Shown piece by piece: positions 1 through 64,000 of a stretch of DNA of 64,000 bases (within the stretch, counting starts at the first letter, position 1; each line of letters opens with the position of its first letter). The stretch lies in IMG/VR virus record IMGVR_UViG_3300029787_000002, positions 105,643-169,642 of that record. One strand, written 5' to 3'. The stretch comes from a virus. The position numbers were made by a program, and so were the translations under genes. A model generated the notes under the pieces. That model saw only the letters and a list, made by a program, of their open reading frames with translations, did no database searches and was not told the DNA's origin.

Positions 1-1389
1 AACAATCCCATTCAGTATGCAGCATACTATGATGGAAGTATGCATCATGACGAGAATTTACAAATGAAACTTTCTTCTCAGGCAGGACAGACAGCAATCA
101 TTAGAGCACTAAGAGAACTTGAAGGTAGAGATAGTTTTAAAGGAACTGAGATGTACAAACACATGGGTGAAGGTGACGTCAAGTTCTCTAGAAGAGGAAA
201 CTTCTATCATTATTCAGAACAACGAGGAAAGAATGATCCTCCCCCAACATCTATTCCAAGGCATTATCTAAGGTTCATTCAAAATCAACAGGCAAGTCCC
301 GATCAACAAGAAAAAACTGGTCCCACTTCAATAATGGGAAAGTTTGGCAATGCTCTCTCTGGTCTTACTGGATTTCTTAGTGATGTATTCTTAGGAGGTC
401 CTGCACAAGCAGCACCAAATCCTCCAAGAAAGTTGGAGAGAGAATCAAATAATGGAGCAAGAGGAGTTTCAATTGCTGATGGTGATATGGGAGAGAAAGT
501 ATTCCCACTTCCCAAAGGTAGATTCCAAGCAACAGCAAGACAGGTATTTGGTGCAGGAAGAGGAGGAAGAAGTCACGCAGGTGTAGACTTAACTGAAGCA
601 CCACCTTGGGGATCAGATCCAAAGATTCCTGTTGTTGCTGCTATTGCAGGATCAGTTTTAAGCGAAAGATATAAGGCAGGTCAGACATACTATTCAGGTA
701 TGATGGTTCGAGGTCAAGATGGTCATGACCAACGATACTTGCACATGGAACCTAGTGTCAAACCTGGGCAAGAAGTGAATGCAGGTGATCAGATCGGTAG
801 ACTTTATGACGATGGTGATAACAGTCACCTACACTTTGAGGTATACAAGAATGGTAAAGGTGGACCTTTAAATCCATCTTTGATCTATCCTAATATGTTT
901 AAGGCAGGAAATAAAGGTGGACTGCAGATGACAAATCCTACTGCATTCACTTCTTCCAGTTTAACAACTCCTGGTCAGAACAAACCTTCTCAATCTGACA
1001 TTCAGTCGATGGGTGATCCAAGAGAGAGTGATACAACCTTCTCTGGTATGGATGGTATTCCTAGTCAGTTCTCTGCTGCTAAAAAACAAAGAGAAGCATT
1101 AATCAATGCAACTCAAGAAAGAGATAATGCACGAGAGAATTTTAAAACAGGCGTAGCAAATGCTGTGATGACTGCACAAGCACGAGTAAATGAGTCTAAC
1201 CAACAGAGTGCTAGTGCCATTCAACAAGCAAACTCAGGTTTAAAAAGTGCAGGATCAGGTGGAGAAAGAAAACCCAGAGTGAGTGGTGGTCTTCCTGGGA
1301 TTGGTAGTGTAAACATCAATGGTGTGATGAAAACTACAGCATATGCGTTGAACTCCAACAAGAATTTTATGCGAGGTATTCTTAGATGA
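1..1389 (+). CDS. M23-family peptidase, baseplate/tail cell-wall hydrolase (5' truncated)
   Basis: The frame is open to the first base of the window, so the N-terminus is missing and the ATG at 40 is probably internal. The visible 462 residues hold a LytM/M23 zinc endopeptidase domain at about nt 490-890. It has the metal-binding HAGVD (H-x3-D) near nt 574 and HLHFE (H-x-H) near nt 826, with the usual family elements around them. M23 enzymes cut peptidoglycan cross-links. Downstream is a low-complexity Gln/Ser/Asn-rich tail. The gene overlaps the next one by 4 nt (ATGA) and lies upstream of hub genes, so a tail-tip role in wall penetration during infection is likely. The M23 assignment is confident; the virion location is inferred from context. 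Confidence 0.8.
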   Translation, partial: NNPIQYAAYYDGSMHHDENLQMKLSSQAGQTAIIRALRELEGRDSFKGTEMYKHMGEGDVKFSRRGNFYHYSEQRGKNDPPPTSIPRHYLRFIQNQQASPDQQEKTGPTSIMGKFGNALSGLTGFLSDVFLGGPAQAAPNPPRKLERESNNGARGVSIADGDMGEKVFPLPKGRFQATARQVFGAGRGGRSHAGVDLTEAPPWGSDPKIPVVAAIAGSVLSERYKAGQTYYSGMMVRGQDGHDQRYLHMEPSVKPGQEVNAGDQIGRLYDDGDNSHLHFEVYKNGKGGPLNPSLIYPNMFKAGNKGGLQMTNPTAFTSSSLTTPGQNKPSQSDIQSMGDPRESDTTFSGMDGIPSQFSAAKKQREALINATQERDNARENFKTGVANAVMTAQARVNESNQQSASAIQQANSGLKSAGSGGERKPRVSGGLPGIGSVNINGVMKTTAYALNSNKNFMRGILR

Positions 1390-2774
1390 GCATAGCAAGG
1401 TCGGTTGCAGGTGATTGCAGTGTATCTGTTTTTCTTATAAGAGACGGACAACAACTCAAAGCAAAAGATGGAGGAGAAAACTTAGTAGGTTTCCTGAGAG
1501 GTTGGGAACTCTATGAGAGTATTGAGTCGGGAACTATCGAAGGTACGTTTATCTTTGAAGACTCTGCAGGTATCTCTAACATTTTCAGTGGATCTGAACT
1601 CATTAAGTTTCAAGTCAGAGGAACTATTGCTACTAGGACATATTATCTAAGGACATACAATATTAGTAACAGATCAAGAACTGGACAAACTACGGATGTT
1701 TTTATCATTCAAGCATGTTCTGATGAGTACGTTAAGAACGAAGTATCAAATATTTTTGGTAACTCAGAAAAAATATTTAAAGAAACTGAATCATCTGCTA
1801 TTGTTAAAGATGTAGTTAGGAACACCAAGTATCTTGGAAGTGGTAAAAAATTATTTGCTGAGGAGAGTCTAAACAAACATAAATTTATCGCACCAAACTG
1901 GAGACCAATGGATGCGATCTATTGGATTGCACAGAGATCAATCAGAAAGAAAAAAACGGGTGGTGGATTCCAGAACGGGTTTACTTTCTTTGAGAATGCA
2001 ATGGGATACCATTTCAAATCTATCGATGGTATGATTGAGGATATTAACAAACAGGATGTAGAAACTAAAACTAATCCATCTACAGGTATAGCAAGACTGT
2101 ATAAGTATGTCTATTCTGCTAAGAAAATTGATACTGGTGAAGGAGATCAATTTAAGATTGATAGTGTTAGTTTTCCAGAAGAAAAGAACTTTTTGATGGG
2201 TCTGAGACACGGTGCTTGGTCAGGTTACAGCGTTGGATTTGATCCTGTCACAGTTAATCAATCTAGGTGGGGTGGAGAGAGTTCAGAACTATCAGCAGAC
2301 ATGTACAGGTATAAAGTTTCTGATGCATGGAAGAGCATGTCACACTTGGGTGGTAAGAACTCAGTAAACCCTATGTCACGACTTGATGACGCCTTTAAAA
2401 ATCTCGTTGACAACCCTAAAAGGGTGCGTTATAGTATACTTCCGAACCAAATTTTCGATAAGAAAACATCCCCTGGTTCGGCACTCAGTTCGCAGAAAAA
2501 CTATGAAGCACTCGTAGAGTTGCAAGCATATCAATGGATGCGAATGGAAACGATGAAAAACACGAGAGTGCAAGTAGTCGTCCCAGGAAACTTGGATCTA
2601 TATGGAGGTTACGGAATTCACATTACGTTACCATCTACCGAAAAATCTGGAGACAAAACCAAGATGGATAAACGATTTAGCGGTCGTTATATGATCGTTA
2701 CGGTCTCCCATAAAGGTACTCCTGATAACTTTTCATCAGAGATGTTACTAATGAAAGATGGCGTAATCCCCTAA
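1386..2774 (+). CDS. Baseplate hub protein, gp27-like
   Basis: This 462-aa protein is translationally coupled to the upstream M23 gene through a 4-nt overlap. It has no signal peptide or membrane segment. Its composition and motifs (WRPMDAIYWIAQRS, then FFENAMGYHFKSIDGM near the middle) resemble hub proteins of the gp27 / late-control-D type, which form the trimeric ring at the tail tip that holds the gp5 spike. T4 gp27 is about 390 aa, so this one is somewhat longer. The location, between a wall hydrolase and the gp5-like gene (after cp12-cpeT), supports the call. The specific gp27 equivalence is inferred; a different hub subunit is possible. Confidence 0.55.
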   Translation: MSIARSVAGDCSVSVFLIRDGQQLKAKDGGENLVGFLRGWELYESIESGTIEGTFIFEDSAGISNIFSGSELIKFQVRGTIATRTYYLRTYNISNRSRTGQTTDVFIIQACSDEYVKNEVSNIFGNSEKIFKETESSAIVKDVVRNTKYLGSGKKLFAEESLNKHKFIAPNWRPMDAIYWIAQRSIRKKKTGGGFQNGFTFFENAMGYHFKSIDGMIEDINKQDVETKTNPSTGIARLYKYVYSAKKIDTGEGDQFKIDSVSFPEEKNFLMGLRHGAWSGYSVGFDPVTVNQSRWGGESSELSADMYRYKVSDAWKSMSHLGGKNSVNPMSRLDDAFKNLVDNPKRVRYSILPNQIFDKKTSPGSALSSQKNYEALVELQAYQWMRMETMKNTRVQVVVPGNLDLYGGYGIHITLPSTEKSGDKTKMDKRFSGRYMIVTVSHKGTPDNFSSEMLLMKDGVIP

Positions 2775-2777
2775 ATA
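2771..2777 (+). promoter_or_regulatory. T4-like late promoter (CTAAATA)
   Basis: The heptamer CTAAATA matches the late-promoter -10 motif of T4-like cyanophages. It overlaps the TAA stop of the hub gene and lies 24 nt before the cp12 start, so it should drive cp12-cpeT late in infection. Confidence 0.6.
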
Positions 2778-2801
2778 GTTCTGTATCAATCAGGTACTTA
2801 C

Positions 2802-3029
2802 ATGAAAACATTAGAAGACCACATTCAAAAAGATAAAAAAATCTTAGACAATCCTCAAACAAGTCCTCAGACTCGTAGACACATTGAAGGCGAACTTCAT
2901 GAGTTAGAAGAGTACGTTCAGCATCACAAAAAAGATATTGAAGCAGGAGATCATCATGACCCTACTGCTCTTGAACTTTACTGTGATCAGAACCCTTCAG
3001 AACCAGAATGTCTAGTCTATGACGATTGA
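2802..3029 (+). CDS. cp12: CP12-like Calvin-cycle inhibitor (auxiliary metabolic gene)
   Basis: This 75-aa acidic, helical protein has a C-terminus matching the CP12 signature: Cys61 and Cys70 separated by eight residues in YCDQNPSEPEC, followed by LVYDD. CP12 is a redox-switched scaffold that binds GAPDH and phosphoribulokinase and shuts down carbon fixation. Phage copies are known in T4-like cyanophages, where they are thought to redirect carbon to the pentose phosphate pathway. The N-terminal Cys pair of plant-type CP12 is absent, as in short marine forms. The 3' end overlaps cpeT by 11 nt. A late promoter lies just upstream. Its place inside the baseplate block is unusual. Confidence 0.85.
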   Translation: MKTLEDHIQKDKKILDNPQTSPQTRRHIEGELHELEEYVQHHKKDIEAGDHHDPTALELYCDQNPSEPECLVYDD

Positions 3030-3468
3030 GTCTTATCTCTTAGGACTTTGGAATAACATAGCACAAGCACAAGCAAATCCCCATGCCTACGCATCAATCT
3101 TTATGCACTGGCAAGAAATAGAAGGGGGTTTGCAGTCTCAAAATTACTACAGAAAAGACGGACCCTCTAACCCATATCGAAAAAGATTTCATAAGAAAGT
3201 TATAATATCTGACACCCAAATATTAATTGAGAACTACGATATAGACTGGACTAAATCTGAAGAGTGTGGTATGATGTTTACCTTCGATGGTAACGCATGG
3301 CACGGTTCTGTTGTGGGCAATTGTGTCGTCAAAGGAGTTGAGATCAAATCAAAGATGTCACTCTTCGGAGACAAACTACATAGTTGTGACCAAGGTTATG
3401 TCGATGGACGTATGATCTGGGGTAGCAAAGAAACATATAAGTTTGTTAAAACCAAAAACGCCTTTTAG
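3019..3468 (+). CDS. cpeT: CpeT/CpcT-type phycobiliprotein lyase (auxiliary gene)
   Basis: This 149-aa protein has the CpeT/CpcT pattern: an N-terminal helical stretch, a Tyr-Arg-Lys pocket region (NPYRKRFHKK), FDGNAWHGS, a conserved GNCVVKG, and the closing DQGYVDGRMIWGSKETYKF. Family members attach bilin chromophores to phycobiliprotein cysteines. T4-like cyanophages carry short versions such as this one. It starts within the last codons of cp12, so the two are probably translationally coupled and form one cassette. A phycobilin-related gene points to a Synechococcus or Prochlorococcus host. The exact bilin or subunit target cannot be read from the sequence. Confidence 0.82.
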   Translation: MTIESYLLGLWNNIAQAQANPHAYASIFMHWQEIEGGLQSQNYYRKDGPSNPYRKRFHKKVIISDTQILIENYDIDWTKSEECGMMFTFDGNAWHGSVVGNCVVKGVEIKSKMSLFGDKLHSCDQGYVDGRMIWGSKETYKFVKTKNAF

Positions 3469-3478
3469 TTTCAAAAAT

Positions 3479-3505
3479 CGGGGTAAAAAAATCCCGCCAT
3501 TTTTT
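3479..3505 (+). terminator. Possible intrinsic terminator after cpeT
   Basis: A short CGGG...CCCG stem with an A-rich 10-nt loop is followed within 2 nt by a run of six T. It sits 11 nt after the cpeT stop. The stem is only 4 bp, so strength is doubtful. Confidence 0.45.
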
Positions 3506-3523
3506 GACTCTTAGGGTTTTTTA

Positions 3524-3530
3524 CTAAATA
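3524..3530 (+). promoter_or_regulatory. T4-like late promoter (CTAAATA)
   Basis: CTAAATA lies 19 nt before the ATG of the gp5-like gene, in the only real gap between cpeT and the hub gene. The spacing is like that of the other late promoters in the window. Confidence 0.65.
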
Positions 3531-3549
3531 ATCAAAAATCTGCAGATAG

Positions 3550-6084
3550 ATGCAAACAGTTGAAGGTATCCTAAATGAACCTACAGTAAACTTTGTCGGT
3601 AAAGACGGATTTTTCTGGTGGGTTGGTGAAGTCGAAGACAACGAAGATCCGATGGAACTTGGTCGGTGTAAAGTTCGTGTGCTTGGATATTACACTAACG
3701 TAAGAGGTGGCACAGTTGCTGATCTACCTACAGATAACTTACCATGGGCAACAGTATTACAACATACTTCTCAGGCAGGTAACGACGGACAAGGTGAAAG
3801 TTCGGGACAACTACAGCCAGGTGCTGTTGTTATGGGTTTCTTCATGGATGGTGAAGATGCTCAAATGCCAATAGTTATTGGTGTTTTGCGTGTACAGAAG
3901 AGTACAAGTACAAAGCATGACTTCACCCTCACAGGTGAAAACATGGAGGATGGAAGTACAGGTGCAGTCAACCCTGCACTTAGAAGAACTGCCGATCCTA
4001 ATAGTATTGATATTAATAATAAAATTAATGCTTCTGGGGGTAATTCTGTAAAAATGCCTGGAAGTAAGGTATCACCAGAACCTGCAGGTCCAGGATCACC
4101 CAATAATGTAGGTGTACACCTCCCAGGAAGTGCAGGTAATGCTCAAAAACCAAGATCACCTTCTAAACCAATTGCTACTGGTAATGGTGTAGGCGGACCT
4201 TGGAAATCTGTGGAATCTAAGTTAAACTATCTTATTGAAGATATTGCAGATACAGCAGGTACACTGGTTGCAACTGAAGACGGTTCTTTCATTGATATTG
4301 TATCTGGTAAAGTTGTAACTATTGAAAAACTTACAGCAAAACTACAAAACTTTCTAGGTTCTGTTTTCTCCCAAATTATCTCTGCAATTAGAGAGGCAAC
4401 ATCACAACTTGCTGAACAACTTGGTGGTTTGTTAGACTTTGGTAGTCTGATTCCAGGAATTCCATTTGCACAAATGGCACTTATTCAGACTGCAGTGACT
4501 CAGATTTTATCATCTCTCTGTATTTTTGATAGTCAGATCACCAGTTTCATTAATGATCCTGTGAGTGCTATTCAAAGTGGTATTAACAGTTTGCTTAGTG
4601 GTGCTATCAGTAAAGCACAAATGGTAATGCAGGGTGTTCAAGATACTATTGATAGTATTGTTTGTTCTGTACAGAACGTTCTCAGTCAACTTAAGGGTGT
4701 TATCAACACAGTAAAATCAGCAACTAGTGCAGTTGCAGGTGTTGAGGATATCATCAGCAGTTGGGAAAAAGGATCTGGCATCTTTGATGGTGGATCTGAC
4801 ATGTTCCAAAATGGACTTAGTGGTCTTGCAGGTTTACTTGCTCTGTTTGTTAAGTTTCTTGGTGGTGGTTGTGATAGAAAACCTGATGGTGGTACTGATA
4901 GTCATGGATATTTCCCACTATTCGGTGTTACCAACTGTAGTGATGAAGAACTAGCAAATATTAATAAACTGAGGGGTAGTAATAGAGGAAGTTGTGAAGG
5001 TGATAGTTCTCCAACTGGTGTTCTTGATCAAATCTTTACAAAAGCAGATCCTTATCTTTCTGTAGCAAAAACATTTGTAGATGGTTCATTCGATCACCAT
5101 GTAGGAACCCCAGGTCGTCAGGCACACGTTGTCAAAGAACCTAGTGGAACGACTCACTCATCTTACAATATCAATAACAACACTTTTGCAGAGTGGACTT
5201 ATCTAAAAGCATTAAGAGAAAAAAATCCTGATATTTCAGATGAAGAAGTTAAGAAAAAGACAGAAGAATATAAGAAGACTAACAGAGGTGGTAGTAAAGA
5301 TGATACTGGTAATTTAGTTGCTGATCACTCCAGTTACGCAGGAAATCACACCGTAGATGTTATGGGTGACGATTGTTGTACTGTAGATGGTGATGGTGTT
5401 CTAAACGTAGAGGGTGATTATAGATTAAAAATTACTGGTGATATGCATGTAGAAGTTGGTGGAGGTTTCTTCCTGAACGCATCTGGTGCACCTAAGACTG
5501 TTGATAAAAATGGTAAGAAGAAGAGCAGTAAGATTCAGAAACATGCTATCACGTTCGGATCTGACGTAGATATTAAGAGTGCAGGTGCTGCGATGGTGAT
5601 ACAAGCATCAGAATTTTCTCTTGGTGCACCAAATACTAAGTTTACTGGATCTACTTTTGAGAACTCATATAAGCTTCAAAAGATGGCAGGAAATGAGTTA
5701 GTGTTATCAGGAAATAGTGTTATTAATTGCCTAACTCCTGTACTGAATCAACTGATTAATACTGAAGCAACATCTTTAGTTCCTGCACCAGGAATTTATA
5801 CTACCTGTCATGGTAATATTACAACTGTACAAAATCCTTCTAAGACAATTCCTTTTCCATTCAACAAACTATTGAATCCTATTGGTCCTGTGTCTGTGAC
5901 TTGTGGTCTGACAGGATATAATCAGCAAGTTCTAGAGGGTGCCCATAATGTGAACGTAGTTAAAGGTATTATCAATATGACTGCTGTTGCAGGTGCTGTA
6001 ACCATCACTGCTACCAAGGGTGCTATGGCACTGACATCAGGTGCTGTCATGAAACTGACTGCCAAGACTATTTTCTTAAACTGA
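3550..6084 (+). CDS. Baseplate central spike/hub, gp5-like (OB-fold, no lysozyme domain seen)
   Basis: This is an 844-aa protein. Residues about 1-115 look like the gp5 OB-fold (GRCKVRVLGYY, PGAVVMGFFMDGEDAQMPIVIGV). The middle (about 225-430) is helical and rich in Gln/Ile/Ser. The C-terminal 300 residues contain short repeats such as VDVMGDD, LKITGDMHVEVGG and SGAVMKLTAKTIFLN, typical of a triple-stranded beta-helix needle. I do not see the T4L-type lysozyme domain present in T4 gp5; the separate M23 gene upstream may supply that activity. A late promoter lies directly upstream. The central hub/spike identity is well supported by order and domain pattern. Confidence 0.75.
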   Translation: MQTVEGILNEPTVNFVGKDGFFWWVGEVEDNEDPMELGRCKVRVLGYYTNVRGGTVADLPTDNLPWATVLQHTSQAGNDGQGESSGQLQPGAVVMGFFMDGEDAQMPIVIGVLRVQKSTSTKHDFTLTGENMEDGSTGAVNPALRRTADPNSIDINNKINASGGNSVKMPGSKVSPEPAGPGSPNNVGVHLPGSAGNAQKPRSPSKPIATGNGVGGPWKSVESKLNYLIEDIADTAGTLVATEDGSFIDIVSGKVVTIEKLTAKLQNFLGSVFSQIISAIREATSQLAEQLGGLLDFGSLIPGIPFAQMALIQTAVTQILSSLCIFDSQITSFINDPVSAIQSGINSLLSGAISKAQMVMQGVQDTIDSIVCSVQNVLSQLKGVINTVKSATSAVAGVEDIISSWEKGSGIFDGGSDMFQNGLSGLAGLLALFVKFLGGGCDRKPDGGTDSHGYFPLFGVTNCSDEELANINKLRGSNRGSCEGDSSPTGVLDQIFTKADPYLSVAKTFVDGSFDHHVGTPGRQAHVVKEPSGTTHSSYNINNNTFAEWTYLKALREKNPDISDEEVKKKTEEYKKTNRGGSKDDTGNLVADHSSYAGNHTVDVMGDDCCTVDGDGVLNVEGDYRLKITGDMHVEVGGGFFLNASGAPKTVDKNGKKKSSKIQKHAITFGSDVDIKSAGAAMVIQASEFSLGAPNTKFTGSTFENSYKLQKMAGNELVLSGNSVINCLTPVLNQLINTEATSLVPAPGIYTTCHGNITTVQNPSKTIPFPFNKLLNPIGPVSVTCGLTGYNQQVLEGAHNVNVVKGIINMTAVAGAVTITATKGAMALTSGAVMKLTAKTIFLN

Positions 6085-6085
6085 C

Positions 6086-6114
6086 TTGACAGGGGCAGGG
6101 CAGTCTGCTATACT
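6086..6114 (+). promoter_or_regulatory. Sigma70-type promoter
   Basis: A perfect TTGACA (6086-6091), a 17-nt spacer and TATACT (6109-6114) begin 2 nt after the stop of the gp5-like gene. It should drive the small-gene cluster at 6134-7605 with the host RNA polymerase. It shows that TTG 6086 is not a real start codon. Confidence 0.8.
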
Positions 6115-6133
6115 ACATAGGTACAGGAGATTT

Positions 6134-6337
6134 ATGAACGACACTTACCTAGAACACGTCTTTATCAACTTTTCCAAGCGGTCTGTAAAACTCTTGGACA
6201 ACGAGGGATTCGATCGAGTTATCGATTGGATGTGGAACAAGGAAGGTGCTGAAGGTTTCGCTGAAGTCGTCAGTGCTATTCAAGATACGGTCGATCACGA
6301 TCTCATCACTTATTGTTTTGCTGAAGTAGAAGCATGA
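6134..6337 (+). CDS. Hypothetical small acidic protein
   Basis: This protein has 67 aa from ATG 6134, beginning MNDTYLEHVF. The start was chosen because AGGAGA (6125-6130) precedes it and the promoter TSS falls near 6121; a longer reading from 6086 would run through the promoter. It is soluble, with no recognised domain. It overlaps the next gene by 4 nt. Confidence 0.65.
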   Translation: MNDTYLEHVFINFSKRSVKLLDNEGFDRVIDWMWNKEGAEGFAEVVSAIQDTVDHDLITYCFAEVEA

Positions 6338-6558
6338 TTGGACCTATTGGAATCACCCTGCGCCAAGCAGAGGATCATTTTGATTTTATTATGGATCTAA
6401 CCGAAACCCAACGGGTATGTTGGAAAATTACTCGTCCTGACGGGAAATCCGCTATGATGGTTCCAGTCAACGAGGTTCCACCAGTTCCTGAAGAAATTCA
6501 GAATCAGGTAGAAGAGTTTAAAAAATCATTTATGGAGGAGACAGTTAAAAGTGACTAA
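6334..6558 (+). CDS. Hypothetical protein
   Basis: This 74-aa soluble protein overlaps its neighbour by an ATGA junction. Central residues (VCWKITRPDGKSAMMVPV) suggest a small beta-sheet, followed by a charged helix. No family is recognised. It is co-transcribed from the promoter at 6086. Confidence 0.6.
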   Translation: MIGPIGITLRQAEDHFDFIMDLTETQRVCWKITRPDGKSAMMVPVNEVPPVPEEIQNQVEEFKKSFMEETVKSD

Positions 6559-6631
6559 TTACGGACTTGAAGTTGTATTCTGGGTTACGCTCGGACTTTT
6601 CCTAATTTACTGGCGAGAGAATAGGAAATGA
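6551..6631 (+). CDS. Tiny single-pass membrane protein
   Basis: This is a 26-aa reading from GTG 6551 with one hydrophobic helix (EVVFWVTLGLFLIYW) and a basic tail (RENRK). It overlaps the genes on both sides by a few bases, which fits the packed operon. The size recalls small photosystem or cytochrome subunits, but no specific match is claimed. Confidence 0.45.
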   Translation: MTNYGLEVVFWVTLGLFLIYWRENRK

Positions 6632-6777
6632 ACTGTTGGTCCTGTGGATTTCCAAACTTAATATGGGGTGGAGATCACGATTCAGAAGATTCTGAATATG
6701 AGATAGAAACTAATCTATCTTGCCCTCGTTGTGACGCATTTGTACTTGTATACCACCAAAAACGAGATGAGACCTGA
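6628..6777 (+). CDS. Small zinc-ribbon-like protein
   Basis: This 49-aa protein has two CxxC knuckles: CWSC at residues 3-6 and CPRC near residue 34. They are separated by an acidic linker (GGDHDSEDSEYE). This is the layout of a treble-clef or zinc-ribbon protein. The start overlaps the previous stop (ATGA). Similar short proteins are familiar in T4-like cyanophages; the function is unknown. Confidence 0.65.
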   Translation: MNCWSCGFPNLIWGGDHDSEDSEYEIETNLSCPRCDAFVLVYHQKRDET

Positions 6778-6931
6778 GACTAGAGAAGCAATGGAGAATT
6801 TATTTACTGCTACTTGGAACTTACCAACAGCAGCAAAGCATTGCAAACTGACCAATAAGGAGATGAAAATCACCTTTAACGAATATTGTGCATTTCACCC
6901 ACCAACTGAAGTTTTTGAACCCTTCCAATGA
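6767..6931 (+). CDS. Hypothetical protein
   Basis: This protein has 54 aa from ATG 6767, starting MRPETREAMENLF, which overlaps the end of the zinc-ribbon gene. An earlier in-frame start at 6731 would overlap that gene far more. It is helical and soluble, with WNLPTAAKHCKLTNKEMK resembling a small helix-turn-helix-like unit, though this is weak. The function is unknown. Confidence 0.6.
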   Translation: MRPETREAMENLFTATWNLPTAAKHCKLTNKEMKITFNEYCAFHPPTEVFEPFQ

Positions 6932-7605
6932 AAAAAATTATTGCAGCATTGATGACAACATGTCTTGCAACAGCACCAGTTATGGCAGACCCTATTGGAA
7001 AGGAGGACTACTATAGTAACCATTCCATGGGATGTATGCTACTTGGTGAATGTAGGGATGATGTGAAGGAAGTGCATACTTTGTTGGATATCTCCTCAAA
7101 TTATGACAACCCTGAATCATTTACTTCAGTGGCACAAGAGTTTAACAATATGCTTGTGTCATTGAACCAAGTGGGAGTGAATGTATATCTTGCTGATGAG
7201 AAGTATTTTCCAGTAGGACATCGAGGTGTCTATCATACTGTGAGTAATAATTTCTTTTTAAACAAAACTTTCATGAGTCGTCCTCATGTTTTGATGAGTG
7301 TGATGCGTCATGAAGGATGGCACGCTGCACAGGATTGTATGGCAGGCACGATTGATAATAGTTTGATTGCTATTATCCTACCAGAAGAAAGTGTTCCTCA
7401 GATGTGGCAAGAGATGGCACGCAGGACCTATGCATTTCAACCAGGGGCAATTCCTTGGGAGAAAGAAGCAACTTGGGCAGGTAGAACTCAAGGCATGACT
7501 GCTAATGCACTTGCTGCATGTTCAACTGGTGCGATGTGGAATGTATATAAACCTACCCCCTTAACCAAAAAGTATCTAGTCGAACAGGGGTATATGATTG
7601 AATGA
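6928..7605 (+). CDS. Secreted HEXXH zinc metallopeptidase-like protein
   Basis: This 225-aa protein has a clear Sec signal peptide (MKKIIAALMTTCLATAPVMA, cleavage after residue 20). It carries the zincin motif HEGWH at residues 128-132 within VMRHEGWHAAQDC. A later EKEATWAGR (about 179-187) could supply the third Glu ligand of a gluzincin. It has several Cys, suiting an oxidising compartment. The protein is therefore probably exported to the periplasm and proteolytic, perhaps acting in lysis or envelope remodelling; the substrate is unknown. It is the last large gene before the tRNA and is co-transcribed with the small genes upstream (ATGA overlap). Confidence 0.7.
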   Translation: MKKIIAALMTTCLATAPVMADPIGKEDYYSNHSMGCMLLGECRDDVKEVHTLLDISSNYDNPESFTSVAQEFNNMLVSLNQVGVNVYLADEKYFPVGHRGVYHTVSNNFFLNKTFMSRPHVLMSVMRHEGWHAAQDCMAGTIDNSLIAIILPEESVPQMWQEMARRTYAFQPGAIPWEKEATWAGRTQGMTANALAACSTGAMWNVYKPTPLTKKYLVEQGYMIE

Positions 7606-7733
7606 AACTACCAAACTGGCAGCACCATTCAAAGAAGGAGCAAAAGAGGCATCTTAAACCTCAAGCACTTCGTGCTGCCAAGGAACGGTTGAAAGCATTA
7701 AAAAATAAATTGGGAGTGTGGCGGAATAGGTAG
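7602..7733 (+). CDS. Small basic hypothetical protein ending inside the tRNA gene
   Basis: This 43-aa Lys/Arg-rich protein starts at an ATGA overlap with the metallopeptidase. Its reading frame runs into tRNA-Leu and stops at TAG 7731 in the D-arm region. The first 35 residues (MKLPNWQHHSKKEQKR...) look like a real basic helix; the tail is tRNA sequence read as protein. Confidence 0.5.
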   Translation: MKLPNWQHHSKKEQKRHLKPQALRAAKERLKALKNKLGVWRNR

Positions 7734-7795
7734 ACGCACCAGACTTAAAATCTGTTGAGCATGTGCTCGTGGGAGTTCAAGTCTCCCTACTCCTA
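7712..7795 (+). tRNA. tRNA-Leu (UAA)
   Basis: This is a class II tRNA. The acceptor GGGAGTG pairs with TACTCCT (with G-U pairs). A D-arm with GGTAGAC follows, then an anticodon arm with loop CTTAAAA (anticodon TAA), a variable arm (TTGAGCATGTGCTCG), and a T-arm GGGAG-TTCAAGT-CTCCC. The discriminator is A. No CCA is encoded. The outermost anticodon-stem pair is a C-U mismatch. It probably supplements decoding of UUA codons. Confidence 0.9.
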
Positions 7796-7802
7796 CTAAA
7801 TA
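7796..7802 (+). promoter_or_regulatory. T4-like late promoter (CTAAATA)
   Basis: CTAAATA begins at the base after the tRNA discriminator. The expected TSS near 7808-7810 is almost at the ATG of the next gene. Confidence 0.5.
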
Positions 7803-7808
7803 ATTAAA

Positions 7809-8156
7809 ATGCTAAACTTTATGGGAATCTATGATATAATATACTCTCAATTTGATCTCGGTCCAGGATTCTGGAATCGAGAATTGAGAACTCAGGATCT
7901 TGACGGATTCCTGAGTCAATATTATATCGATCCGAAGGGTCATCTCTGGAGTGTTGATTATTCAGGAACTTATGAACTTGAAGATGCTGAATGCATTAAA
8001 GTTGCAAAAAGTCAGAATCATGGAAAAGTTTCACCTTTCTGTATAACTAAACAACTTGAACTGTACCCTGCAAAATGGGGAGTTCATTATGCACCTACCC
8101 CTCGGTGCATGGTAACATTTGAAGAGGGAATTGTGACTAAATCTTATTATTCTTAA
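7809..8156 (+). CDS. Conserved-type hypothetical phage protein
   Basis: This protein has 115 aa if started at ATG 7809. ATG 7821 (MGIYDIIYSQFDL) is more plausible because the late promoter would leave almost no leader for 7809. The opening MG(I/M)(Y/F)D followed by an RTQDLDGFL block resembles a small protein found in many phages. It is beta-rich and soluble. The function is unknown. Confidence 0.65.
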   Translation: MLNFMGIYDIIYSQFDLGPGFWNRELRTQDLDGFLSQYYIDPKGHLWSVDYSGTYELEDAECIKVAKSQNHGKVSPFCITKQLELYPAKWGVHYAPTPRCMVTFEEGIVTKSYYS

Positions 8157-8818
8157 TGGCATACCTAGTTCATCCTCTACCACCTAGAAAGGTCTGGGTG
8201 AAGAAAGAATATCTTTATGATCTTGAAAAAGGACATGGGGAACTCACCCCAGGTCTATGGATCTCAGTAAGAAGTATACAAGCAAAAGCATTATACTTCG
8301 AGACATTACTTACTGATTATGGTGCTTTATTTGATAAGTTACCACTCAGTGCATTTGTATGGAAACCAGACATCAATCCAGATGATCAGTTACCATTAGA
8401 TGTATTAGAACTATGGGACTGCTTTGATTATAATATCACTGTAGTTGAAAAACCTATTTTAGGTAGGTGTTCTTTCTTTGGTAAAGACAAGAAGATGCAC
8501 CCAGGTGAATATGAATTTACGATTGATACTGCACACCCCGACTTCTCTGTATTAGATACTAACTTCTCAGAGCATGATCCAGAGCATAAAACATTTAATA
8601 TTATTGCTCTAGATAACGGACAGTTTGCAGCACAACCAAACAATCGATGTCAGTTCTTCGATAACAGTTTGGTGGATAATAATAATCTTAAGAGACCTGA
8701 CTTTAAAGTTTGTACACAGAACTATGCGGTGGAAACTCTACCTAAATGGTGGTCTGTTGGACATACTGAAGAGTGGGCATATCGAACTGAAGAGGAAGTT
8801 AAAGAATCAGACCTTTAA
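8156..8818 (+). CDS. Hypothetical protein
   Basis: This is a 220-aa soluble protein with no signal or membrane segment. It follows the previous stop without a gap (TAATGG). It has a Pro-rich start (VHPLPPRKVWV) and many aromatic residues, and looks like a globular beta-rich protein. No family is recognised. The gene ends just before a perfect late promoter. Confidence 0.65.
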   Translation: MAYLVHPLPPRKVWVKKEYLYDLEKGHGELTPGLWISVRSIQAKALYFETLLTDYGALFDKLPLSAFVWKPDINPDDQLPLDVLELWDCFDYNITVVEKPILGRCSFFGKDKKMHPGEYEFTIDTAHPDFSVLDTNFSEHDPEHKTFNIIALDNGQFAAQPNNRCQFFDNSLVDNNNLKRPDFKVCTQNYAVETLPKWWSVGHTEEWAYRTEEEVKESDL

Positions 8819-8825
8819 TAACCTT

Positions 8826-8833
8826 TATAAATA
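8826..8833 (+). promoter_or_regulatory. T4-like late promoter (TATAAATA)
   Basis: An exact T4 late-promoter octamer lies 27 nt before the GTG start of the fibre-like gene at 8861. Confidence 0.75.
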
Positions 8834-8860
8834 AAACTGTATCAAATAGTGTGATTATTC

Positions 8861-10186
8861 GTGGGAACCAGAAAGATTTCACAACTGGAGACAATATCAG
8901 ACGCTAACCTGTCTGGAGAAGCGATTCTTCCTGTGGTGGTGTCGGATCCCTTGATTCCAAACAGAAAAGCAAAGATAAATCAGTTATTCAAAGGACTGTC
9001 ACAGGGAACAAAAGCATCCCCAGGATTATGTTTTGACTTAGATAGAGACAGTGGATTGTATCAGAATGCATACGATCAACTCGGCATTGCCTTTGGTGAT
9101 GGCGGTTTCTACTGTACTCGTATTGATAATGGTAACAGTAGTACATCTCTGTACATTACTGCAGTTGATGATGTTGCAAATAATACTGACATCGTGCTCG
9201 CACCGAAAGGTACGGGTGCTGTCAAGGTTACGGGTAATTTCCTTATCTCTGACCAGACATTTATCTTAGAAGATGCTCAAGGTCCTAAAGCAAGATTTGA
9301 AGTTAGTAATATTGGTACTGGTACTAATACTCGTATCTTCACCCTTCCTGCTATTACCTCTGGTAATGGAACTACCGTTGTTGGTGCTGATACTCAGCAG
9401 ACGCTGACAAATAAGACTATTCTTATTGATGAGGATAACTTTGTTATTGTTGATGGTACAGAAGAAGCAATCTTCCAGATTAACTGGGCAACTACTTCTG
9501 GTGCAAGACGTTCTTACTTCTTACCTGACGCAGGTACAGTAACAACTACTGCAGAACCTACTGCAACTGCATCTACTTTACTTGACACTAAAACAGAACA
9601 GACTACACTTAATAAGACTGTTGTAGATCTGAAGTTGGCAGCAAACGCTGAGACTGCAACTAACTATGCAATCTTCAACACATCTGCTCTAACTGCAAAC
9701 AGGATCCTCACCGTTCCTGATTTATCATTAACGTTTGTTGGTACAACGACAACTCAAACACTCGCTAACAAGAGTTATGAGAATGCGATATTTACGGACA
9801 ATACTGATACAACTAAGAAGGTTTCATTCAATCTTGCTAACGTAAACACATCAACTAGCGAAGTTTTTAGATTCCCAAACACAGACGGTCTAAATAGAGG
9901 TGCAGACACATATAATATGCTTCTTACTGAGAAGTCTGCAGGAGAACTCTTTAACAAGACTCTCAATTCTCCAGTCCTTAAAAGTACTGGAAACACTCAG
10001 GGACAGATTACACTGTCTACTGAAGGTATCTCAGGTCCGAGAGTCATTAAGTTCCCTGACGCTGATGCCACACTCCTATCTACTGAAAACGTTACTGTTG
10101 ATGACGTTACATTTGGTGCAGGTATTGGAGCAAACAACCTCACTGGGTTAACAAGACAACAACAATTCTTCTACGCAGGATTTTAA
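8861..10186 (+). CDS. Virion structural / fibre-like protein
   Basis: This protein has 441 aa from GTG 8861 (MGTRKISQL). After an N-terminal attachment-like region there are at least four related beta units (QTLTNKT, EQTTLNKTV, QTLANKSYE, AGELFNKTL) that each end in a short linker. Such units are typical of trimeric phage fibre shafts. It is the first gene of a structural block behind a late promoter. The choice of GTG rests on the absence of a nearby ATG that keeps the conserved N-terminus. Confidence 0.65.
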   Translation: MGTRKISQLETISDANLSGEAILPVVVSDPLIPNRKAKINQLFKGLSQGTKASPGLCFDLDRDSGLYQNAYDQLGIAFGDGGFYCTRIDNGNSSTSLYITAVDDVANNTDIVLAPKGTGAVKVTGNFLISDQTFILEDAQGPKARFEVSNIGTGTNTRIFTLPAITSGNGTTVVGADTQQTLTNKTILIDEDNFVIVDGTEEAIFQINWATTSGARRSYFLPDAGTVTTTAEPTATASTLLDTKTEQTTLNKTVVDLKLAANAETATNYAIFNTSALTANRILTVPDLSLTFVGTTTTQTLANKSYENAIFTDNTDTTKKVSFNLANVNTSTSEVFRFPNTDGLNRGADTYNMLLTEKSAGELFNKTLNSPVLKSTGNTQGQITLSTEGISGPRVIKFPDADATLLSTENVTVDDVTFGAGIGANNLTGLTRQQQFFYAGF

Positions 10187-10192
10187 TTAAAA

Positions 10193-11680
10193 ATGGCTAA
10201 ACAAGGACTACTTGCCTCAGCAAAACCAGGTGCGACTACCAACACGGTGCTCTATAAAGCACCTATCGATGCGTCTGCAAGTACGGTTTTGTCTGTGAGT
10301 GCACAAGGTGGATCAAACACCTCATTCGATGTCGGTATCAAAGACTACGATCAACATGTCGTCTTAGATGCTTCAACTTACAAACTACACACTGGTGACG
10401 TATTCACTGGTTATAGATTTAACTTAGGTACAGCAGTTGGTGCTGACCAAGGTCTTAACGTCAATCAAGCATTATCTTCTGCTGATAATGAAAAAACAGC
10501 AGTATTTGAATCATTTTATATTCCACCATTTACTGAAATTACAGTAAAGAGTAGGGCAGTTAGATCGATTGCAGTTGAATCTGTGACTGGTACATTTGCC
10601 ATTGGTAATACTATTTCAAAGGGGGCAGGTAGTAACACATCTGTTGCAACTATCTTTGCTGTAGCATCTGGTTCTGGTGGTTCAACTCTTTATATCGGTC
10701 CTTCTACCTTGAATGGTTCTGGATCTGAATTTGTTGCAGGTGATTCTATTACTGCATCTGGTGGTGCAACTGGTACTATCTCATCTGGTGGTGTTGGTAC
10801 TGCTGCAAACGAGTTTACCTTTACAACGTCTGGTGGAACTGAAAATCTTTATCTTGGAACTGCTTTAACAGTATTAGGTGATAGAACATATCGCTTTAAC
10901 GTAGCAGACTCAAGTATGAGTAGTTTGGTATTCAAAATCTCTGAGACTGCAAACGGTGAGTGGGGTCCTGACGGAACTGCAGGTAACTCCGATGATGGTA
11001 CTGAGTATACTACAGGTAAGACCACTAACGGAACTGCAGGTTCTAGTGGTGCTTATGTTCAGTACGATCTAACTGCAAACACAAGTTTACCATCTAACCT
11101 ATTTTACTATGAAGGAACAACTGGAACTGCTGCTAACGCAAACTATGGAGGAACCGACAGGTTGCTCACTACGTCGGGTTCATATTCTTATGACTCTATT
11201 TTCGTATACAATGTTTCTGGGACCTGGGTAGACAACACAGATACCTTTACATACAACGGTGTAACTTATACTGTTACTAGTCAGACTGCAGGTCCTTACG
11301 GATTTGTTCGTGAATACACAGGAACTGCTCTATATGTTGTTCTTGGAGAAGGTTCTGCAAACATCTCTGGTTCGGATACTTTCTTAGATAATCCTGTCTT
11401 AACAACTGGTGCTCGTTCTACTGTAACAGTTTCTTCTGTTACTTCTTCGGGTGCAACATTAGAGACTAAGCATTACCTTCGTAAGGATAATGCTATCACT
11501 GCGAATAATACAGAAGAGATCAAGTCTCTTATTATTGGACCAGGGCAAAGACTGGTCGTTGAGAACAATGACGCAGATTGTTCGTTTACATTAGTTGGTT
11601 TTGAAGACAGTTCTACTGGATTCACTACTCGTGCTTATGCTCAAACTGCAGGAACTTCTGGTTCTGGCGGTGGAAGTTAA
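10193..11680 (+). CDS. Virion structural protein (fibre or baseplate accessory)
   Basis: This 495-aa protein, rich in Thr/Gly/Ser/Asn, has no membrane segments. Residues about 1-130 form one globular-looking domain (SAKPGATTNTVLYKAPID). The middle is made of beta repeats like GTFAIGNTISKGAGSNTSVAT. It ends in a Gly/Ser tail. It lies 6 nt after the preceding structural gene and before the large fibre gene. A virion role is inferred from composition and place. Confidence 0.6.
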   Translation: MAKQGLLASAKPGATTNTVLYKAPIDASASTVLSVSAQGGSNTSFDVGIKDYDQHVVLDASTYKLHTGDVFTGYRFNLGTAVGADQGLNVNQALSSADNEKTAVFESFYIPPFTEITVKSRAVRSIAVESVTGTFAIGNTISKGAGSNTSVATIFAVASGSGGSTLYIGPSTLNGSGSEFVAGDSITASGGATGTISSGGVGTAANEFTFTTSGGTENLYLGTALTVLGDRTYRFNVADSSMSSLVFKISETANGEWGPDGTAGNSDDGTEYTTGKTTNGTAGSSGAYVQYDLTANTSLPSNLFYYEGTTGTAANANYGGTDRLLTTSGSYSYDSIFVYNVSGTWVDNTDTFTYNGVTYTVTSQTAGPYGFVREYTGTALYVVLGEGSANISGSDTFLDNPVLTTGARSTVTVSSVTSSGATLETKHYLRKDNAITANNTEEIKSLIIGPGQRLVVENNDADCSFTLVGFEDSSTGFTTRAYAQTAGTSGSGGGS

Positions 11681-11685
11681 ACCCC

Positions 11686-11693
11686 AATAAATA
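11686..11693 (+). promoter_or_regulatory. T4-like late promoter (AATAAATA)
   Basis: AATAAATA lies 20 nt before the ATG of the 1,322-aa structural gene, in the short gap between genes. Confidence 0.6.
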
Positions 11694-11713
11694 ATCAAAA
11701 GCAGTAATAGGAA

Positions 11714-14700
11714 ATGTCCCTAACTAGACTAAAGAATATTATTACGTCCAGAACTGGACGTATTATCTATGTCAACCCTGACGATTTCGATGCATCTGAT
11801 GCTATCGATAACAGAGGTAACTCTGCTTTGCGTCCATTTAAATCGATCCAAAGGGCATTCCTAGAAGTAGCAAGATTTTCATATAGAGTTGGTTTAAGTA
11901 ATGACGAGTTTGATGCTTTCAGTATCATGCTCTATCCTGCTGAGTATCAAGTAGATAATAGACCTGGAGACGTATTATATACAAACGTTGCACCTATTGA
12001 TGCAAACTCTAACCTAGACTTAACCTCACCAAACAACGTATTATATAAGTATAACTCTGTTGAAGGTGGTATCATCGTACCTAGAGGTTGTTCCCTCGTT
12101 GGTACTGACCTCCGTCGTACAAAGATCATTCCAAAATATGTTCCATACCCTACAACTTATGCTGCAAAAGGCATTAACACAGAAGATCAAGTCCCTCCAA
12201 GGACAGCAATCTTCAAAGTTACTGGTGGTACTTATTTCTGGCAATTCTCTTTCTTTGACGGTGCTGAAGAAGGTGTATACTTCAAACCTGATAGCGTAGA
12301 GACACTTGCACCTAAGTTCTCACACCATAGATTAACTTGTTTTGAGTTTGCTGATGGTCTTAACCCCCTCTCCAAACTTATTACTGATGGTACAGTTCCG
12401 AACACAGACTATTCTGCTGTTCCTAACATTCTTGAAAGAACTGACCTAGAGATTTATTATCAGAAGGTATCGAAAGCATTCGCAACGATTCCTGATACCT
12501 CTGGCGATCCTGCTGCTGACCAGATTCAACCAAGGGTCGAAGAAAATAGAATCGTTGGACCGATTTCAGATGAATACAGAGTCTTACAGGTCACAAGAAA
12601 TGGACAGACAGCAACGGCTGTCACTGTTGACGAGTTTGATAATCCCAGGGACCACGGATTTTCTGTTGGTGTTAACATCAACGTTAGTGGTGTTACAGGA
12701 TCAACTGGACCGCAATCCGAAGTTGATGCAGGACTTTATAACGGAAGTTTCACAGTCACATCCGCATCTGGTAACGTCTTCACATACCAAATGCAAGGAG
12801 AACCAACAGGAAACGCTGTAGGTTCTAATATTACTGTTAAGACTGAGATTGATACTGTTGACTCAGCATCACCATACGCATTCAACCTATCACTAAGAAG
12901 TGTGTGGGGTATGAATGGTATGCACGCAAACGGTGCAAAAGCAACTGGTTTCAAATCAATGGTTGTGGCACAGTTTACTGGATTGTCACTCCAAAAAGAT
13001 GATAGAGCATTTGTTAGATATAATCAATCAACTGGAAACTATGATGCTGCAACATCTGGTGATGGTGCACACCTAGACGGATTTGCTGAGTATAGAAAAG
13101 GATGGGGACATGAGCACATCAAGTGTTCTAATGACTCATTCATTCAGGCAGTTTCTGTGTTCGCTGTGGGATACTTTGGTCACTTCACTGCTGAGAGTGG
13201 TGCTGACATGTCAATTACGAACTCTAACTCTAACTTTGGTAACACAGCGTTAAGAGCAGCAGGATTCAAAGCAAAGTCATTCTCGAAAGATAAAGCAGGT
13301 GCAATCACACATATCATTCCACCTAAAGCACTCAACGTCATCTCTACTCTTGCAAATGGTTCTAATGGTACTAATACTATCACTTTAACTTCTGCAAAAG
13401 TTGGTGATGCTCTGGGTATCATTCAAGGTATGACTGTAACAGGAACTAACATTCCCGATAGTACAACTGTTGGAACGGTCAATACAAACACTGGTGCTAT
13501 TACACTTAGTAACACTCTCACTGGAAACATCGTAGCAGGTAATATAATCTTTGGCGAAGAAACTTCTGTTAACTGGGTTAACATTGATATTCAAAGGACT
13601 AAGGTCGTTAACGCATCGCTCGCAGGTCAAGGCGGTACCCCTGGAACTAGACTCTATCTCTACGGATATACGACTGAAGCGTCACCTCCTACAACTAGAG
13701 TGCAGGGTTTCACCGTTGGTGCACGTCAAGATGGCACAGGTGCGAGTGCTATTGCAGACAAAATCAACTGTCTCTTAGTTGCAAACGGTGCAACGACTGC
13801 AACAACACAAGGAGCAAGTATTTCACCTTATGGTCCTAGTGTATCTGGACTAGCAGCAGGTGTAGCAGGATCACCGATCCAGTATGATAGTGCAACATAT
13901 ACAATTAATGGTGTAGCAGGTTCAGTTGGTGGTTGGTATCTAAGTGTTACAGCAAACTCTGAAATCTATCAAACTTTATCTACAAATACGCAATATAATA
14001 ACGTAAACTTTACTCCGAGTACATTCCTTAAGAGAATCCCTGACCCTCGTGACTTACAAGATAGAACTTATCGTGTAAGAATGGTCATTGATAAGGACAA
14101 GTCTAATCCTCTACCTAGAGATCCTATCTCTGGTTTCGTAATGCAACCTTTGAATAGTGACACTACAACATTCAACTTAACTAAATGTTTCTACATCTAT
14201 GATATTGAAATCGTACAACCATTTGAAAGAGGTGTCAATGATGGTATCTATTATCTAACATTATTGTGCGGTTCTATTGCACCAAGCACATCTAACTTTG
14301 ACAATAGAAAGTTCTCACAGAACGTCAACGAAGTTTATCCTACATTCGATAGAGATAACCCAGTTGCTGATCCTCTTCCTGCAGTTTCTGTTGCTGACAA
14401 TGTTATTATCGGTCTCGTCAATGCTACTGATGGTGCAACACCAACTCCTGCAAAAGATCCCAAGAGATCTATTACTAAGGAAGGTATTCAGTTCCTTCTA
14501 ACTGATACAGGTTGGACTCAACCTGGTACTACGCCAAACTATGACTCAAACAACGCAAAACTCTCAAATGTGCAACTTACTGCACGGGCTGGCGATGAAG
14601 AGACACGAAAAATTAAGATTCGAGAAAATAATGATGGAACAGTCGCACCGATCAATATCGAGTTCAGACGTCACTCCATCCTCAGATCAGGTAATCACAC

Positions 14701-15682
14701 ATTTGAGTACCTTGGTTTCGGACCTGGAAACTATAGTACAGCGTTCCCTCAAACACAGGTAGAGACTCTAACTCAAGAACAGATCCGATTCTCTCAGTCT
14801 ATTAAAGAAGAAGGAGGAGTTTCATTCTACTCTGGACTTAACTCTAACGGTGACCTATTCATTGGTAACCAAGTTATCAACCCTGTTACAGGTCAGATCA
14901 CTAATGAAGATATTGCACAGTTGAACGTTGTTGGTGAAGAGAACACAACTATTCAGACATTCTCTGAGTTGGTTCTTACCGATAAACTAACCGTTCTTGG
15001 TGGTGCATCTAACCAGTTAGAATCTATCTTTGCAGGTCCTGTTACATTCCAAGGTCTATCAACCTTTACGAATAACGTTCAAGCAAGAAAGATTTCTTAC
15101 TATAACCAAGATGGTACTGTTATTAAGCAAACCTTACTAGCACCTGCATTAGCAAATGGACAACCTAATTTTGCTAATATTACCAACTACGATACACCTT
15201 CTGATGGTGACCTTGTTTATAATATCAACTGGACTCCTGGTAAATCTTTAGGTTGGATCTACTATGGTGGTGTTTGGAAAGAATTTGGTCTTACAGATAC
15301 TGGCGAGATCAATATTGATACTTTTAATAGCACTCAACATATTGGTATTGGTACTGCTGCGGTATCTGGATTCAGAGTGGGCATGTTGGGCAACGCAAAA
15401 GTTGATGGAGACTTAGTTGTTACTGGTCGAGGTGGTGTTGGTGCTGACAAGTATATTACTAAATCATATACAGGAGATGGTACTACTTTAACGTTTGCTG
15501 TAACTACATATAGTGGAACTATTAAGCACTCTGACGATTCACTATTAGTATTCCTTAATGGTGTAGCACAGATTGCAGGAACCAACTACACAGTCGACTC
15601 TAACGGAGCAAACGTTGTATTCTCCTCTGGTGATGCTCCACTTGCATCAGACACTGTTCACATCTTAGAACTACCTATCTAA
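11714..15682 (+). CDS. Large virion structural protein with pectin-lyase-like start
   Basis: This 1,322-aa protein opens with IIYVNPDDFDASDAIDNRGN and ALRPFKSIQRAFLEVA, the pattern of pectin-lyase-fold beta-helix proteins used in phage spikes. It continues with beta-helix-like repeats to about residue 500, then fibre-like modules. It ends with a small domain (SLLVFLNGVAQIAGTNYTV) of the kind that also occurs in the 6,606-aa giant. It is probably a fibre, spike or baseplate wedge protein. I see no enzyme motif, so depolymerase activity is not claimed. Confidence 0.65.
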   Translation: MSLTRLKNIITSRTGRIIYVNPDDFDASDAIDNRGNSALRPFKSIQRAFLEVARFSYRVGLSNDEFDAFSIMLYPAEYQVDNRPGDVLYTNVAPIDANSNLDLTSPNNVLYKYNSVEGGIIVPRGCSLVGTDLRRTKIIPKYVPYPTTYAAKGINTEDQVPPRTAIFKVTGGTYFWQFSFFDGAEEGVYFKPDSVETLAPKFSHHRLTCFEFADGLNPLSKLITDGTVPNTDYSAVPNILERTDLEIYYQKVSKAFATIPDTSGDPAADQIQPRVEENRIVGPISDEYRVLQVTRNGQTATAVTVDEFDNPRDHGFSVGVNINVSGVTGSTGPQSEVDAGLYNGSFTVTSASGNVFTYQMQGEPTGNAVGSNITVKTEIDTVDSASPYAFNLSLRSVWGMNGMHANGAKATGFKSMVVAQFTGLSLQKDDRAFVRYNQSTGNYDAATSGDGAHLDGFAEYRKGWGHEHIKCSNDSFIQAVSVFAVGYFGHFTAESGADMSITNSNSNFGNTALRAAGFKAKSFSKDKAGAITHIIPPKALNVISTLANGSNGTNTITLTSAKVGDALGIIQGMTVTGTNIPDSTTVGTVNTNTGAITLSNTLTGNIVAGNIIFGEETSVNWVNIDIQRTKVVNASLAGQGGTPGTRLYLYGYTTEASPPTTRVQGFTVGARQDGTGASAIADKINCLLVANGATTATTQGASISPYGPSVSGLAAGVAGSPIQYDSATYTINGVAGSVGGWYLSVTANSEIYQTLSTNTQYNNVNFTPSTFLKRIPDPRDLQDRTYRVRMVIDKDKSNPLPRDPISGFVMQPLNSDTTTFNLTKCFYIYDIEIVQPFERGVNDGIYYLTLLCGSIAPSTSNFDNRKFSQNVNEVYPTFDRDNPVADPLPAVSVADNVIIGLVNATDGATPTPAKDPKRSITKEGIQFLLTDTGWTQPGTTPNYDSNNAKLSNVQLTARAGDEETRKIKIRENNDGTVAPINIEFRRHSILRSGNHTFEYLGFGPGNYSTAFPQTQVETLTQEQIRFSQSIKEEGGVSFYSGLNSNGDLFIGNQVINPVTGQITNEDIAQLNVVGEENTTIQTFSELVLTDKLTVLGGASNQLESIFAGPVTFQGLSTFTNNVQARKISYYNQDGTVIKQTLLAPALANGQPNFANITNYDTPSDGDLVYNINWTPGKSLGWIYYGGVWKEFGLTDTGEINIDTFNSTQHIGIGTAAVSGFRVGMLGNAKVDGDLVVTGRGGVGADKYITKSYTGDGTTLTFAVTTYSGTIKHSDDSLLVFLNGVAQIAGTNYTVDSNGANVVFSSGDAPLASDTVHILELPI

Positions 15683-15686
15683 TCAC

Positions 15687-16109
15687 ATGGCAATTTCAAG
15701 AGTAAGTGGTAATCAAATTGCCACCAGTACACAAGCAATCGTAACAACCTTAAGTTTCTTAAATACTAACTCAGTTTTAAGAATCCCTTCAGGTACTCAA
15801 GCACAAAGACCTACTGGTGTATCAGTTGGCACACTAAGATTTAATACTGATCTTGACTCTGCAGAGATTTACAAAGCAGATGATGGAACGGGGTCTGCAG
15901 GATGGTCACCCGTTGCAGGTGGTGGACCTGCCTTAGGAACTGATAGTATTATTAGAACAAACAATAGTGTAATCGCAGAAAACCTTACAGTTGGACCAAG
16001 TGCTAACAATGGTGCTGAGTTTACCAACGGAATGAGTGCAGGTCCTATCACAATTAATTCTGGTTTCACTGTTACAGTGGAGTCAGGTGCATCATGGAGT
16101 GTTAGATGA
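15687..16109 (+). CDS. Short fibre-family protein
   Basis: This 140-aa protein has the motif IPSGTQAQRPTGVSVGTLRFNTD near residue 35, shared with the fibres at 16106, 17188, 18223 and 19359. It then has a beta-strand-rich tail. It overlaps the next gene by 4 nt. It is likely a short structural subunit or a remnant of the fibre family. Its role is inferred. Confidence 0.55.
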   Translation: MAISRVSGNQIATSTQAIVTTLSFLNTNSVLRIPSGTQAQRPTGVSVGTLRFNTDLDSAEIYKADDGTGSAGWSPVAGGGPALGTDSIIRTNNSVIAENLTVGPSANNGAEFTNGMSAGPITINSGFTVTVESGASWSVR

Positions 16110-16375
16110 AGGTACGAGCACAGAACTTACAAGGATTAACACCAGGATTTACTGTCACATTAGATCATGATAGTGACTTTGCATTTAAAGGTGGAGCAGA
16201 ACTAAGAATCACAGGTTCTCAAAACTCTTTACCCCTACCATATGGTACAACTCAACAGTTCAATGATGCAGTGATTAATAAATCACCTAACAGAGGATAT
16301 GTAAACGGGCAGTTGAGATTTAATACGGGTAGTAGTAGATTAGAAGTATACAACAACGGAATTTGGGCAGGTTAA
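16106..16375 (+). CDS. Short fibre-family protein
   Basis: This 89-aa protein has an N-terminal VRAQNLQGLTPGFTVTLDHD, a LPLPYGTTQQFNDA element and the family ending GYVNGQLRFNTGSSRLEVYNNGIW. It matches the N-terminal portion of the longer fibres but lacks their C-terminal domains. It may be an assembly or adaptor subunit. Confidence 0.55.
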   Translation: MKVRAQNLQGLTPGFTVTLDHDSDFAFKGGAELRITGSQNSLPLPYGTTQQFNDAVINKSPNRGYVNGQLRFNTGSSRLEVYNNGIWAG

Positions 16376-16401
16376 TAGTAGAGGATGGGGACGTCCCCGA
16401 C

Positions 16402-16542
16402 TTGACATTATATCAAAATCGGATTACAATATGTGATAAGTGTGAGTACAAATCACCTATTGGGATCTGTACTAAATGTAACTGTGTACTTGCAGTGAAG
16501 GCACGCTTTCCAATATTCCACTGCCCGATCAATAAATGGTAA
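16402..16542 (+). CDS. Small Cys-rich (zinc-finger-like) protein, start uncertain
   Basis: A reading frame ending at TAA 16540 encodes CDKCEYKSPIGICTKCNC and HCPINKW, six cysteines in a compact zinc-binding pattern familiar from small cyanophage proteins. No ATG precedes the first cysteine: the nearest accepted start is TTG 16402 (46 aa), and a homologue-like start would fall on an ATA or ATT codon. The stop overlaps the ATG (16542) of the oxygenase. A TTGACA-N17-TACAAT match overlaps the 5' end (see rejected items). Confidence 0.45.
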   Translation: MTLYQNRITICDKCEYKSPIGICTKCNCVLAVKARFPIFHCPINKW

Positions 16543-17165
16543 TGAGTCCTTTCGCTTCTCAGTATGGAGGCGAACCAGTAATCACTAATTCAATTCATCA
16601 TGATAACTTTATCAGTGAGTTTGAAACAACATTAAACTGTCAAGAAATAATTGATTATTATCACTATATTGCAGATAATGGTTTGACAATCAAGAGACAC
16701 GCAGAGAAAGGTGCTGCTGATTCTCAAGTCTTTATGCACGAATTGCCTGTAGAATATTTTCATGACAATCTATCTCGATCAGTCTTCCAACGTTGGAACT
16801 ATCTTACTGAGCAAGCACTGAGAGAATATGTACTAAAGTATGATATTCTGGTTGGTCGTAGGTTTCAACATACGATGGCAAAACTCCAAAAGACTGAGCC
16901 AGGACAGGGTTATCACGCATGGCATTATGAAAGTACACCCGCTGCACCCTATCGTAAGTTAGCAACTATGATCTATCTTAATGATGGATTTGAAGGTGGT
17001 GAGACAGAATTTTTATATCAACATTGTAGAATCACTCCGAAGGCAGGTAAGTTTGTTATCTTCCCTTGTGATTGGGCATGGACACACCGAGGTAATCCGC
17101 CCCTAAATAAAGATAAGTACATCGTTACTGCATGGGTAGAGGAGTATCCGACCCCAGGTCAATAA
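16536..17165 (+). CDS. 2OG-Fe(II) oxygenase, prolyl-4-hydroxylase-like
   Basis: This protein has 209 aa. The metal site is H130-Y-E132 (in GYHAWHYEST) and H184 (AWTHRGNPP), with K194 ten residues later as the 2-oxoglutarate anchor. GGETEF and FVIFP are typical of the double-stranded beta-helix of P4H-like enzymes. It would hydroxylate a protein or small-molecule target using 2OG, O2 and Fe(II); the substrate is unknown. ATG 16542 is an alternative start that overlaps the upstream stop. It sits inside the fibre block, so modification of fibre residues is possible but unproven. Confidence 0.8.
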   Translation: MVMSPFASQYGGEPVITNSIHHDNFISEFETTLNCQEIIDYYHYIADNGLTIKRHAEKGAADSQVFMHELPVEYFHDNLSRSVFQRWNYLTEQALREYVLKYDILVGRRFQHTMAKLQKTEPGQGYHAWHYESTPAAPYRKLATMIYLNDGFEGGETEFLYQHCRITPKAGKFVIFPCDWAWTHRGNPPLNKDKYIVTAWVEEYPTPGQ

Positions 17166-17168
17166 ATA
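17161..17168 (+). promoter_or_regulatory. T4-like late promoter (AATAAATA)
   Basis: AATAAATA overlaps the TAA stop of the oxygenase and precedes the fibre gene at 17188 by 19 nt. Confidence 0.65.
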
Positions 17169-17187
17169 GAACTAAATCGCTTAAGTA

Positions 17188-18219
17188 ATGAGCAAACTAA
17201 CTGTCGGTAGTCTAGGTGGCATACCTGCATCACTGAATCAAATAACTGTTCCTGCAGGACATACATTACAGATCAATGGTAATGTATATCATGATGGTAC
17301 TGGTGCTTTGCGTCTACCTACAGGTACAACTGGGCAGAGACCATCATCACCTACTACAGGTTATATAAGATATAATACTCAGGACAATTGTGTAGAAGTT
17401 TATACAGGTAGTACTTGGTTACAATATTTTGGAGAGAATGGTACATCTAACGCACCATTTACATCACTAGCAAACTTATCAAGTAATGACCCTGGATCTG
17501 GGTATTGGTATGTTAAGTTTGACGGAACTAATATAGAAGAAGTATACGCATATAAAGATGCCAACGGTAAGTATTGGGTGATGGTTGCATCTATTACAGA
17601 CAATACTTCACATGGTAGTTATACAGGTGGTTCGGATCACTGGTATGGTAACTGGACAACTACATCAACTACTGGTACTGCAAGAACTGCAATGGCATCT
17701 GACTTTAAGTCAAATCATTACAGAGGTTGGAGTGCTAACGATGTATTGATTATGCAGGGGTTTGCTACATCTGGTACACCTTATGATACATCTACTGAAG
17801 TTGGATACATATCTGGTTGTTTCACTAACAGAGGTGGTAGCATGTATGCTATGTTTAACGACCATATCTCTTTAGGAAACCATGGTAACATCGGTGGTAC
17901 ACAGATTAGTGGTATGACCTTCCTCAAAGGATCTGCACAGGCATCAGATAATAGATATAGAGGTAGTAGTGCAGGTGAACTTAATCCAAACAATACTTGG
18001 CACGTTTCACCAGCAAACTGTGAAAACTATACTTTCAGTATGATTAATGCTCTAGGTTGTTCATCTAATGGATGTAACGTTGAGCACCATGCATGGGTAG
18101 GACAGACAGGAAACAACTATTCTAATCAAAACTTCCCAGAACCTAACTGGTCTGGTGATTGGGGGATAAATAACCCTGGATCCCAAAATCATATGTACTG
18201 GTTATTCTTCTACGCATAA
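17188..18219 (+). CDS. Tail fibre protein, paralogue 1
   Basis: This protein has 343 aa. The N-terminal third carries the shared attachment motif (LRLPTGTTGQRPSSPTTG, IRYNT, VEVYTGSTW). The C-terminal two thirds form a Gly/Asn/Trp-rich domain with GSGYWYVKFDG and NRGGSMYAMF, which looks like a fibrinogen- or collar-type lectin fold. It is followed at 3 nt by a paralogue with a different C-terminus. Likely role: receptor recognition. Confidence 0.65.
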   Translation: MSKLTVGSLGGIPASLNQITVPAGHTLQINGNVYHDGTGALRLPTGTTGQRPSSPTTGYIRYNTQDNCVEVYTGSTWLQYFGENGTSNAPFTSLANLSSNDPGSGYWYVKFDGTNIEEVYAYKDANGKYWVMVASITDNTSHGSYTGGSDHWYGNWTTTSTTGTARTAMASDFKSNHYRGWSANDVLIMQGFATSGTPYDTSTEVGYISGCFTNRGGSMYAMFNDHISLGNHGNIGGTQISGMTFLKGSAQASDNRYRGSSAGELNPNNTWHVSPANCENYTFSMINALGCSSNGCNVEHHAWVGQTGNNYSNQNFPEPNWSGDWGINNPGSQNHMYWLFFYA

Positions 18220-18222
18220 GAC

Positions 18223-19332
18223 ATGAGTACTCTAAACGTTAACGAACTACACGCATCTTCGCTGCATAACTTCGAGATCAACTTCGATGATGGAGAAGCA
18301 TTGATCGTTCAAGGTACATGTAATATGAGTGCATTGGGTCAACTAAGTTTACCTACAGGAACTACAGCACAAAGACCTTCATCTCCTTCTACAGGAATGA
18401 TTAGGTTCAATACAGAATTATTACAAGTAGAAGTTTATAATGGTAGTTCATGGGTACAAGTAATCAGAGCATCTGCAGGTGGTAATGATGGTGGAACCCC
18501 TGCTACAGCAGCGTCTAGTGTTCAAGAACTCATGGATGCAGGTGTTGCTGCAGATGGTAACTATTATATGAACCTAGATGGTACAACTCGTAGATACTTT
18601 ATACCTATCAATAGTCATCCCTATTATATCCTAATCGGTAACTGGGGTGGCGGTGGTGCTGCATTCTTTAGTAATGCATCATCATTATCAGGACAGAACT
18701 TAAGTGATCAAGGAGATTCAACTCCTACGGGTACTTTCGCTTCTAATAGTACTTGGGGTTATTACAGAAACGCAAGTGGATCTGACTTTAAATATGCAAC
18801 CTTTAGTAATAGGGGTGTATCATATCGTTATGTCAAGATGAGATTCAATCTCTATAACTACTATTCCAATGATGGTGTTAACGGACGTAACTTCCTAAAT
18901 ATTTCATCGAGTGTTGGTGATGGTCTAACGATCATGCGTGACAACTCTGGTGCAGGTGATGGACAACACATCTTCACATACTATACTGCTATCTCTAATA
19001 ATGATGGTAACTCTTGCCCTTCAGTAGCAGGAATGCAACCAACACACGTTGCAGGTGGTAACAACCCAGGTGGTTTCATGGGTAACAGATATACATGTTT
19101 CTCTAGATCTGGATCTAGTTACACTTCAGAGTATGTGAGAAACTTTACTATACAGGCAGGGGATAACTCTGGTGGTACAGGTCCAAACGTATTCAATGGT
19201 GATGCATGGTTCACTGTTGATTTAGGAACATCTTATAGTGACAACATGCACGTTGTTATTCACTCAGATCAAGACACTGGAAACGAAGATACATACCTTA
19301 AGAGAGGTTGTGTACTTGTTCGACCTGCATAA
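18223..19332 (+). CDS. Tail fibre protein, paralogue 2 (fibrinogen-like C-terminus)
   Basis: This 369-aa protein has the same N-terminal module as its neighbour (LPTGTTAQRPSSPSTG, IRFNT, VEVYNGSSW). The distal part AASSVQELMDAGVAADGNYY, then LDGTTRRYF and YYILIGNWGGGG, resembles the start of fibrinogen-related domains, which bind sugars. No coiled coil is obvious. It is probably an alternative or additional host-binding fibre tip. The domain identity is by eye only. Confidence 0.6.
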   Translation: MSTLNVNELHASSLHNFEINFDDGEALIVQGTCNMSALGQLSLPTGTTAQRPSSPSTGMIRFNTELLQVEVYNGSSWVQVIRASAGGNDGGTPATAASSVQELMDAGVAADGNYYMNLDGTTRRYFIPINSHPYYILIGNWGGGGAAFFSNASSLSGQNLSDQGDSTPTGTFASNSTWGYYRNASGSDFKYATFSNRGVSYRYVKMRFNLYNYYSNDGVNGRNFLNISSSVGDGLTIMRDNSGAGDGQHIFTYYTAISNNDGNSCPSVAGMQPTHVAGGNNPGGFMGNRYTCFSRSGSSYTSEYVRNFTIQAGDNSGGTGPNVFNGDAWFTVDLGTSYSDNMHVVIHSDQDTGNEDTYLKRGCVLVRPA

Positions 19333-19335
19333 ATA
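19328..19335 (+). promoter_or_regulatory. T4-like late promoter (CATAAATA)
   Basis: CATAAATA overlaps the stop of fibre paralogue 2. A good ribosome site AAGGAG (19341-19346) follows before ATG 19359. Confidence 0.6.
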
Positions 19336-19358
19336 ATACGAAGGAGTAATTACTACAC

Positions 19359-20744
19359 ATGTCTCAGTTAAATGTTGATAAAGTTGTATCCCTAACAGGG
19401 GGATCAGGAACCGCTGAGTTCCAATTGGAGGCGTCTGGGCATTTTAACTTTGACTCTGGAACTCTTTACGTTGACTCTACTAACAATAGAATCGGTATTA
19501 ATGATGCAACTCCTAGTTATACGTTAGATATCTCAGGTACTGACGGAATGAAAGTACCTGTAGGTACTACCGCACAAAGACCTGGGGCAGCAGTAGAAGG
19601 ATTATTCAGATATAATAGTACAGATAGAACTTTTGAAGGTTATTCATACGATCAAACTGCAGCACAGGTACAATGGGGTCCAATTGCAGGTGCAGCAGGT
19701 AGTGGAACTCCTGATCAATCTACAGACAGATATAGTGCAAACTACACAGTTGGTGCAATCTTACGCTCCGATGGTACAGATGCCTACTGGTCATTTGATG
19801 GAGAGAACGATACAGGATGGTCAACAGCAAGAATTTGGACACACGGATATGTTGGAGGTGGATATCAAAATGGTTCACCTTGGAGAAACGTAAACAGAAC
19901 AGTTCATGCTACTGATACATCAACAAACTTAGGAGATATTTTAGACAGATCAGGTGCTTACATGTCAGGATCATGGCATGATACTAGGCACTTCTTTCAC
20001 TCTATGGAGAACACTTACAGAGGTTCTTCAAACTATACCAATGCGATGGACATGGGTTCAGAGTCTGGTGTAACTCATCAGTCATCGTGGAACATGACAG
20101 TGAACAGAGGTTCAATGGGATCTCACCAAGATCATGTGTTTGCAGGAGGTTACTCTTACCTATACGGTGGTGGTAGTTCAAGAACTGACGTATTTAACTT
20201 AAAAACTGAAGTCATGAGAACCTCAGGGTGGCCACCAGACTATCCTGATGGTGGCGATGACCCTACATGGGGTGGACATGGTAGACTCTACGGTTGGGTC
20301 AAGAGATCTGGTACTAGAAGAGGTCAGTTCTTCAAGACTGAATCTTGGGTATCATGGGAACATGGTCCAGGTGGTGATGGTTGGAAGAAAATTCTTCCTA
20401 CTATGTTAGGACATATGTACGTTGGTACAGGTAATAACAACCAGAACGGAAACCAGAAGTGTAGTGACCTCACTGGTATTCAGGTCAGAGGACTTAACTT
20501 CGGTAACATGGGTGAGGAAAACTTTGAAATGGGTATGAGAAAAGGTTATTGTTTAGGTAACTATAATGGTTCCCAGAACAACAATACCTTTAAAGTTGAC
20601 TACAATAGTGACAGTTACGCTAACTTAGGTGGTAGTTCACCACCATCAGGACATGGTGGCATGTCATCTGCACACTGCTCTTCCTCTAGTTCTGTATCAG
20701 GACAGGGCAACTACGATTACGGTACTAACATTCCTAACTACTAA
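19359..20744 (+). CDS. Tail fibre protein, paralogue 3
   Basis: This protein has 461 aa. It has an intramolecular shaft segment (FNFDSGTLYVDSTNNRIGIN) and then the family motif VPVGTTAQRPGAAVEGLFRYN. The C-terminal domain is rich in Gly/Ser/His/Trp (ILRSDGTDAYWSFDG, GGDDPTWGGHGRLYGW). It ends with SSSSSVSGQGNYDYGTN. It is preceded by its own late promoter and Shine-Dalgarno site. Likely a host-range determinant. Confidence 0.65.
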   Translation: MSQLNVDKVVSLTGGSGTAEFQLEASGHFNFDSGTLYVDSTNNRIGINDATPSYTLDISGTDGMKVPVGTTAQRPGAAVEGLFRYNSTDRTFEGYSYDQTAAQVQWGPIAGAAGSGTPDQSTDRYSANYTVGAILRSDGTDAYWSFDGENDTGWSTARIWTHGYVGGGYQNGSPWRNVNRTVHATDTSTNLGDILDRSGAYMSGSWHDTRHFFHSMENTYRGSSNYTNAMDMGSESGVTHQSSWNMTVNRGSMGSHQDHVFAGGYSYLYGGGSSRTDVFNLKTEVMRTSGWPPDYPDGGDDPTWGGHGRLYGWVKRSGTRRGQFFKTESWVSWEHGPGGDGWKKILPTMLGHMYVGTGNNNQNGNQKCSDLTGIQVRGLNFGNMGEENFEMGMRKGYCLGNYNGSQNNNTFKVDYNSDSYANLGGSSPPSGHGGMSSAHCSSSSSVSGQGNYDYGTNIPNY

Positions 20745-21511
20745 TGACAAGCACAACATCGAATGACGTCATCGTAATTGATGTCGAGAAATTTCCCAAA
20801 GCAGGCGAGTGGGGTATTCAACTTGGTACTCATCTAGGTCTAGAGGTATATCATCTTGCAGACGAGTTTTATCAGTATATTCCACAAGACGTTACATATC
20901 TTAGATTTCCCAGTAAAGAAGGAATCTTAGGAGAGAAGTATTGGGGAGAAATCAGGCAGACAAAATCAACCTATGGTGTAAACGAGGAAGGAACTACTAA
21001 TAAAGAGAAAGAAACTATTGAAGATACTACATTCTCAGAGTATGTTATACCCTTTATGAAAAAGGTTATTGTTATGAGTGTGCAAGAAACTTTTGAACAC
21101 AGACTCAACATCCTCAATACAGACTTCTCTACACTTGAGCAAGCAACATGGACAGATCAGTTATGTGAGGCAATCGCATACCTTGCTGATAATGACTTCA
21201 CAACAAAACTTATACATAAGTTAGCAGAGGTGAGGGACTTGACAACTTTGCAGTTTGCGACTAAAATAGTTGACAAGCAAGCAGAGTTCTCAACCAAACT
21301 CTACGACCTAGCAGTCGCAGAACAAAAGATGATCCATATTATTGATGGATGTTCTAGTGTTCGTGAACTGAACGTTGTTCTAGAAGATTATTTCTCAGAA
21401 GCAATGTCAAATGCACAATGTCTTGAATATGGAAGATGCACAACCAATGAAGAAACAGGAAACATCGAAAGAAAAGTCACTTTCGACTACTCAGGCGGAC
21501 TCAAGTTCTGA
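20744..21511 (+). CDS. Hypothetical protein after fibre genes
   Basis: This 255-aa soluble protein follows the fibre gene by an overlapping TAATG. It has a beta-rich first half with two short conserved-looking blocks (VIVIDVEKFPKAGEWGIQLG, DVTYLRFPSKEG) and a helical second half. A chaperone role in fibre assembly would suit its place, but no motif shows this. Confidence 0.55.
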   Translation: MTSTTSNDVIVIDVEKFPKAGEWGIQLGTHLGLEVYHLADEFYQYIPQDVTYLRFPSKEGILGEKYWGEIRQTKSTYGVNEEGTTNKEKETIEDTTFSEYVIPFMKKVIVMSVQETFEHRLNILNTDFSTLEQATWTDQLCEAIAYLADNDFTTKLIHKLAEVRDLTTLQFATKIVDKQAEFSTKLYDLAVAEQKMIHIIDGCSSVRELNVVLEDYFSEAMSNAQCLEYGRCTTNEETGNIERKVTFDYSGGLKF

Positions 21512-22337
21512 TCCAAATCAGTACGATTATAGAGTCGCAGATGTATTAGAGGAACTTAAAAGTATCGATGATTGGGATGTAGAAGAGATGTCTGTCAAAT
21601 TGATGGACTGGTCTGAACAACAACATTTCGGTCAAACTGAGTTTCAAAATAAGTATTATGTTGTTAACAGTCAGGTCACACCATATAGGCAGATCAGACA
21701 AGCAATGATGGAGATCCAAGGTAGGACTAACTCTCTATCTAAAAGCACTATTCAACTTAAGCGATGTATGAATGACATTGCAAGGGTTAAACATGATATG
21801 GATGACCCTCTAAGGGATGAGTTTGAGAAGCAAGATAAGCAATATGAATTAGAATTACTCTTCCTTGATAGGCAGATCTGGATTAATAAGATCAAACAAT
21901 GTAAGGACGAACTTGATGGTCTCTTTAATATTATCAAAGAGAAAGCAGGAACTGATGACCCTGTAGAAATTACAAACATCCTAGAGAACAAGGAACTAGA
22001 GGAAGTTGAAGAGCATAAGTACTGGATTGCTCGTATGGGTAAACAGTCAGCAATTGATTTGTTGACTACTGGTAGAGTTCAAGCAGGTAACTTAGAATCT
22101 ATTTTACAAATGAACCCAGAAGATCAGGCAGCATGTCTAGATCTCGCAATGACTTATTCTACTGCTGTTAATCGTTCCGTTGGTGGAATCAAGGAAGCAG
22201 CAGAAGCAAGAGTCGATAAAATGATGGAAGGTAAACCACCTCAACTATTTGATACAGCAGGAGTACTATCTGATTATGCACAAAACAACCTCCAAGAACG
22301 TCTTCAGTCTTCCGATAAACCCAAAACTGATTCCTGA
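21411..22337 (+). CDS. Hypothetical coiled-coil protein
   Basis: This protein has 308 aa from ATG 21411, giving a long 101-nt overlap with the previous gene. In-frame ATG 21429 or 21447 would shorten the overlap and are plausible. It is strongly helical and charged (LKRCMNDIARVKHDMDD, KEKAGTDDPVEITNILENKE), with predicted coiled coil between about residues 100 and 200. It has no enzyme motif. Its place between fibres and the U32-like gene gives no clear function. Confidence 0.5.
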   Translation: MHNVLNMEDAQPMKKQETSKEKSLSTTQADSSSDPNQYDYRVADVLEELKSIDDWDVEEMSVKLMDWSEQQHFGQTEFQNKYYVVNSQVTPYRQIRQAMMEIQGRTNSLSKSTIQLKRCMNDIARVKHDMDDPLRDEFEKQDKQYELELLFLDRQIWINKIKQCKDELDGLFNIIKEKAGTDDPVEITNILENKELEEVEEHKYWIARMGKQSAIDLLTTGRVQAGNLESILQMNPEDQAACLDLAMTYSTAVNRSVGGIKEAAEARVDKMMEGKPPQLFDTAGVLSDYAQNNLQERLQSSDKPKTDS

Positions 22338-24000
22338 GTTTCTTGAAGAGAAGTTTATTCCATTCCTACTAAGGAATGGAGATTTGATTTACGACTTATA
22401 TTTTACAACAAGAATGCCTCCATTCATGCAAGATGCAATGGGGGACGTTTTTCGTACCAATGCTGATGCTCAAGGGTCAGCACAAAATGCATTATATGTG
22501 TCAGAAAAGACTGGTATCCCTCTATCAGCAACCTTTAACAATATATGGGTCAGACCAGACCAAAAGAATCTGAATGAGTTCATCGAGAACTTTAAGTTTC
22601 TATATGATAATGGTGTAAGGTGTGCAACTATACCTCATACATCATGGGTTATGACTGGACAGATTCAGAAAGAGTTTCCAGAACTAGAGATTAAGAATAC
22701 TATCTTACGAGAGGTATCTAAACCTAATGAGATTGTATCGCTTGCGAGTGCAGGTTTTCATTATATTAACCTTGATAGGGATGTAATGAGAGATAGAGAT
22801 CTGTTAGTACGCATTATGGATGCGAAGAAATATTGTGAAGAAAAGGGTAATCCTATCAAACTATCATTACTTGCTAATGAGCATTGTTGGGGTGGGTGTC
22901 CTATCATGCCAGAGCATTATCAATATAATGCAACAAGAGTAGGAAGTGACCCTCAATACTTTAACAGTACCATAAGTCGTGTGTCATGCTCACGTTGGGA
23001 TGCTCATGATGCTGCACATGAACTGAAAGCAGCAAACATTCCACCTTGGAAGAAAGACTGGCAAGAGTTCTTAGATGTAGGTATTGATGTATTCAAGTTG
23101 CATGGTAGAGAAGATGCCATGAGACTGCAAGAATCTATGGATCTCATTGAAAGATGGAGTGACCCTACCACCAAATTAATGTTCCCTCACTTTGAGGAGT
23201 ACATGGAAGATGTGGACATGCCTGATGCACCTATAAATATCTGGCGAGAGAAGATCAAAACATGTCGATTTGATTGTTGGGATTGCAACTATTGCGAATC
23301 TGTGCTAGACTCTCGGTTAAAGAAACAAAAGCGTAAAATGAATCCACTCGTAGACCATGCTATTCGAGCAATTGATGGTGCGGTCGATAACAACTCAAAC
23401 TTTAATCCCAAAGGTTATAACGTACTTGGTCTTTCATCTAATAAGGTAAGACACTTGCTTAATAACCTATGCAATGAGCGTGGGACAGTATATGTTGACG
23501 CAGGTGCATACATGGGTAGTACAGTTTTTGCTGCACTCATGGGTAATACTGCTGTCAAAGCATACGCTATTGATGACTTCCAAGATGAAATCATTAAACC
23601 TAAACGTAAAGACTTACATAAAGATTACAAGGACATCACAAACCCAGTTGATGAGTTTATTCAGAATGCTGAGAAGTGGATGAACACAGATTGCTCTATT
23701 GGTTTCTCTGTTAAACCTATTCAAGCAGTGGTATTTAATCCTGAGTTCCCACCTCGTGTAGTATTCTATGATGCTGCTGTAGATGATGACATGGTTCCTA
23801 ATCTAGAACATATCCATAAGTATGCTGAAAAGGATTACATTCTTGTAGTTGATGATGCAAACTTTGAAGGTGTGATTGATAAGACTAGAGAGTTCACTAA
23901 GGATAAGAATGTTATCTGGGATAGAACTATTTTGACAGAGACAGCAGAAGACTCTAATGATTTTTGGAACGGTGTTTACATTTGTGTAATTGAAAAATGA
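22249..24000 (+). CDS. U32-peptidase-like / SAM-methyltransferase fusion protein
   Basis: This protein has up to 583 aa (ATG 22276 is an alternative start). Residues about 25-350 look like a TIM-barrel domain of the U32 type, with N210-E-H-C213-x3-C217-P, C247, and a terminal cluster C339, C343, C346, C349 that could hold an iron-sulfur cluster. Residues about 385-583 look like a class I methyltransferase, with the SAM-loop-like YVDAGAYMGST (415-425), then AYAIDDF and FYDAAVDDD. U32 relatives hydroxylate or modify RNA or quinones using a [4Fe-4S] cluster. A combined modification enzyme is plausible. The U32 assignment is tentative. Confidence 0.55.
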   Translation: MIQQEYYLIMHKTTSKNVFSLPINPKLIPEFLEEKFIPFLLRNGDLIYDLYFTTRMPPFMQDAMGDVFRTNADAQGSAQNALYVSEKTGIPLSATFNNIWVRPDQKNLNEFIENFKFLYDNGVRCATIPHTSWVMTGQIQKEFPELEIKNTILREVSKPNEIVSLASAGFHYINLDRDVMRDRDLLVRIMDAKKYCEEKGNPIKLSLLANEHCWGGCPIMPEHYQYNATRVGSDPQYFNSTISRVSCSRWDAHDAAHELKAANIPPWKKDWQEFLDVGIDVFKLHGREDAMRLQESMDLIERWSDPTTKLMFPHFEEYMEDVDMPDAPINIWREKIKTCRFDCWDCNYCESVLDSRLKKQKRKMNPLVDHAIRAIDGAVDNNSNFNPKGYNVLGLSSNKVRHLLNNLCNERGTVYVDAGAYMGSTVFAALMGNTAVKAYAIDDFQDEIIKPKRKDLHKDYKDITNPVDEFIQNAEKWMNTDCSIGFSVKPIQAVVFNPEFPPRVVFYDAAVDDDMVPNLEHIHKYAEKDYILVVDDANFEGVIDKTREFTKDKNVIWDRTILTETAEDSNDFWNGVYICVIEK

Positions 24001-24266
24001 TTTTATTTTCTTTCATTCTATCCATTCAAACATTATTTGCTAATCACATACCAGTGATGTATGTACAAGTACCTCAGTGGGCAGATGACTGGGCAGTGTG
24101 TGCTGTAGATATTCCAGACTCAGCATGTCACTGGTATATTGTGTCACCTGATTTTACAGGTGAAGGATTTGACTGGGAGACAGCACCATGGTTTAGTGCT
24201 GAAGGACTCATTGATGTAGCACCAATGCAGAAGGAAACAGTATTACAGAAGTTACAAGAGAAATGA
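23997..24266 (+). CDS. Small protein with signal-like N-terminus
   Basis: This 89-aa protein opens with a hydrophobic helix (ILFSFILSIQTLFA) followed by NHIP, consistent with a signal peptide cleaved near residue 15. The mature part is acidic, rich in Trp, with two Cys. It overlaps both neighbours by 4 nt (ATGA). The function is unknown; it may act in the periplasm. Confidence 0.6.
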   Translation: MILFSFILSIQTLFANHIPVMYVQVPQWADDWAVCAVDIPDSACHWYIVSPDFTGEGFDWETAPWFSAEGLIDVAPMQKETVLQKLQEK

Positions 24267-24763
24267 TTGATATACAAGAGAATTTTCTACATGATGGTGA
24301 GTTTGAGCATCTTTATAAGATGATGATGAGTTACAATGTTCTTTGGGAAGCATCTAAGATTGTTGATGATGCACCTCACAACATGAATCGTAACATGCAA
24401 ATGTGTCATTTCTTTTATGATAGACATGCACCTACCGATAAAACTATTGAGATTCTTTACCCTGTATTGCAAAAAATGCAACCTTGTGCTATGATCAAAT
24501 GCAAAGCAAACATGGTCATGGGTACTGATAGTCTCGTGGAACATGGTATGCACATTGATATACTGGACGCAGATGACCGTCCTTATATTAAAACAAGTAT
24601 CCTTTACATGAACACATGTGATGGTTACACATTATTTGAGGATGGTACTAAGGTAGAGTCTGTTGCTAACAGGTTCGTAACATTTCCAAATGGTTTAAAA
24701 CACACAGGTACATCAACTACAAACGCATCCTTTCGGATGGTAATCAACTTTAACTATGTTTAA
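24263..24763 (+). CDS. 2OG-Fe(II) oxygenase-like protein
   Basis: This protein has 166 aa. The metal motif is H97-I-D99 with distal H147 (GLKHTG), and R158 in FRMVINFN as the probable 2OG-binding Arg. The strand pattern ILYMNTCDGYTLFEDGTKV and VTFPNG is typical of small phage DSBH oxygenases. It is smaller than the one at 16536 and clearly diverged from it. The substrate is unknown. It lies in a tight operon with the U32-like/methyltransferase gene, hinting at a shared modification pathway. Confidence 0.75.
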   Translation: MIDIQENFLHDGEFEHLYKMMMSYNVLWEASKIVDDAPHNMNRNMQMCHFFYDRHAPTDKTIEILYPVLQKMQPCAMIKCKANMVMGTDSLVEHGMHIDILDADDRPYIKTSILYMNTCDGYTLFEDGTKVESVANRFVTFPNGLKHTGTSTTNASFRMVINFNYV

Positions 24764-25124
24764 AAAACTACTTAATCGTTACTTCAAACTCTTAAAAAAG
24801 ATCGATGAGAGACACTATTGGCCTCTGTTTATCTTCTTATCATGTTATTTCGTGATCCCATACAGTGAGTTTGTTGTTACAGCATTAATTCTTCTATACT
24901 TTAAGTTTGAAGCACAGTTTCGTAAGATTGGTGGTAAACTTGTAAGACCTCTTCCTGAGTGGTTGAGGATCGGTGGTTCTACTATCTTCTTCCTTGTTAT
25001 GTTAGATGATACACTTGCATATTTGAGTATCATTGCTATTGCTTTTTGGAGTAATAAAGAACTTAAGAAGAGAGAAAAGCAAGAGCAACTAGAGAGAGAA
25101 GAAAAAGAAAAAGGTTTAATGTAG
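24756..25124 (+). CDS. Membrane protein of unknown function
   Basis: This 122-aa protein has two or three hydrophobic segments (YWPLFIFLSCYFVIPYSEFV, VVTALILLYF, IGGSTIFFLVMLDDTLAYLS) and a highly charged Lys/Glu C-terminal tail. The layout is compatible with a holin, but no holin family is recognised and it is not next to an endolysin. It is the last gene before a late promoter. Confidence 0.55.
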   Translation: MFKKLLNRYFKLLKKIDERHYWPLFIFLSCYFVIPYSEFVVTALILLYFKFEAQFRKIGGKLVRPLPEWLRIGGSTIFFLVMLDDTLAYLSIIAIAFWSNKELKKREKQEQLEREEKEKGLM

Positions 25125-25132
25125 ACAAAATG

Positions 25133-25140
25133 TATAAATA
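25133..25140 (+). promoter_or_regulatory. T4-like late promoter (TATAAATA)
   Basis: A perfect late-promoter octamer lies 28 nt before the glycine-rich fibre gene. Confidence 0.75.
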
Positions 25141-25168
25141 AGACTGTAAGTCTTATTGAGTAGGTTAG

Positions 25169-25978
25169 ATGTCTCAGTTAAATGTAGGTACTCTGAATGT
25201 GGGAACTACCCAGTTTACTGGTGACTCGACCACGTTAAATACTGCACCTGCCAGTGATCTGACTGGATTTCTTACTGGTACACCCAGTGCGAACCATTCG
25301 ATCATGTGGAACGGTTCAGCATGGGTTCCCACCGCAATGGGTGGAAGATTGTTAGGGATGAATGTATATACATCGCAGAATGGTACTTGGAACTCTAAGA
25401 GTACATCAGGTGGTAGTGGTACATGGACTAAACCATCTGGTTGTAGTAATGTTCTTGTATATGTCACAGGTGGTGGCGGTGGTGCAAGAATTAATGATAA
25501 CACCTATCGTGGTGCAGGTGGTGGCGGTGGTGCTACTTCTATTAAATGGATTGACGTGTCAGGTGTTAGTACAGTAAGTTATACTTACGGTAATGGTGGT
25601 GCTTATGTAAGAAATGGTGGCAGAGCAGCATCAGGCGGTACGTCATCGTTTGGTTCATATTGCACTGCAACTGGTGGTCAAGGTGGTCAATCAGACAACC
25701 CTCATCAGGGTGGGCCAGGGGGAAATGCCAGTGGTGGAGACATTAATTTGCCAGGTGGTGGTGGAGAAATGTCACATGGTTCAAACAATGAAGGTGTGGC
25801 AGGTTCATCATTCTGGCATAAAGCAGGTTCATCACACCATTATTATAACAACCAAGAAGAAGTCACTCATGGACAATGGGGTTCTGGTGGTGGTCATGGT
25901 TATTATTCACAACACTCTTACGCATACAACAACTCAAATGGTGGTGCGGGAGTCGTAATCGTTTACAATTATTCTTAA
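25169..25978 (+). CDS. Glycine-rich tail fibre / adhesin
   Basis: This protein has 269 aa. The N-terminus MSQLNVGTLNVGTTQF matches the start of fibre paralogue 3 (MSQLNV). From residue about 95 it has several polyglycine runs (GGGGGARIN, GAGGGGGATS, GGPGGNASGG, PGGGGEMS) separated by variable loops. This is the pattern of adhesins whose tip is a stack of polyglycine-II helices with hypervariable loops, as in T4-group gp38 proteins. It likely determines receptor choice. It is followed directly by a small fibre-accessory gene. Confidence 0.65.
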   Translation: MSQLNVGTLNVGTTQFTGDSTTLNTAPASDLTGFLTGTPSANHSIMWNGSAWVPTAMGGRLLGMNVYTSQNGTWNSKSTSGGSGTWTKPSGCSNVLVYVTGGGGGARINDNTYRGAGGGGGATSIKWIDVSGVSTVSYTYGNGGAYVRNGGRAASGGTSSFGSYCTATGGQGGQSDNPHQGGPGGNASGGDINLPGGGGEMSHGSNNEGVAGSSFWHKAGSSHHYYNNQEEVTHGQWGSGGGHGYYSQHSYAYNNSNGGAGVVIVYNYS

Positions 25979-25983
25979 GTCAC

Positions 25984-26343
25984 ATGAAAGCACTAGTACA
26001 CACTACAGCAGGTCTCGTTTGTCAGTTTGTAGAAGACGCAGACACATTTGAAGCACATAGCGATTACGCATGGAAAGATATCGATGAAACTGGATTATCT
26101 TTTGTTGCAGGGACAGACCAACCCCCAGATTTTGCTTATGATCAATCAACGGATACTATCTCAAGAAAAACAATAGCACCTGCACCATATGATCTGCAGA
26201 GAAGGTTTGCATATAATGAACTACCAGAACAACTCGATCAACTCTGGCATGACATTGATGATGGTAAACTAGGAGAAGACGCAAAGACTGGCATCTGGTA
26301 CAACGGAGTCAAGAGTACGAAAGACGCATATCCAAAGGGTTGA
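25984..26343 (+). CDS. Small fibre-associated (assembly-like) protein
   Basis: This protein has 119 aa from ATG 25984 (MKALVHTTAGL). An upstream in-frame start at 25876 would run through the fibre gene and is rejected. The second half, AYNELPEQLDQLWHDIDDGK, has the pattern found in short phage proteins encoded after fibre genes, where they act as fibre-assembly or baseplate accessory factors. It has no signal or membrane segment. Confidence 0.6.
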   Translation: MKALVHTTAGLVCQFVEDADTFEAHSDYAWKDIDETGLSFVAGTDQPPDFAYDQSTDTISRKTIAPAPYDLQRRFAYNELPEQLDQLWHDIDDGKLGEDAKTGIWYNGVKSTKDAYPKG

Positions 26344-26368
26344 CACCTGACTGGAAATCCATTATAAT
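26340..26368 (+). promoter_or_regulatory. Consensus sigma70 promoter
   Basis: TTGACA (26340-26345), 17 nt, TATAAT (26363-26368): a perfect consensus overlapping the stop of the previous gene. It marks the switch from fibre genes to the small-gene region. Confidence 0.85.
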
Positions 26369-26392
26369 ACGAGGGTTCACTTGGTAAAACCA

Positions 26393-26629
26393 ATGCCCTC
26401 TTTTATTTTGACCGCAACTGACGAAGACGGAACTGTCACAACTAAGGAGTTTGAAGGAACTATCCTACAGGATGTGGTGGAAAAGACCTCTGACTTCCTA
26501 CATGGTGTCGGTTATGTTTTCGATGATCTCTATGTTATCGAAGAAGAAGTGGAGGACAATGATGTTCTTCCTTTCAGTGATGTTATGGAAGCAGTTCGGA
26601 ATTCCGTAGCATCCGAAACTGAGGTATAA
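26393..26629 (+). CDS. Hypothetical small acidic protein
   Basis: This protein has 78 aa from ATG 26393 (MPSFILTATDEDGTV). TTG 26381 is an alternative start with GAGGG upstream, but the expected TSS near 26375 would cut that site off. It has a beta-hairpin-like first half and an acidic tail. It is the first gene after a consensus promoter, so probably early. The function is unknown. Confidence 0.6.
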   Translation: MPSFILTATDEDGTVTTKEFEGTILQDVVEKTSDFLHGVGYVFDDLYVIEEEVEDNDVLPFSDVMEAVRNSVASETEV

Positions 26630-26683
26630 TCCTCGGTTTCATATATAAAATGTAGTTTACTTTAGAATAAAATCTAAGTACAA

Positions 26684-26869
26684 ATGGGTAAGACGTTTAG
26701 GCGGGGTGGTAGCGAAAAAGGCAACTACTCCTACGGTAAATCTATCCGAGACAAAAGGACTCGGAACTCGAAATCAAACTTTCTCGAAGACACAAATGGC
26801 AACTACAAGTCAAAAACAAATAGACAACAAAAATTCAATGCTCACGTCCAAGAAGAGGACTGGGGATGA
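26684..26869 (+). CDS. Small basic hypothetical protein
   Basis: This 61-aa Lys/Arg/Ser/Asn-rich protein starts MGKTFRRGGSEKGNY. Its disordered, strongly basic composition suggests RNA or nucleoprotein binding, without a known motif. The alternative frame over the same stretch (from 26706) gives a less convincing low-complexity product. Confidence 0.5.
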   Translation: MGKTFRRGGSEKGNYSYGKSIRDKRTRNSKSNFLEDTNGNYKSKTNRQQKFNAHVQEEDWG

Positions 26870-26870
26870 C

Positions 26871-26957
26871 ATGGATTTCTATGAAGATGTTGACATGCTA
26901 GAGTTCGATGATGGTTCTGAAGTAGACACTAATCTTGACTATACAACACAATACTAA
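26871..26957 (+). CDS. Tiny acidic hypothetical protein
   Basis: This 28-aa product (MDFYEDVDMLEFDDGSEV...) starts 1 nt after the previous stop. It is nearly all acidic and aromatic. It is short, so it may be spurious or part of a longer frame starting at 26706. Confidence 0.35.
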   Translation: MDFYEDVDMLEFDDGSEVDTNLDYTTQY

Positions 26958-26966
26958 TGACATCAA

Positions 26967-27158
26967 ATGACAGAACGTGATGAAAAATTCAATCGGGGAT
27001 TGACTCTGTTTGAAGAGTCATTACATAAACCTGATCATAAACTCAGGGCATGTGCGTTAAACCAAACATGTCTTGACGAACTGCTCGAAATACGAGATCA
27101 TGTGTTAGAGTACACCCAGTCATTACGGAGAAGAGAGGATGTCTTACCTCTACCATAG
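26967..27158 (+). CDS. Hypothetical protein
   Basis: This 63-aa helical soluble protein with two Cys (MTERDEKFNRGLTLFEES...) overlaps the next gene by 20 nt. No family is recognised. It is part of the packed small-gene operon. Confidence 0.5.
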   Translation: MTERDEKFNRGLTLFEESLHKPDHKLRACALNQTCLDELLEIRDHVLEYTQSLRRREDVLPLP

Positions 27159-27339
27159 TTCTATGTTTGATATAGACGAGAAGAGTCTATTAAAAGAGTC
27201 TCTCGTTAAATACGTTTCGTATTTACAAAAAAGATTCTTCAAAGATAAGAATATCTCGGAAGAAGATTATCATCAACAAATGAATCATATTGAATCAATT
27301 GTTGGAAAACTACATCTAAATGATCTCTATAAATTATGA
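27139..27339 (+). CDS. Hypothetical protein
   Basis: This 66-aa charged helical protein (MSYLYHSSMFDIDEKSLLKE...) has ATG 27163 as an alternative start that would avoid the upstream overlap. It is coupled to the following oxygenase gene by a 4-nt overlap. The function is unknown. Confidence 0.5.
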   Translation: MSYLYHSSMFDIDEKSLLKESLVKYVSYLQKRFFKDKNISEEDYHQQMNHIESIVGKLHLNDLYKL

Positions 27340-27962
27340 GTATTGAAATGTTCTGCCCTCAGTGGTATTACGTTGAGAGCGTACCTGTTGAGTATCAGGC
27401 ACAAATTGAAAAATTATTTGAACCGCAGATCAGAGACGAGAGTCTATATGTGCAATCCCCTTGGGATTGTAACTGTTTATCTACATTTCAATCTAAAAGT
27501 AATTTAGATCTACCTTGGAATGACTGGTTAGAATGTTGTAGGTCAACACTTGACAAGATGATTGACGCATTGCAACCTAAAATTGATATCGAAGTAGTAC
27601 CTCAGGAAGCATGGGCAAATCTATATACTAAAGGTATGCATCAAGAGTACCATACACATAGTTTACCAAACTGTAATCTAAGCATGTGTTACTTGTATGA
27701 TGTACCCGAAGGTGACCCATTGTTTCGGTTCGTTTATAATGGACATGATGACTATAAAAGGTCAGGTCTAACCGAAGCATTCGATATGCCCATACAAACG
27801 AGAATCGTCCCTAAGGCAACTAAAGGAGACCTTATTATATTTCCCTCGCATTATCCTCACTTCGTTGCTCCTAACCCCTCTGATGCCCCTCGCATCACAT
27901 TCTCAGGGAACCTGTACGTTGTGCCAAACAACAAAGCGTCACAGGACACTCCCACACCATAA
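27336..27962 (+). CDS. Putative 2OG-Fe(II) oxygenase (Oxy_5-like)
   Basis: This 208-aa protein has the HxH-type pattern of the phage 2OG-Fe(II)_Oxy_5 family: Trp93-Ala-Asn, H106-T-H108-S, SMCYLYDVP, then KGDLIIFPSHYPHFVAP with H175, and R186 in RITFSGNL. These features form the metal and 2OG site on a double-stranded beta-helix. It is unrelated in detail to the two oxygenases at 16536 and 24263. The target is unknown. Confidence 0.7.
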   Translation: MSIEMFCPQWYYVESVPVEYQAQIEKLFEPQIRDESLYVQSPWDCNCLSTFQSKSNLDLPWNDWLECCRSTLDKMIDALQPKIDIEVVPQEAWANLYTKGMHQEYHTHSLPNCNLSMCYLYDVPEGDPLFRFVYNGHDDYKRSGLTEAFDMPIQTRIVPKATKGDLIIFPSHYPHFVAPNPSDAPRITFSGNLYVVPNNKASQDTPTP

Positions 27963-27972
27963 AATTCATGCT

Positions 27973-28173
27973 ATGATTACTCCTGTAAACAAACCTCAGA
28001 CTTCTATCGGCATCATTAAGTCGATCAAGAAGGCACTCAAAGAGGCAGACAATGACCCCTTTCTTTATTCAATCGATGAAATCAAAACTCTCAAACGCAA
28101 AAAGCGTGAATGGCAAGACCTTGAACGCAGGGCGAACATCGAAGAACGCAATGGGTTCGGTCAGTACCTATAA
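27973..28173 (+). CDS. Hypothetical basic protein
   Basis: This protein has 66 aa from ATG 27973 (MITPVNKPQTSIGIIK...). An in-frame ATG at 27865 lies inside the oxygenase gene and is rejected. It is strongly charged and helical (LKRKKREWQDLERRANIEER). The function is unknown. Confidence 0.55.
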   Translation: MITPVNKPQTSIGIIKSIKKALKEADNDPFLYSIDEIKTLKRKKREWQDLERRANIEERNGFGQYL

Positions 28174-28291
28174 ACTGGACAATGTAAACATCGAGTACAA
28201 TAGTTCATTCGATTGTGTTCAAGAGAACGAGGATGATTGGGTATCTAGTTTCCTCGGTTCTGAATATGATGTAGTCAATTCACTTTATTAA
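28151..28291 (+). CDS. Hypothetical acidic protein
   Basis: This protein has 46 aa from ATG 28151 (MGSVSTYKLDNVNIEY...), overlapping the previous gene by 23 nt. It is acidic, with one Cys and two Trp/Phe-rich turns. An in-frame start at 28052 would overlap far more. The function is unknown. Confidence 0.45.
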   Translation: MGSVSTYKLDNVNIEYNSSFDCVQENEDDWVSSFLGSEYDVVNSLY

Positions 28292-28293
28292 AT

Positions 28294-28467
28294 ATGTCAG
28301 AGTCAACTTCCTATCATATCTACTACGATGATAAAGTTCTATTCAAGAACTTGAGTCTAGAAGAGTTCACATTGATCTGGAAGAAACTCTATCGGTCATA
28401 CCATACTGATAGTATTACTTACTCAATTTGTAAGGATGACTTATGTACCTTAGAACAGAGTTATTAA
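28294..28467 (+). CDS. Hypothetical protein
   Basis: This 57-aa protein (MSESTSYHIYYDDKVLFKN...) has two Cys near the C-terminus and starts 2 nt after the previous stop. It is followed without any gap by the next gene. It is a soluble alpha/beta product with no recognised family. Confidence 0.55.
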   Translation: MSESTSYHIYYDDKVLFKNLSLEEFTLIWKKLYRSYHTDSITYSICKDDLCTLEQSY

Positions 28468-28656
28468 ATGAGAGTCAGACTGGAACCTCGAACAGGTAAT
28501 CGAGAAGCACAAGAAATGTTCAGGTATCATTTACATCGTGATGGTTATGTTCATGTGAGCGAACGTCTCGATAGATGGTATGTTTTTCACCCAAATTCCA
28601 ATACAGGTTTTTGGGTACACCCAACAAAAGACCCTAATTGGATTGTACACAAATGA
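28468..28656 (+). CDS. Hypothetical protein
   Basis: This is a 62-aa His/Arg-rich protein (MRVRLEPRTGNREAQEMFRY...). The mix of Trp, His and Pro suggests a compact beta fold. It is joined to both neighbours with no intergenic space. Confidence 0.55.
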   Translation: MRVRLEPRTGNREAQEMFRYHLHRDGYVHVSERLDRWYVFHPNSNTGFWVHPTKDPNWIVHK

Positions 28657-28814
28657 ATCCCTACAAAGTCATCTACTGGAAGGACGGTTCACTTGATCGC
28701 AAAGAGATCATCACCTTTGGTGAAGAGTCCACCGCTAACTTGATGGACTTGTTTGAAGAGAACATTAATTATGATGTACATTGTGTGAAATCCCAGACAT
28801 TACTGACTAAATAG
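28653..28814 (+). CDS. Hypothetical protein
   Basis: This 53-aa protein (MNPYKVIYWKDGSLDRKEII...) is coupled by an ATGA overlap. It is a small alpha/beta product with one Cys. Its stop codon lies inside a late-promoter-like CTAAATA. Confidence 0.5.
   Translation: MNPYKVIYWKDGSLDRKEIITFGEESTANLMDLFEENINYDVHCVKSQTLLTK
28807..28813 (+). promoter_or_regulatory. Late-promoter-like CTAAATA
   Basis: The motif overlaps the stop of the previous gene. It is 73 nt before the next start, a longer gap than at the other late promoters; the leader 28814-28886 holds only a two-codon ATG-ATC-TAA. Function is uncertain. Confidence 0.35.
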
Positions 28815-28886
28815 TATCAGTCAGGAGAACAAGATGATCTAAAACTCCATGATATTATGGAAATCAAATTCAACAAGTGAGGTTCA

Positions 28887-29054
28887 ATGCACAACATCTT
28901 TACACAGAAACAAACTCCAGAGTTTACAAACTTTAACGCTGAAACATACGAAAACGAGTTATGGAATGACTACTTTGAATGTTTAGTCGATTCTGAAAAC
29001 TTAAGACACAACCAATCAGCAAAGAAAATCTGTAGATATCTAGTTCCAGAATAG
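28887..29054 (+). CDS. Hypothetical protein
   Basis: This protein has 55 aa (MHNIFTQKQTPEFTNFNAET...) with a GTGAGG ribosome site before ATG 28887. It is acidic and helical, with two Cys. Its TAG stop is the first triplet of a degenerate copy of the regional dyad element. Confidence 0.55.
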   Translation: MHNIFTQKQTPEFTNFNAETYENELWNDYFECLVDSENLRHNQSAKKICRYLVPE

Positions 29055-29109
29055 GACACTCTACATACTGTCACAAACCCCCACACAGGGGGTTTTTTTG
29101 TGCTATACT
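29052..29109 (+). promoter_or_regulatory. Dyad-type promoter, copy A (degenerate)
   Basis: The 24-bp element 29052-29075 (TAGGACACTC-N4-TACTGTCACA) is followed after 28 nt by TATACT (29104-29109). The right arm matches the family well; the left arm is eroded. It should drive the helicase gene at 29131. Confidence 0.55.
29075..29099 (+). terminator. Intrinsic terminator between dyad and -10
   Basis: An AAACCCCC stem pairs with GGGGGTTT around a 5-nt loop and runs into seven T. It ends transcripts from upstream genes just before the helicase promoter -10. Confidence 0.8.
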
Positions 29110-29130
29110 AAGGGTACTGACGAACGAAGT

Positions 29131-30360
29131 ATGAATTTGAGACCCCATCAGCAAAGAGCATTCGATAGGATGCAGCAGTATGATATCGGTAAGATCATCG
29201 TACCTACTGGTGGCGGTAAGACTTATATTATGATCGCTGACTTGATCGAGCAGATGCAGCAGAGATATGACACTACAACTGTAGTTGTTGCACCTCGTAT
29301 CCTATTGGCAAACCAATTGTGTGCAGAGTTCACAGAGTTTGTAAGCGATGCTGATATTATGCACGTCCACTCAGGTGAGACTCACTATACATCTAGCACT
29401 AAACCTGAAGATGTCAAACTATTTGTAAGCACACATACTAAGCATAAGATCATCTTTACTACATATCATTCATTACATCGTGTAGTTGATTCAGATATCA
29501 CTATTGATACTGTATACTATGATGAAGCACACAATGGAACAGGCAAAAAGTTCTTTGAAGGTGTGAATGGTATGGTTCACAATGCTACTCGTAGGTTCGC
29601 ATTCACCGCAACACCTCGCATGGGACGTGGTGTCTCAGCAAATCGTGGCATGAACAACTCACAAGTGTGGGGACAGACTCTAGAGAACGTACCCGCAACT
29701 GAATTGATCGAAGCAGGTGCTATTCTTCCACCTCAGATCGTACCTTTTGAGACTGATAGAGTCAGAGAAAAGCATAACGCACATGATGTTGACGCTGAGA
29801 ACCTCAAGGACATTCTAAGTTCACTTGATAGTCAGCAGTCAGCAAAAGTATTAGTGGCAGCACCTAGTTCAAGGATCCTTGGGTTCATGTTGGGTAGAAC
29901 TGACATCCTAGAGTATCTCAAAGAGAATGGATATGATGTACTACACATCACATCTAAGTTCGGTGCTATCATCAATGGCAAGAAAGTAGGACGTGAAGAG
30001 TTCTTCAATACTCTTACAGAGTGGGGCAACGATGACAATCGTAGGTTCGTTGTTTTCCACTATTCTATCCTATCTGAAGGAATCAACGTCAATGGTCTCA
30101 CTCATACTGTATTGTTGAGGAATCTACCTATCATCGAAATGGCACAAACTATCGGACGTGTTATCAGAGTGCATAAGGATGACCGCAAAGCAGTTGAATC
30201 TGGTAGTATACCCTCTGGTGCATTCCACCTCTACAAGAAGGGTGCAGGTTATGTAACTGTACCAACTGGATTTAAGTATGGTGATCGCATTGCAAAGAGA
30301 CTTCAGAGCGTGGTAGAGTACATTTTTGTGGAAGGCATCCCACCTCTTTCATATTGCTGA
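29131..30360 (+). CDS. SF2 DEAH-type DNA/RNA helicase
   Basis: This protein has 409 aa from ATG 29131; an in-frame TTG at 29098 is upstream of the promoter -10 and is rejected. Motifs: Walker A PTGGGKT (25-31), DEAH (131-134), TATPR (159-163) and motif VI QTIGRVIRVHKD (about 339-350). This is the type-III-restriction/UvsW-like helicase group used in phage recombination and repair. It is shorter than T4 UvsW (about 500 aa). It is the only large enzyme in the small-gene region and is driven by dyad promoter copy A. Confidence 0.85.
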   Translation: MNLRPHQQRAFDRMQQYDIGKIIVPTGGGKTYIMIADLIEQMQQRYDTTTVVVAPRILLANQLCAEFTEFVSDADIMHVHSGETHYTSSTKPEDVKLFVSTHTKHKIIFTTYHSLHRVVDSDITIDTVYYDEAHNGTGKKFFEGVNGMVHNATRRFAFTATPRMGRGVSANRGMNNSQVWGQTLENVPATELIEAGAILPPQIVPFETDRVREKHNAHDVDAENLKDILSSLDSQQSAKVLVAAPSSRILGFMLGRTDILEYLKENGYDVLHITSKFGAIINGKKVGREEFFNTLTEWGNDDNRRFVVFHYSILSEGINVNGLTHTVLLRNLPIIEMAQTIGRVIRVHKDDRKAVESGSIPSGAFHLYKKGAGYVTVPTGFKYGDRIAKRLQSVVEYIFVEGIPPLSYC

Positions 30361-30362
30361 TG

Positions 30363-30421
30363 TGTGACAGTTGACAAAGTGTCACAACATCCCACACAAC
30401 ACCCCAAATCTTTGTTATATT
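30363..30421 (+). promoter_or_regulatory. Dyad-type promoter, copy B
   Basis: TGTGACAGTT-N4-AAGTGTCACA (30363-30386), a 29-nt spacer, and -10 TATATT (30416-30421). The outer 7 bp of each arm are perfect inverted repeats. The expected start site is about 30428, exactly the 5' end of the structured RNA. Confidence 0.7.
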
Positions 30422-30427
30422 AATAAT

Positions 30428-30582
30428 GTCGAAACAAACCAACCTAAGACTTTCAAGGTTGCGGACACCAGAGGTCTAATGGATTTAATCCTGATCAACG
30501 AAGGTTAATTTATTAATCTGTCTTGGCGATTCCTTTGCATACGCATTTAAATCGAACTTAAGCAGTTGAGTTTTGTTTCGAC
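30428..30582 (+). ncRNA. Predicted structured RNA or leader (about 155 nt)
   Basis: No gene lies between 30361 and 30603. An 11-bp perfect stem (GTCGAAACAAA, 30428-30438, with TTTGTTTCGAC, 30572-30582) closes a multi-branch fold. Inner helices: CAACCT/AGGTTG (30440-30461), GGAT/ATCC (30481-30491), AGGTTAA/TTAATCT (30502-30519), CGATT/AATCG (30527-30554) and ACTTAA/TTGAGT with a GCAG loop (30556-30571). Helices abut one another, and the loop of the first can pair with AGGTCT (30472-30477) as a pseudoknot. The 5' end coincides with the predicted start site of promoter copy B. It could be a free ncRNA or a regulatory leader of the gene at 30604. No terminator is seen at its 3' end, and no known family was recognised. 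Confidence 0.6.
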
Positions 30583-30603
30583 CCATCATAATCACAGGTC
30601 ACT

Positions 30604-30801
30604 ATGGTCACACTACAACTGACAAAAGATCAATTTTTTGAACTGTATGATGCAGTCAAAGATCTACCAGACATCTACAAATCCGAAGCACTTGCGGGTG
30701 AGTATGAATTGGATGCAGCACACTATGATCTTTTTGATGCAGTCAAAGTAATGGATAAAATTGCTCTTAATCCATCGGTCGAAATCTTTCTAGGAAAATA
30801 A
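30604..30801 (+). CDS. Hypothetical acidic protein
   Basis: This 65-aa acidic helical protein (MVTLQLTKDQFFELYDAVKD...) contains two similar segments (YDAVKDL and FDAVKVM). It lies 21 nt after the structured RNA and may be controlled by it. The function is unknown. Confidence 0.55.
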   Translation: MVTLQLTKDQFFELYDAVKDLPDIYKSEALAGEYELDAAHYDLFDAVKVMDKIALNPSVEIFLGK

Positions 30802-30843
30802 CCCTATGTCTAATAAATATTACAACAGTCAGGGTTTACTACG

Positions 30844-31071
30844 ATGAGTAAGATCAAAGATGTCACCAACTCACCAGAAGACTGGGAGGATTTTTGGTAC
30901 AATTCAGAGGATGGATTTTACTTTGATTCTGTTACTGGTTTATCCTACCAGATCGAAGGATGGGATGGGCAAGAGGACAGTGCATCAGAGTATCAAAAAA
31001 AGATCTATCTGGAATCTACCATCGCTGAATTGGAAAGTCAAGCAGATGACCCCATGGGAATCGGCAAGTGA
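30844..31071 (+). CDS. Hypothetical acidic protein
   Basis: This 75-aa acidic, Trp-rich protein (MSKIKDVTNSPEDWEDFWYN...) has an AATAAATA motif 24 nt upstream (30812-30819) that might act as a late promoter. Its stop is immediately followed by dyad copy C. The function is unknown. Confidence 0.55.
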   Translation: MSKIKDVTNSPEDWEDFWYNSEDGFYFDSVTGLSYQIEGWDGQEDSASEYQKKIYLESTIAELESQADDPMGIGK

Positions 31072-31130
31072 TGTGACAGTTGGCAAAGTGACCACTAAAC
31101 CCCCACAGAGGGGTTTTTCTATGGCATACT
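31072..31130 (+). promoter_or_regulatory. Dyad-type promoter, copy C
   Basis: TGTGACAGTT-N4-AAGTGACCAC (31072-31095; right arm degenerate), 29 nt, then CATACT (31125-31130). A leader with AAACAAAC follows. It should drive 31156-31833. Confidence 0.65.
31097..31118 (+). terminator. Intrinsic terminator in the copy C spacer
   Basis: AAACCCC pairs with GGGGTTT around a short loop and runs into five T, inside the 29-nt spacer of the dyad promoter. Confidence 0.7.
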
Positions 31131-31155
31131 AGTAATAGTTAAACAAACAACACAC

Positions 31156-31359
31156 ATGGACATCGCTCTCGAACGTGAATATGCTATCGACAACATGGCA
31201 GACTCACTCTTCGATCAAATGAAAGATTTGATCAAGCAAGATCAGCATAATGATGCTATTGCAGTTTGTGAAGAGTGGTTGGTAGATGGCAAAGACCCTC
31301 AGGATGGCGATTATAAGTTTATCTTCCTTAAGAACTTCACACTAAACGAGGACAACTAA
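31156..31359 (+). CDS. Hypothetical acidic protein
   Basis: This 67-aa helical protein (MDIALEREYAIDNMADSLFD...) has a leader (AAACAAACAACACACATG) with no clear Shine-Dalgarno site. It ends in NEDN, whose codons contain the GAGG ribosome site of the next gene. The function is unknown. Confidence 0.6.
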   Translation: MDIALEREYAIDNMADSLFDQMKDLIKQDQHNDAIAVCEEWLVDGKDPQDGDYKFIFLKNFTLNEDN

Positions 31360-31360
31360 A

Positions 31361-31606
31361 ATGAAACAATCCGAAAAGGACTTCCAAAACTGGATCGAAT
31401 CATGTCCCGACCTACTCAGGTTTAGACTTGAGTATGTTGACGTGAGAGCAGATGTTGAAAACGTCATCACAACTTACGAATACGAATTTGCGGATGACGA
31501 GACTAGAAAAGAGGTGACTGAAGCAGTCATCGAAGATTTCTATGATCAAGATTGGTCAGACCATAACGAATTCATTGCACACCTATTAGACAGGAGACTC
31601 TCATGA
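31361..31606 (+). CDS. Hypothetical acidic protein
   Basis: This 81-aa acidic, helical protein (MKQSEKDFQNWIESCPDLLR...) uses the GAGG site embedded in the previous gene. It overlaps the next gene by 4 nt. No family is recognised. Confidence 0.6.
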   Translation: MKQSEKDFQNWIESCPDLLRFRLEYVDVRADVENVITTYEYEFADDETRKEVTEAVIEDFYDQDWSDHNEFIAHLLDRRLS

Positions 31607-31833
31607 AAACTATCGATGTTCCTTTTACCTATGATCAATTAAGTGACGTGATTTACTATCTTGAGTGGAAGATCTCAGAGATCAACGAAGCAGGATGTGA
31701 TCTCGAATTTCCAGAGATAGAGAACACCTTACAACAGTTACAGGAGACTCAGGACAGACTCAGAGTGAGAACTGACGAAGATTATCAACTCATGATGAAC
31801 AATAGAGCAAAACAACCAACAGCAGAGTGGTAG
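31603..31833 (+). CDS. Hypothetical acidic protein
   Basis: This 76-aa helical protein (MKTIDVPFTYDQLSDVIYYL...), with a Gln/Glu-rich probable coiled coil, has its start coupled by ATGA. Its stop abuts dyad copy D directly. The function is unknown. Confidence 0.6.
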   Translation: MKTIDVPFTYDQLSDVIYYLEWKISEINEAGCDLEFPEIENTLQQLQETQDRLRVRTDEDYQLMMNNRAKQPTAEW

Positions 31834-31892
31834 TGTGCCAGTTCAATTAGTGTCACATGACCTATTGTAATAGGTCTCTGATGCTTTATAAT
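31834..31892 (+). promoter_or_regulatory. Dyad-type promoter, copy D
   Basis: TGTGCCAGTT-N4-TAGTGTCACA (31834-31857), 29 nt, TATAAT (31887-31892). The spacer holds a perfect GACCTAT/ATAGGTC hairpin (31859-31876) without a T-run. Confidence 0.75.
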
Positions 31893-31917
31893 ATTAGTAT
31901 AGCAACGGAGATCACAC

Positions 31918-32223
31918 ATGCACAACTTCAAACAATTTCTTGACTATTGTGAATCATTCTACAGTCCAGAGCATCCTGACTGTTTATATCCTATCGATGG
32001 ATTGACTAGGGGTGAGTTAGCACTTGCAATTCTCAACTATCTTGACTTATGTGCAGAGGATGAGAATGTTAACTGGGGTGATGGTGATTCACTAGACAGA
32101 GAGAGAGTCAGAGATTTTGTTATTGAGCGTAGAGCAATTGATTACAACAGAATTCAGAAAATTTTAGCAATTGAAGATGCTAAGAACCCAGTAAGAGGTC
32201 TCAACTTCACAGGAGGACAGTAA
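31918..32223 (+). CDS. Hypothetical acidic protein
   Basis: This 101-aa protein (MHNFKQFLDYCESFYSPEHP...) has GGAG at 31907 as its ribosome site. It is acidic and helical with three Cys. It is first in a four-gene operon behind dyad copy D. The function is unknown. Confidence 0.6.
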   Translation: MHNFKQFLDYCESFYSPEHPDCLYPIDGLTRGELALAILNYLDLCAEDENVNWGDGDSLDRERVRDFVIERRAIDYNRIQKILAIEDAKNPVRGLNFTGGQ

Positions 32224-32224
32224 G

Positions 32225-32332
32225 ATGCAGAAAATTATCATCGAAGACATTACTGACTACAAAAAGTTACAGGAATGGATTGACAGTCTTGACCCTAGAC
32301 TTAAAGAACAATACGAAAAGGAGGACAACTAA
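32225..32332 (+). CDS. Tiny hypothetical protein
   Basis: This 35-aa helical product (MQKIIIEDITDYKKLQEW...) starts 1 nt after the previous stop. Its last codons (KEDN) contain the strong AGGAGG ribosome site of the next gene, so part of its role may be translational coupling. Confidence 0.5.
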   Translation: MQKIIIEDITDYKKLQEWIDSLDPRLKEQYEKEDN

Positions 32333-32333
32333 A

Positions 32334-32501
32334 ATGAATCAATTTAAAGTCGAATGTTCAGAGGTTAATTACTTCACAGTATTAGTTGAAGCAGAAACCG
32401 AAGAGGAAGCAAGGAAACTTGCTAACGCAAACATTAACTCATTTGAAGTCGAAGATGAGTATGTTTCAGAGTGGACTATTGAAAGTGTGGAGGAACTGTA
32501 A
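32334..32501 (+). CDS. Hypothetical protein, DpnD/PcfM-like fold
   Basis: This protein has 55 aa from ATG 32334 (MNQFKVECSEVNYF...), with AGGAGG well placed upstream. The pattern FKVE...VLVEAETEEEARKLA resembles DpnD/PcfM-like small domains found in mobile elements. A longer reading from 32280 overlaps the previous gene and lacks a ribosome site. The function is unknown. Confidence 0.6.
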   Translation: MNQFKVECSEVNYFTVLVEAETEEEARKLANANINSFEVEDEYVSEWTIESVEEL

Positions 32502-32788
32502 TGAGTTACGACAATTCAAAAGAGGTAACAATCAGGTTATCTAAAAGGGAACTCGGAATTCTCAACATGTATACCTCTGGTTTATTTGCTCGCATCGATA
32601 GCGATGTAACAGAGTGGGGTAGTTCATGCACTGGTCATGATACAATCGAACATGACTATTTTGGTAAGGATGCAATTCTCGGATTAAGAAAAGAAGTCAA
32701 GAATGCAGTAGACTCATTCTATACTCATGAGAATGATCTAAGACTACCAAAAGATCACAACGGAAATCCAAACCCTTGTGCCAGATGA
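32501..32788 (+). CDS. Hypothetical protein
   Basis: This 95-aa protein (MSYDNSKEVTIRLSKRELGI...) starts with a strand-helix resembling small DNA-associated proteins but has no defined motif. It overlaps the previous stop by 1 nt. Its last codons (PCAR, stop) lie inside dyad copy E. Confidence 0.6.
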   Translation: MSYDNSKEVTIRLSKRELGILNMYTSGLFARIDSDVTEWGSSCTGHDTIEHDYFGKDAILGLRKEVKNAVDSFYTHENDLRLPKDHNGNPNPCAR

Positions 32789-32835
32789 TAAAGTGGCACA
32801 AAACCCCTCGCAATGGGGTGACCTCTTGCTATAAT
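32777..32835 (+). promoter_or_regulatory. Dyad-type promoter, copy E
   Basis: TGTGCCAGAT-N4-AAGTGGCACA (32777-32800), 29 nt containing an ACCCC/GGGGT stem, then TATAAT (32830-32835). The first ATG (32842) sits at the expected +1. Confidence 0.75.
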
Positions 32836-32862
32836 AAAGACATGAACACACAAAGGAGAATT

Positions 32863-33060
32863 ATGGAAAAAGGTTTAAACATCGAAGTCACATCTTCACA
32901 GTATGAGTATCTCTATGAAGTACTCATGGAAGCATACTCAAACGATGTTGCAGAGCAAAAAGACTGGGATGTCCAGACTTTCGATAACTTACTTGACAAT
33001 GTAATGAATGCGAAGTCAACTTACTTGTCAGATTCAACTCGTGGGATTCTAAAACGATAA
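32863..33060 (+). CDS. Hypothetical protein
   Basis: This protein has 65 aa from ATG 32863 (MEKGLNIEVTSSQYEYLYEV...), chosen because AAAGGAG (32852-32858) precedes it. ATG 32842 is in frame and would give a leaderless mRNA with seven extra residues. It is acidic and helical, with unknown function. Confidence 0.6.
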   Translation: MEKGLNIEVTSSQYEYLYEVLMEAYSNDVAEQKDWDVQTFDNLLDNVMNAKSTYLSDSTRGILKR

Positions 33061-33129
33061 TTCTTACATTCTTAATTCCAGTGGGTGACTACCTACACCC
33101 TATAAACATTTAATTTTATTCCTTTTATT

Positions 33130-33291
33130 ATGAGTCATTCAGTCAACACAGAAATCCTTGAAAACCTTTACGATGAGATCTTAAATGAACTCAGTTTCAA
33201 GAATATCCAACTCGGTATTATGCTACCGATGCATAGACTTGAAGAGATCGCAGCAGATCACGCACAAAAACGTTTTGAAGAGTTAGGTTAA
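33130..33291 (+). CDS. Hypothetical protein
   Basis: This 53-aa helical protein (MSHSVNTEILENLYDEILNE...) lies in an A/T-rich stretch. A GGGTG/CACCC hairpin and TATAAA (33080-33110) lie upstream and might form a weak promoter. The function is unknown. Confidence 0.5.
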   Translation: MSHSVNTEILENLYDEILNELSFKNIQLGIMLPMHRLEEIAADHAQKRFEELG

Positions 33292-33345
33292 CTCTTTAAT
33301 AACGATTCTTCTAATTAAAACTTCACTTCAAACCTTTAATAAGAC

Positions 33346-33519
33346 ATGAACACAATTTTCGCAGCAATCACCGAGGGAGTTCCATTTTATGACTTCCCTA
33401 AAAGTCCAATTTTGGTGCTTGGGTTTTTTGGCATTCTCGTGGCAATGGTCACAGTATACACAGTTAATAAAGCATACTTCAATTCACCTTTTAACCCTGA
33501 CAATCAAAAGAGATCATGA
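33346..33519 (+). CDS. Small single-pass membrane protein
   Basis: This 57-aa protein has one membrane helix (PILVLGFFGILVAMVTVYTV) in the middle, a short N-terminal part and a polar tail (FNPDNQKRS). It overlaps the next gene by 4 nt. It could act at the host membrane, for example in superinfection exclusion, but nothing specific shows this. Confidence 0.55.
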   Translation: MNTIFAAITEGVPFYDFPKSPILVLGFFGILVAMVTVYTVNKAYFNSPFNPDNQKRS

Positions 33520-33686
33520 TCACACAAAAGAAACCAACATTCGCTGAACTTGAGAAAAGATGGCGAGAGCATAATCATGAGTATAGCGAAGAGTTTACTC
33601 AAAACATCTACGATGCTCACATTGCAATTGCTGAACAGTTCCCATTCTTATATGACAGTTACGGATTCCCAAAGGAGGACTACTAA
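33516..33686 (+). CDS. Hypothetical protein
   Basis: This 56-aa charged helical protein (MITQKKPTFAELEKRWREHN...) has an ATGA-coupled start. Its C-terminal PKEDY codons carry the GGAGG site for the next gene, the same junction design as at 31346 and 32321. Confidence 0.55.
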   Translation: MITQKKPTFAELEKRWREHNHEYSEEFTQNIYDAHIAIAEQFPFLYDSYGFPKEDY

Positions 33687-33827
33687 ATGAAATTTACAGA
33701 AGACCAAATTGAATACCTTAAAGAGTGTGTTTCATTCCATTATGAAATGAACTCTGACATCAAAGAACATATAATTGACATTAACGCACAATGCAGCAAA
33801 AAACTATGGGAGTGTGCCAGTGAATAA
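33687..33827 (+). CDS. Hypothetical protein
   Basis: This is a 46-aa product (MKFTEDQIEYLKECVSFHYE...), helical with three Cys. It starts directly after the previous stop. The codons for its last residues (CASE, stop) are dyad copy F. Confidence 0.5.
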   Translation: MKFTEDQIEYLKECVSFHYEMNSDIKEHIIDINAQCSKKLWECASE

Positions 33828-33872
33828 AGTGTCACAACATGGGTTTCTTTTAATCTCATTATTGTTTATAAT
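33813..33872 (+). promoter_or_regulatory. Dyad-type promoter, copy F
   Basis: TGTGCCAGTG-N4-AAGTGTCACA (33813-33836), 30 nt, TATAAT (33867-33872), followed by an AAACAAACAAAG leader. It drives 33899-34518. Confidence 0.75.
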
Positions 33873-33898
33873 AATAGTATAAACAAACAAAGAACATT

Positions 33899-34141
33899 AT
33901 GAACGCAACTTCAGTATACACAGAACCAGTAAACAGAATCAAGCAAAGAATTCTGTTTGATGACAATCTACAGAATATGGCATGTTGCTGTTGTGACTGG
34001 GCAGAATTCGTTGTTGAGATCAACGAGTGGGGAATCGAGAGACTTGGAGGTGTCTGGTTCGATGATCTTTCAGAATTCGATATACAGCACTTAGACATCT
34101 TCATTAAGGCAGAAAACGGTTACATCAGAGAGGAGGTTTAA
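33899..34141 (+). CDS. Hypothetical protein with a CCCC cluster
   Basis: This is an 80-aa protein (MNATSVYTEPVNRIKQRILF...) with four consecutive cysteines (MACCCCDW), which could bind metal. The rest is acidic. It ends in REEV over an AGGAGG ribosome site for the next gene. The function is unknown. Confidence 0.6.
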   Translation: MNATSVYTEPVNRIKQRILFDDNLQNMACCCCDWAEFVVEINEWGIERLGGVWFDDLSEFDIQHLDIFIKAENGYIREEV

Positions 34142-34144
34142 ATC

Positions 34145-34360
34145 ATGTGTAACAATCAACTTAAAAAGTGGGAAACAGGAACAGAGGGAGAAACATGGGA
34201 TTTTGGTTATGTTGACAATCCCAAGCAATTTATCGAAGAGGTTTTTGAAATCGCATTTGGGGATGATGCAATCAACCGTAACTATTCGATGGGCGAAGTT
34301 TTAGATAGACTCATGGAATTTAGTGATGATGCATTACGTTATAATGGAGAGTTAGACTAA
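34145..34360 (+). CDS. Hypothetical acidic protein
   Basis: This is a 71-aa protein (MCNNQLKKWETGTEGETWDF...). It has an acidic helical second half with repeated MEFSDDAL-type turns. It overlaps the next start by 1 nt. No family is recognised. Confidence 0.6.
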   Translation: MCNNQLKKWETGTEGETWDFGYVDNPKQFIEEVFEIAFGDDAINRNYSMGEVLDRLMEFSDDALRYNGELD

Positions 34361-34518
34361 TGACTAATGTTCCAATCAGTTTTGACGAAGCATATCAGAT
34401 GACGAGATTATACGATACTCTCAGAGATATGGATTTTGAACTTACTGACAATCAAGTGGCAGTATTTGATAAATTACTTGATATTCGTAAATATGTCAAG
34501 TCAGAGGGTGCCAGTTAA
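34360..34518 (+). CDS. Hypothetical protein
   Basis: This 52-aa helical protein (MTNVPISFDEAYQMTRLYDT...) ends in EGAS and a stop encoded within dyad copy G. The function is unknown. Confidence 0.5.
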   Translation: MTNVPISFDEAYQMTRLYDTLRDMDFELTDNQVAVFDKLLDIRKYVKSEGAS

Positions 34519-34565
34519 TTATGTGTCACACTCTACCTCGCATCGGTGGTTCAAACCGCTATAAT
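34507..34565 (+). promoter_or_regulatory. Dyad-type promoter, copy G
   Basis: GGTGCCAGTT-N4-ATGTGTCACA (34507-34530), 29 nt with a CGGT/ACCG hairpin, TATAAT (34560-34565). From the -10 into the first codons it is identical to copy E (TATAATAAAGACATGAACA). Confidence 0.75.
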
Positions 34566-34571
34566 AAAGAC

Positions 34572-34658
34572 ATGAACAGAGCGTTGCTCACTTTATCAAT
34601 TGCTGAGGGATACCCTCGCTTTGTTCAAACAATTTTCACTTTACTTAAAATCAAATGA
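34572..34658 (+). CDS. Tiny hypothetical (leader-like) peptide
   Basis: This is a 28-aa peptide (MNRALLTLSIAEGYPRFV...) whose ATG is at the predicted transcription start, so the mRNA would be leaderless. It overlaps the next gene by 4 nt. It could be a coupling leader peptide. Confidence 0.4.
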   Translation: MNRALLTLSIAEGYPRFVQTIFTLLKIK

Positions 34659-34834
34659 GAATGACTAAAGTTCAAGTAGTTTCACAATTTCGAGAAATGC
34701 TTCGTGAGTCAGGTGCAAACCTTAGGGGCGATTCAATTGCTAAACGTGAAGCATTTAACGATTATGTTGACATGCTTAACAAAGATGGCGATGTAACCGA
34801 CTGGCAAGCATACAACTGGAGCAACCCATTCTAA
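34655..34834 (+). CDS. Hypothetical protein
   Basis: This is a 59-aa protein (MRMTKVQVVSQFREMLRESG...), helical with a Trp/Asn-rich end (WQAYNWSNPF). It has ATGA overlaps on both sides. The function is unknown. Confidence 0.55.
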   Translation: MRMTKVQVVSQFREMLRESGANLRGDSIAKREAFNDYVDMLNKDGDVTDWQAYNWSNPF

Positions 34835-34956
34835 TGACAATCACAGAATATAAAGAACTATGCAAACAAAATAAATTGCATATCGGTGAGGAAGTCCCTG
34901 AAGACAATGACACCAAGAACAACGAAGACGAAACAAACACTTATCAAGGAGCATAA
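34834..34956 (+). CDS. Tiny acidic hypothetical protein
   Basis: This is a 40-aa product (MTITEYKELCKQNKLHIGEE...) with an acidic, probably disordered tail. Its last codons contain AAGGAG (34946-34951), the ribosome site of the following gene. Confidence 0.45.
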   Translation: MTITEYKELCKQNKLHIGEEVPEDNDTKNNEDETNTYQGA

Positions 34957-34960
34957 ACAC

Positions 34961-35167
34961 ATGATCATCGAAAATTTCAGTAGAGAGCAATTTATTTTAC
35001 TCTCAAAGGCACTTGATAATTATCGTATTTACATGACATCAGAAGAAGAAACTTTATCTGAAGAAATTTTAGATAATGTCTTTTATCCATCTATTGGAAT
35101 GAGTAAACCGAGAAATACCGCAAAGGTTACAAGTATAGCGGAAGCGATCCGCAAGGGACATAAGTAA
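34961..35167 (+). CDS. Hypothetical protein
   Basis: This protein has 68 aa from ATG 34961 (MIIENFSREQFILLSKALDN...), with AAGGAG upstream. A longer reading from 34886 overlaps the previous gene. It is helical, with a basic C-terminus (IRKGHK). The function is unknown. Confidence 0.55.
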   Translation: MIIENFSREQFILLSKALDNYRIYMTSEEETLSEEILDNVFYPSIGMSKPRNTAKVTSIAEAIRKGHK

Positions 35168-35186
35168 CTATACTAACCTAAACAAA

Positions 35187-35399
35187 ATGAGTTGGAATCT
35201 TATCCCTTGGAGCGAACAAACAACGAACGTAATGGCAACAATGACCTATGAAGACTTAATCACTAAGTTACAACAATTGAACCCTAATCAGTTGAAGAAA
35301 AATGTTGCTATCTATGATGAACATTTAAATGAGAAGGTATTAGTTCACAATGAATTAATCTTCTTTGATAACAATCAGTTCCCCTATTTAAAGATTTAA
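35187..35399 (+). CDS. Hypothetical protein
   Basis: This protein has 70 aa (MSWNLIPWSEQTTNVMATMT...); ATG 35232 (MATMTYEDL) is another plausible start. The part from YEDLITKLQQLNPNQLKKNV onward looks like a small alpha/beta domain. TATACT at 35169 might be a -10. The function is unknown. Confidence 0.55.
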   Translation: MSWNLIPWSEQTTNVMATMTYEDLITKLQQLNPNQLKKNVAIYDEHLNEKVLVHNELIFFDNNQFPYLKI

Positions 35400-35645
35400 A
35401 TGAACTTCCAAAAAGGTGACTATTACTCACTAAATGACTTAAATGGATGGGTTAATTTCATCGATAGTAGTTATATCACTCTTGTTATAAATGAGTGGAC
35501 TAAATGTGATGAATTAGCAAAAGGTAGTCGTAGTAATGTACATCAAGTGCAGTTACTAGTATACCCTCACCAATGGAAAGATATGGTGAAAAGTAATCGA
35601 AATCGCTTTGAAGATGGTCTACTAAATAACACTCATGAGAAGTAA
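35400..35645 (+). CDS. Hypothetical protein
   Basis: This is an 81-aa protein (MNFQKGDYYSLNDLNGWVNF...). Its start follows the previous stop with no gap. It is a mixed alpha/beta soluble product. It overlaps the following small gene by 11 nt. Confidence 0.55.
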   Translation: MNFQKGDYYSLNDLNGWVNFIDSSYITLVINEWTKCDELAKGSRSNVHQVQLLVYPHQWKDMVKSNRNRFEDGLLNNTHEK

Positions 35646-35772
35646 TCCGCAACCTATTCTTAATAGCGAGTTTAACACATTTTGGACTATATGTAAAGAA
35701 CTCGTGGTAAGTACTTGGGAGTTGTATAGAACAACTGTAAGTAACAAAGTAACAAGAATAAGGGAAGATTAA
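35635..35772 (+). CDS. Hypothetical protein
   Basis: This 45-aa basic helical product (MRSNPQPILNSEFNTFWTIC...) overlaps the previous gene by 11 nt and ends 3 nt before the next possible gene. The function is unknown. Confidence 0.45.
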   Translation: MRSNPQPILNSEFNTFWTICKELVVSTWELYRTTVSNKVTRIRED

Positions 35773-35775
35773 CGA

Positions 35776-35958
35776 ATGTTGTTAAATATTAAAATAAATC
35801 TATTGTTGTTAACAATACCGAGATTAATTGCTCAGGTAATTGTACTCTTAGCACGCAACTTACCGATTGTCAATGATAGTCAGCAAACACAGATTTTCTT
35901 GACAGATTATAAACAATTATGGTATAATAACTCTGTAAGGGTTCAGAAATTCCTCTAA
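35776..35958 (+). CDS. Possible small membrane protein
   Basis: This 60-aa frame has a hydrophobic N-terminus (MLLNIKINLLLLTIPRLIAQ). It is overlapped by a sigma70-type promoter at 35899-35928, so its second half may be regulatory DNA rather than protein. Support is weak. Confidence 0.35.
   Translation: MLLNIKINLLLLTIPRLIAQVIVLLARNLPIVNDSQQTQIFLTDYKQLWYNNSVRVQKFL
35899..35928 (+). promoter_or_regulatory. Sigma70-type promoter
   Basis: TTGACA (35899-35904), 18 nt, TATAAT (35923-35928). The start site would be near 35935, 30 nt before ATG 35965. Confidence 0.65.
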
Positions 35959-35964
35959 GTATCA

Positions 35965-36165
35965 ATGCTAAGTAACATCAAAGCACCTCAGAAGTACATG
36001 GAGTTGTTAACACTTTGGGAGGAAGGATTATGCCCACTAAATGAAGGTATTGCTTTGTTTCAGTTCTTGTTAGATACTGACCAATGTTGGGAGGATGAGA
36101 TATTATCTAATACAGCAAGTTATATGGTTATGGAAGGATTTTGTTATTACGTTTACACCCCTTAA
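35965..36165 (+). CDS. Hypothetical protein
   Basis: This 66-aa acidic protein (MLSNIKAPQKYMELLTLWEE...), rich in Leu and aromatic residues with three Cys, is first behind the promoter at 35899. The pattern GIALFQFLLDTD is helical. The function is unknown. Confidence 0.55.
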   Translation: MLSNIKAPQKYMELLTLWEEGLCPLNEGIALFQFLLDTDQCWEDEILSNTASYMVMEGFCYYVYTP

Positions 36166-36174
36166 TTAACAACA

Positions 36175-36384
36175 ATGACCCAAAAGATGCTCTATAAAGT
36201 TTATAACAATGAATGTGAACTTATAGGGGAGTTTGTATCAATTTACGATATGGAACATTTTATGGACGATGTTAGAAACTCACGGGGAGAGAGGTATAAA
36301 GAATTGCCCAGATTATCGGTATTTGATTATATTAAATCGATCGGTTACTATATGGAAATTAATTGCCCTGTGACAGTTAAATAA
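36175..36384 (+). CDS. Hypothetical protein
   Basis: This is a 69-aa protein (MTQKMLYKVYNNECELIGEF...). Its N-terminal half is strand-rich, with an unclear fold. Its last residues (PVTVK, stop) are encoded inside dyad copy H. Confidence 0.55.
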   Translation: MTQKMLYKVYNNECELIGEFVSIYDMEHFMDDVRNSRGERYKELPRLSVFDYIKSIGYYMEINCPVTVK

Positions 36385-36427
36385 GTGGCACAATAGGGGT
36401 TGTAAGGGGTTGCCCACCTGCTATAAT
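36369..36427 (+). promoter_or_regulatory. Dyad-type promoter, copy H
   Basis: TGTGACAGTT-N4-AAGTGGCACA (36369-36392), 29 nt, TATAAT (36422-36427), then a CCAAACAAAGGG leader that also holds the ribosome site of 36453. Confidence 0.75.
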
Positions 36428-36452
36428 TAATGTATACCAAACAAAGGGACAC

Positions 36453-36773
36453 ATGAGAAAAATTGAAAGACAAATGAACAACGCAATCAGAACAGGCAAA
36501 AACTTCTCATCATCCAATACAATGGTTAAGCAAGGATGGGAGGGAGAAGCAGATGTTTATTTACATGGAAATCACATTGCAACTGTGAAGAACAATTCAA
36601 TCGTCATTAAAGATGGGGGTTGGCAGTCTAATACAACGAAATCTAGACTTAATGCACTACTAGACGAATTTTCTTATGGTATGAGAGTATTTCAGAAAAA
36701 CTTTGAGTGGTTCGTATCTTATAAGAACGTTAAAGAGGATTTCGTAAGCGGTATGGAGTTAGCAATCGACTAG
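36453..36773 (+). CDS. Hypothetical basic protein
   Basis: This is a 106-aa protein (MRKIERQMNNAIRTGKNFSS...). It has a basic N-terminal helix, then a beta-rich part (VYLHGNHIATVKNNSIVIKD), then a helix. The fold suggests a small nucleic-acid-binding or inhibitor protein, but no family is recognised. It ends the dyad-controlled region; its stop abuts TTGACA of another promoter. Confidence 0.6.
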   Translation: MRKIERQMNNAIRTGKNFSSSNTMVKQGWEGEADVYLHGNHIATVKNNSIVIKDGGWQSNTTKSRLNALLDEFSYGMRVFQKNFEWFVSYKNVKEDFVSGMELAID

Positions 36774-36802
36774 TTGACAGAATCACAGTTATAGAGTATA
36801 AT
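36774..36802 (+). promoter_or_regulatory. Consensus sigma70 promoter
   Basis: TTGACA (36774-36779), 17 nt, TATAAT (36797-36802), directly after the previous stop. A terminator begins right after the -10. Confidence 0.75.
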
Positions 36803-36830
36803 AGAGGGGTACAGACAACCCCTCTTTTTT
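36803..36830 (+). terminator. Intrinsic terminator overlapping the start region of the promoter
   Basis: AGAGGGG (36803-36809) pairs with CCCCTCT (36819-36825), followed by a T-run. It ends transcripts from 36453. The 5' arm would be only partly present in RNA starting at about 36809. Confidence 0.8.
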
Positions 36831-36876
36831 ATTGTTTATGACTTAAGGCAGTAATCACAGTTACTAATTATTAAGA

Positions 36877-36963
36877 ATGGCAGTTAAATTGCCCCCCTTA
36901 AATATAAAAAAGGGCCATAACCTAACCTACAAAGGTACCCCAGAGCAAGCAATATATTATTAA
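36877..36963 (+). CDS. Possible tiny protein (28 aa)
   Basis: The reading starts MAVKLPPLNIKKGHNLTYKG. The LTYKG part recalls the short (Y/F)RG-type motif of small cyanobacterial proteins. There is no clear ribosome site. The rest of 36831-37008 shows only A/T-rich sequence and a repeated AATCACAGTTA (36781 and 36853). Confidence 0.3.
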   Translation: MAVKLPPLNIKKGHNLTYKGTPEQAIYY

Positions 36964-37008
36964 AGATCTTAAATACTAGTAGATTCAAAAAATTTCCCAG
37001 AAAAATTT

Positions 37009-37212
37009 ATGCCTAATAGAGATTATCCCCAAGATCTACGAGTATGGTGTCTAGAAAGTTTGATTCAGATGGAAAGTCAACTCCACAGTGACATGTACCA
37101 GGTTGCAGACATGTACCTGGGTTCGTATACAACTAAAAACTCCGAAGCACTATATACACTATGGATGGGGTGGAAACTAAAACACCCCACTAAGAATACG
37201 AACCCCCTGTAA
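37009..37212 (+). CDS. Hypothetical protein
   Basis: This is a 67-aa protein (MPNRDYPQDLRVWCLESLIQ...), helical, with a Trp-rich end. It has no ribosome site and no obvious promoter beyond the consensus one at 36774. The function is unknown. Confidence 0.5.
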   Translation: MPNRDYPQDLRVWCLESLIQMESQLHSDMYQVADMYLGSYTTKNSEALYTLWMGWKLKHPTKNTNPL

Positions 37213-37217
37213 AATAA

Positions 37218-37382
37218 ATGTCACAAAGATTCTACACAACACTCGAAGAAGACGACTTTGGCGATCTAATCCTTACGATACCTTACGAAGTGTGTGAAGA
37301 ACTTGGATGGTCCGTCAATACAAAACTAGATTACACTATAGAGGAAGACTCCTTTACACTGAAGAAACACCCAGATGAATAA
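37218..37382 (+). CDS. AbrB/MazE-like small DNA-binding-type protein
   Basis: This 54-aa protein has DLILTIPYEVCEELGWSV, then a short linker and DSFTLKKH. This is the layout of swapped-hairpin AbrB-type domains (strand, IP-x-EV helix, W, strand). Such domains dimerise and bind DNA as transition regulators or antitoxins. It overlaps the next gene by 8 nt. No toxin partner is evident, so a regulator of the following structural operon is one option. Confidence 0.5.
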   Translation: MSQRFYTTLEEDDFGDLILTIPYEVCEELGWSVNTKLDYTIEEDSFTLKKHPDE

Positions 37383-37608
37383 TGAACAAGAAGTAGCAGA
37401 AGCACTCAATGCTATCAACGATTGTCTAATTGCATTAGGTAAGCGTTTACAAGAAGTTGAGGAGTATGTTGCTACAATGAATATTGCTGAGAAGGTGTTG
37501 TATAAACCAAACGGACAGGAAAAGTACTTAAATATAAAGGAAAACTACGATCTTATCTACCAGAGATTAGATAAACTAGAGAAAGAAAGACCATGGGATG
37601 TAAAATAG
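37375..37608 (+). CDS. Hypothetical coiled-coil protein
   Basis: This 77-aa protein (MNNEQEVAEALNAINDCLIA...) is helical with heptad-like spacing (LIALGKRLQEVEEYVATM). It overlaps the following structural gene by 16 nt. It could be a small structural or assembly factor for it. Confidence 0.55.
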   Translation: MNNEQEVAEALNAINDCLIALGKRLQEVEEYVATMNIAEKVLYKPNGQEKYLNIKENYDLIYQRLDKLEKERPWDVK

Positions 37609-40184
37609 TCGATGGACGTGCAGGTCAGATCACTGATGTATGTCAGGATGCTGATGGTTGTCCACGCTTTGAACCTTTACCTGCTGATAGAACGATCGGT
37701 ATCAAGTATCGTGAATACCCAAAGAGTAGTATTCGTGGTAGTCTGAATAGTTTAAACAATGTCAATGTGAATATCACTGGTGCTGAAGGACAAGCAGTGA
37801 TGTATCCTTCCATTTTAGTCGGTAATCAAGGCGGTCGTGCTACATTTGGTGGCAATCCTGGAACATTCTCACAACCTGTGTCTGCAGCAAACTGTGGTAA
37901 GGTAACAAGAGCAGGTACACTTTGTACTGGTTTCAGTAATGGTGCTACTGCAGTGTATGATTATTTCCCTACAGAACTCTCATTTAGTTTTCAGAACAGT
38001 GATACTTGGTTTTCTTACATCTACACGATGAATAGTAACTCAGGTCAGATTGGTATAGCATCTTATATCATTGAGGATGAACAGCGGGGAACCACTGGAG
38101 GTACTTCGGATGGTACTCCAACGGGCGATCCACTAAGTGATAGTACCATTGCCAATACTATTTGTCACCCTTGTGCAGGATTTACCTGTACCCCCGCTTC
38201 CACACAGTGCTCATATACTATCGAAAGTGATGTAGATTACACTGGAGATGAAGATTGTCCCCACCCGACGCTGTTTGGCATTGGTACAGGAAGTTTTAAA
38301 GTGGTGTTTACCTATGATTCTCTATCCACTACGATTCCAAACGGTGTAACGGACCTCTCAGTGTCCTATGATGGCACGAATTACTCCGATGCATGGAACG
38401 AAGGTGAGAACTTTGGTATCTCATTTGACTCTCCACAGAATACTTGGCAAGCAGGAGATGAAGCAGCAGATACCTTTACCGTGTATACACTTGAAGCAAC
38501 AGGTAAAACTGGTCTTCAACTGAATATTCGTATCGCACCGATCGTCGATGAGTCGGGATCCACTGTTGCATTCACAGGAACACGTTGGACTATCTTAGAT
38601 ATTGTTCAACCTGGCACAGGATATGCACAAAATGATACATTTAACATCACTCACGATCATATTCACCCTGATAATACGACTACAACCTTTACATTAACTG
38701 TTAAAATCACTGCTGTTGGACCAATCGAGTCCCAATCTGGGTCAATTGCTGATGTTTTGCGTAGTGGTGATACATTAAATGGTCATGAAGTGACTCGTGT
38801 TCTTCATGGACCTTCAATTGATAGTGATTATAGTACATCAACAGGTCTCTTCCCTTACCATTTTGCTTATTTGGATGGAAATGGCAACGATTTTACTAAA
38901 GACACCTCTTATACAAGTAGTAGAGCACACCAAGTAACTGCAATTGCAGGTTACGGAATCAAAGATGTAGGATTTTTCGGTGGACTTTATGAGTTTACGG
39001 ATAAGTCTGTTCAATATACTACTGGTTTTGTTGACAGGAATGCTCCTGACGTCTATAATACCCTTGTTCAACCTTCATGTACCGTGAAATTAGACAACGG
39101 AAGAGTTGATCGTGTCGAGATTGACAACAACGGAGGAGGTTCTGGGTGGAATACACTCGGTAGAATCCCTGAGTTGAGTATTACCGCACCAACTGTAGAC
39201 TCTGGAGAGGCAGCGCAGGTCGTTGGTGACTTTGAAAACGGTGTTCTAGTCAATGTTACCGTCACAAATCAAGGAAGCGGGTACGTTGAGAGCAATCTTC
39301 CACAAGTTTCCGTTACAAATATCCATAAATCAGAGAATTTTACAGTTGAAGACGCTGCTGTGCGCGAATTTGGGTTCGATAACCTCACTCAGTTCTATAA
39401 AACGTTCCCAGATGCAGTAGATGCGTTCCCAGAACTTGATCAAACAGCAATTCAGACAATTTTATCGCAACATGAGACACTAAAAGCAAATGTTGAACCA
39501 GTAAAGGCGTATTCGAGGAACGAACCGAACGTAGAAATCAAAAAAGACCCCAATTATAAGCGTAGAGACGAGATGGTGCAGCGTCTTTTTAATAGACAGG
39601 ACGTAGAAGGACTAAAAGTAACACTTAATCCCCCACAAACTTACAAAAGTATCGATACAGTTGACTTTGGACCGTCTAAAGAAGCGCAAGACCTCAAAAA
39701 GTCTGCTAGAGAACTGATGGAAACACCTGCAATTGATAATGAGGTGCAAATTGAGAGTTTAATCCAAGAAGTGATCCCTGAAACTAGCATTTATGACGAA
39801 TCTTACGTCGAAACTGTGCGTGGACCCTTTTCAGAACTGCCATATTCGTCTGACCTCACTAAATACTTCATGAGACAGTTTATACCAGATGGAAGAGGAG
39901 AAGTAAAGGTTAAGCTTTCACTTGGCGTGACGCAACAGAACGTAGGAAATGCACATTTCTCTTGTACCGCATCCGCAACTACAAGAGCAGACGCAACAGA
40001 CGCTACTACTGGTGCGGTTACATCATCTACATTCTCATTTCCCTTTGGTCAAGTTCCTCAAGGACCTGGTTGTCAGAATTGGAGTTGTAACGGAGACATG
40101 ACTATCCGCAATGACTTTACCAATGCATCACAAACCATGGCAAAGGCAACAGAAAGATACGGTAACCCTTATAACGTAACGTAA
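37593..40184 (+). CDS. Virion structural protein (baseplate block)
   Basis: This is an 863-aa protein with Cys residues in the N-terminal part (MGCKIVDGRAGQITDVCQDA, CHPCAGFTCTPASTQC) and a beta-rich middle with GSGY-type units (NNGGGSGWNTLG, NQGSGYVESNL). Its helical region at about 590-740 (FPDAVDAFPELDQTAIQTIL) and its C-terminus (FSCTASATTRADATDATTG) resemble other phage tail proteins. It is joined by TAATG to the PAAR-like gene and gp25, so it is probably a baseplate or tail-tip protein. The specific identity is unknown. Confidence 0.6.
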   Translation: MGCKIVDGRAGQITDVCQDADGCPRFEPLPADRTIGIKYREYPKSSIRGSLNSLNNVNVNITGAEGQAVMYPSILVGNQGGRATFGGNPGTFSQPVSAANCGKVTRAGTLCTGFSNGATAVYDYFPTELSFSFQNSDTWFSYIYTMNSNSGQIGIASYIIEDEQRGTTGGTSDGTPTGDPLSDSTIANTICHPCAGFTCTPASTQCSYTIESDVDYTGDEDCPHPTLFGIGTGSFKVVFTYDSLSTTIPNGVTDLSVSYDGTNYSDAWNEGENFGISFDSPQNTWQAGDEAADTFTVYTLEATGKTGLQLNIRIAPIVDESGSTVAFTGTRWTILDIVQPGTGYAQNDTFNITHDHIHPDNTTTTFTLTVKITAVGPIESQSGSIADVLRSGDTLNGHEVTRVLHGPSIDSDYSTSTGLFPYHFAYLDGNGNDFTKDTSYTSSRAHQVTAIAGYGIKDVGFFGGLYEFTDKSVQYTTGFVDRNAPDVYNTLVQPSCTVKLDNGRVDRVEIDNNGGGSGWNTLGRIPELSITAPTVDSGEAAQVVGDFENGVLVNVTVTNQGSGYVESNLPQVSVTNIHKSENFTVEDAAVREFGFDNLTQFYKTFPDAVDAFPELDQTAIQTILSQHETLKANVEPVKAYSRNEPNVEIKKDPNYKRRDEMVQRLFNRQDVEGLKVTLNPPQTYKSIDTVDFGPSKEAQDLKKSARELMETPAIDNEVQIESLIQEVIPETSIYDESYVETVRGPFSELPYSSDLTKYFMRQFIPDGRGEVKVKLSLGVTQQNVGNAHFSCTASATTRADATDATTGAVTSSTFSFPFGQVPQGPGCQNWSCNGDMTIRNDFTNASQTMAKATERYGNPYNVT

Positions 40185-40729
40185 TGTCAGTACAAGCAGC
40201 AGCACTATTCATGGGAACATGTAGTGGACATGGTAAAGCAAATGGTGTCAACTGGCACCCAGGTCCAGGTGGAGGCATCTTATCTCCTTGCCCTCATCCA
40301 TCTCTTGCACCTTATATTGTACCAAAGGGTATGGAGATTGCGGATAATTTTGCAACATGGTTACCTACAGCACAACTTCCGTTGGAACCTATTGTAAGAA
40401 ACGTGGTAATTAATAAGAAGATCCCTATTATTGATCAGGATAACTTAATTCCACATCCTACAGTCACACAGCATGTTACTATGTCAGTAGGATTCAAATG
40501 TTTCACGGTAAGAAATACTCCTGCGTGGCATTGTACTATTGGAACAGGCGGAGGTGGTCGAGAAGCAGCTACAGGTCATGCTCGAAGACTTTTTGCAACT
40601 ACAAAGACAGTATTCATTAATGGAAAGCGTGCAGGTAGGATGGCAGATCCATTTGGAAATAAAACAGTTCCATTTCCATGTTTGAGTGTCGTTGCAGGAG
40701 CAAGTAAAGACGTATTCATCGGAAGTTGA
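40184..40729 (+). CDS. PAAR-like spike-tip protein
   Basis: This is a 181-aa protein with Gly/His/Cys-rich segments (CSGHGKANGVNWHPGPGGG) and the PAAR-style pattern VFINGKRAGRMADPFG, then CLSVVAGASKDVFIGS. PAAR proteins form the sharp, metal-holding tip at the end of the gp5 needle; T4 gp5.4 is an example. The place between a structural gene and gp25 fits. The PAAR assignment rests on motif shape rather than an alignment. Confidence 0.6.
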   Translation: MSVQAAALFMGTCSGHGKANGVNWHPGPGGGILSPCPHPSLAPYIVPKGMEIADNFATWLPTAQLPLEPIVRNVVINKKIPIIDQDNLIPHPTVTQHVTMSVGFKCFTVRNTPAWHCTIGTGGGGREAATGHARRLFATTKTVFINGKRAGRMADPFGNKTVPFPCLSVVAGASKDVFIGS

Positions 40730-40735
40730 TAAATA
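40728..40735 (+). promoter_or_regulatory. T4-like late promoter (GATAAATA)
   Basis: GATAAATA overlaps the TGA stop of the PAAR-like gene and lies 31 nt before ATG 40767. It would start the gp25-gp6-giant operon. Confidence 0.65.
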
Positions 40736-40766
40736 AAGTGGGATAGCAACCCCATTAAAAGTTCTA

Positions 40767-40931
40767 ATGTCGTATACATTACACTTTTTAATGATTAATC
40801 CCGATCGCGATCCAAAGTACATGTTAGAAACACATGGAACTGTAGGACTAGTCACAGATTACGGTTCGACTGCCTACATAGAGAAAGCAAAAACTAAAAA
40901 AGAAGTTAAAGCACCTAGCAAATGGCGTTAA
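40767..40931 (+). CDS. Small hypothetical protein before gp25
   Basis: This is a 54-aa protein (MSYTLHFLMINPDRDPKYML...) ending KAPSKWR. It overlaps the gp25 start by 10 nt, suggesting translational coupling. It has a short N-terminal strand and no known domain. It is the first gene behind the late promoter. Confidence 0.55.
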   Translation: MSYTLHFLMINPDRDPKYMLETHGTVGLVTDYGSTAYIEKAKTKKEVKAPSKWR

Positions 40932-41341
40932 AGGATATAAAAGGTCAAAACTTTAAGAGGTCTCGAAGATTCGACGACCTTAATATTGCTTTGACCAAAA
41001 ATCCTTTTACAAAAGATGTCTATAGTGTGAAAAACGACAACGCTATCAAACAAGCAATTAAAAACTTGGTTCTCACCTCTCCTGGTGAGAAACCATTCCA
41101 ACCTCTTGTAGGTTCAAGGGTAAGTCAATTACTTTTTGAACCTTTGGATGCATTTACCGCAGATGCAATTAAGCAAGAGATCATAAATACCATTACACAG
41201 CATGAACCAAGAGTAAATCTTACTGAAGTCGATGTAACACCGATCTATGCGAATAACAAGATCAACATAACGGTAGAATATCAGATTGTCGGATTGCCCA
41301 TTGTTGAATCGATATCCTTTGTCTTACAGAGACCCGAATAA
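40922..41341 (+). CDS. gp25: Baseplate wedge subunit gp25
   Basis: This is a 139-aa protein of the gp25/GPW family, with the EPR motif (residues 95-97) and the surrounding LTSPGEKPFQPLVGSRV block. In T4 it is about 132 aa and nucleates the tail sheath at the baseplate. It starts within the previous gene and overlaps gp6 by 1 nt. It is a highly reliable call. Confidence 0.9.
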   Translation: MALKDIKGQNFKRSRRFDDLNIALTKNPFTKDVYSVKNDNAIKQAIKNLVLTSPGEKPFQPLVGSRVSQLLFEPLDAFTADAIKQEIINTITQHEPRVNLTEVDVTPIYANNKINITVEYQIVGLPIVESISFVLQRPE

Positions 41342-43374
41342 TGCAACCGAATAACCTAACAGCACTAGACTTTGAAGATGTCAAAGCAAGTATTAAATCA
41401 TACCTAAGAACTCGAAGTGAGTTTACGGATTATGACTTTGATGGTTCTGCATTATCGTATATGGTTGATGCACTTGCTTATAATACTTACTATACAGCAT
41501 TCAATGCTAACATGTCACTGAATGAAGCATTCTTGCCTTCATCTACAGTTAGAGATAACGTCGTTAATATTGCCAAGTTAATGAATTACACTCCTAGAAG
41601 TGTAATTTCATCTAGAGCGTCTGTAAAAATTGATGTTCAGACTTCTCAAGCAAATGGAGTGTACCCAAGTAGTGTTACCTTGAAGAAAGGTTCTATTGCG
41701 ACTGGTGGTAACTTCGTTTGGAACATTTTAAGAGATACTACTGCTGAAGTTAGTCCCACTACAGGTATTGGTACCTTTCCTGAGGTTTGTATCTACGAAG
41801 GACAAATTGTAAACTTCCAGTACATTGTTAATACCTTTGCAAGACAAACATATGCAATCCCTTCTGCAGAAGCAGACCTTGCAACACTCAAAGTTAGTGT
41901 AAAAGCAAACGAGACTGCCACAGCAGCGGATATTTACAACCAAGTAGACACTGTTACTGGTCTAACCGCATCTACCCGCGCATACTTCCTTTCTGAAGGT
42001 GAGGATATGCGCTTTGAGGTTAGGTTTGGTGATGATAGTGTCGGAAGAGCATTAAAAGACGGAGAAGTCGTACAATTCGAGTATTTGGTGACTTCTGGCA
42101 AGGAAGCAAATGAAGTTAACTCATTTGGTTACGTTGGAACCGCGATAGATGCTACAGGAACTAATGTTGTTACTTCTGATGTAACTCTAACGGTTTTACA
42201 TCGTTCTCAGATGGGAACTGGTGCGGAAAGTATTGAATCTATCAAATATAACGCTCCAAGATACTACTCTTCTCAATATAGAGCAGTTACAGCGCAAGAT
42301 TACGCTTTAATCACTCAAAGGATCTATGATAATGCGGATTCCGTTGTTGCTTATGGTGGAGACAGTTTAAATCCTCCTATTTACGGAAAAGTCTTTATTG
42401 CAATCAAAACTAAGACAGGATCCCTTCTAAATGACGCTACGAAGAAGGAAATTTCTGCTAACCTTAGGAAGTATGCCATGGCATCGATTGACCCTGTTGT
42501 AGTCGATCCTGATAACGTATACATCTATACTAAGATCTTTGCTCTATACGATACTGGAGCAGGAAGTAGTTCCTCACAGATTAAAACTGATATTCAGACA
42601 TCGATTAATGATTGGGCAACTCAAACACAAATTAATAACTTCAACTCAACCTTTAGAGGTTCTGCATACGAGAAAGCAATCACTCTTGCTAATAATGCCA
42701 TTACTGACGTTTCACTTCAGACAACTACTCTAAAATACATTACACCAAATAGTAACCAGACCAATACTTACTGTATTAGCACTGGTAGTGGACTTTATAA
42801 CTCCGCACCTTCTAAAGATGGTGATGACGGTACTTGTAAGAAAGAACCTGTCTTGTTATCAGGAACATTTAGAACTGCAGACCGTCCTGGAGTAGATCAG
42901 CAGTTTGAAGACGATGGATATGGAAATCTACGCATTTTCTATAATACAGGTACTAAAAAGGTATATACGAACAACTCAATCGGTACAGTCAACTATGATA
43001 CTGGAGAAATCTGTTTTGGTCCAGTAAATGTGATCAGTACAGGAACAAATGTTCCGTCTTCTTCGGCAGTAAATATCACAGACACTGTAACTGGTGCAGG
43101 TAGTGTTACAGATCCATCACTTCTCCCTGGAGACCTAAGGATTCCTGTTATTACTATTCCTGCCAACAGTGGTACCATTCCTGCTTCAACCCCAGGAACA
43201 ATTATCAATATTATTAGTCCTGAGGTAACAGTATCACCAATTGGTACAACACCACCTGCCTCTGTCCCTCTAAATAGTTTGACACCAACGATATTTGATG
43301 ATACCCCCTCAGTTGTGGAGGTTGCACCAATTGATAACAGCGGTGGTCTAAACACATCAACCTGTTTCTCGTAA
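41341..43374 (+). CDS. gp6: Baseplate wedge subunit gp6
   Basis: This is a 677-aa protein (T4 gp6 is 660). The N-terminal region LTALDFEDVKASIKSYLRTR, then SYMVDALAYNTYYTAFNANM and LNEAFLPSSTVRDNVVNIAK, is the typical gp6 / baseplate J-like opening. It forms the inner baseplate ring. It is followed at 7 nt by the giant gene, the place of gp7 in T4. Beyond residue about 560 is a Pro/Thr/Ser-rich tail. Confidence 0.88.
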   Translation: MQPNNLTALDFEDVKASIKSYLRTRSEFTDYDFDGSALSYMVDALAYNTYYTAFNANMSLNEAFLPSSTVRDNVVNIAKLMNYTPRSVISSRASVKIDVQTSQANGVYPSSVTLKKGSIATGGNFVWNILRDTTAEVSPTTGIGTFPEVCIYEGQIVNFQYIVNTFARQTYAIPSAEADLATLKVSVKANETATAADIYNQVDTVTGLTASTRAYFLSEGEDMRFEVRFGDDSVGRALKDGEVVQFEYLVTSGKEANEVNSFGYVGTAIDATGTNVVTSDVTLTVLHRSQMGTGAESIESIKYNAPRYYSSQYRAVTAQDYALITQRIYDNADSVVAYGGDSLNPPIYGKVFIAIKTKTGSLLNDATKKEISANLRKYAMASIDPVVVDPDNVYIYTKIFALYDTGAGSSSSQIKTDIQTSINDWATQTQINNFNSTFRGSAYEKAITLANNAITDVSLQTTTLKYITPNSNQTNTYCISTGSGLYNSAPSKDGDDGTCKKEPVLLSGTFRTADRPGVDQQFEDDGYGNLRIFYNTGTKKVYTNNSIGTVNYDTGEICFGPVNVISTGTNVPSSSAVNITDTVTGAGSVTDPSLLPGDLRIPVITIPANSGTIPASTPGTIINIISPEVTVSPIGTTPPASVPLNSLTPTIFDDTPSVVEVAPIDNSGGLNTSTCFS

Positions 43375-43381
43375 AGCGTAG

Positions 43382-46300
43382 ATGAACATTAATAAGGTTT
43401 CCCAGTCGATTGAGTCTCAATCACCAGACTTTATTGGATCAGAATATCCTCTGTTTAATAAGTTTCTTGAGTATTATTACAAATCTCAAGAGAAGACTGG
43501 TTTAGGGCAAAATATACTTAATAACTTCCTCCAGTATCTTGATATCGACAAACTCGATATCGGTATCCTAGATGGTGCGACAACGCTTGTAGAAGCGATT
43601 ACAGATAGTTCAGATAAGATCGTTGTTGAGAGTATCAACCCTTTCCTAGAAACGAATGGGTCTATTCTAGTTGGCGATGAAGTCATATATTATGAAGGTG
43701 TAGATAAATCTCCAGAGATCTCACTTTCTCCAGGTATTTCATATGAACAGGTAAAACTTAAGTGGACTACTCTTGCTAGTCTTATCAACAGTTTTGATGG
43801 TACCACTACAGCATTTGCAATAACATCTCAAGACAGTCCAATTGCTCCCCCTTCAGCACAGCATTTGGTTGTTTCTTTGTATGGTAATATTTTAGTTCCA
43901 AATATTGATTATACAGTTAGCGGATCAAATATCGTATTCACTACTGCACCTAGAACCAAAATTCCTGCTGATGATGCAGGTTCAACTTACATCTTCTATC
44001 TTAGCGGTTTTGTTGAGAACACCATTTATGGATTAGACAATCTTTCTGGTGCTTTTGGTGATGGTAAGAAGCAATTCAGTCTAACTCGTAATGGAGTTAA
44101 GTATGAACCAGAAGTTGAAGAGTATTTGAATGTCATTTATGATAATCGTCTCTTAGTTCCTAAAGTTGATTACTTTATTGATGAAGATCAATTTGTATTT
44201 AAAGTAGCACCCCTTAACGGTCGTTTCTTATCAATCCATGCAATTGAGGCACCTATTCCGTCTTTCGGTAGTGGTGCAGTTGGTTTTTCTCGTATTAATG
44301 ATAATGGACTTCTAACAAGTGTCTCATCTAGTGCTATTGGTACTGGATATCGCTTTGAATATCCTCCTCAAGTTAGCATTGACTCTGAGCAAGGTTCAGG
44401 TGCTGCTGCAACTGCCCTTGTTAACGGTTTGAAGTCAATCACCCTACTAGAGGGTGGAAGGGGTTACAGCACGACTAACCCTCCTGTTGTGCAGGTTCAA
44501 TCTCCTACTAAAACTGGTTCTAGTCAAGCAACTATTAGTGCAACGGTTACTGACGGTTCAGTTACTGCACTGAGCATTACTAACTCTGGTTCTGGTTATA
44601 CCTTTACTCCTAGAATTACTTTTGTTCAACCTGGTGGGGCAAAACTGGGTACTCCAGTTATTACTAATGAACAGGTAACATCAATCCCTGTTACTGACGG
44701 AGGTTTTGGTTATACTACTGCTCCAACTGTTTATATTGATGAATCAACTGGTTCAAACCCAATTAAGGCAGCATTAAGAGCAAATCTTACTGAAGGTAAG
44801 GTTACTAGCATTTCAATCTTAAATGCAGGACAAGGATATACAACTGTTCCTAGAGTTGCGATTGTAGACCCTGTAGGTGCACAAGTATTACAAACTGTTG
44901 TTGATGGTGATGGTAGAGTCATCAGAATCGAATTACTTAATGGTGGTGGCGGATATGACGATGTTCCTTCTGTTTATATTGTAGATAATAGAACTAACGG
45001 TGGTACTGGCGCAACTGCGGTTGCTTCTATTTTCAACGGTCGAATTACTGATCTTAATATTACTAATTTTGGTAGCGGTTACTCTGCTGCTAATCCTCCT
45101 GAGATTGTAATCCAAGCACCTCCTCAGGCAAAAGCATCTGTTGAAATTGGTCTTAATGAAGTCACAGGTTTCGTAGTTACTGAGTCAGGTAAAGGATACA
45201 ACAAGGCAGCATTTACTGGATGTGCGAGAGCAGCATCTGGTATTACTAAGTACACTGAAACAGGTAATGCAGTATTCAGTAATAACACTACAGCAGCATC
45301 TGCAGCGGTTGGTTCAAGCGTTAAGTGTTTGGATGCACTATTTGTTAAGAGACTACTAGACAAGTATACAGAACAGTTCTTACCTGATGTTCCAGAACTT
45401 GACTACTCTAAGATTGATGTTCGTACATCGATCAAAACTATTAAAGATTTTTATTCATCTAAAGGTACTTCGTTCAGTATTGCTTATCTGTTCAAGTTAC
45501 TTTACGGTGAAACTGTTACGGTCACATATCCAAAAGACCAAATCATCAAACCCTCTGCAGCAACTTGGTCTATCGACACAATTTTGCGTGCAACCCTAGT
45601 AAGTGGTAATGCTGAGAATATTAGAGATGGTTTGTTAACTCAAGAAGCAGATATTGCAGATCCTAATGTAACTGCTGCAAGTGCCTTAGTTGAAAACTAT
45701 ATTTCAATCAAAACCTCTGATGTAGAGATCTTTGAACTTGTTCTTTCAGAAGAAACTATTGTTGGGACGTTTACCGTACCATATAAGACAAAACTTGCTG
45801 AACCTCTCAATCAAACTGATTCGATCATTACGGTTGACTCTACAATTGGTTGGCCAGAACGAAATGGTGAGTTTGTCATCGGTGGTGGTACAACAACTGA
45901 ACTTGTACAGTATAAAGAGAAATCACTCAACCAGTTCATCGAATGTACTCGTTCTGCAAACGGTATTGTAGAAGACTGGGATTCTGCAACTCAAGTTGCT
46001 TCTAACTTCACGGTATATGTGAATAGAGGAACTACTCAAGAAGTAGTGTTAAATGTTGTTGGTATTGTTGATGCACAGCAAACTGTTCTTACTGACACTG
46101 GTTCATACTACTTACCTGGCGATAAACTCGCTGTGTCTAAGTTAGGTGGAACTAGTATTGATCCTCATTTAACTACATGGTTATATAACGTCAAAAAACT
46201 TATCAATGTCTCTACAGTTGTCTTTGGAGGTGTTAATAATAGGTTTGCAACTATTACTTGTTCAAACAATCACGGTTTATTGGTTGGTGATCAGGTTACA

Positions 46301-49300
46301 GTTTATGGTGCAAACCCAATCATCTATAATGGAACATTCCTTGTAACATCTAGGGATAGTGCAACAGTATTCCAGTATCAGTTACCCCAACCCGCAACTG
46401 TGGTACCACAGGGTAACATTTTAGTATCTGTTGACTTGAACAAAGGTAAGTCTACAAGTACTGCTGTATTGAATGCTATTGGTCCTTATACGACTAACGT
46501 TCAAAACTCATTCTTCAATACAAACTATGCATACCTAGCATCTACAGGTATTCCAAACTATAATATTGGTCCTTTCCCAGGATCTGCTCTGCTTCCAGGA
46601 AACCAACGTAAGTTGAATCGTTTCCCGATTACTTCTACAACAATTTCTACAAAGAATACTGTTTCTCCAGGTCCTATCGGAACTTGGGTTAATGGCGTCT
46701 CTATCTGGTCTTATAAGTCAACTCTCAAGAAAACCTTTGGTGCTGTAACTAGCGTTGCTATTACAAATGCAGGTAAAGAATATGATGCTGCCTCTCCACC
46801 TGTATTAACTATCAGTGGTGGCGGAGGAACTGGTGCAACTGCTGCAGTTGTTGTTAACGGTTCTGTTAATGAAATTACTGTATCTACAGGGGGTTCTGGG
46901 TTTACTTCTTCTCCTCTAGTCTCTATCGTTGGTGGAGGCGGTTCTGGAGCGTCTGCAACTGCTATTATTACAAAAGGGGTTGTCTCTAGAATTCTAATCA
47001 ACTCAGGTGGTAGTGGATACACCTCACAACCTTCTATTACTGTTGTTGGTGGCGGTGGTACTGGTGCTGCAGCAACTGCATCTGTTCGTGGTCCTATTCA
47101 GTCTGTTTCCGTTGGATCAGGTGGTAGTTCTTATACTTCTACTCCTACGGTATCGTTAAGTTCTGGTAGTGGTGCTGTTGCACAGGCAATTGTACAGAAT
47201 GGTCGTATTATTTCGATCGCTATTATTTCTGCAGGTTCTGGATATACAACTGCTCCTGAAATTACTATTCAGGGTGAAGGTTTTGGTGCTGTTGCTAGAG
47301 CATCTATTGATACTGATGGTGAAAATGCAGGTAGAGTTACAAGCATTTCTATTATTAACCGAGGTATTGGATATCTTCAAGGAACAACTATCATTAACTT
47401 GAACTCTGTTGGTTCTGAAGCAACTTTTACTGCAAACGTATTTGAATGGACTTATAACTTACAATCAACTACTACATTTGATACTGCTAAGGGTTCTGTC
47501 TTTGAAGGATTTAATAATCAGTATGGTGGTGAGTATGCTCACTTATCAAACCCTCAAACACTAAGATATATTCTTGGTGACAACTTATTTGAAAATGCAT
47601 CAGGCGTAATCAAAGAACAGGAAGATGGTTTACTACACTCTCCTATTATTGGTTGGGCATTTGATGGTAACCCAATTTACGGTCCTTATGGTTACTCTGA
47701 TCCTACTGATCAGTCATCTGCGATCCAAAAACTTAATACTTCATATAGATTAAAGACAAATCTTGTTTATAATGTAGATTCTAACCCAAATCCTGTTAGA
47801 ACAGCAGGTCCTTTACTATCTGCTGAGGCAGCAGGTAAATTTGTTGAGGACTATGAGTATGTGTTCGGTCTTGGTGCATTAGATCAGTATAACGGTAGAT
47901 TCTGTAAGACTCCTGAGTATCCCGAAGGTAGATATTCTTACTTCGTTACTATTGATGCAACTGACGATGGTAATCCATTATTCCCTTATGTTATGGGTCC
48001 TAGTTTCAACTCTGTTGTTGATTCTTGGAACTTGAATGCTAGTGCACAACAGCAAAATATTCCTACTGGTGTTGTTAGATATCGTGATCCTTATGAGAAT
48101 GTTGATATTGACGTTGAGAGGGCACCCAATGCTTCTACAAACGCTCTAACACTAGAGAATGGAGATGTATTACTATTTGATATAGAAGACGAAGATAGAA
48201 GTGGTGTTATTGAAGCGGATGAGACTGCTGATCCCGATCAGGTCTTTGAAGAGTCACCATTACAGTTATTTGATTACTTCCCCAAAGTCAAGTTTGACTC
48301 TAAGGTTGATATTGAAGTTGAAACAACTACTAAGTTTGAAGATGCTTCTGTAACTGGATTTACAGTTGAAAACCCAGGTATATCTTATCAGGTTAATGAT
48401 AGACTAATCTTTGACAATACTGATACCGATGGTAGTGGTGTTTCTGCTCGTATTTCTAGAATTAAAGGTGAAGCGGTTGAAGCATATACATTTGAAAATG
48501 TAAGTGGTAATAACTTCGGTGTTCTTACTACAGTCAATCCTCACAACTTACAAGCAGGTGATAGTGTCTTTATTGACTACACTCCTGTCATGGACAGCAC
48601 TAATAAGACATTTGTTGTTCGTCAATTTAAAGGTATTGAAGAGATTGTAGTTAATCAAACTGGATCTGGTTATAATACTGATATTCCTCCTACTATCATT
48701 ATCGATGGTAATGGAACTGGTGGTAGACTTGAAGCAGTTGTAACTTCTGTTGGTTCTATTGAAAATGTCAATATTATCAACTCTGGTTATGGATACACAA
48801 GTAATCCTAGAGTTATCCTTTCACATCCTCAAGTCTTCAAAAAAGCAGACTACTATGTTGCTAAGTTTACTAATAGAAACTATGTGAGGATCAGTGATGT
48901 ATACATTAATGATTCTAAAGAAACTTATATTTGCGGTAAAACTTATGATGCTGCATCTAATGATGTTGCATTCATTGCAAAACTCTCTGCTACAGGTGTT
49001 AAGGAATGGGAAGCATCCTTAGAACTTCCAGGTGGTCAACAAGACTCTGAATTCCTCAAGTTGTATGTTGATGGTAAGAGTATCTGGGTTGTTGGTCAAA
49101 ATAGTCCAAATAGTGTTATTCTTTCCTCTTATAACCCTGATGTTATTCTTTGTAAGTATACTGAAGCAGCAAACGGACTAAGTGCAGCATTAACCTTCCA
49201 AAAAGGTTATGCAGGTATCTCTGGTTCTACTCGTGGTGACTTTATCACTGCTATTAAGAAATACTCTGATACTAGATTCATTATTGGAGGATATACCAAT

Positions 49301-52300
49301 ACTAACTCTGGTGCACCGTATGATGCTTTCATTGCATCTATCGATACTAGTGGTAACTTTGCAATCAAGAGAAAGATTGCATCTTCTAACAAATCGGAAA
49401 AGATTACTGATATTGTTATCGATGGAACAGACGTTTATGCATCTTTAGAACTTGCTGCTACACAATCTAACGCAGATATTGATACTGGTGTTGCTAAGAT
49501 TGCTTTTGGTGTTAATACTATTAGTGTAACTTGGATCAAGCAATTTGCTAATAGTCTGTATTCTATTATGGATACTAGTCTTGCTATTGATGAATTCAAA
49601 GAACTTTATGTTACTGGTGGTCTAAGACTTAAGTCAGACGATACTACTAGAGATAGTTTCTGGGTTGGTAAGATTGATGCAAATGGCACATTTATCTGGA
49701 ACTATCGTTATCTTGCTCCAACTGGAGGATCTATTACTGTTACTCCTAGTTCTGCAATTGATATCTTTGGTGATTTAAACATTGCGTTTACTAGCACCAA
49801 TAATACCAATACTTTACCTACTGTTGATACTGTCAAGATTGGTTATGACGGAAAAATTAAAAATCATACAACTAACCAATTTACACAAAACAATACTGAG
49901 GGTATTACTGCTTACTCTGTTGATGTTGATAACTCTGGTGATATTAATATTGTTGGACAAACTCAATGGAATAGAAACGAGTTTATCTTCCCCTTCACTG
50001 CAGGGTCTAATGCTGATACAACTACTCATTATACCTTAACTTCTACATCAACAAACAACTCCATCACTTATGCCAATGATGTTGCTAAGATCCATGGTTA
50101 TGCAACTGGTGCAACTACTTGGACTCAAGGTAATCTGCAAATTACTTCTGCTCAATTAGGAGCAAGACTTAATAGTGACTTCACTGTTGAGATGATGATT
50201 TATAAAGATACTAATACATCAAGTTTAACTGGTGGTAGTATCACTCAACATACTCTTCTTGCTATCGGTGATGCTGAAGAGGCAACTGGTGGTCTTTGGT
50301 TATACTATGACGTAAGTAGCGGATACTTAGAACTTGTTGTAACTAACGCAACTACTAAACTTAATAGTGCATCTGGTGCAGGACAGTCCTCTCTCAACAA
50401 CATGTTTGCTGATAATACATGGCAGTTTATTGGATTGAAGAAAGAAGGAAATGTCTTTACCGTCTATGTGAACGGTATTCAAGCAATTCAATCTACAGTT
50501 CCTAGTACTGCTCTTGGTAGTAAGCATCTTTATGTTGGTCAGATCCCTGGTAGATCTGGTAGTGCAGGTAACTTTAGAATCAATGAGCAAGGTCAGTTCC
50601 ATGTTGATAACTTCAGATTAAGAAACAGAGCGATTACTCCTACTGTTCCTTCTGATGTTAGTGCATTCCCAACTGCAGGTGGATTTGGTCTCCAATACAC
50701 TTGGACTGATACTGCATGGTTCACTACTAACCTTAACAGATATGACTTCATCGATTATGATGGATTCTCACTTAAAATTGATAAGAATGCTGATGCTGCA
50801 AGAATCGGTACAGTTTCTACTCAAACTAATACTCAACTAGGATTTACAAGAACTGCTGTTACTCCTGTAACTGGTAGTACTCTTACAATGCAGAATACTG
50901 GTTATGCTTTATCTGAGGCAGGATTCCAATCTCTTGACTTTGATGATGCTACAATCAATATGACTCCTGCAACTGAGACTCTTACTTATACTCAGGATGT
51001 TTGGAGTTCTAGAACTGCAACTGTTCCTTCTCCTGGATCTCAGAAACTTAATGTATCTGCTGTTGTTAAAGACAGATATTTCTTCAAGGTTACTCCTACA
51101 ACTAAGATTGATAACATTCAAGAGTTAACGATAAATCAGTCATTTAGGTTTACTGTTGGTAGTAAGTTACGTCTAAACAATGCTGCTGGAACATTTGTCA
51201 ACAGCGGTTATATCGTAAGAGTTGATGATGCAAATAATAAAGTATATCTTGCTGTAAACAATAATACATGGACAGATGATACTGCTACTGGAAACTTAGT
51301 AACTGAACAGTTTAGTGAGCAATCAACTTATGGTATTGTTGGACCTATTCCAAATGATATCAACGTTATTGAGGGTTATACATTCCCATTAGTTAATAAT
51401 ACAACTCCAGGAACTTTTGATATTGATCTTGACAAATATAATTTAGATGGTACTTACAACGCAGCAGGTAGTCAAAATCTTGACTCATTTGCTAAATTCA
51501 AACCATTTGCAACTATTGATTACTCTGTAAGAATCGATGAAGTAGGGGGTTCTTCTCCATTCATCGTTGGTTCTGTTGTACAACTGACTTCCAGTGATAT
51601 CTCATTCAATGCAGCATATAGCACAACACAGATAACAAACTTAACTGGCGTAACCAAAATTACATTAGTTGCTAATCTTGATAAGATCTTACAAGTTTCT
51701 TCTGTTGCAAACAGTGATGAAGTTTACGTTATTACAAGTACTAGTCATTACCTTTCTGCAGGAGACGTACTTTATGTTGATGGTAACCCATCTCAGACTG
51801 TAGGTAGTGTTGTATATGATGAATACGATGGTGCATTCCCTGTTGATCGTGTTATCAGTCCTCTTGAATTCACTTATAAGTTAAATCAAGCAGCAGTTAC
51901 TTCACCTGCTACAACTGCAGGAAATGTCAATATCTTCATGAAGTCTCCGACTTTGAAGATGTACTATGGTCACCAGTATATCTTTGACTTAAGTCACTCC
52001 TCACTTCTTGGTGGCAACCTTTCCTTTGCTAAGGATAGTCTATACAAACTTGAATATTCATTCAACTCTATTGAAAGGGTCGGAACCCCTGGTGTCACTG
52101 GAGCAGGATCACCTACTCCATCTGTGAAACTAAAAGTTGACCCAACAATTGTTACTAATATTTCTTACTACTTTGACCCTTCTAGAACTGGTTCTGATTC
52201 TCCTGTTGTGCCTGGTAGTTACCTCGATGTTGTAGACTCTCCATATAAGGGTAACTTTGTGATCTCCTCTGTTGCAGGTCAGACTATTACTCGTGGTGCT

Positions 52301-55300
52301 GATATTATCAAGTTCCCTCTTCTTAACGAACCAGAAGGTGCTGCTGATATCAACCAAGCAAGTTATGCAACTTCTTCCTTAAGAGCAGTTGGATCAATTA
52401 ACGCTGTTCGTATTGTAAACCCAGGTGGTTTCTATACTAGATTACCTGTTGTTACTGGTATTCAATCAACTAGACAAATTGAAAGAATTCAAATTAATGA
52501 TCCTGGAACTGAATATGCTGTTGGACAGTACACCAGTGTACCTATTGCAGGTGACGGTGAAGGTGGATTTGTTACTATTAATGTTGCTGACGGACAAGAT
52601 GCTAATGGCGTAACTATCCCTGGTCAGATTCAACTAGTAACTGTTACATCTCCTGGTAAAGGATACACTACAGCAAGCATTGATATTGAGTCAGTGTCTG
52701 GTATCTTAGGATCTGGTTTGACTGGATCTGGTGCTGAAGTTGTAGTTGTTATCCCACCATTCGGTTCTGGTGCATCTATCTTCACTCAAGGATCTAGTGT
52801 TGGTAAGATTAAGAAACTTAAAAATAATAACTTTGGTTATGACTATCCTCATGACTATACATTACGTCCTGAGATTACATTCCCAATCAATGCTCAGTTA
52901 ACATCTACAAGTATTCTCGATAGTATTACAGTTACCGATCCTGGTACTGGATATTCTCAAGCACCTGCTGTTGTCATCACTGGAGGTGGTGGTAGTGGTG
53001 CTATTGCAGAAGCAACAACTAAGAATGGTCGTCTTGATACTATTATTGTTAAAGATCCTGGTGCAGGATATTCTTCAACTCCTACTGTATCACTAAGATC
53101 TTCATTCAACTATGTTGTTAACCTTGACTTGGGACTCTTACAGTTCGCTTTCCCACATGGTATTACAAACGGATCTGCTGTCACACTGAATGTTGTTGAC
53201 ACTGGAGACGGTGTTGCTTATCCTCTATCTGCAGGTGCAACTGGTAGATTGAATGGAACTACTACTTACTATGCTATTGCAGGTTCTGCTAACTCTCTTG
53301 AAAATGATCAATTAAAACTTGCGATCACTTCTGCTAACGCTTCACTTGGTGATGCATTGGCATATGTCAACGCAGGTACAGGTCGTCAACAGGTTCTTAC
53401 TGAATCATTTGGTGGTGCTGCTACAGCAAACGTTATTACATCTACTTTCTTAGAAGGAGAACTTGTATATCAGGGTGAATCTTTATCTACTTCAACTGCA
53501 ACTGGATATGTTTCTACTAACGCAGGTTGGCAAGTTGGACCTAGAGTTCTTAAGATTGTTGACTATACTGGAGAGTTCTCTACTGGTCAAAGAATCACTG
53601 GTGTGATTTCTAAGTCTTCTGGTATCATGACTGATATCAAAGTTGCTAAAGGTGTTCTTGAGATTGGTTCTGTTACTAAAACTACAGGTCAGTTTATCGA
53701 TGACGTTGGTAAACCATCTGAGATTATTCAGAAGATTCAAGATAGTTACTATTATCAAGACTTCTCATATGCTGTTAAGTCTGCTGTTTCTATTGGTGAA
53801 TGGAAAGAGATTCTTATCAAGAACGTTCACCCCGCATCATTTAAAGTATTTGGTGAGTTAGATCTCAATGATTATGGATTTATTCCTAATAAAGAGACAT
53901 TCTTCCAGTTAACTAAGTCTGTTGAACTTGCAAGAGATGCAATTGTTCCTAATATTCAAAACTTTGCTCTTGTTGAACCTGTTTACTCTGAGTTCAATAA
54001 TACTGAAGTACTATTCAGACAAAAACGACTAACTTCTTCTGAGAACATTCTAACTTCTGTTGTACAGAGACTTGATGATATTTCTACTCAGTTTGATGGT
54101 CAAAAGATTTCCTTCCCTCTAACTGTTGATGGTAACAACGTTGTTGCGAATGCTAACCAGTTGATGATTGTTCTTAATGGTGTTGTTCAAACTCCAGGAA
54201 CTGCATTTGAGATTCAAGGTGATTCAGTTGTCTTTGCAGAACCACCTCAACCTCCTGCAAGTGTTAAGTATGTAAACGTTTCTATCAATCAGATTGCAAC
54301 TGTTGCTCTAACATTCAATAATATCAGTGGTATTTTCCCAACTGCAGGTATGACCGTAGTTGGCACATCGTCTCAGGCAAGATTGACTGTTACCACTGTT
54401 GTTGGTAATACTATCAATGGTTTCATCACTCAAGGAACATACACTATCGGTGAACTAGTAACTGTTGGTGCAACTGGTTTTGCTGCTAACGTTGCTACTG
54501 TAACTAGCATTTCTAATATCGGTCTGTTTGTCTTCGGTGAAAACATTACGAACCTTACAGGTGATACTGCAAAAGTTGAACAAATTAACCTCGCCAGCGG
54601 TGCAGAAACTCCACTTGCTCAGTTACGATACACCATCGGTGCAGCGACTACATCTATTGAGATGGTTGCATACAAGACAGATAATACTGGTACTGACTAT
54701 CCAGTTACTCCAGGTGTGTTTGTTGCAGCAACCAACTATCAATTAGGATCTGAAATCTTCAGAGTAGATTCTGTTACTCAAAATAATGACTCAACAACTC
54801 TTGTTATAACCAGAGGTCAGAACGGAACTACACCAGTTTCTCATCAAGAAGATGCTCCTAGTTACAGTACTGACATTTCTATTACTAATGCACTTACATT
54901 AAGTAAGATTGCAGGTACTTATCAATCAACACCTGGATTATTCGATATTCAGTTAAATGATGTTATTATTGGTGCACAGTCTGGTGTTGTTGCTCGTGTT
55001 ACCCAAACTTCAACCTATCAAGATCCTACAACTCAAGAGTTTATTGGTCAGGTTAACATTTCCGAAGGTTCTTCCTTCTTTGGATTACTATTCAACAGAA
55101 TCACTTCTCAGACATATCCGAACGTCGTTCTTGATGATATCTCCAAGTCTCAGATTGGTATTGTTGATTTCACTGACAACAGTACTGCATTCGATAGTAG
55201 TTTCCCTGCTAATGAGCAAATAAACAACTATGTTATTCCTTATGATAACTTAACTGGCACATTCCAAGAGAATGAGTATATTCGTAACTATAAGATTGAA

Positions 55301-58300
55301 TATGGTAATAACCAAGGTGAATTCCTTCCTACAGAATCTGCTAAGATCAGAAAACTTACTTTCACTGACAGAATCGGTTCTGGATTCTTCCAAGCAGGTC
55401 AAATTATTAGATCTAGAGATACTAAGGCAGAAGTTATTGGTGCAAACTCTGCACGTTCTACTATCTTCCTCGGTAAGGTTGGTAGATCACAGCGTGGCGG
55501 TTTAGATTATAATATTCCAACTTGGGAAGGTGAAGCACAGATTGATACTTCAACTAAGAAGTTTGGTACTGCATCTCTTCTTTTAGGTAGAGCAAATCAT
55601 ACTCACACATTTGTAAGTGGCGTTGCTAATGCCATCCAAGCATCAAACGGTGCTACTTCTACACATACTGCTGTAGCGGGTACGACTTATGATCCTGAGG
55701 CAGGAACATTAGTCATCAATATTGGAACCCATAGTTTGACCACAAGTAATAAAGTTACTATTGCTGACGGTGGTTTAACCTTTACTTGTACTGCTGATAG
55801 CAATACAACAAATCATCCATATCCAAGATCAACTGATCCTGCGTCTGGACAAGCATTAACAATCTCTGCGGTAACTTCCACAACGATTACTGTAGATGTT
55901 GGTGTTGCACAAGTTTCTTTAGATTACTTAAGTGTTGATTCTAGCAGTGATTTTGCATGGGGTACTGCAGGATATACTATTGAACTTTATATCAAGGCAG
56001 CAGCATCCTCTATCAGTGGTATTCATTCTATCCTTGACTTTAGAACAGCATCCACTGATGCTGCAGGTCATCTCTACTTAAATGCAGGACAAGTTCGTTA
56101 CAACGTAAGTAACTCTGATATTGTAACTTCTGGTGCAACTACGATTGCTCAAGATACTTGGACTCATATCGCTGTTCAAAGAACTTCTACTACCGTTAAG
56201 ATCTTCATCAATGGCGCAGAAGCAGGAACTGGAACTGATAGCACTAACTATGCTGCCAAACCATTCGTTCTTGGTGCATCTTATGCTCTTGGAAATGCAT
56301 TCTATGGTCATATCGACGAACTTAGATTGAGTGCTACTACTCGCTATTCTACTATTCCGTTTACTCCTGTAAATGGTATTTTCCAAGGTGATACTAATAC
56401 CAAGATTCTATGGCACTTTGATGGTGCTGATAAACAGGTATTCTTAGAAGACTGGTCTGGTACTCAAGATTTCACTATCAACGAATACATTAATAACGAT
56501 GCAATCCGTGCAACTGCTAGATTGATCGGTGGTGTTCATAAATTTGTTTCTGCATCGAGTAATGCAGTATCTGTAACTGGATCAAGTAGTTTCACTCCAA
56601 CTGCAGTTGATTATGATGCAATTACAGGTTCGATGGAAATTAATATCGGATCTCATAGTTATACAACATCTGATACTATCACGATTGCTGCAAACTCTTT
56701 AACCTTCACTTGCTCGAAAGATAATCATGCTACTCAGCATACTTATCCTCGTCTGACTGATCCTTCTTACGGTGCAACCCTTACTATCACTGCAGTTACA
56801 GGAACTACAATTACTGTCAACGTTGGTGTTGCGAGCAGAGGATTTAATAAAAAGACACACAGATATATCAATGCTTCTGATAACCTCATCTTAAATAAAG
56901 ACTTCATTGCTCAAGAGGCAGTGTATATCATGAAGGCACGTTATCCATTCTTCACTGTTCTTGGTGGAGAAGTTAACTGTGAAGATGATGTTAAAGACAT
57001 TGTAAGTGCAATGATTGAAGACTTTAGAAATGGATCTAACAGTCACATTTGGGATGCTGCTGCACTTTATGTTAATAGAACTACAAACCCAATCACTCTT
57101 CTACATGTTTCCGATGATCTAAAAGAATCTCTGTATGTATTGGAGACTGTTGGTAAACTACTTAAGTATGTTATCACTAACACTCCATGGGATGTTCAAG
57201 GTGATCATGGTTTCACTCAGAAGTTTGATACTACAATTACTGAGTCTGACTACCTTTCACAATCAGTAACTCAGTTTACTCCAACAGGGGCAACATATAA
57301 TCCTGCTACTGGTGACATGGTTATCACCTCTAGTAGTCACAACTTAGTAAGTGATACTACTATCACAGCATCTAATGCAACTTATGATGCTACAACTGGT
57401 GTATTGGTCATCACTTCTAATGGTCATAACTTAGAAAATGGTGATAGTATTCAACTTGCTGATAATTCATTGACATTCACATGTACAATGGATGGCAATG
57501 CTACAAACCATACATATCCAAGACCAAACGATCCTGCTGCTCAAGGTTGGTTAGAAGTTTCTAATAAGACAACAAATACATTTGAAGTCAACGTTGGTAA
57601 GTCACCAATCGTCAACTATCAACCAACAACAGGAACAACTTATGATCCTGCAACTGGACTTCTTAAGATGTTCATTGGTGATCATAACTTAGCAGTTGGC
57701 ACAAACATTAAGTTAACTACTGATTCGTTATCATTCACTTGTACAACTGATGGAAACACATCAGTTAAAACTTATCCTCGTGCTTCTGGTACAGGTGCTA
57801 ACTCAGGAACTCCTGACCCTGCATATAATACATCTATAGCAATCGTTGCTGATGGTGTATCATCTACTGCTACAGGTGCATCCTACAATACTTCTAGCGG
57901 TGTTTTAGTCATCACTCAGAATGCTCATGGATTTGTTGTAGGAGACAAGATCAGAATTGTTGATAACTCACTATCCTTTACTTGTACTAAAGATGGTAAT
58001 CATGAGACTAAGACTTATCCTCGTTCAACTGATCCTTTCTCTGGTAGATGGTTAAGAATTTCTGCTAAGACAGACAATACATTCACAGTTAATGTTGGTT
58101 CTTCTTCTGCTGCTGATCAATATGTTCATACATTCGTATCTGCTGCAGCAAACGGTATTATCAAAAGAGATAATTCTATTACTGTCAATGTTGGTACATC
58201 TTCAGACACTACAGCACACACCTTTGTTTCTGCAACTTCAAATGCAGTTGTTACTGGTGGTAGTTACACCCACTCCTTCGTATCTGCTACCACAAATGGT

Positions 58301-61300
58301 ATAACTAAAGCAGGTGACGCAGTATTCCTTGCTGACGGTGCTATATCCTTTACTTGTTCTAAAGATGGAAACCAAAAAATTACCGCATACCCAAGATCTA
58401 CTGATCCTGCTTCTAAGCAAGTCCTCAAGATCTCTGCCCACACCACGAATACGTTTACTGTCAACGTTGGTCCATCAAGTGCTGATGATCAATACACTCA
58501 CACCTTCTCAAGTGCAGTAACTAATGGTATCACTAAGTCTGAGTACAGTCTTACTGATTGTGCTGATGTTATCACTACTGCTGATAATCTACTTGATATC
58601 ATCACTGACACCCTAACATATGCTTCTGCTGCATCGCCTGTTGATTATCTTGCAACTGTAACTAAATCTCTACCTGCATACGAATTTGTTGGTGGTACAG
58701 TCAATTCCTTCTCAGAGATTCCATTTGTTGTTGATTATCATAATGGTACGACAGATCAAATCTACACTAATCAGATTGATGAAGATGCTCGTGGTAGATT
58801 CCGTGATGCTGCTAACTTAATTAGAGCAAATAGAAAGGTTATCGTTGATAAAGCAGCATTTGATATGCTTACAAGATATCCTGATCTTGCACTTTCTATG
58901 CCTAGAAATGCTAACGGTACATCTACTGATGGTACGTTACGTTGTAAGACTGACCTTGGATTGATCTTAGATGGTCTTGCTGATGATGTTTATGACGGTG
59001 GTAACTTAGAAACTATCACTGCTGCTAATTTCTATATCGGAAATAGTGGTGAGTTACAACATATCAGGTTACAAGTTTGGCAATCTGTTTATGCACACGA
59101 AAGACTTGGATTCTATGCCAAGCAAGCAGTTACTGGTGATCTAGATTATACTAACACTGATGGTATTATCGTTGGTGACTGGGGTATTACTAATGATGCA
59201 GGTGGATGTGCAAACGTCAAGACTGCGATTGATAATCTTGTAACTACAATCAATGATATTATTGCTCCTACTGGTGCTGACTTTGAGGTTGCTGCTGATA
59301 GACTTTACTTCAATAGAAACTTTATTGCAGAAGAAATTACTGGTCTCATCACTACTGAGTTTACATATCTTCTAAACGGTGTTCAGTATCAAGCATTCAC
59401 ATATCCTGATGGTGCTCTTGGTGAATCAAAATGTCAGAGAGACTTAAAACTCATTATTGAGAGTGCAATCTCTGATTTACAGACTGGTGGAAATAACTCT
59501 ATTATCGATGCTATCGCTAAGTATCTAACTGCTGCTTTAACTCTTAATATCGTTGATGGGGTTGAGCAAGAGTTACTTGCAACTGTATATGGTATTGAGC
59601 AACTTTCTTCACTTGGTGAGAAAGCAATTGATAACTTACTCTATGCAAATGGTGAAGATACAGGTGGCACAGCAGGTGCATACAGTGCATTACATACTGA
59701 TGATGCTGCAGTTCGTGATTCATTATCACTAAGTTCTGCGATAACTGTTAAGAATAGATGGAAAGAACTTATTGAACTTGCTATTAATATTCTTGCACCC
59801 GCTAAACAGATTGGTAGAAGTGCTGCAAAACATATCCTTTACAACCGTAACTACTTCTTACAAGAGATTCAAACACAAACTCTTGCTCAGTTTGGTGCAG
59901 GTTCATGGACTTATAATGATTTCGTCAACACTACTGTTAATGATATCGTTCATGATCTTATTACAACTGACACTAAGAAGAAAACAACTGCATATAATAT
60001 TACAATTCAGAGTGTAAGTTCAACAGCATTCCAAGTTGGTGAAGTTGTAAGATCTAACATTGGCGGTTATGCAACTGTCCTTGAATATGATTCTGACACT
60101 AACTTCTTCGTTGTTGGTCCTTTCACAGGCACTGCATGGGTTGCAACTAATACACTGACAGGTAAGACATCTGGTGCAACTGCTACTATCTCTAGTGGTG
60201 GAGTTGGTAGTTCTTATGACTGGTACACTGAAGTTGCTAACGTTAGAACTCTTGCAAGCGCAAGACTTATTACTTCTAACATCTCTGGTCAGATCGCAGG
60301 TACAAACCTCTGGACTAACCCTGAGGCATATGGAATCAACTGGACTCCTACAACTAATGTAACAATTACTGATAATCAAGGTCTTGCTCCTGATGATACT
60401 CAAACTGCAGAAGATGTTACTCCTAATAGTGGTCAAAACGGACAGCATGAAATTAACAGAGATTATAACTTAACAGCATTTGAAACCTTTGACTCTGGCA
60501 CAGTTACTTTCGATACTACTAACGAATCGTTTGATACTGGTTCTCCTGGAACTTCTGCAACACAGCAGTTTACCTTCTCTGGATTCGTTAAAGAATCTGG
60601 TTCACAATCAATCAGATTCCAACTACAACTTGATCCAGGTGGTGCAGGTGAACAGAATGCATTCTTCGATCTTAACCTTACAAATGGTACAACTGGAACA
60701 GTATTTACTCCTCAGGGTGGTATTACTGCCGATGCATTCGGTGCTATCCCTCTTGGAAATGGTTGGTACAGATGTTACATCACATGTACATTCTCCTTCG
60801 GTTTCAATACTCTAAGATCTAAGTTTATCATCAAGAGTGGCAGTGGTGCTACTGTTTGGACTGGCGATGCTTCAACTGGTATTCTTGTTTGGGGTGCAAA
60901 ACTTACTAAGGGTGCACTTGATCCTTATCAAGCACAAAGTGGTAAAACATTCTTCTCTGATACTGAGTTTAATACTAAAAACTACATTCTTGAATTGCTA
61001 CAGCAATACATGATTGCTACTCTTGATAATAGTTTGACATCTCCCTCTACTTCTGCAGGATTCTATTCCTTCTACAGTTCTACTGATGCTGCAAACTATA
61101 CTAAGGCATCTGTTTCTGCGATGCTCAGAACTAACCTTAGAATCATCACTAATCAGTTAAGTAACGATACTTCTTACATCGGTATTACAACTTATAATGG
61201 AATCGCTATTCCTACAAAAGCATACGGAAATGCAGTTGTTCCTGTTGGTGTCAACGGTGGACTCAATCCTGCTGACTTTGTATACGGTTTACTTAGCAAC

Positions 61301-63202
61301 GCATATTGTGAAGTTGAATCTGTCACTCTCAACGAGGGTCTAGTTGCACAGGTCTACTCCAGATTTAGAATTGATGGTGATATCACTGATGGTCCTTTCA
61401 CTATGAATGAAGTTGTTGCCAAGCAAGGTGCACCTTCGATCACGGGTGTTGTTTACGGGTTCCATGAGGATGCTAACTTCAAGTATCTTGATGTTAAGAT
61501 TACAGCAGGTCCTTGGGCAATTACAGATAACGTTGTTGGTGCAACTAACTCTACAACTGCTCAAATCAGTGCTATTGAAACTCGTGTTCATATCATTAAT
61601 CTGAAGGGTGACTTTGTTGCTGACATTCCATTCAAAGGTTATACCTCTGGTGCTACTGCACAACCTACTTCATTCTTGAAGACAGAAGCAGCAATTACTG
61701 ATAATACTGGTGGTAAGTTGACTGTTGATACTGCATCTCTCTTAGGTAACTTTGAGACAACTGCAGTTGTTTATCCTTCATCTTCCAGACAGTATATTAC
61801 GGTTTCTAAGTACGCAGGTCTGGACATCGGTGTTGGTGACAGAATCGCATCTGTCGGATACAAGAGATTTGGTATTAATATTATCAGTGGACTTAATAAC
61901 TTCACTGTTGGTAACAGACTTTATAAGGTTGTATCTGGTGTTCAAGATTCTGCCACATACGGTATCATTACTGATGTAGACATTGCAAATAACTACGTCT
62001 ACATGGTTGAGTATCAAGGAACATTTACTCAGGGTGATCAGATTGGTGATTACGGGTTAGCAGCAACATTCCCCGTGGGATATGCTTCTATCGCAACTAT
62101 CGTTACAACTGCAGGTGCAGGTGCTGCTCTCGTACAGGATGTACGTCCAGACGGTGTTAACAAGCGTCTGTATCTAAGTGATGTCGCAGGAACATTCGGT
62201 GTTAGAGATGCTATCAAGGGACCTGATTCATATGGTTCTGTCATCGTCACTCAAGTTGATCTTAAGGCAAGAGTCAAGAGATCCTTCAAGGGATTTGATG
62301 GTACACAGACTACATTCAATCTGTCACAGAACAATGGTACCTCATACCTCCCAGATCCTGCAGGACATCTCCTAGTCTTCGTTAATGGTATCTTACAACC
62401 CCCAGGTGCTACAAACGCATACACAGCGTTCTCTAACCAGATTCAGTTTACTGAAGCACCTGATCTTGGAGCATCCTTCACTGGATTCTACATTGGTAAA
62501 CTTAGACAGTTGGATGACATCTCATTCGAGTTTGACTCATTGAGACAGTCCTTCAACCTTAAGCGTAATGACGTGTTCTACTCCTTGACACTGACTGATG
62601 GTGTTCAGTCTAGTGTGATCAGACCTGAGAACAACATCATCTGTTCGCTCAACGGTGTGATCCAAGAACCTGGAGTTGGTTTTGAGATTGTTGGTTCTAG
62701 AATCATCTTCTCTGAGATTCCTAGATTCGGATCTACTTTCGTCGCATTCTCTTACGTTGGTTCTGAGGCAGACGTTGATGCTGCTGAAGTTGTACCACCG
62801 ATTGAACCTGGTGACTTTATTGACATTCAGGGTGAGACTTCAGATAGAGAAGTTGCTGTTATTGAATCATCAAACTCTCTAATCACATTTGATTATCTTG
62901 GATCTGTATTCGGTCAGAACGCATCTGCAACTGCGCTCTTGACATCTGGATTCATTGACACAGTTCAAGTCACTGGTGGAGGTTCTGGATATACTTCTAG
63001 ACCTACCGTAAGAATCGACTCCATCTCTGGATTCGAGGGAAACATTCGTGCCTTGGTTGGTGTTGCAGGTGTTGAACTCAGTGCAACTGGTTCTGGATAT
63101 CAAAATCCAGGCATCAGCGTTGACACTGTTGTTCCTGATGATTATGTTGCTCCTGACCTTTCAACTTACGGTGAAGAGTTAGTAGACCCCGAAACCCCAT
63201 AA
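43382..63202 (+). CDS. Giant 6,606-aa virion protein: gp7-like N-terminus, repeats, propeller, YHYH and LamG-like domains
   Basis: This is one uninterrupted 19.8-kb gene, about 700 kDa. Residues 1-50 (FIGSEYPLFNKFLEYYYKSQ) and about 653-745 (KTIKDFYSSKGTSFSIAYLF, YPKDQIIKPS) match the gp7-like wedge domain of marine phages. GSGY...P beta repeats fill about 306-620, 1120-1340 and 3006-3243. A YHYH-like block (GWAFDGNPIYGPYGYSD) is near 1425. Beta-propeller-like SBBP units span about 1820-2200. LamG-like domains are near 2258-2406 and 4197-4340. A six-copy SLTFTC...TYPRSTDP module lies at about 4129-5040. The C-terminal part has fibre-type VFVNGILQPPG units. It probably combines wedge and side-fibre roles. 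No frameshift is evident. Confidence 0.72.
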   Translation: MNINKVSQSIESQSPDFIGSEYPLFNKFLEYYYKSQEKTGLGQNILNNFLQYLDIDKLDIGILDGATTLVEAITDSSDKIVVESINPFLETNGSILVGDEVIYYEGVDKSPEISLSPGISYEQVKLKWTTLASLINSFDGTTTAFAITSQDSPIAPPSAQHLVVSLYGNILVPNIDYTVSGSNIVFTTAPRTKIPADDAGSTYIFYLSGFVENTIYGLDNLSGAFGDGKKQFSLTRNGVKYEPEVEEYLNVIYDNRLLVPKVDYFIDEDQFVFKVAPLNGRFLSIHAIEAPIPSFGSGAVGFSRINDNGLLTSVSSSAIGTGYRFEYPPQVSIDSEQGSGAAATALVNGLKSITLLEGGRGYSTTNPPVVQVQSPTKTGSSQATISATVTDGSVTALSITNSGSGYTFTPRITFVQPGGAKLGTPVITNEQVTSIPVTDGGFGYTTAPTVYIDESTGSNPIKAALRANLTEGKVTSISILNAGQGYTTVPRVAIVDPVGAQVLQTVVDGDGRVIRIELLNGGGGYDDVPSVYIVDNRTNGGTGATAVASIFNGRITDLNITNFGSGYSAANPPEIVIQAPPQAKASVEIGLNEVTGFVVTESGKGYNKAAFTGCARAASGITKYTETGNAVFSNNTTAASAAVGSSVKCLDALFVKRLLDKYTEQFLPDVPELDYSKIDVRTSIKTIKDFYSSKGTSFSIAYLFKLLYGETVTVTYPKDQIIKPSAATWSIDTILRATLVSGNAENIRDGLLTQEADIADPNVTAASALVENYISIKTSDVEIFELVLSEETIVGTFTVPYKTKLAEPLNQTDSIITVDSTIGWPERNGEFVIGGGTTTELVQYKEKSLNQFIECTRSANGIVEDWDSATQVASNFTVYVNRGTTQEVVLNVVGIVDAQQTVLTDTGSYYLPGDKLAVSKLGGTSIDPHLTTWLYNVKKLINVSTVVFGGVNNRFATITCSNNHGLLVGDQVTVYGANPIIYNGTFLVTSRDSATVFQYQLPQPATVVPQGNILVSVDLNKGKSTSTAVLNAIGPYTTNVQNSFFNTNYAYLASTGIPNYNIGPFPGSALLPGNQRKLNRFPITSTTISTKNTVSPGPIGTWVNGVSIWSYKSTLKKTFGAVTSVAITNAGKEYDAASPPVLTISGGGGTGATAAVVVNGSVNEITVSTGGSGFTSSPLVSIVGGGGSGASATAIITKGVVSRILINSGGSGYTSQPSITVVGGGGTGAAATASVRGPIQSVSVGSGGSSYTSTPTVSLSSGSGAVAQAIVQNGRIISIAIISAGSGYTTAPEITIQGEGFGAVARASIDTDGENAGRVTSISIINRGIGYLQGTTIINLNSVGSEATFTANVFEWTYNLQSTTTFDTAKGSVFEGFNNQYGGEYAHLSNPQTLRYILGDNLFENASGVIKEQEDGLLHSPIIGWAFDGNPIYGPYGYSDPTDQSSAIQKLNTSYRLKTNLVYNVDSNPNPVRTAGPLLSAEAAGKFVEDYEYVFGLGALDQYNGRFCKTPEYPEGRYSYFVTIDATDDGNPLFPYVMGPSFNSVVDSWNLNASAQQQNIPTGVVRYRDPYENVDIDVERAPNASTNALTLENGDVLLFDIEDEDRSGVIEADETADPDQVFEESPLQLFDYFPKVKFDSKVDIEVETTTKFEDASVTGFTVENPGISYQVNDRLIFDNTDTDGSGVSARISRIKGEAVEAYTFENVSGNNFGVLTTVNPHNLQAGDSVFIDYTPVMDSTNKTFVVRQFKGIEEIVVNQTGSGYNTDIPPTIIIDGNGTGGRLEAVVTSVGSIENVNIINSGYGYTSNPRVILSHPQVFKKADYYVAKFTNRNYVRISDVYINDSKETYICGKTYDAASNDVAFIAKLSATGVKEWEASLELPGGQQDSEFLKLYVDGKSIWVVGQNSPNSVILSSYNPDVILCKYTEAANGLSAALTFQKGYAGISGSTRGDFITAIKKYSDTRFIIGGYTNTNSGAPYDAFIASIDTSGNFAIKRKIASSNKSEKITDIVIDGTDVYASLELAATQSNADIDTGVAKIAFGVNTISVTWIKQFANSLYSIMDTSLAIDEFKELYVTGGLRLKSDDTTRDSFWVGKIDANGTFIWNYRYLAPTGGSITVTPSSAIDIFGDLNIAFTSTNNTNTLPTVDTVKIGYDGKIKNHTTNQFTQNNTEGITAYSVDVDNSGDINIVGQTQWNRNEFIFPFTAGSNADTTTHYTLTSTSTNNSITYANDVAKIHGYATGATTWTQGNLQITSAQLGARLNSDFTVEMMIYKDTNTSSLTGGSITQHTLLAIGDAEEATGGLWLYYDVSSGYLELVVTNATTKLNSASGAGQSSLNNMFADNTWQFIGLKKEGNVFTVYVNGIQAIQSTVPSTALGSKHLYVGQIPGRSGSAGNFRINEQGQFHVDNFRLRNRAITPTVPSDVSAFPTAGGFGLQYTWTDTAWFTTNLNRYDFIDYDGFSLKIDKNADAARIGTVSTQTNTQLGFTRTAVTPVTGSTLTMQNTGYALSEAGFQSLDFDDATINMTPATETLTYTQDVWSSRTATVPSPGSQKLNVSAVVKDRYFFKVTPTTKIDNIQELTINQSFRFTVGSKLRLNNAAGTFVNSGYIVRVDDANNKVYLAVNNNTWTDDTATGNLVTEQFSEQSTYGIVGPIPNDINVIEGYTFPLVNNTTPGTFDIDLDKYNLDGTYNAAGSQNLDSFAKFKPFATIDYSVRIDEVGGSSPFIVGSVVQLTSSDISFNAAYSTTQITNLTGVTKITLVANLDKILQVSSVANSDEVYVITSTSHYLSAGDVLYVDGNPSQTVGSVVYDEYDGAFPVDRVISPLEFTYKLNQAAVTSPATTAGNVNIFMKSPTLKMYYGHQYIFDLSHSSLLGGNLSFAKDSLYKLEYSFNSIERVGTPGVTGAGSPTPSVKLKVDPTIVTNISYYFDPSRTGSDSPVVPGSYLDVVDSPYKGNFVISSVAGQTITRGADIIKFPLLNEPEGAADINQASYATSSLRAVGSINAVRIVNPGGFYTRLPVVTGIQSTRQIERIQINDPGTEYAVGQYTSVPIAGDGEGGFVTINVADGQDANGVTIPGQIQLVTVTSPGKGYTTASIDIESVSGILGSGLTGSGAEVVVVIPPFGSGASIFTQGSSVGKIKKLKNNNFGYDYPHDYTLRPEITFPINAQLTSTSILDSITVTDPGTGYSQAPAVVITGGGGSGAIAEATTKNGRLDTIIVKDPGAGYSSTPTVSLRSSFNYVVNLDLGLLQFAFPHGITNGSAVTLNVVDTGDGVAYPLSAGATGRLNGTTTYYAIAGSANSLENDQLKLAITSANASLGDALAYVNAGTGRQQVLTESFGGAATANVITSTFLEGELVYQGESLSTSTATGYVSTNAGWQVGPRVLKIVDYTGEFSTGQRITGVISKSSGIMTDIKVAKGVLEIGSVTKTTGQFIDDVGKPSEIIQKIQDSYYYQDFSYAVKSAVSIGEWKEILIKNVHPASFKVFGELDLNDYGFIPNKETFFQLTKSVELARDAIVPNIQNFALVEPVYSEFNNTEVLFRQKRLTSSENILTSVVQRLDDISTQFDGQKISFPLTVDGNNVVANANQLMIVLNGVVQTPGTAFEIQGDSVVFAEPPQPPASVKYVNVSINQIATVALTFNNISGIFPTAGMTVVGTSSQARLTVTTVVGNTINGFITQGTYTIGELVTVGATGFAANVATVTSISNIGLFVFGENITNLTGDTAKVEQINLASGAETPLAQLRYTIGAATTSIEMVAYKTDNTGTDYPVTPGVFVAATNYQLGSEIFRVDSVTQNNDSTTLVITRGQNGTTPVSHQEDAPSYSTDISITNALTLSKIAGTYQSTPGLFDIQLNDVIIGAQSGVVARVTQTSTYQDPTTQEFIGQVNISEGSSFFGLLFNRITSQTYPNVVLDDISKSQIGIVDFTDNSTAFDSSFPANEQINNYVIPYDNLTGTFQENEYIRNYKIEYGNNQGEFLPTESAKIRKLTFTDRIGSGFFQAGQIIRSRDTKAEVIGANSARSTIFLGKVGRSQRGGLDYNIPTWEGEAQIDTSTKKFGTASLLLGRANHTHTFVSGVANAIQASNGATSTHTAVAGTTYDPEAGTLVINIGTHSLTTSNKVTIADGGLTFTCTADSNTTNHPYPRSTDPASGQALTISAVTSTTITVDVGVAQVSLDYLSVDSSSDFAWGTAGYTIELYIKAAASSISGIHSILDFRTASTDAAGHLYLNAGQVRYNVSNSDIVTSGATTIAQDTWTHIAVQRTSTTVKIFINGAEAGTGTDSTNYAAKPFVLGASYALGNAFYGHIDELRLSATTRYSTIPFTPVNGIFQGDTNTKILWHFDGADKQVFLEDWSGTQDFTINEYINNDAIRATARLIGGVHKFVSASSNAVSVTGSSSFTPTAVDYDAITGSMEINIGSHSYTTSDTITIAANSLTFTCSKDNHATQHTYPRLTDPSYGATLTITAVTGTTITVNVGVASRGFNKKTHRYINASDNLILNKDFIAQEAVYIMKARYPFFTVLGGEVNCEDDVKDIVSAMIEDFRNGSNSHIWDAAALYVNRTTNPITLLHVSDDLKESLYVLETVGKLLKYVITNTPWDVQGDHGFTQKFDTTITESDYLSQSVTQFTPTGATYNPATGDMVITSSSHNLVSDTTITASNATYDATTGVLVITSNGHNLENGDSIQLADNSLTFTCTMDGNATNHTYPRPNDPAAQGWLEVSNKTTNTFEVNVGKSPIVNYQPTTGTTYDPATGLLKMFIGDHNLAVGTNIKLTTDSLSFTCTTDGNTSVKTYPRASGTGANSGTPDPAYNTSIAIVADGVSSTATGASYNTSSGVLVITQNAHGFVVGDKIRIVDNSLSFTCTKDGNHETKTYPRSTDPFSGRWLRISAKTDNTFTVNVGSSSAADQYVHTFVSAAANGIIKRDNSITVNVGTSSDTTAHTFVSATSNAVVTGGSYTHSFVSATTNGITKAGDAVFLADGAISFTCSKDGNQKITAYPRSTDPASKQVLKISAHTTNTFTVNVGPSSADDQYTHTFSSAVTNGITKSEYSLTDCADVITTADNLLDIITDTLTYASAASPVDYLATVTKSLPAYEFVGGTVNSFSEIPFVVDYHNGTTDQIYTNQIDEDARGRFRDAANLIRANRKVIVDKAAFDMLTRYPDLALSMPRNANGTSTDGTLRCKTDLGLILDGLADDVYDGGNLETITAANFYIGNSGELQHIRLQVWQSVYAHERLGFYAKQAVTGDLDYTNTDGIIVGDWGITNDAGGCANVKTAIDNLVTTINDIIAPTGADFEVAADRLYFNRNFIAEEITGLITTEFTYLLNGVQYQAFTYPDGALGESKCQRDLKLIIESAISDLQTGGNNSIIDAIAKYLTAALTLNIVDGVEQELLATVYGIEQLSSLGEKAIDNLLYANGEDTGGTAGAYSALHTDDAAVRDSLSLSSAITVKNRWKELIELAINILAPAKQIGRSAAKHILYNRNYFLQEIQTQTLAQFGAGSWTYNDFVNTTVNDIVHDLITTDTKKKTTAYNITIQSVSSTAFQVGEVVRSNIGGYATVLEYDSDTNFFVVGPFTGTAWVATNTLTGKTSGATATISSGGVGSSYDWYTEVANVRTLASARLITSNISGQIAGTNLWTNPEAYGINWTPTTNVTITDNQGLAPDDTQTAEDVTPNSGQNGQHEINRDYNLTAFETFDSGTVTFDTTNESFDTGSPGTSATQQFTFSGFVKESGSQSIRFQLQLDPGGAGEQNAFFDLNLTNGTTGTVFTPQGGITADAFGAIPLGNGWYRCYITCTFSFGFNTLRSKFIIKSGSGATVWTGDASTGILVWGAKLTKGALDPYQAQSGKTFFSDTEFNTKNYILELLQQYMIATLDNSLTSPSTSAGFYSFYSSTDAANYTKASVSAMLRTNLRIITNQLSNDTSYIGITTYNGIAIPTKAYGNAVVPVGVNGGLNPADFVYGLLSNAYCEVESVTLNEGLVAQVYSRFRIDGDITDGPFTMNEVVAKQGAPSITGVVYGFHEDANFKYLDVKITAGPWAITDNVVGATNSTTAQISAIETRVHIINLKGDFVADIPFKGYTSGATAQPTSFLKTEAAITDNTGGKLTVDTASLLGNFETTAVVYPSSSRQYITVSKYAGLDIGVGDRIASVGYKRFGINIISGLNNFTVGNRLYKVVSGVQDSATYGIITDVDIANNYVYMVEYQGTFTQGDQIGDYGLAATFPVGYASIATIVTTAGAGAALVQDVRPDGVNKRLYLSDVAGTFGVRDAIKGPDSYGSVIVTQVDLKARVKRSFKGFDGTQTTFNLSQNNGTSYLPDPAGHLLVFVNGILQPPGATNAYTAFSNQIQFTEAPDLGASFTGFYIGKLRQLDDISFEFDSLRQSFNLKRNDVFYSLTLTDGVQSSVIRPENNIICSLNGVIQEPGVGFEIVGSRIIFSEIPRFGSTFVAFSYVGSEADVDAAEVVPPIEPGDFIDIQGETSDREVAVIESSNSLITFDYLGSVFGQNASATALLTSGFIDTVQVTGGGSGYTSRPTVRIDSISGFEGNIRALVGVAGVELSATGSGYQNPGISVDTVVPDDYVAPDLSTYGEELVDPETP
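55750..58480 (+). repeat. Six diverged copies of a beta module inside the giant gene
   Basis: The units start near nt 55768, 56694, 57466, 57722, 57966 and 58340. Each reads (S/I)L(T/S)FTC-x-DGN-x4-TYPRSTDP and ends TVNVG, often followed by HTF(V/S)SAxxNGI. They are diverged at the DNA level, so likely old internal duplications. Confidence 0.7.
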
Positions 63203-63205
63203 ATA
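63198..63205 (+). promoter_or_regulatory. T4-like late promoter (CATAAATA)
   Basis: CATAAATA overlaps the stop of the giant gene and precedes the next structural gene by 20 nt. Confidence 0.65.
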
Positions 63206-63225
63206 ACTAAAAATCGTAGCGAGTA

Positions 63226-64000
63226 ATGGCTAAGCAAACTCTTGGTCTTGGCACATCGGCAAATGACAACACAGGGGATACCCTGCGAGTCGGTGGCGAT
63301 AAAGTCAATGACAACTTCAATGAAATCTATGCAGCGTTAGGTAATGGTACGACACTTACTGTCGATACCACTAACCCTGCTGTAGGACAAGTATTAAGAT
63401 ATAACGGTGCCACATTTTTGCCATCGGATTACACCAACCTGACTGCAGCGTTGGATGTAAATGGTAATAGTATCATCTCCTCTTCAAACGGTAATATCCC
63501 AATCGCTACGAACGGAACTGGCGATATTACTCTTGCTGCAGGTGGTATTACTTCTACTTTCGATGGTGCTACTGGCACGGTTGATTTCCCAACTTCAATT
63601 TCTTATAAGAACGAATATAACGCATTAGGTAGTGCTCCCGCTGCAGCAACCTATACTGGTTATTATTTCACGGTTAATGGTGATGATAACCCATATGTAA
63701 ACATTAATATTACTGCAGGTGGTGTTGGAGATACAAGAGCAAAGTTACTTACTGAATATTCTAGTGTTAACTTATTAACCGATATTGATACAACCACCAC
63801 ACCTCCTACTAATGGTCAGGTTCTTAAGTGGAATACTGCTAATTCTAAATGGTTACCTGGAGATGACTCTGCAGGTATTGGTAGTATTAACGTGTTCGCT
63901 TCTGTTGCAGGTGATACAGGATCAACAACAGCAAATAGTCAAACAGATACATTAACTATTGCAGGTGGTAGTAACATTACTACTGCAGTCGTCGGAGACA
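63226..64000 (+). CDS. Virion structural / fibre protein, 3' truncated by window end
   Basis: The reading runs open from ATG 63226 (MAKQTLGLGTSANDNTGDTL) to the end of the window, at least 258 aa. The opening GTSANDNTGDTLRVGGDKVN and NDNFNEIYAALGNG is a standard cyanophage structural-protein start. It is followed by fibre-like Thr/Gly-rich units (SSNGNIPIATNGTGDITLAA). It sits behind a late promoter that overlaps the giant's stop. The length and C-terminus are unknown. Confidence 0.7.
   Translation, partial: MAKQTLGLGTSANDNTGDTLRVGGDKVNDNFNEIYAALGNGTTLTVDTTNPAVGQVLRYNGATFLPSDYTNLTAALDVNGNSIISSSNGNIPIATNGTGDITLAAGGITSTFDGATGTVDFPTSISYKNEYNALGSAPAAATYTGYYFTVNGDDNPYVNINITAGGVGDTRAKLLTEYSSVNLLTDIDTTTTPPTNGQVLKWNTANSKWLPGDDSAGIGSINVFASVAGDTGSTTANSQTDTLTIAGGSNITTAVVGD

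Follow-up and report, generated by a model that had tools for sequence, protein, structure and literature searches.

The window analysed here (a stretch of 64,000 nucleotides within a 173-kb virus record) carries a family of promoters in which a 24-bp dyad lies at a near-constant distance from a -10 box, with the consensus TGTGMCASTT-N4-AASTGKCACA, then 28-30 nt, then TATAAT. We consider it likely that these belong to a class of host-polymerase promoters of T4-like cyanophages, activated from about position -53 by a dimeric protein and doubling as recombination joints. A preliminary description of the window had listed eight such dyads, and all eight lie where it placed them, with gaps to the -10 box of 28, 29, 29, 29, 29, 30, 29 and 29 nt. 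A search of the window with its consensus, allowing ≤3 mismatches, gave 11 matches (0.08 expected), and a ninth copy was recognized at 27920. The elements and the two genes discussed below are, all on the plus strand:

27920-27943 (+): dyad of the ninth copy, TGTGCCAAACAACAAAGCGTCACA
27972-27977 (+): -10 box TATGAT of the ninth copy, 28 nt from the dyad (promoter weight-matrix scan, record position 133562)
29052-29075 (+): degenerate dyad, TAGGACACTCTACATACTGTCACA, left half poor
29104-29109 (+): -10 box TATACT of the 29052 copy, the 28-nt spacer being filled by a complete intrinsic terminator
29131-30360 (+): ResIII/DEAD-type helicase gene (Pfam PF04851, PF00270), ATG at 29131
30363-30386 (+): dyad, with -10 box TATATT at 30416-30421, gap 29 nt; a leader of ~180 nt and then an ORF at 30604 follow
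31072-31095 (+): variant, degenerate dyad, TGTGACAGTTGGCAAAGTGACCAC, right half TGACCAC
31125-31130 (+): -10-like CATACT of the 31072 copy, with a terminator within the spacer
31834-31857 (+): dyad, with -10 box TATAAT at 31887-31892; 29-nt spacer with a hairpin
32777-32800 (+): dyad, with -10 box TATAAT at 32830-32835; 29-nt spacer with a hairpin
33813-33836 (+): dyad, with -10 box TATAAT at 33867-33872, gap 30 nt; AAACAAA leader
34507-34530 (+): dyad, with -10 box TATAAT at 34560-34565, gap 29 nt
36369-36392 (+): dyad of the top-scoring copy, with -10 box TATAAT at 36422-36427, gap 29 nt
36453-36773 (+): Kyano_Gp96 ORF (PF23790), predicted to be driven by the 36369 promoter

The surroundings of these dyads are of early-gene type, consisting of small ORFs and the helicase gene, which is predicted to be driven by the 29052 promoter. 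The ninth copy has a homologous site in P-RSM1 (19504, minus strand), and a variant right half, TGTCCAC or TGTCTAC, recurs in Syn9, P-RSM1 and S-SSM4. Elsewhere in the record, further clear copies are found at record positions 44421, 46682 and 67640, and a weak one at 95522.

The conserved distance is the defining property of the family. The IMG/VR matches listed comprise 129 distinct sites, of which 108 keep within 28-30 nt, where 30 gaps were allowed, and 73 measure exactly 29 nt; more than 100 stretches in IMG/VR, again among the matches listed, carry the promoter. The gap histogram and the cross-genome scan strongly support a promoter class with a dyad at a conserved distance from the -10 box, and both show that the sites do not occur at random positions in other cyanophages. 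Together with the window search, they also rule out a chance origin.

The class is restricted to one lineage of phages. Of the 11 Kyanoviridae genomes that were scanned, 10 contain it, against 0 matches in reversed-sequence controls, and the element occurs in phages infecting Synechococcus, Prochlorococcus and freshwater Synechococcus. In Syn9, sites (some of them variant) lie upstream of gp63, gp68, gp73, gp75, gp78, gp79 and gp90, and the small-gene region of P-TIM40 holds many. No full dyad promoter was found in the scan of S-RSM4, and S-SM2 has the same core genes, yet one weak site only; both observations weigh against the proposed class. Among the other genomes scanned, the promoter is absent from T4, the SAR11 phage HTVC008M, Ma-LMM01, S-TIM5, a cyanosiphovirus and cyanopodoviruses including Syn5 and P-SSP7. 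The small-gene region had been proposed to form a single regulon, which proves too narrow, as the element also stands before members of the gp150/peptidase, cobS and gp183 families in other parts of the genome. Most dyad promoters are probably early, while the promoters of gp183 and cobS suggest that not all of them are.

The activator might be a host transcription factor common to all picocyanobacteria that the phages have co-opted, their own sites being near-perfect and those of the host weak. This reading, to which we give somewhat less than an even chance, would account for the fact that early promoters have to function before any phage protein exists, and the element does track phages of marine and freshwater picocyanobacteria. 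Yet 191 of 201 host-family genomes contain no dyad site at ≤2 mismatches, and the full promoter at this threshold gave 5 matches in the 201 Cyanobiaceae genomes versus 2 in controls; at 3 mismatches there were 29 versus ~14, and these resemble scattered coding sequence. A host regulon built on this promoter is therefore rejected, as full promoters are essentially missing from these genomes, nor is the element shared by the other phages that infect these hosts. The search for a phage-encoded regulator, whose failure speaks for the host factor, covered several routes. No gene family present in the genomes with the motif and absent from S-SM2 was common to all nine. The core families that T4 and HTVC008M lack comprise psbA, hli, mazG, a putative ThyX-like family and two small unknowns, none of which appears by eye to be an obvious DNA-binding protein, and Pfam and PHROGs searches of the early ORFs returned no helix-turn-helix. 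Both outcomes count against the proposed activation: among the core genes specific to cyanophages none resembles a DNA-binding regulator, and the hosts barely use the site.

The architecture of the promoters bears on how such a factor might act. The preliminary description had noted that a -35 box is mostly missing, which is true of the copies in the window (2-4 of 6 matches to TTGACA, with TTGTAA in the spacer of the 36369 copy as a weak -35). Across the family, at least 4 of 6 positions match in 29% of spacers versus 11% in shuffles, and TTGN is concentrated 16-17 nt from the -10 box. We propose that a host sigma70-type RNA polymerase would initiate at a good -10 box with a weak or missing -35, helped by a dimeric protein that binds the 24-bp dyad and so is placed immediately upstream of the -35 position (centre ~-53). 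The TGTG and CACA centres are 20 bp apart in the dyad, so that "two turns" serves as a description only. On the opposite strand, -10 boxes likewise peak at 28-30 nt from the dyad (13 versus 2.4 expected, a count in which two divergent dyads are included from both sides), and some dyads serve divergent promoters. The dyad would thus act at the level of DNA and could serve promoters on either side, and its symmetry and divergent use fit a dimeric regulator. A role as an RNA hairpin was rejected, as positions 5/20 show no covariation and positions 8/17 prefer non-pairing letters, in a comparison where related sites are not independent; an Rfam search of the region gave no match.

A phage repressor that closes the early genes later in infection could also bind the dyad as its operator. 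Multi-copy palindromic operators are typical of repressors, and several -10 boxes are near enough to consensus that they might be active alone. Activation fits better than occlusion, since no part of the dyad extends downstream into the -35 position, its distance is strictly kept and most copies have a weak -35, and we regard a repressor as unlikely.

The spacer between dyad and -10 box seems free in sequence. Hairpins had been said to occur often in it, and the folding energies bear this out (mean MFE -4.97 versus -3.58 kcal/mol in shuffles); 18 of 175 spacers passed a test for a hairpin plus T-run, the majority being clear terminators. As a terminator or hairpin belonging to the gene upstream is often found in the spacer, each unit would close one operon and open the next.

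The repeated units would furthermore offer homologous joints for the gain and loss of gene blocks, as illustrated at the helicase gene, which is preceded by a promoter of the dyad kind in several other cyanophages as well. The helicase promoter of the window combines, as a crossover hybrid, two cassettes of metaG-MbCM1, where the two parents flank an extra gene, and the hybrid junction falls between dyad and spacer. One IMG/VR contig (L398) has the same allele of this promoter (29052), alternative inserts occupy the joint in others, and 13 of 60 alignment ends lie near dyads versus 3.7 expected. The hybrid junction, the alternative inserts and the alignment ends could be read as the marks of a unit that is chiefly a recombination cassette, with a minor role as promoter. 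We find this improbable, as recombination alone would not maintain 29 +/- 1 nt to the -10 box while the spacer sequence varies freely. Least probable of all, by a small step, is direct contact of the dyad by RNA polymerase, for instance through phage-modified alpha C-terminal domains on a novel kind of UP element: the dyad does span ~-65 to -42, the usual place of these domains, and T4 modifies alpha, but the half-sites contain G+C and are strictly palindromic, unlike A-tract UP elements, and divergent use of one dyad is better suited to a separate dimer.

Activation by a separate dimer at promoters that double as joints leads to a broader proposal, which we put forward tentatively and at rather less than even odds: a lineage-specific activator, phage-delivered or co-opted from the host, switches on a dispersed cyanophage regulon through the dyad 29 nt from the -10 box, and cyanomyoviruses exchange small host-takeover genes at joints formed by this terminator-dyad-promoter unit, newcomers arriving already under early control. 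T4-like cyanophages rank with the most abundant viruses of the ocean, and since they are without the MotA/AsiA middle switch of T4, their way of taking over host transcription is of interest. With a precise promoter rule, early genes and their boundaries could be recognized in any genome or metagenome of cyanophages and the activator becomes a direct target for pull-down, and the dyad units would be a concrete mechanism for the rapid turnover of small takeover genes.

With the middle promoters of T4, the dyad promoters share a weak -35, a good -10 and an activator box upstream. The MotA box of the former, TGCTTtA, is separated from the -10 box by 11-13 nt (PMC1524935), whereas the dyad is palindromic and 28-30 nt away, and no conserved box was found 11-13 nt from the -10 in dyad promoters. 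Cyanophages are without motA and asiA (PMC5780444). CRP-type sites resemble the dyad as TGTG...CACA palindromes upstream of sigma70 promoters. The CRP site is TGTGA-N6-TCACA, with half-sites 6 bp apart and a centre at -41.5 or -61.5, whereas the dyad reads TGTGNCA-N10-TGNCACA and is centred near -53.

Also comparable are the PeSL (promoter early stem-loop) cassettes reportedly described in T4-like phages by Arbiol in 2010 and Comeau in 2014. In these, a terminator and a T4-type early promoter form one composite unit of the variable region, through which genes are shuffled. The dyad unit likewise joins a stem-loop or terminator to a promoter and serves gene exchange between relatives, as seen from the hybrid junction and the alternative inserts at the helicase gene, but in place of a T4-like -35 it offers a weak one, preceded by a 24-bp dyad. 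PeSL-type exchange has been judged unlikely for one region of S-PM2 (PMC4503421).

The closest counterpart probably contradicts the earlier statement that no named cyanophage promoter class has this layout. Doron et al. are said to have described in 2016 a novel regulatory element for the early genes of Syn9 and P-TIM40 that is conserved in T4-like cyanophages; that work may or may not also cover the rule of spacing, the divergent use and the recombination of cassettes. The dyad promoters are probably this very element: Syn9 and P-TIM40 both have the dyad promoter in their small-gene region, and both elements are conserved and abundant in T4-like cyanophages, the dyad in 10 of 11 genomes.

The dyad promoter (a 24-bp dyad followed by a TATAAT-like -10 box) is a recurrent element of this virus. 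All eight dyads named in the preliminary description were found in the window, with gaps of 28-30 nt to the TATAAT-like hexamer, and the consensus given there has 11 window matches at up to three mismatches, versus 0.08 expected. The copies at 29052 and 31072 are degenerate, and the right half of the latter (TGACCAC/TGTCCAC type) is seen again in Syn9, P-RSM1 and S-SSM4. The virus record comprises 172,907 bp, of which the window represents bases 105643-169642, and its nearest relative is Synechococcus phage metaG-MbCM1 (Galenevirus, Kyanoviridae; 91% identity). Scanning with a weight matrix built over dyad, gap and -10 box, which was also used for other genomes, revealed a ninth dyad promoter at window position 27920, and further sites in the record beyond the window set:

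44421, clear dyad promoter
46682, clear dyad promoter
67640, clear dyad promoter
95522, weak dyad promoter

The proposal of a near-fixed distance between dyad and -10 box is borne out by IMG/VR: a scan admitting all gaps of 15-44 nt gave at least 129 distinct sites among the matches listed, and gaps of 28, 29 and 30 nt account for 9, 73 and 26 of these 129; the sites are related by descent, so that a binomial p overstates their independence, and the peak is unmistakable despite this kinship. The dyad is also present in P-SSM2, S-PM2, P-TIM40, P-HM2, S-SSM4, S-SSM5, P-RSM1, S-CAM22, Syn9 and the freshwater phage S-CRM01. Of 11 Kyanoviridae genomes searched with the weight matrix, 10 have the full promoter (S-SM2 has a single weak site), versus zero matches in the reversed-sequence control of each of the 11. 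Genome scans did not find it in T4, P-SSP7, Syn5, PSS2, Ma-LMM01, S-TIM5 or the SAR11 phage HTVC008M; S-RSM4 has no full promoter at the stringency used and six weak dyads.

The half-site consensus is TGTG(A/C)CA(G/C)TT. Dyad positions 5 and 20 vary independently of each other, and positions 8 and 17 tend to carry identical letters when read along one strand (G/G 68, C/C 26, versus 38 pairing combinations, p = 4e-5), so that a dyad usually pairs one G-type with one C-type half-site. Reading the dyad as an RNA hairpin was rejected, as positions 8 and 17 show the opposite preference (lineage effects are possible). Family-wide, dyads join CAGTT and CACTT half-sites, CAGTT being more often distal to the -10 box. 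Within the spacer lies a degenerate -35 box: TTGN clusters 16-17 nt upstream of the -10 box, and 29% of spacers match TTGACA in at least four of six positions (versus 11% of shuffles). The dyad thus stops a short way upstream of the -35 position, its centre being near -53. Around the transcript start the sequence is A-rich, and its consensus is close to ATAAACAAAC. Spacers form more stable folds than their shuffled versions (mean MFE -4.97 versus -3.58). Of 175 spacers, 18 satisfy a hairpin and T-run test, and the majority of these 18 are clear intrinsic terminators; some helicase promoters (S-SSM5, S-CAM22, IMG/VR contig L387) carry a TTGACA hexamer inside the terminator loop.

The promoter of the helicase gene appears to be a recombination joint. 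metaG-MbCM1 has here, in order, a first cassette (dyad, spacer and -10 box), an extra gene (T4-GC_81) and a second cassette, and the window has a single one. Judged by alignment, the latter is a crossover hybrid joined inside the promoter, because its upstream flank and dyad match cassette 1 (100% and 96%) and its spacer, -10 box and downstream part match cassette 2 (88% and 93%). The window's allele is independently present in IMG/VR contig L398 (99.9%) and that of metaG-MbCM1 in L391 and L394 (99.3%), and two other IMG/VR arrangements measure ~530 and ~900 bp from the end of upstream homology to the helicase. In alignments with five relatives, 13 of 60 ends lie close to a dyad, versus 3.7 for shifted positions, a count that is weak alone since promoters sit at gene borders anyway.

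On the opposite strand, -10 boxes also peak 28-30 nt from the dyad (13 versus 2.4 expected, the 13 taking two divergent dyads from both sides). The promoter scan gave candidate divergent pairs in isolate genomes:

P-TIM40, 52466
P-HM2, 39292
P-SSM2, 66591

P-SSM2 has three dyads inside a 280-bp stretch (66336-66614), with promoters on both strands, forming a dense divergent control region.

The small-gene region had been proposed to run as one regulon. Dyad promoters in the window do precede blocks of small unknown genes, together with the ResIII/DEAD helicase and, last, a Kyano_Gp96 gene. This region is not the sole target, and the regulon is dispersed, because sites outside the window precede the gp150/peptidase family, cobS and the gp183 family. 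Two other window features were recorded:

30422-30603, ~180-nt leader between the 30363 promoter and the ORF at 30604, for which Rfam gave no match and which may be a small non-coding RNA
43382-63202, one 6606-codon ORF beside baseplate genes, conserved in every cyanophage compared and also in HTVC008M

As for the binding protein, the dyad (up to two mismatches) is missing from 191 of 201 host-family genomes, and the full promoter (up to two mismatches) has five matches there versus two in controls; this scarcity argues against an ordinary host regulon. The only exact match (dyad, 29 nt, TATAAT; genome G085) lies upstream of a DUF1281_C/Api92-like gene on a cyanobacterial contig (L222:16101-17476, G085:C248) and is perhaps a mobile-element insertion. 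Cyanobium CH-040 (G005; L221, G005:C1:112000-131999) has two dyads 14 kb apart, one adjoining an integrase gene and the other with TATAGT at 30 nt, possibly a mobile element with the same sign as the phages. The binder may be a host factor whose native sites are weak. Among phage genes, co-occurrence gave no family common to all motif genomes and missing from S-SM2, and by eye no obvious regulator is seen among the core families that T4 and HTVC008M lack.

Doron and colleagues reportedly described in 2016 a novel regulatory element that governs early genes in Syn9 and P-TIM40 and is said to be conserved in T4-like cyanophages, middle genes reportedly using host-like promoters. The window's copies are most likely this element, because Syn9 and P-TIM40 have the dyad promoter all along the region concerned. 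Three temporal classes are described for cyanophages, as is the absence of motA/asiA (PMC5780444, PMC5082946), the motif letters of the early element not being printed there. Details that may be new are the spacing rule, the use in divergent pairs, the superposed terminators and the hybrid resolved at sequence level. Cassette behaviour here is similar to that of the PeSLs (promoter early stem-loops) of other T4-like phages; PeSL-type exchange was deemed unlikely for one S-PM2 region (PMC4503421).
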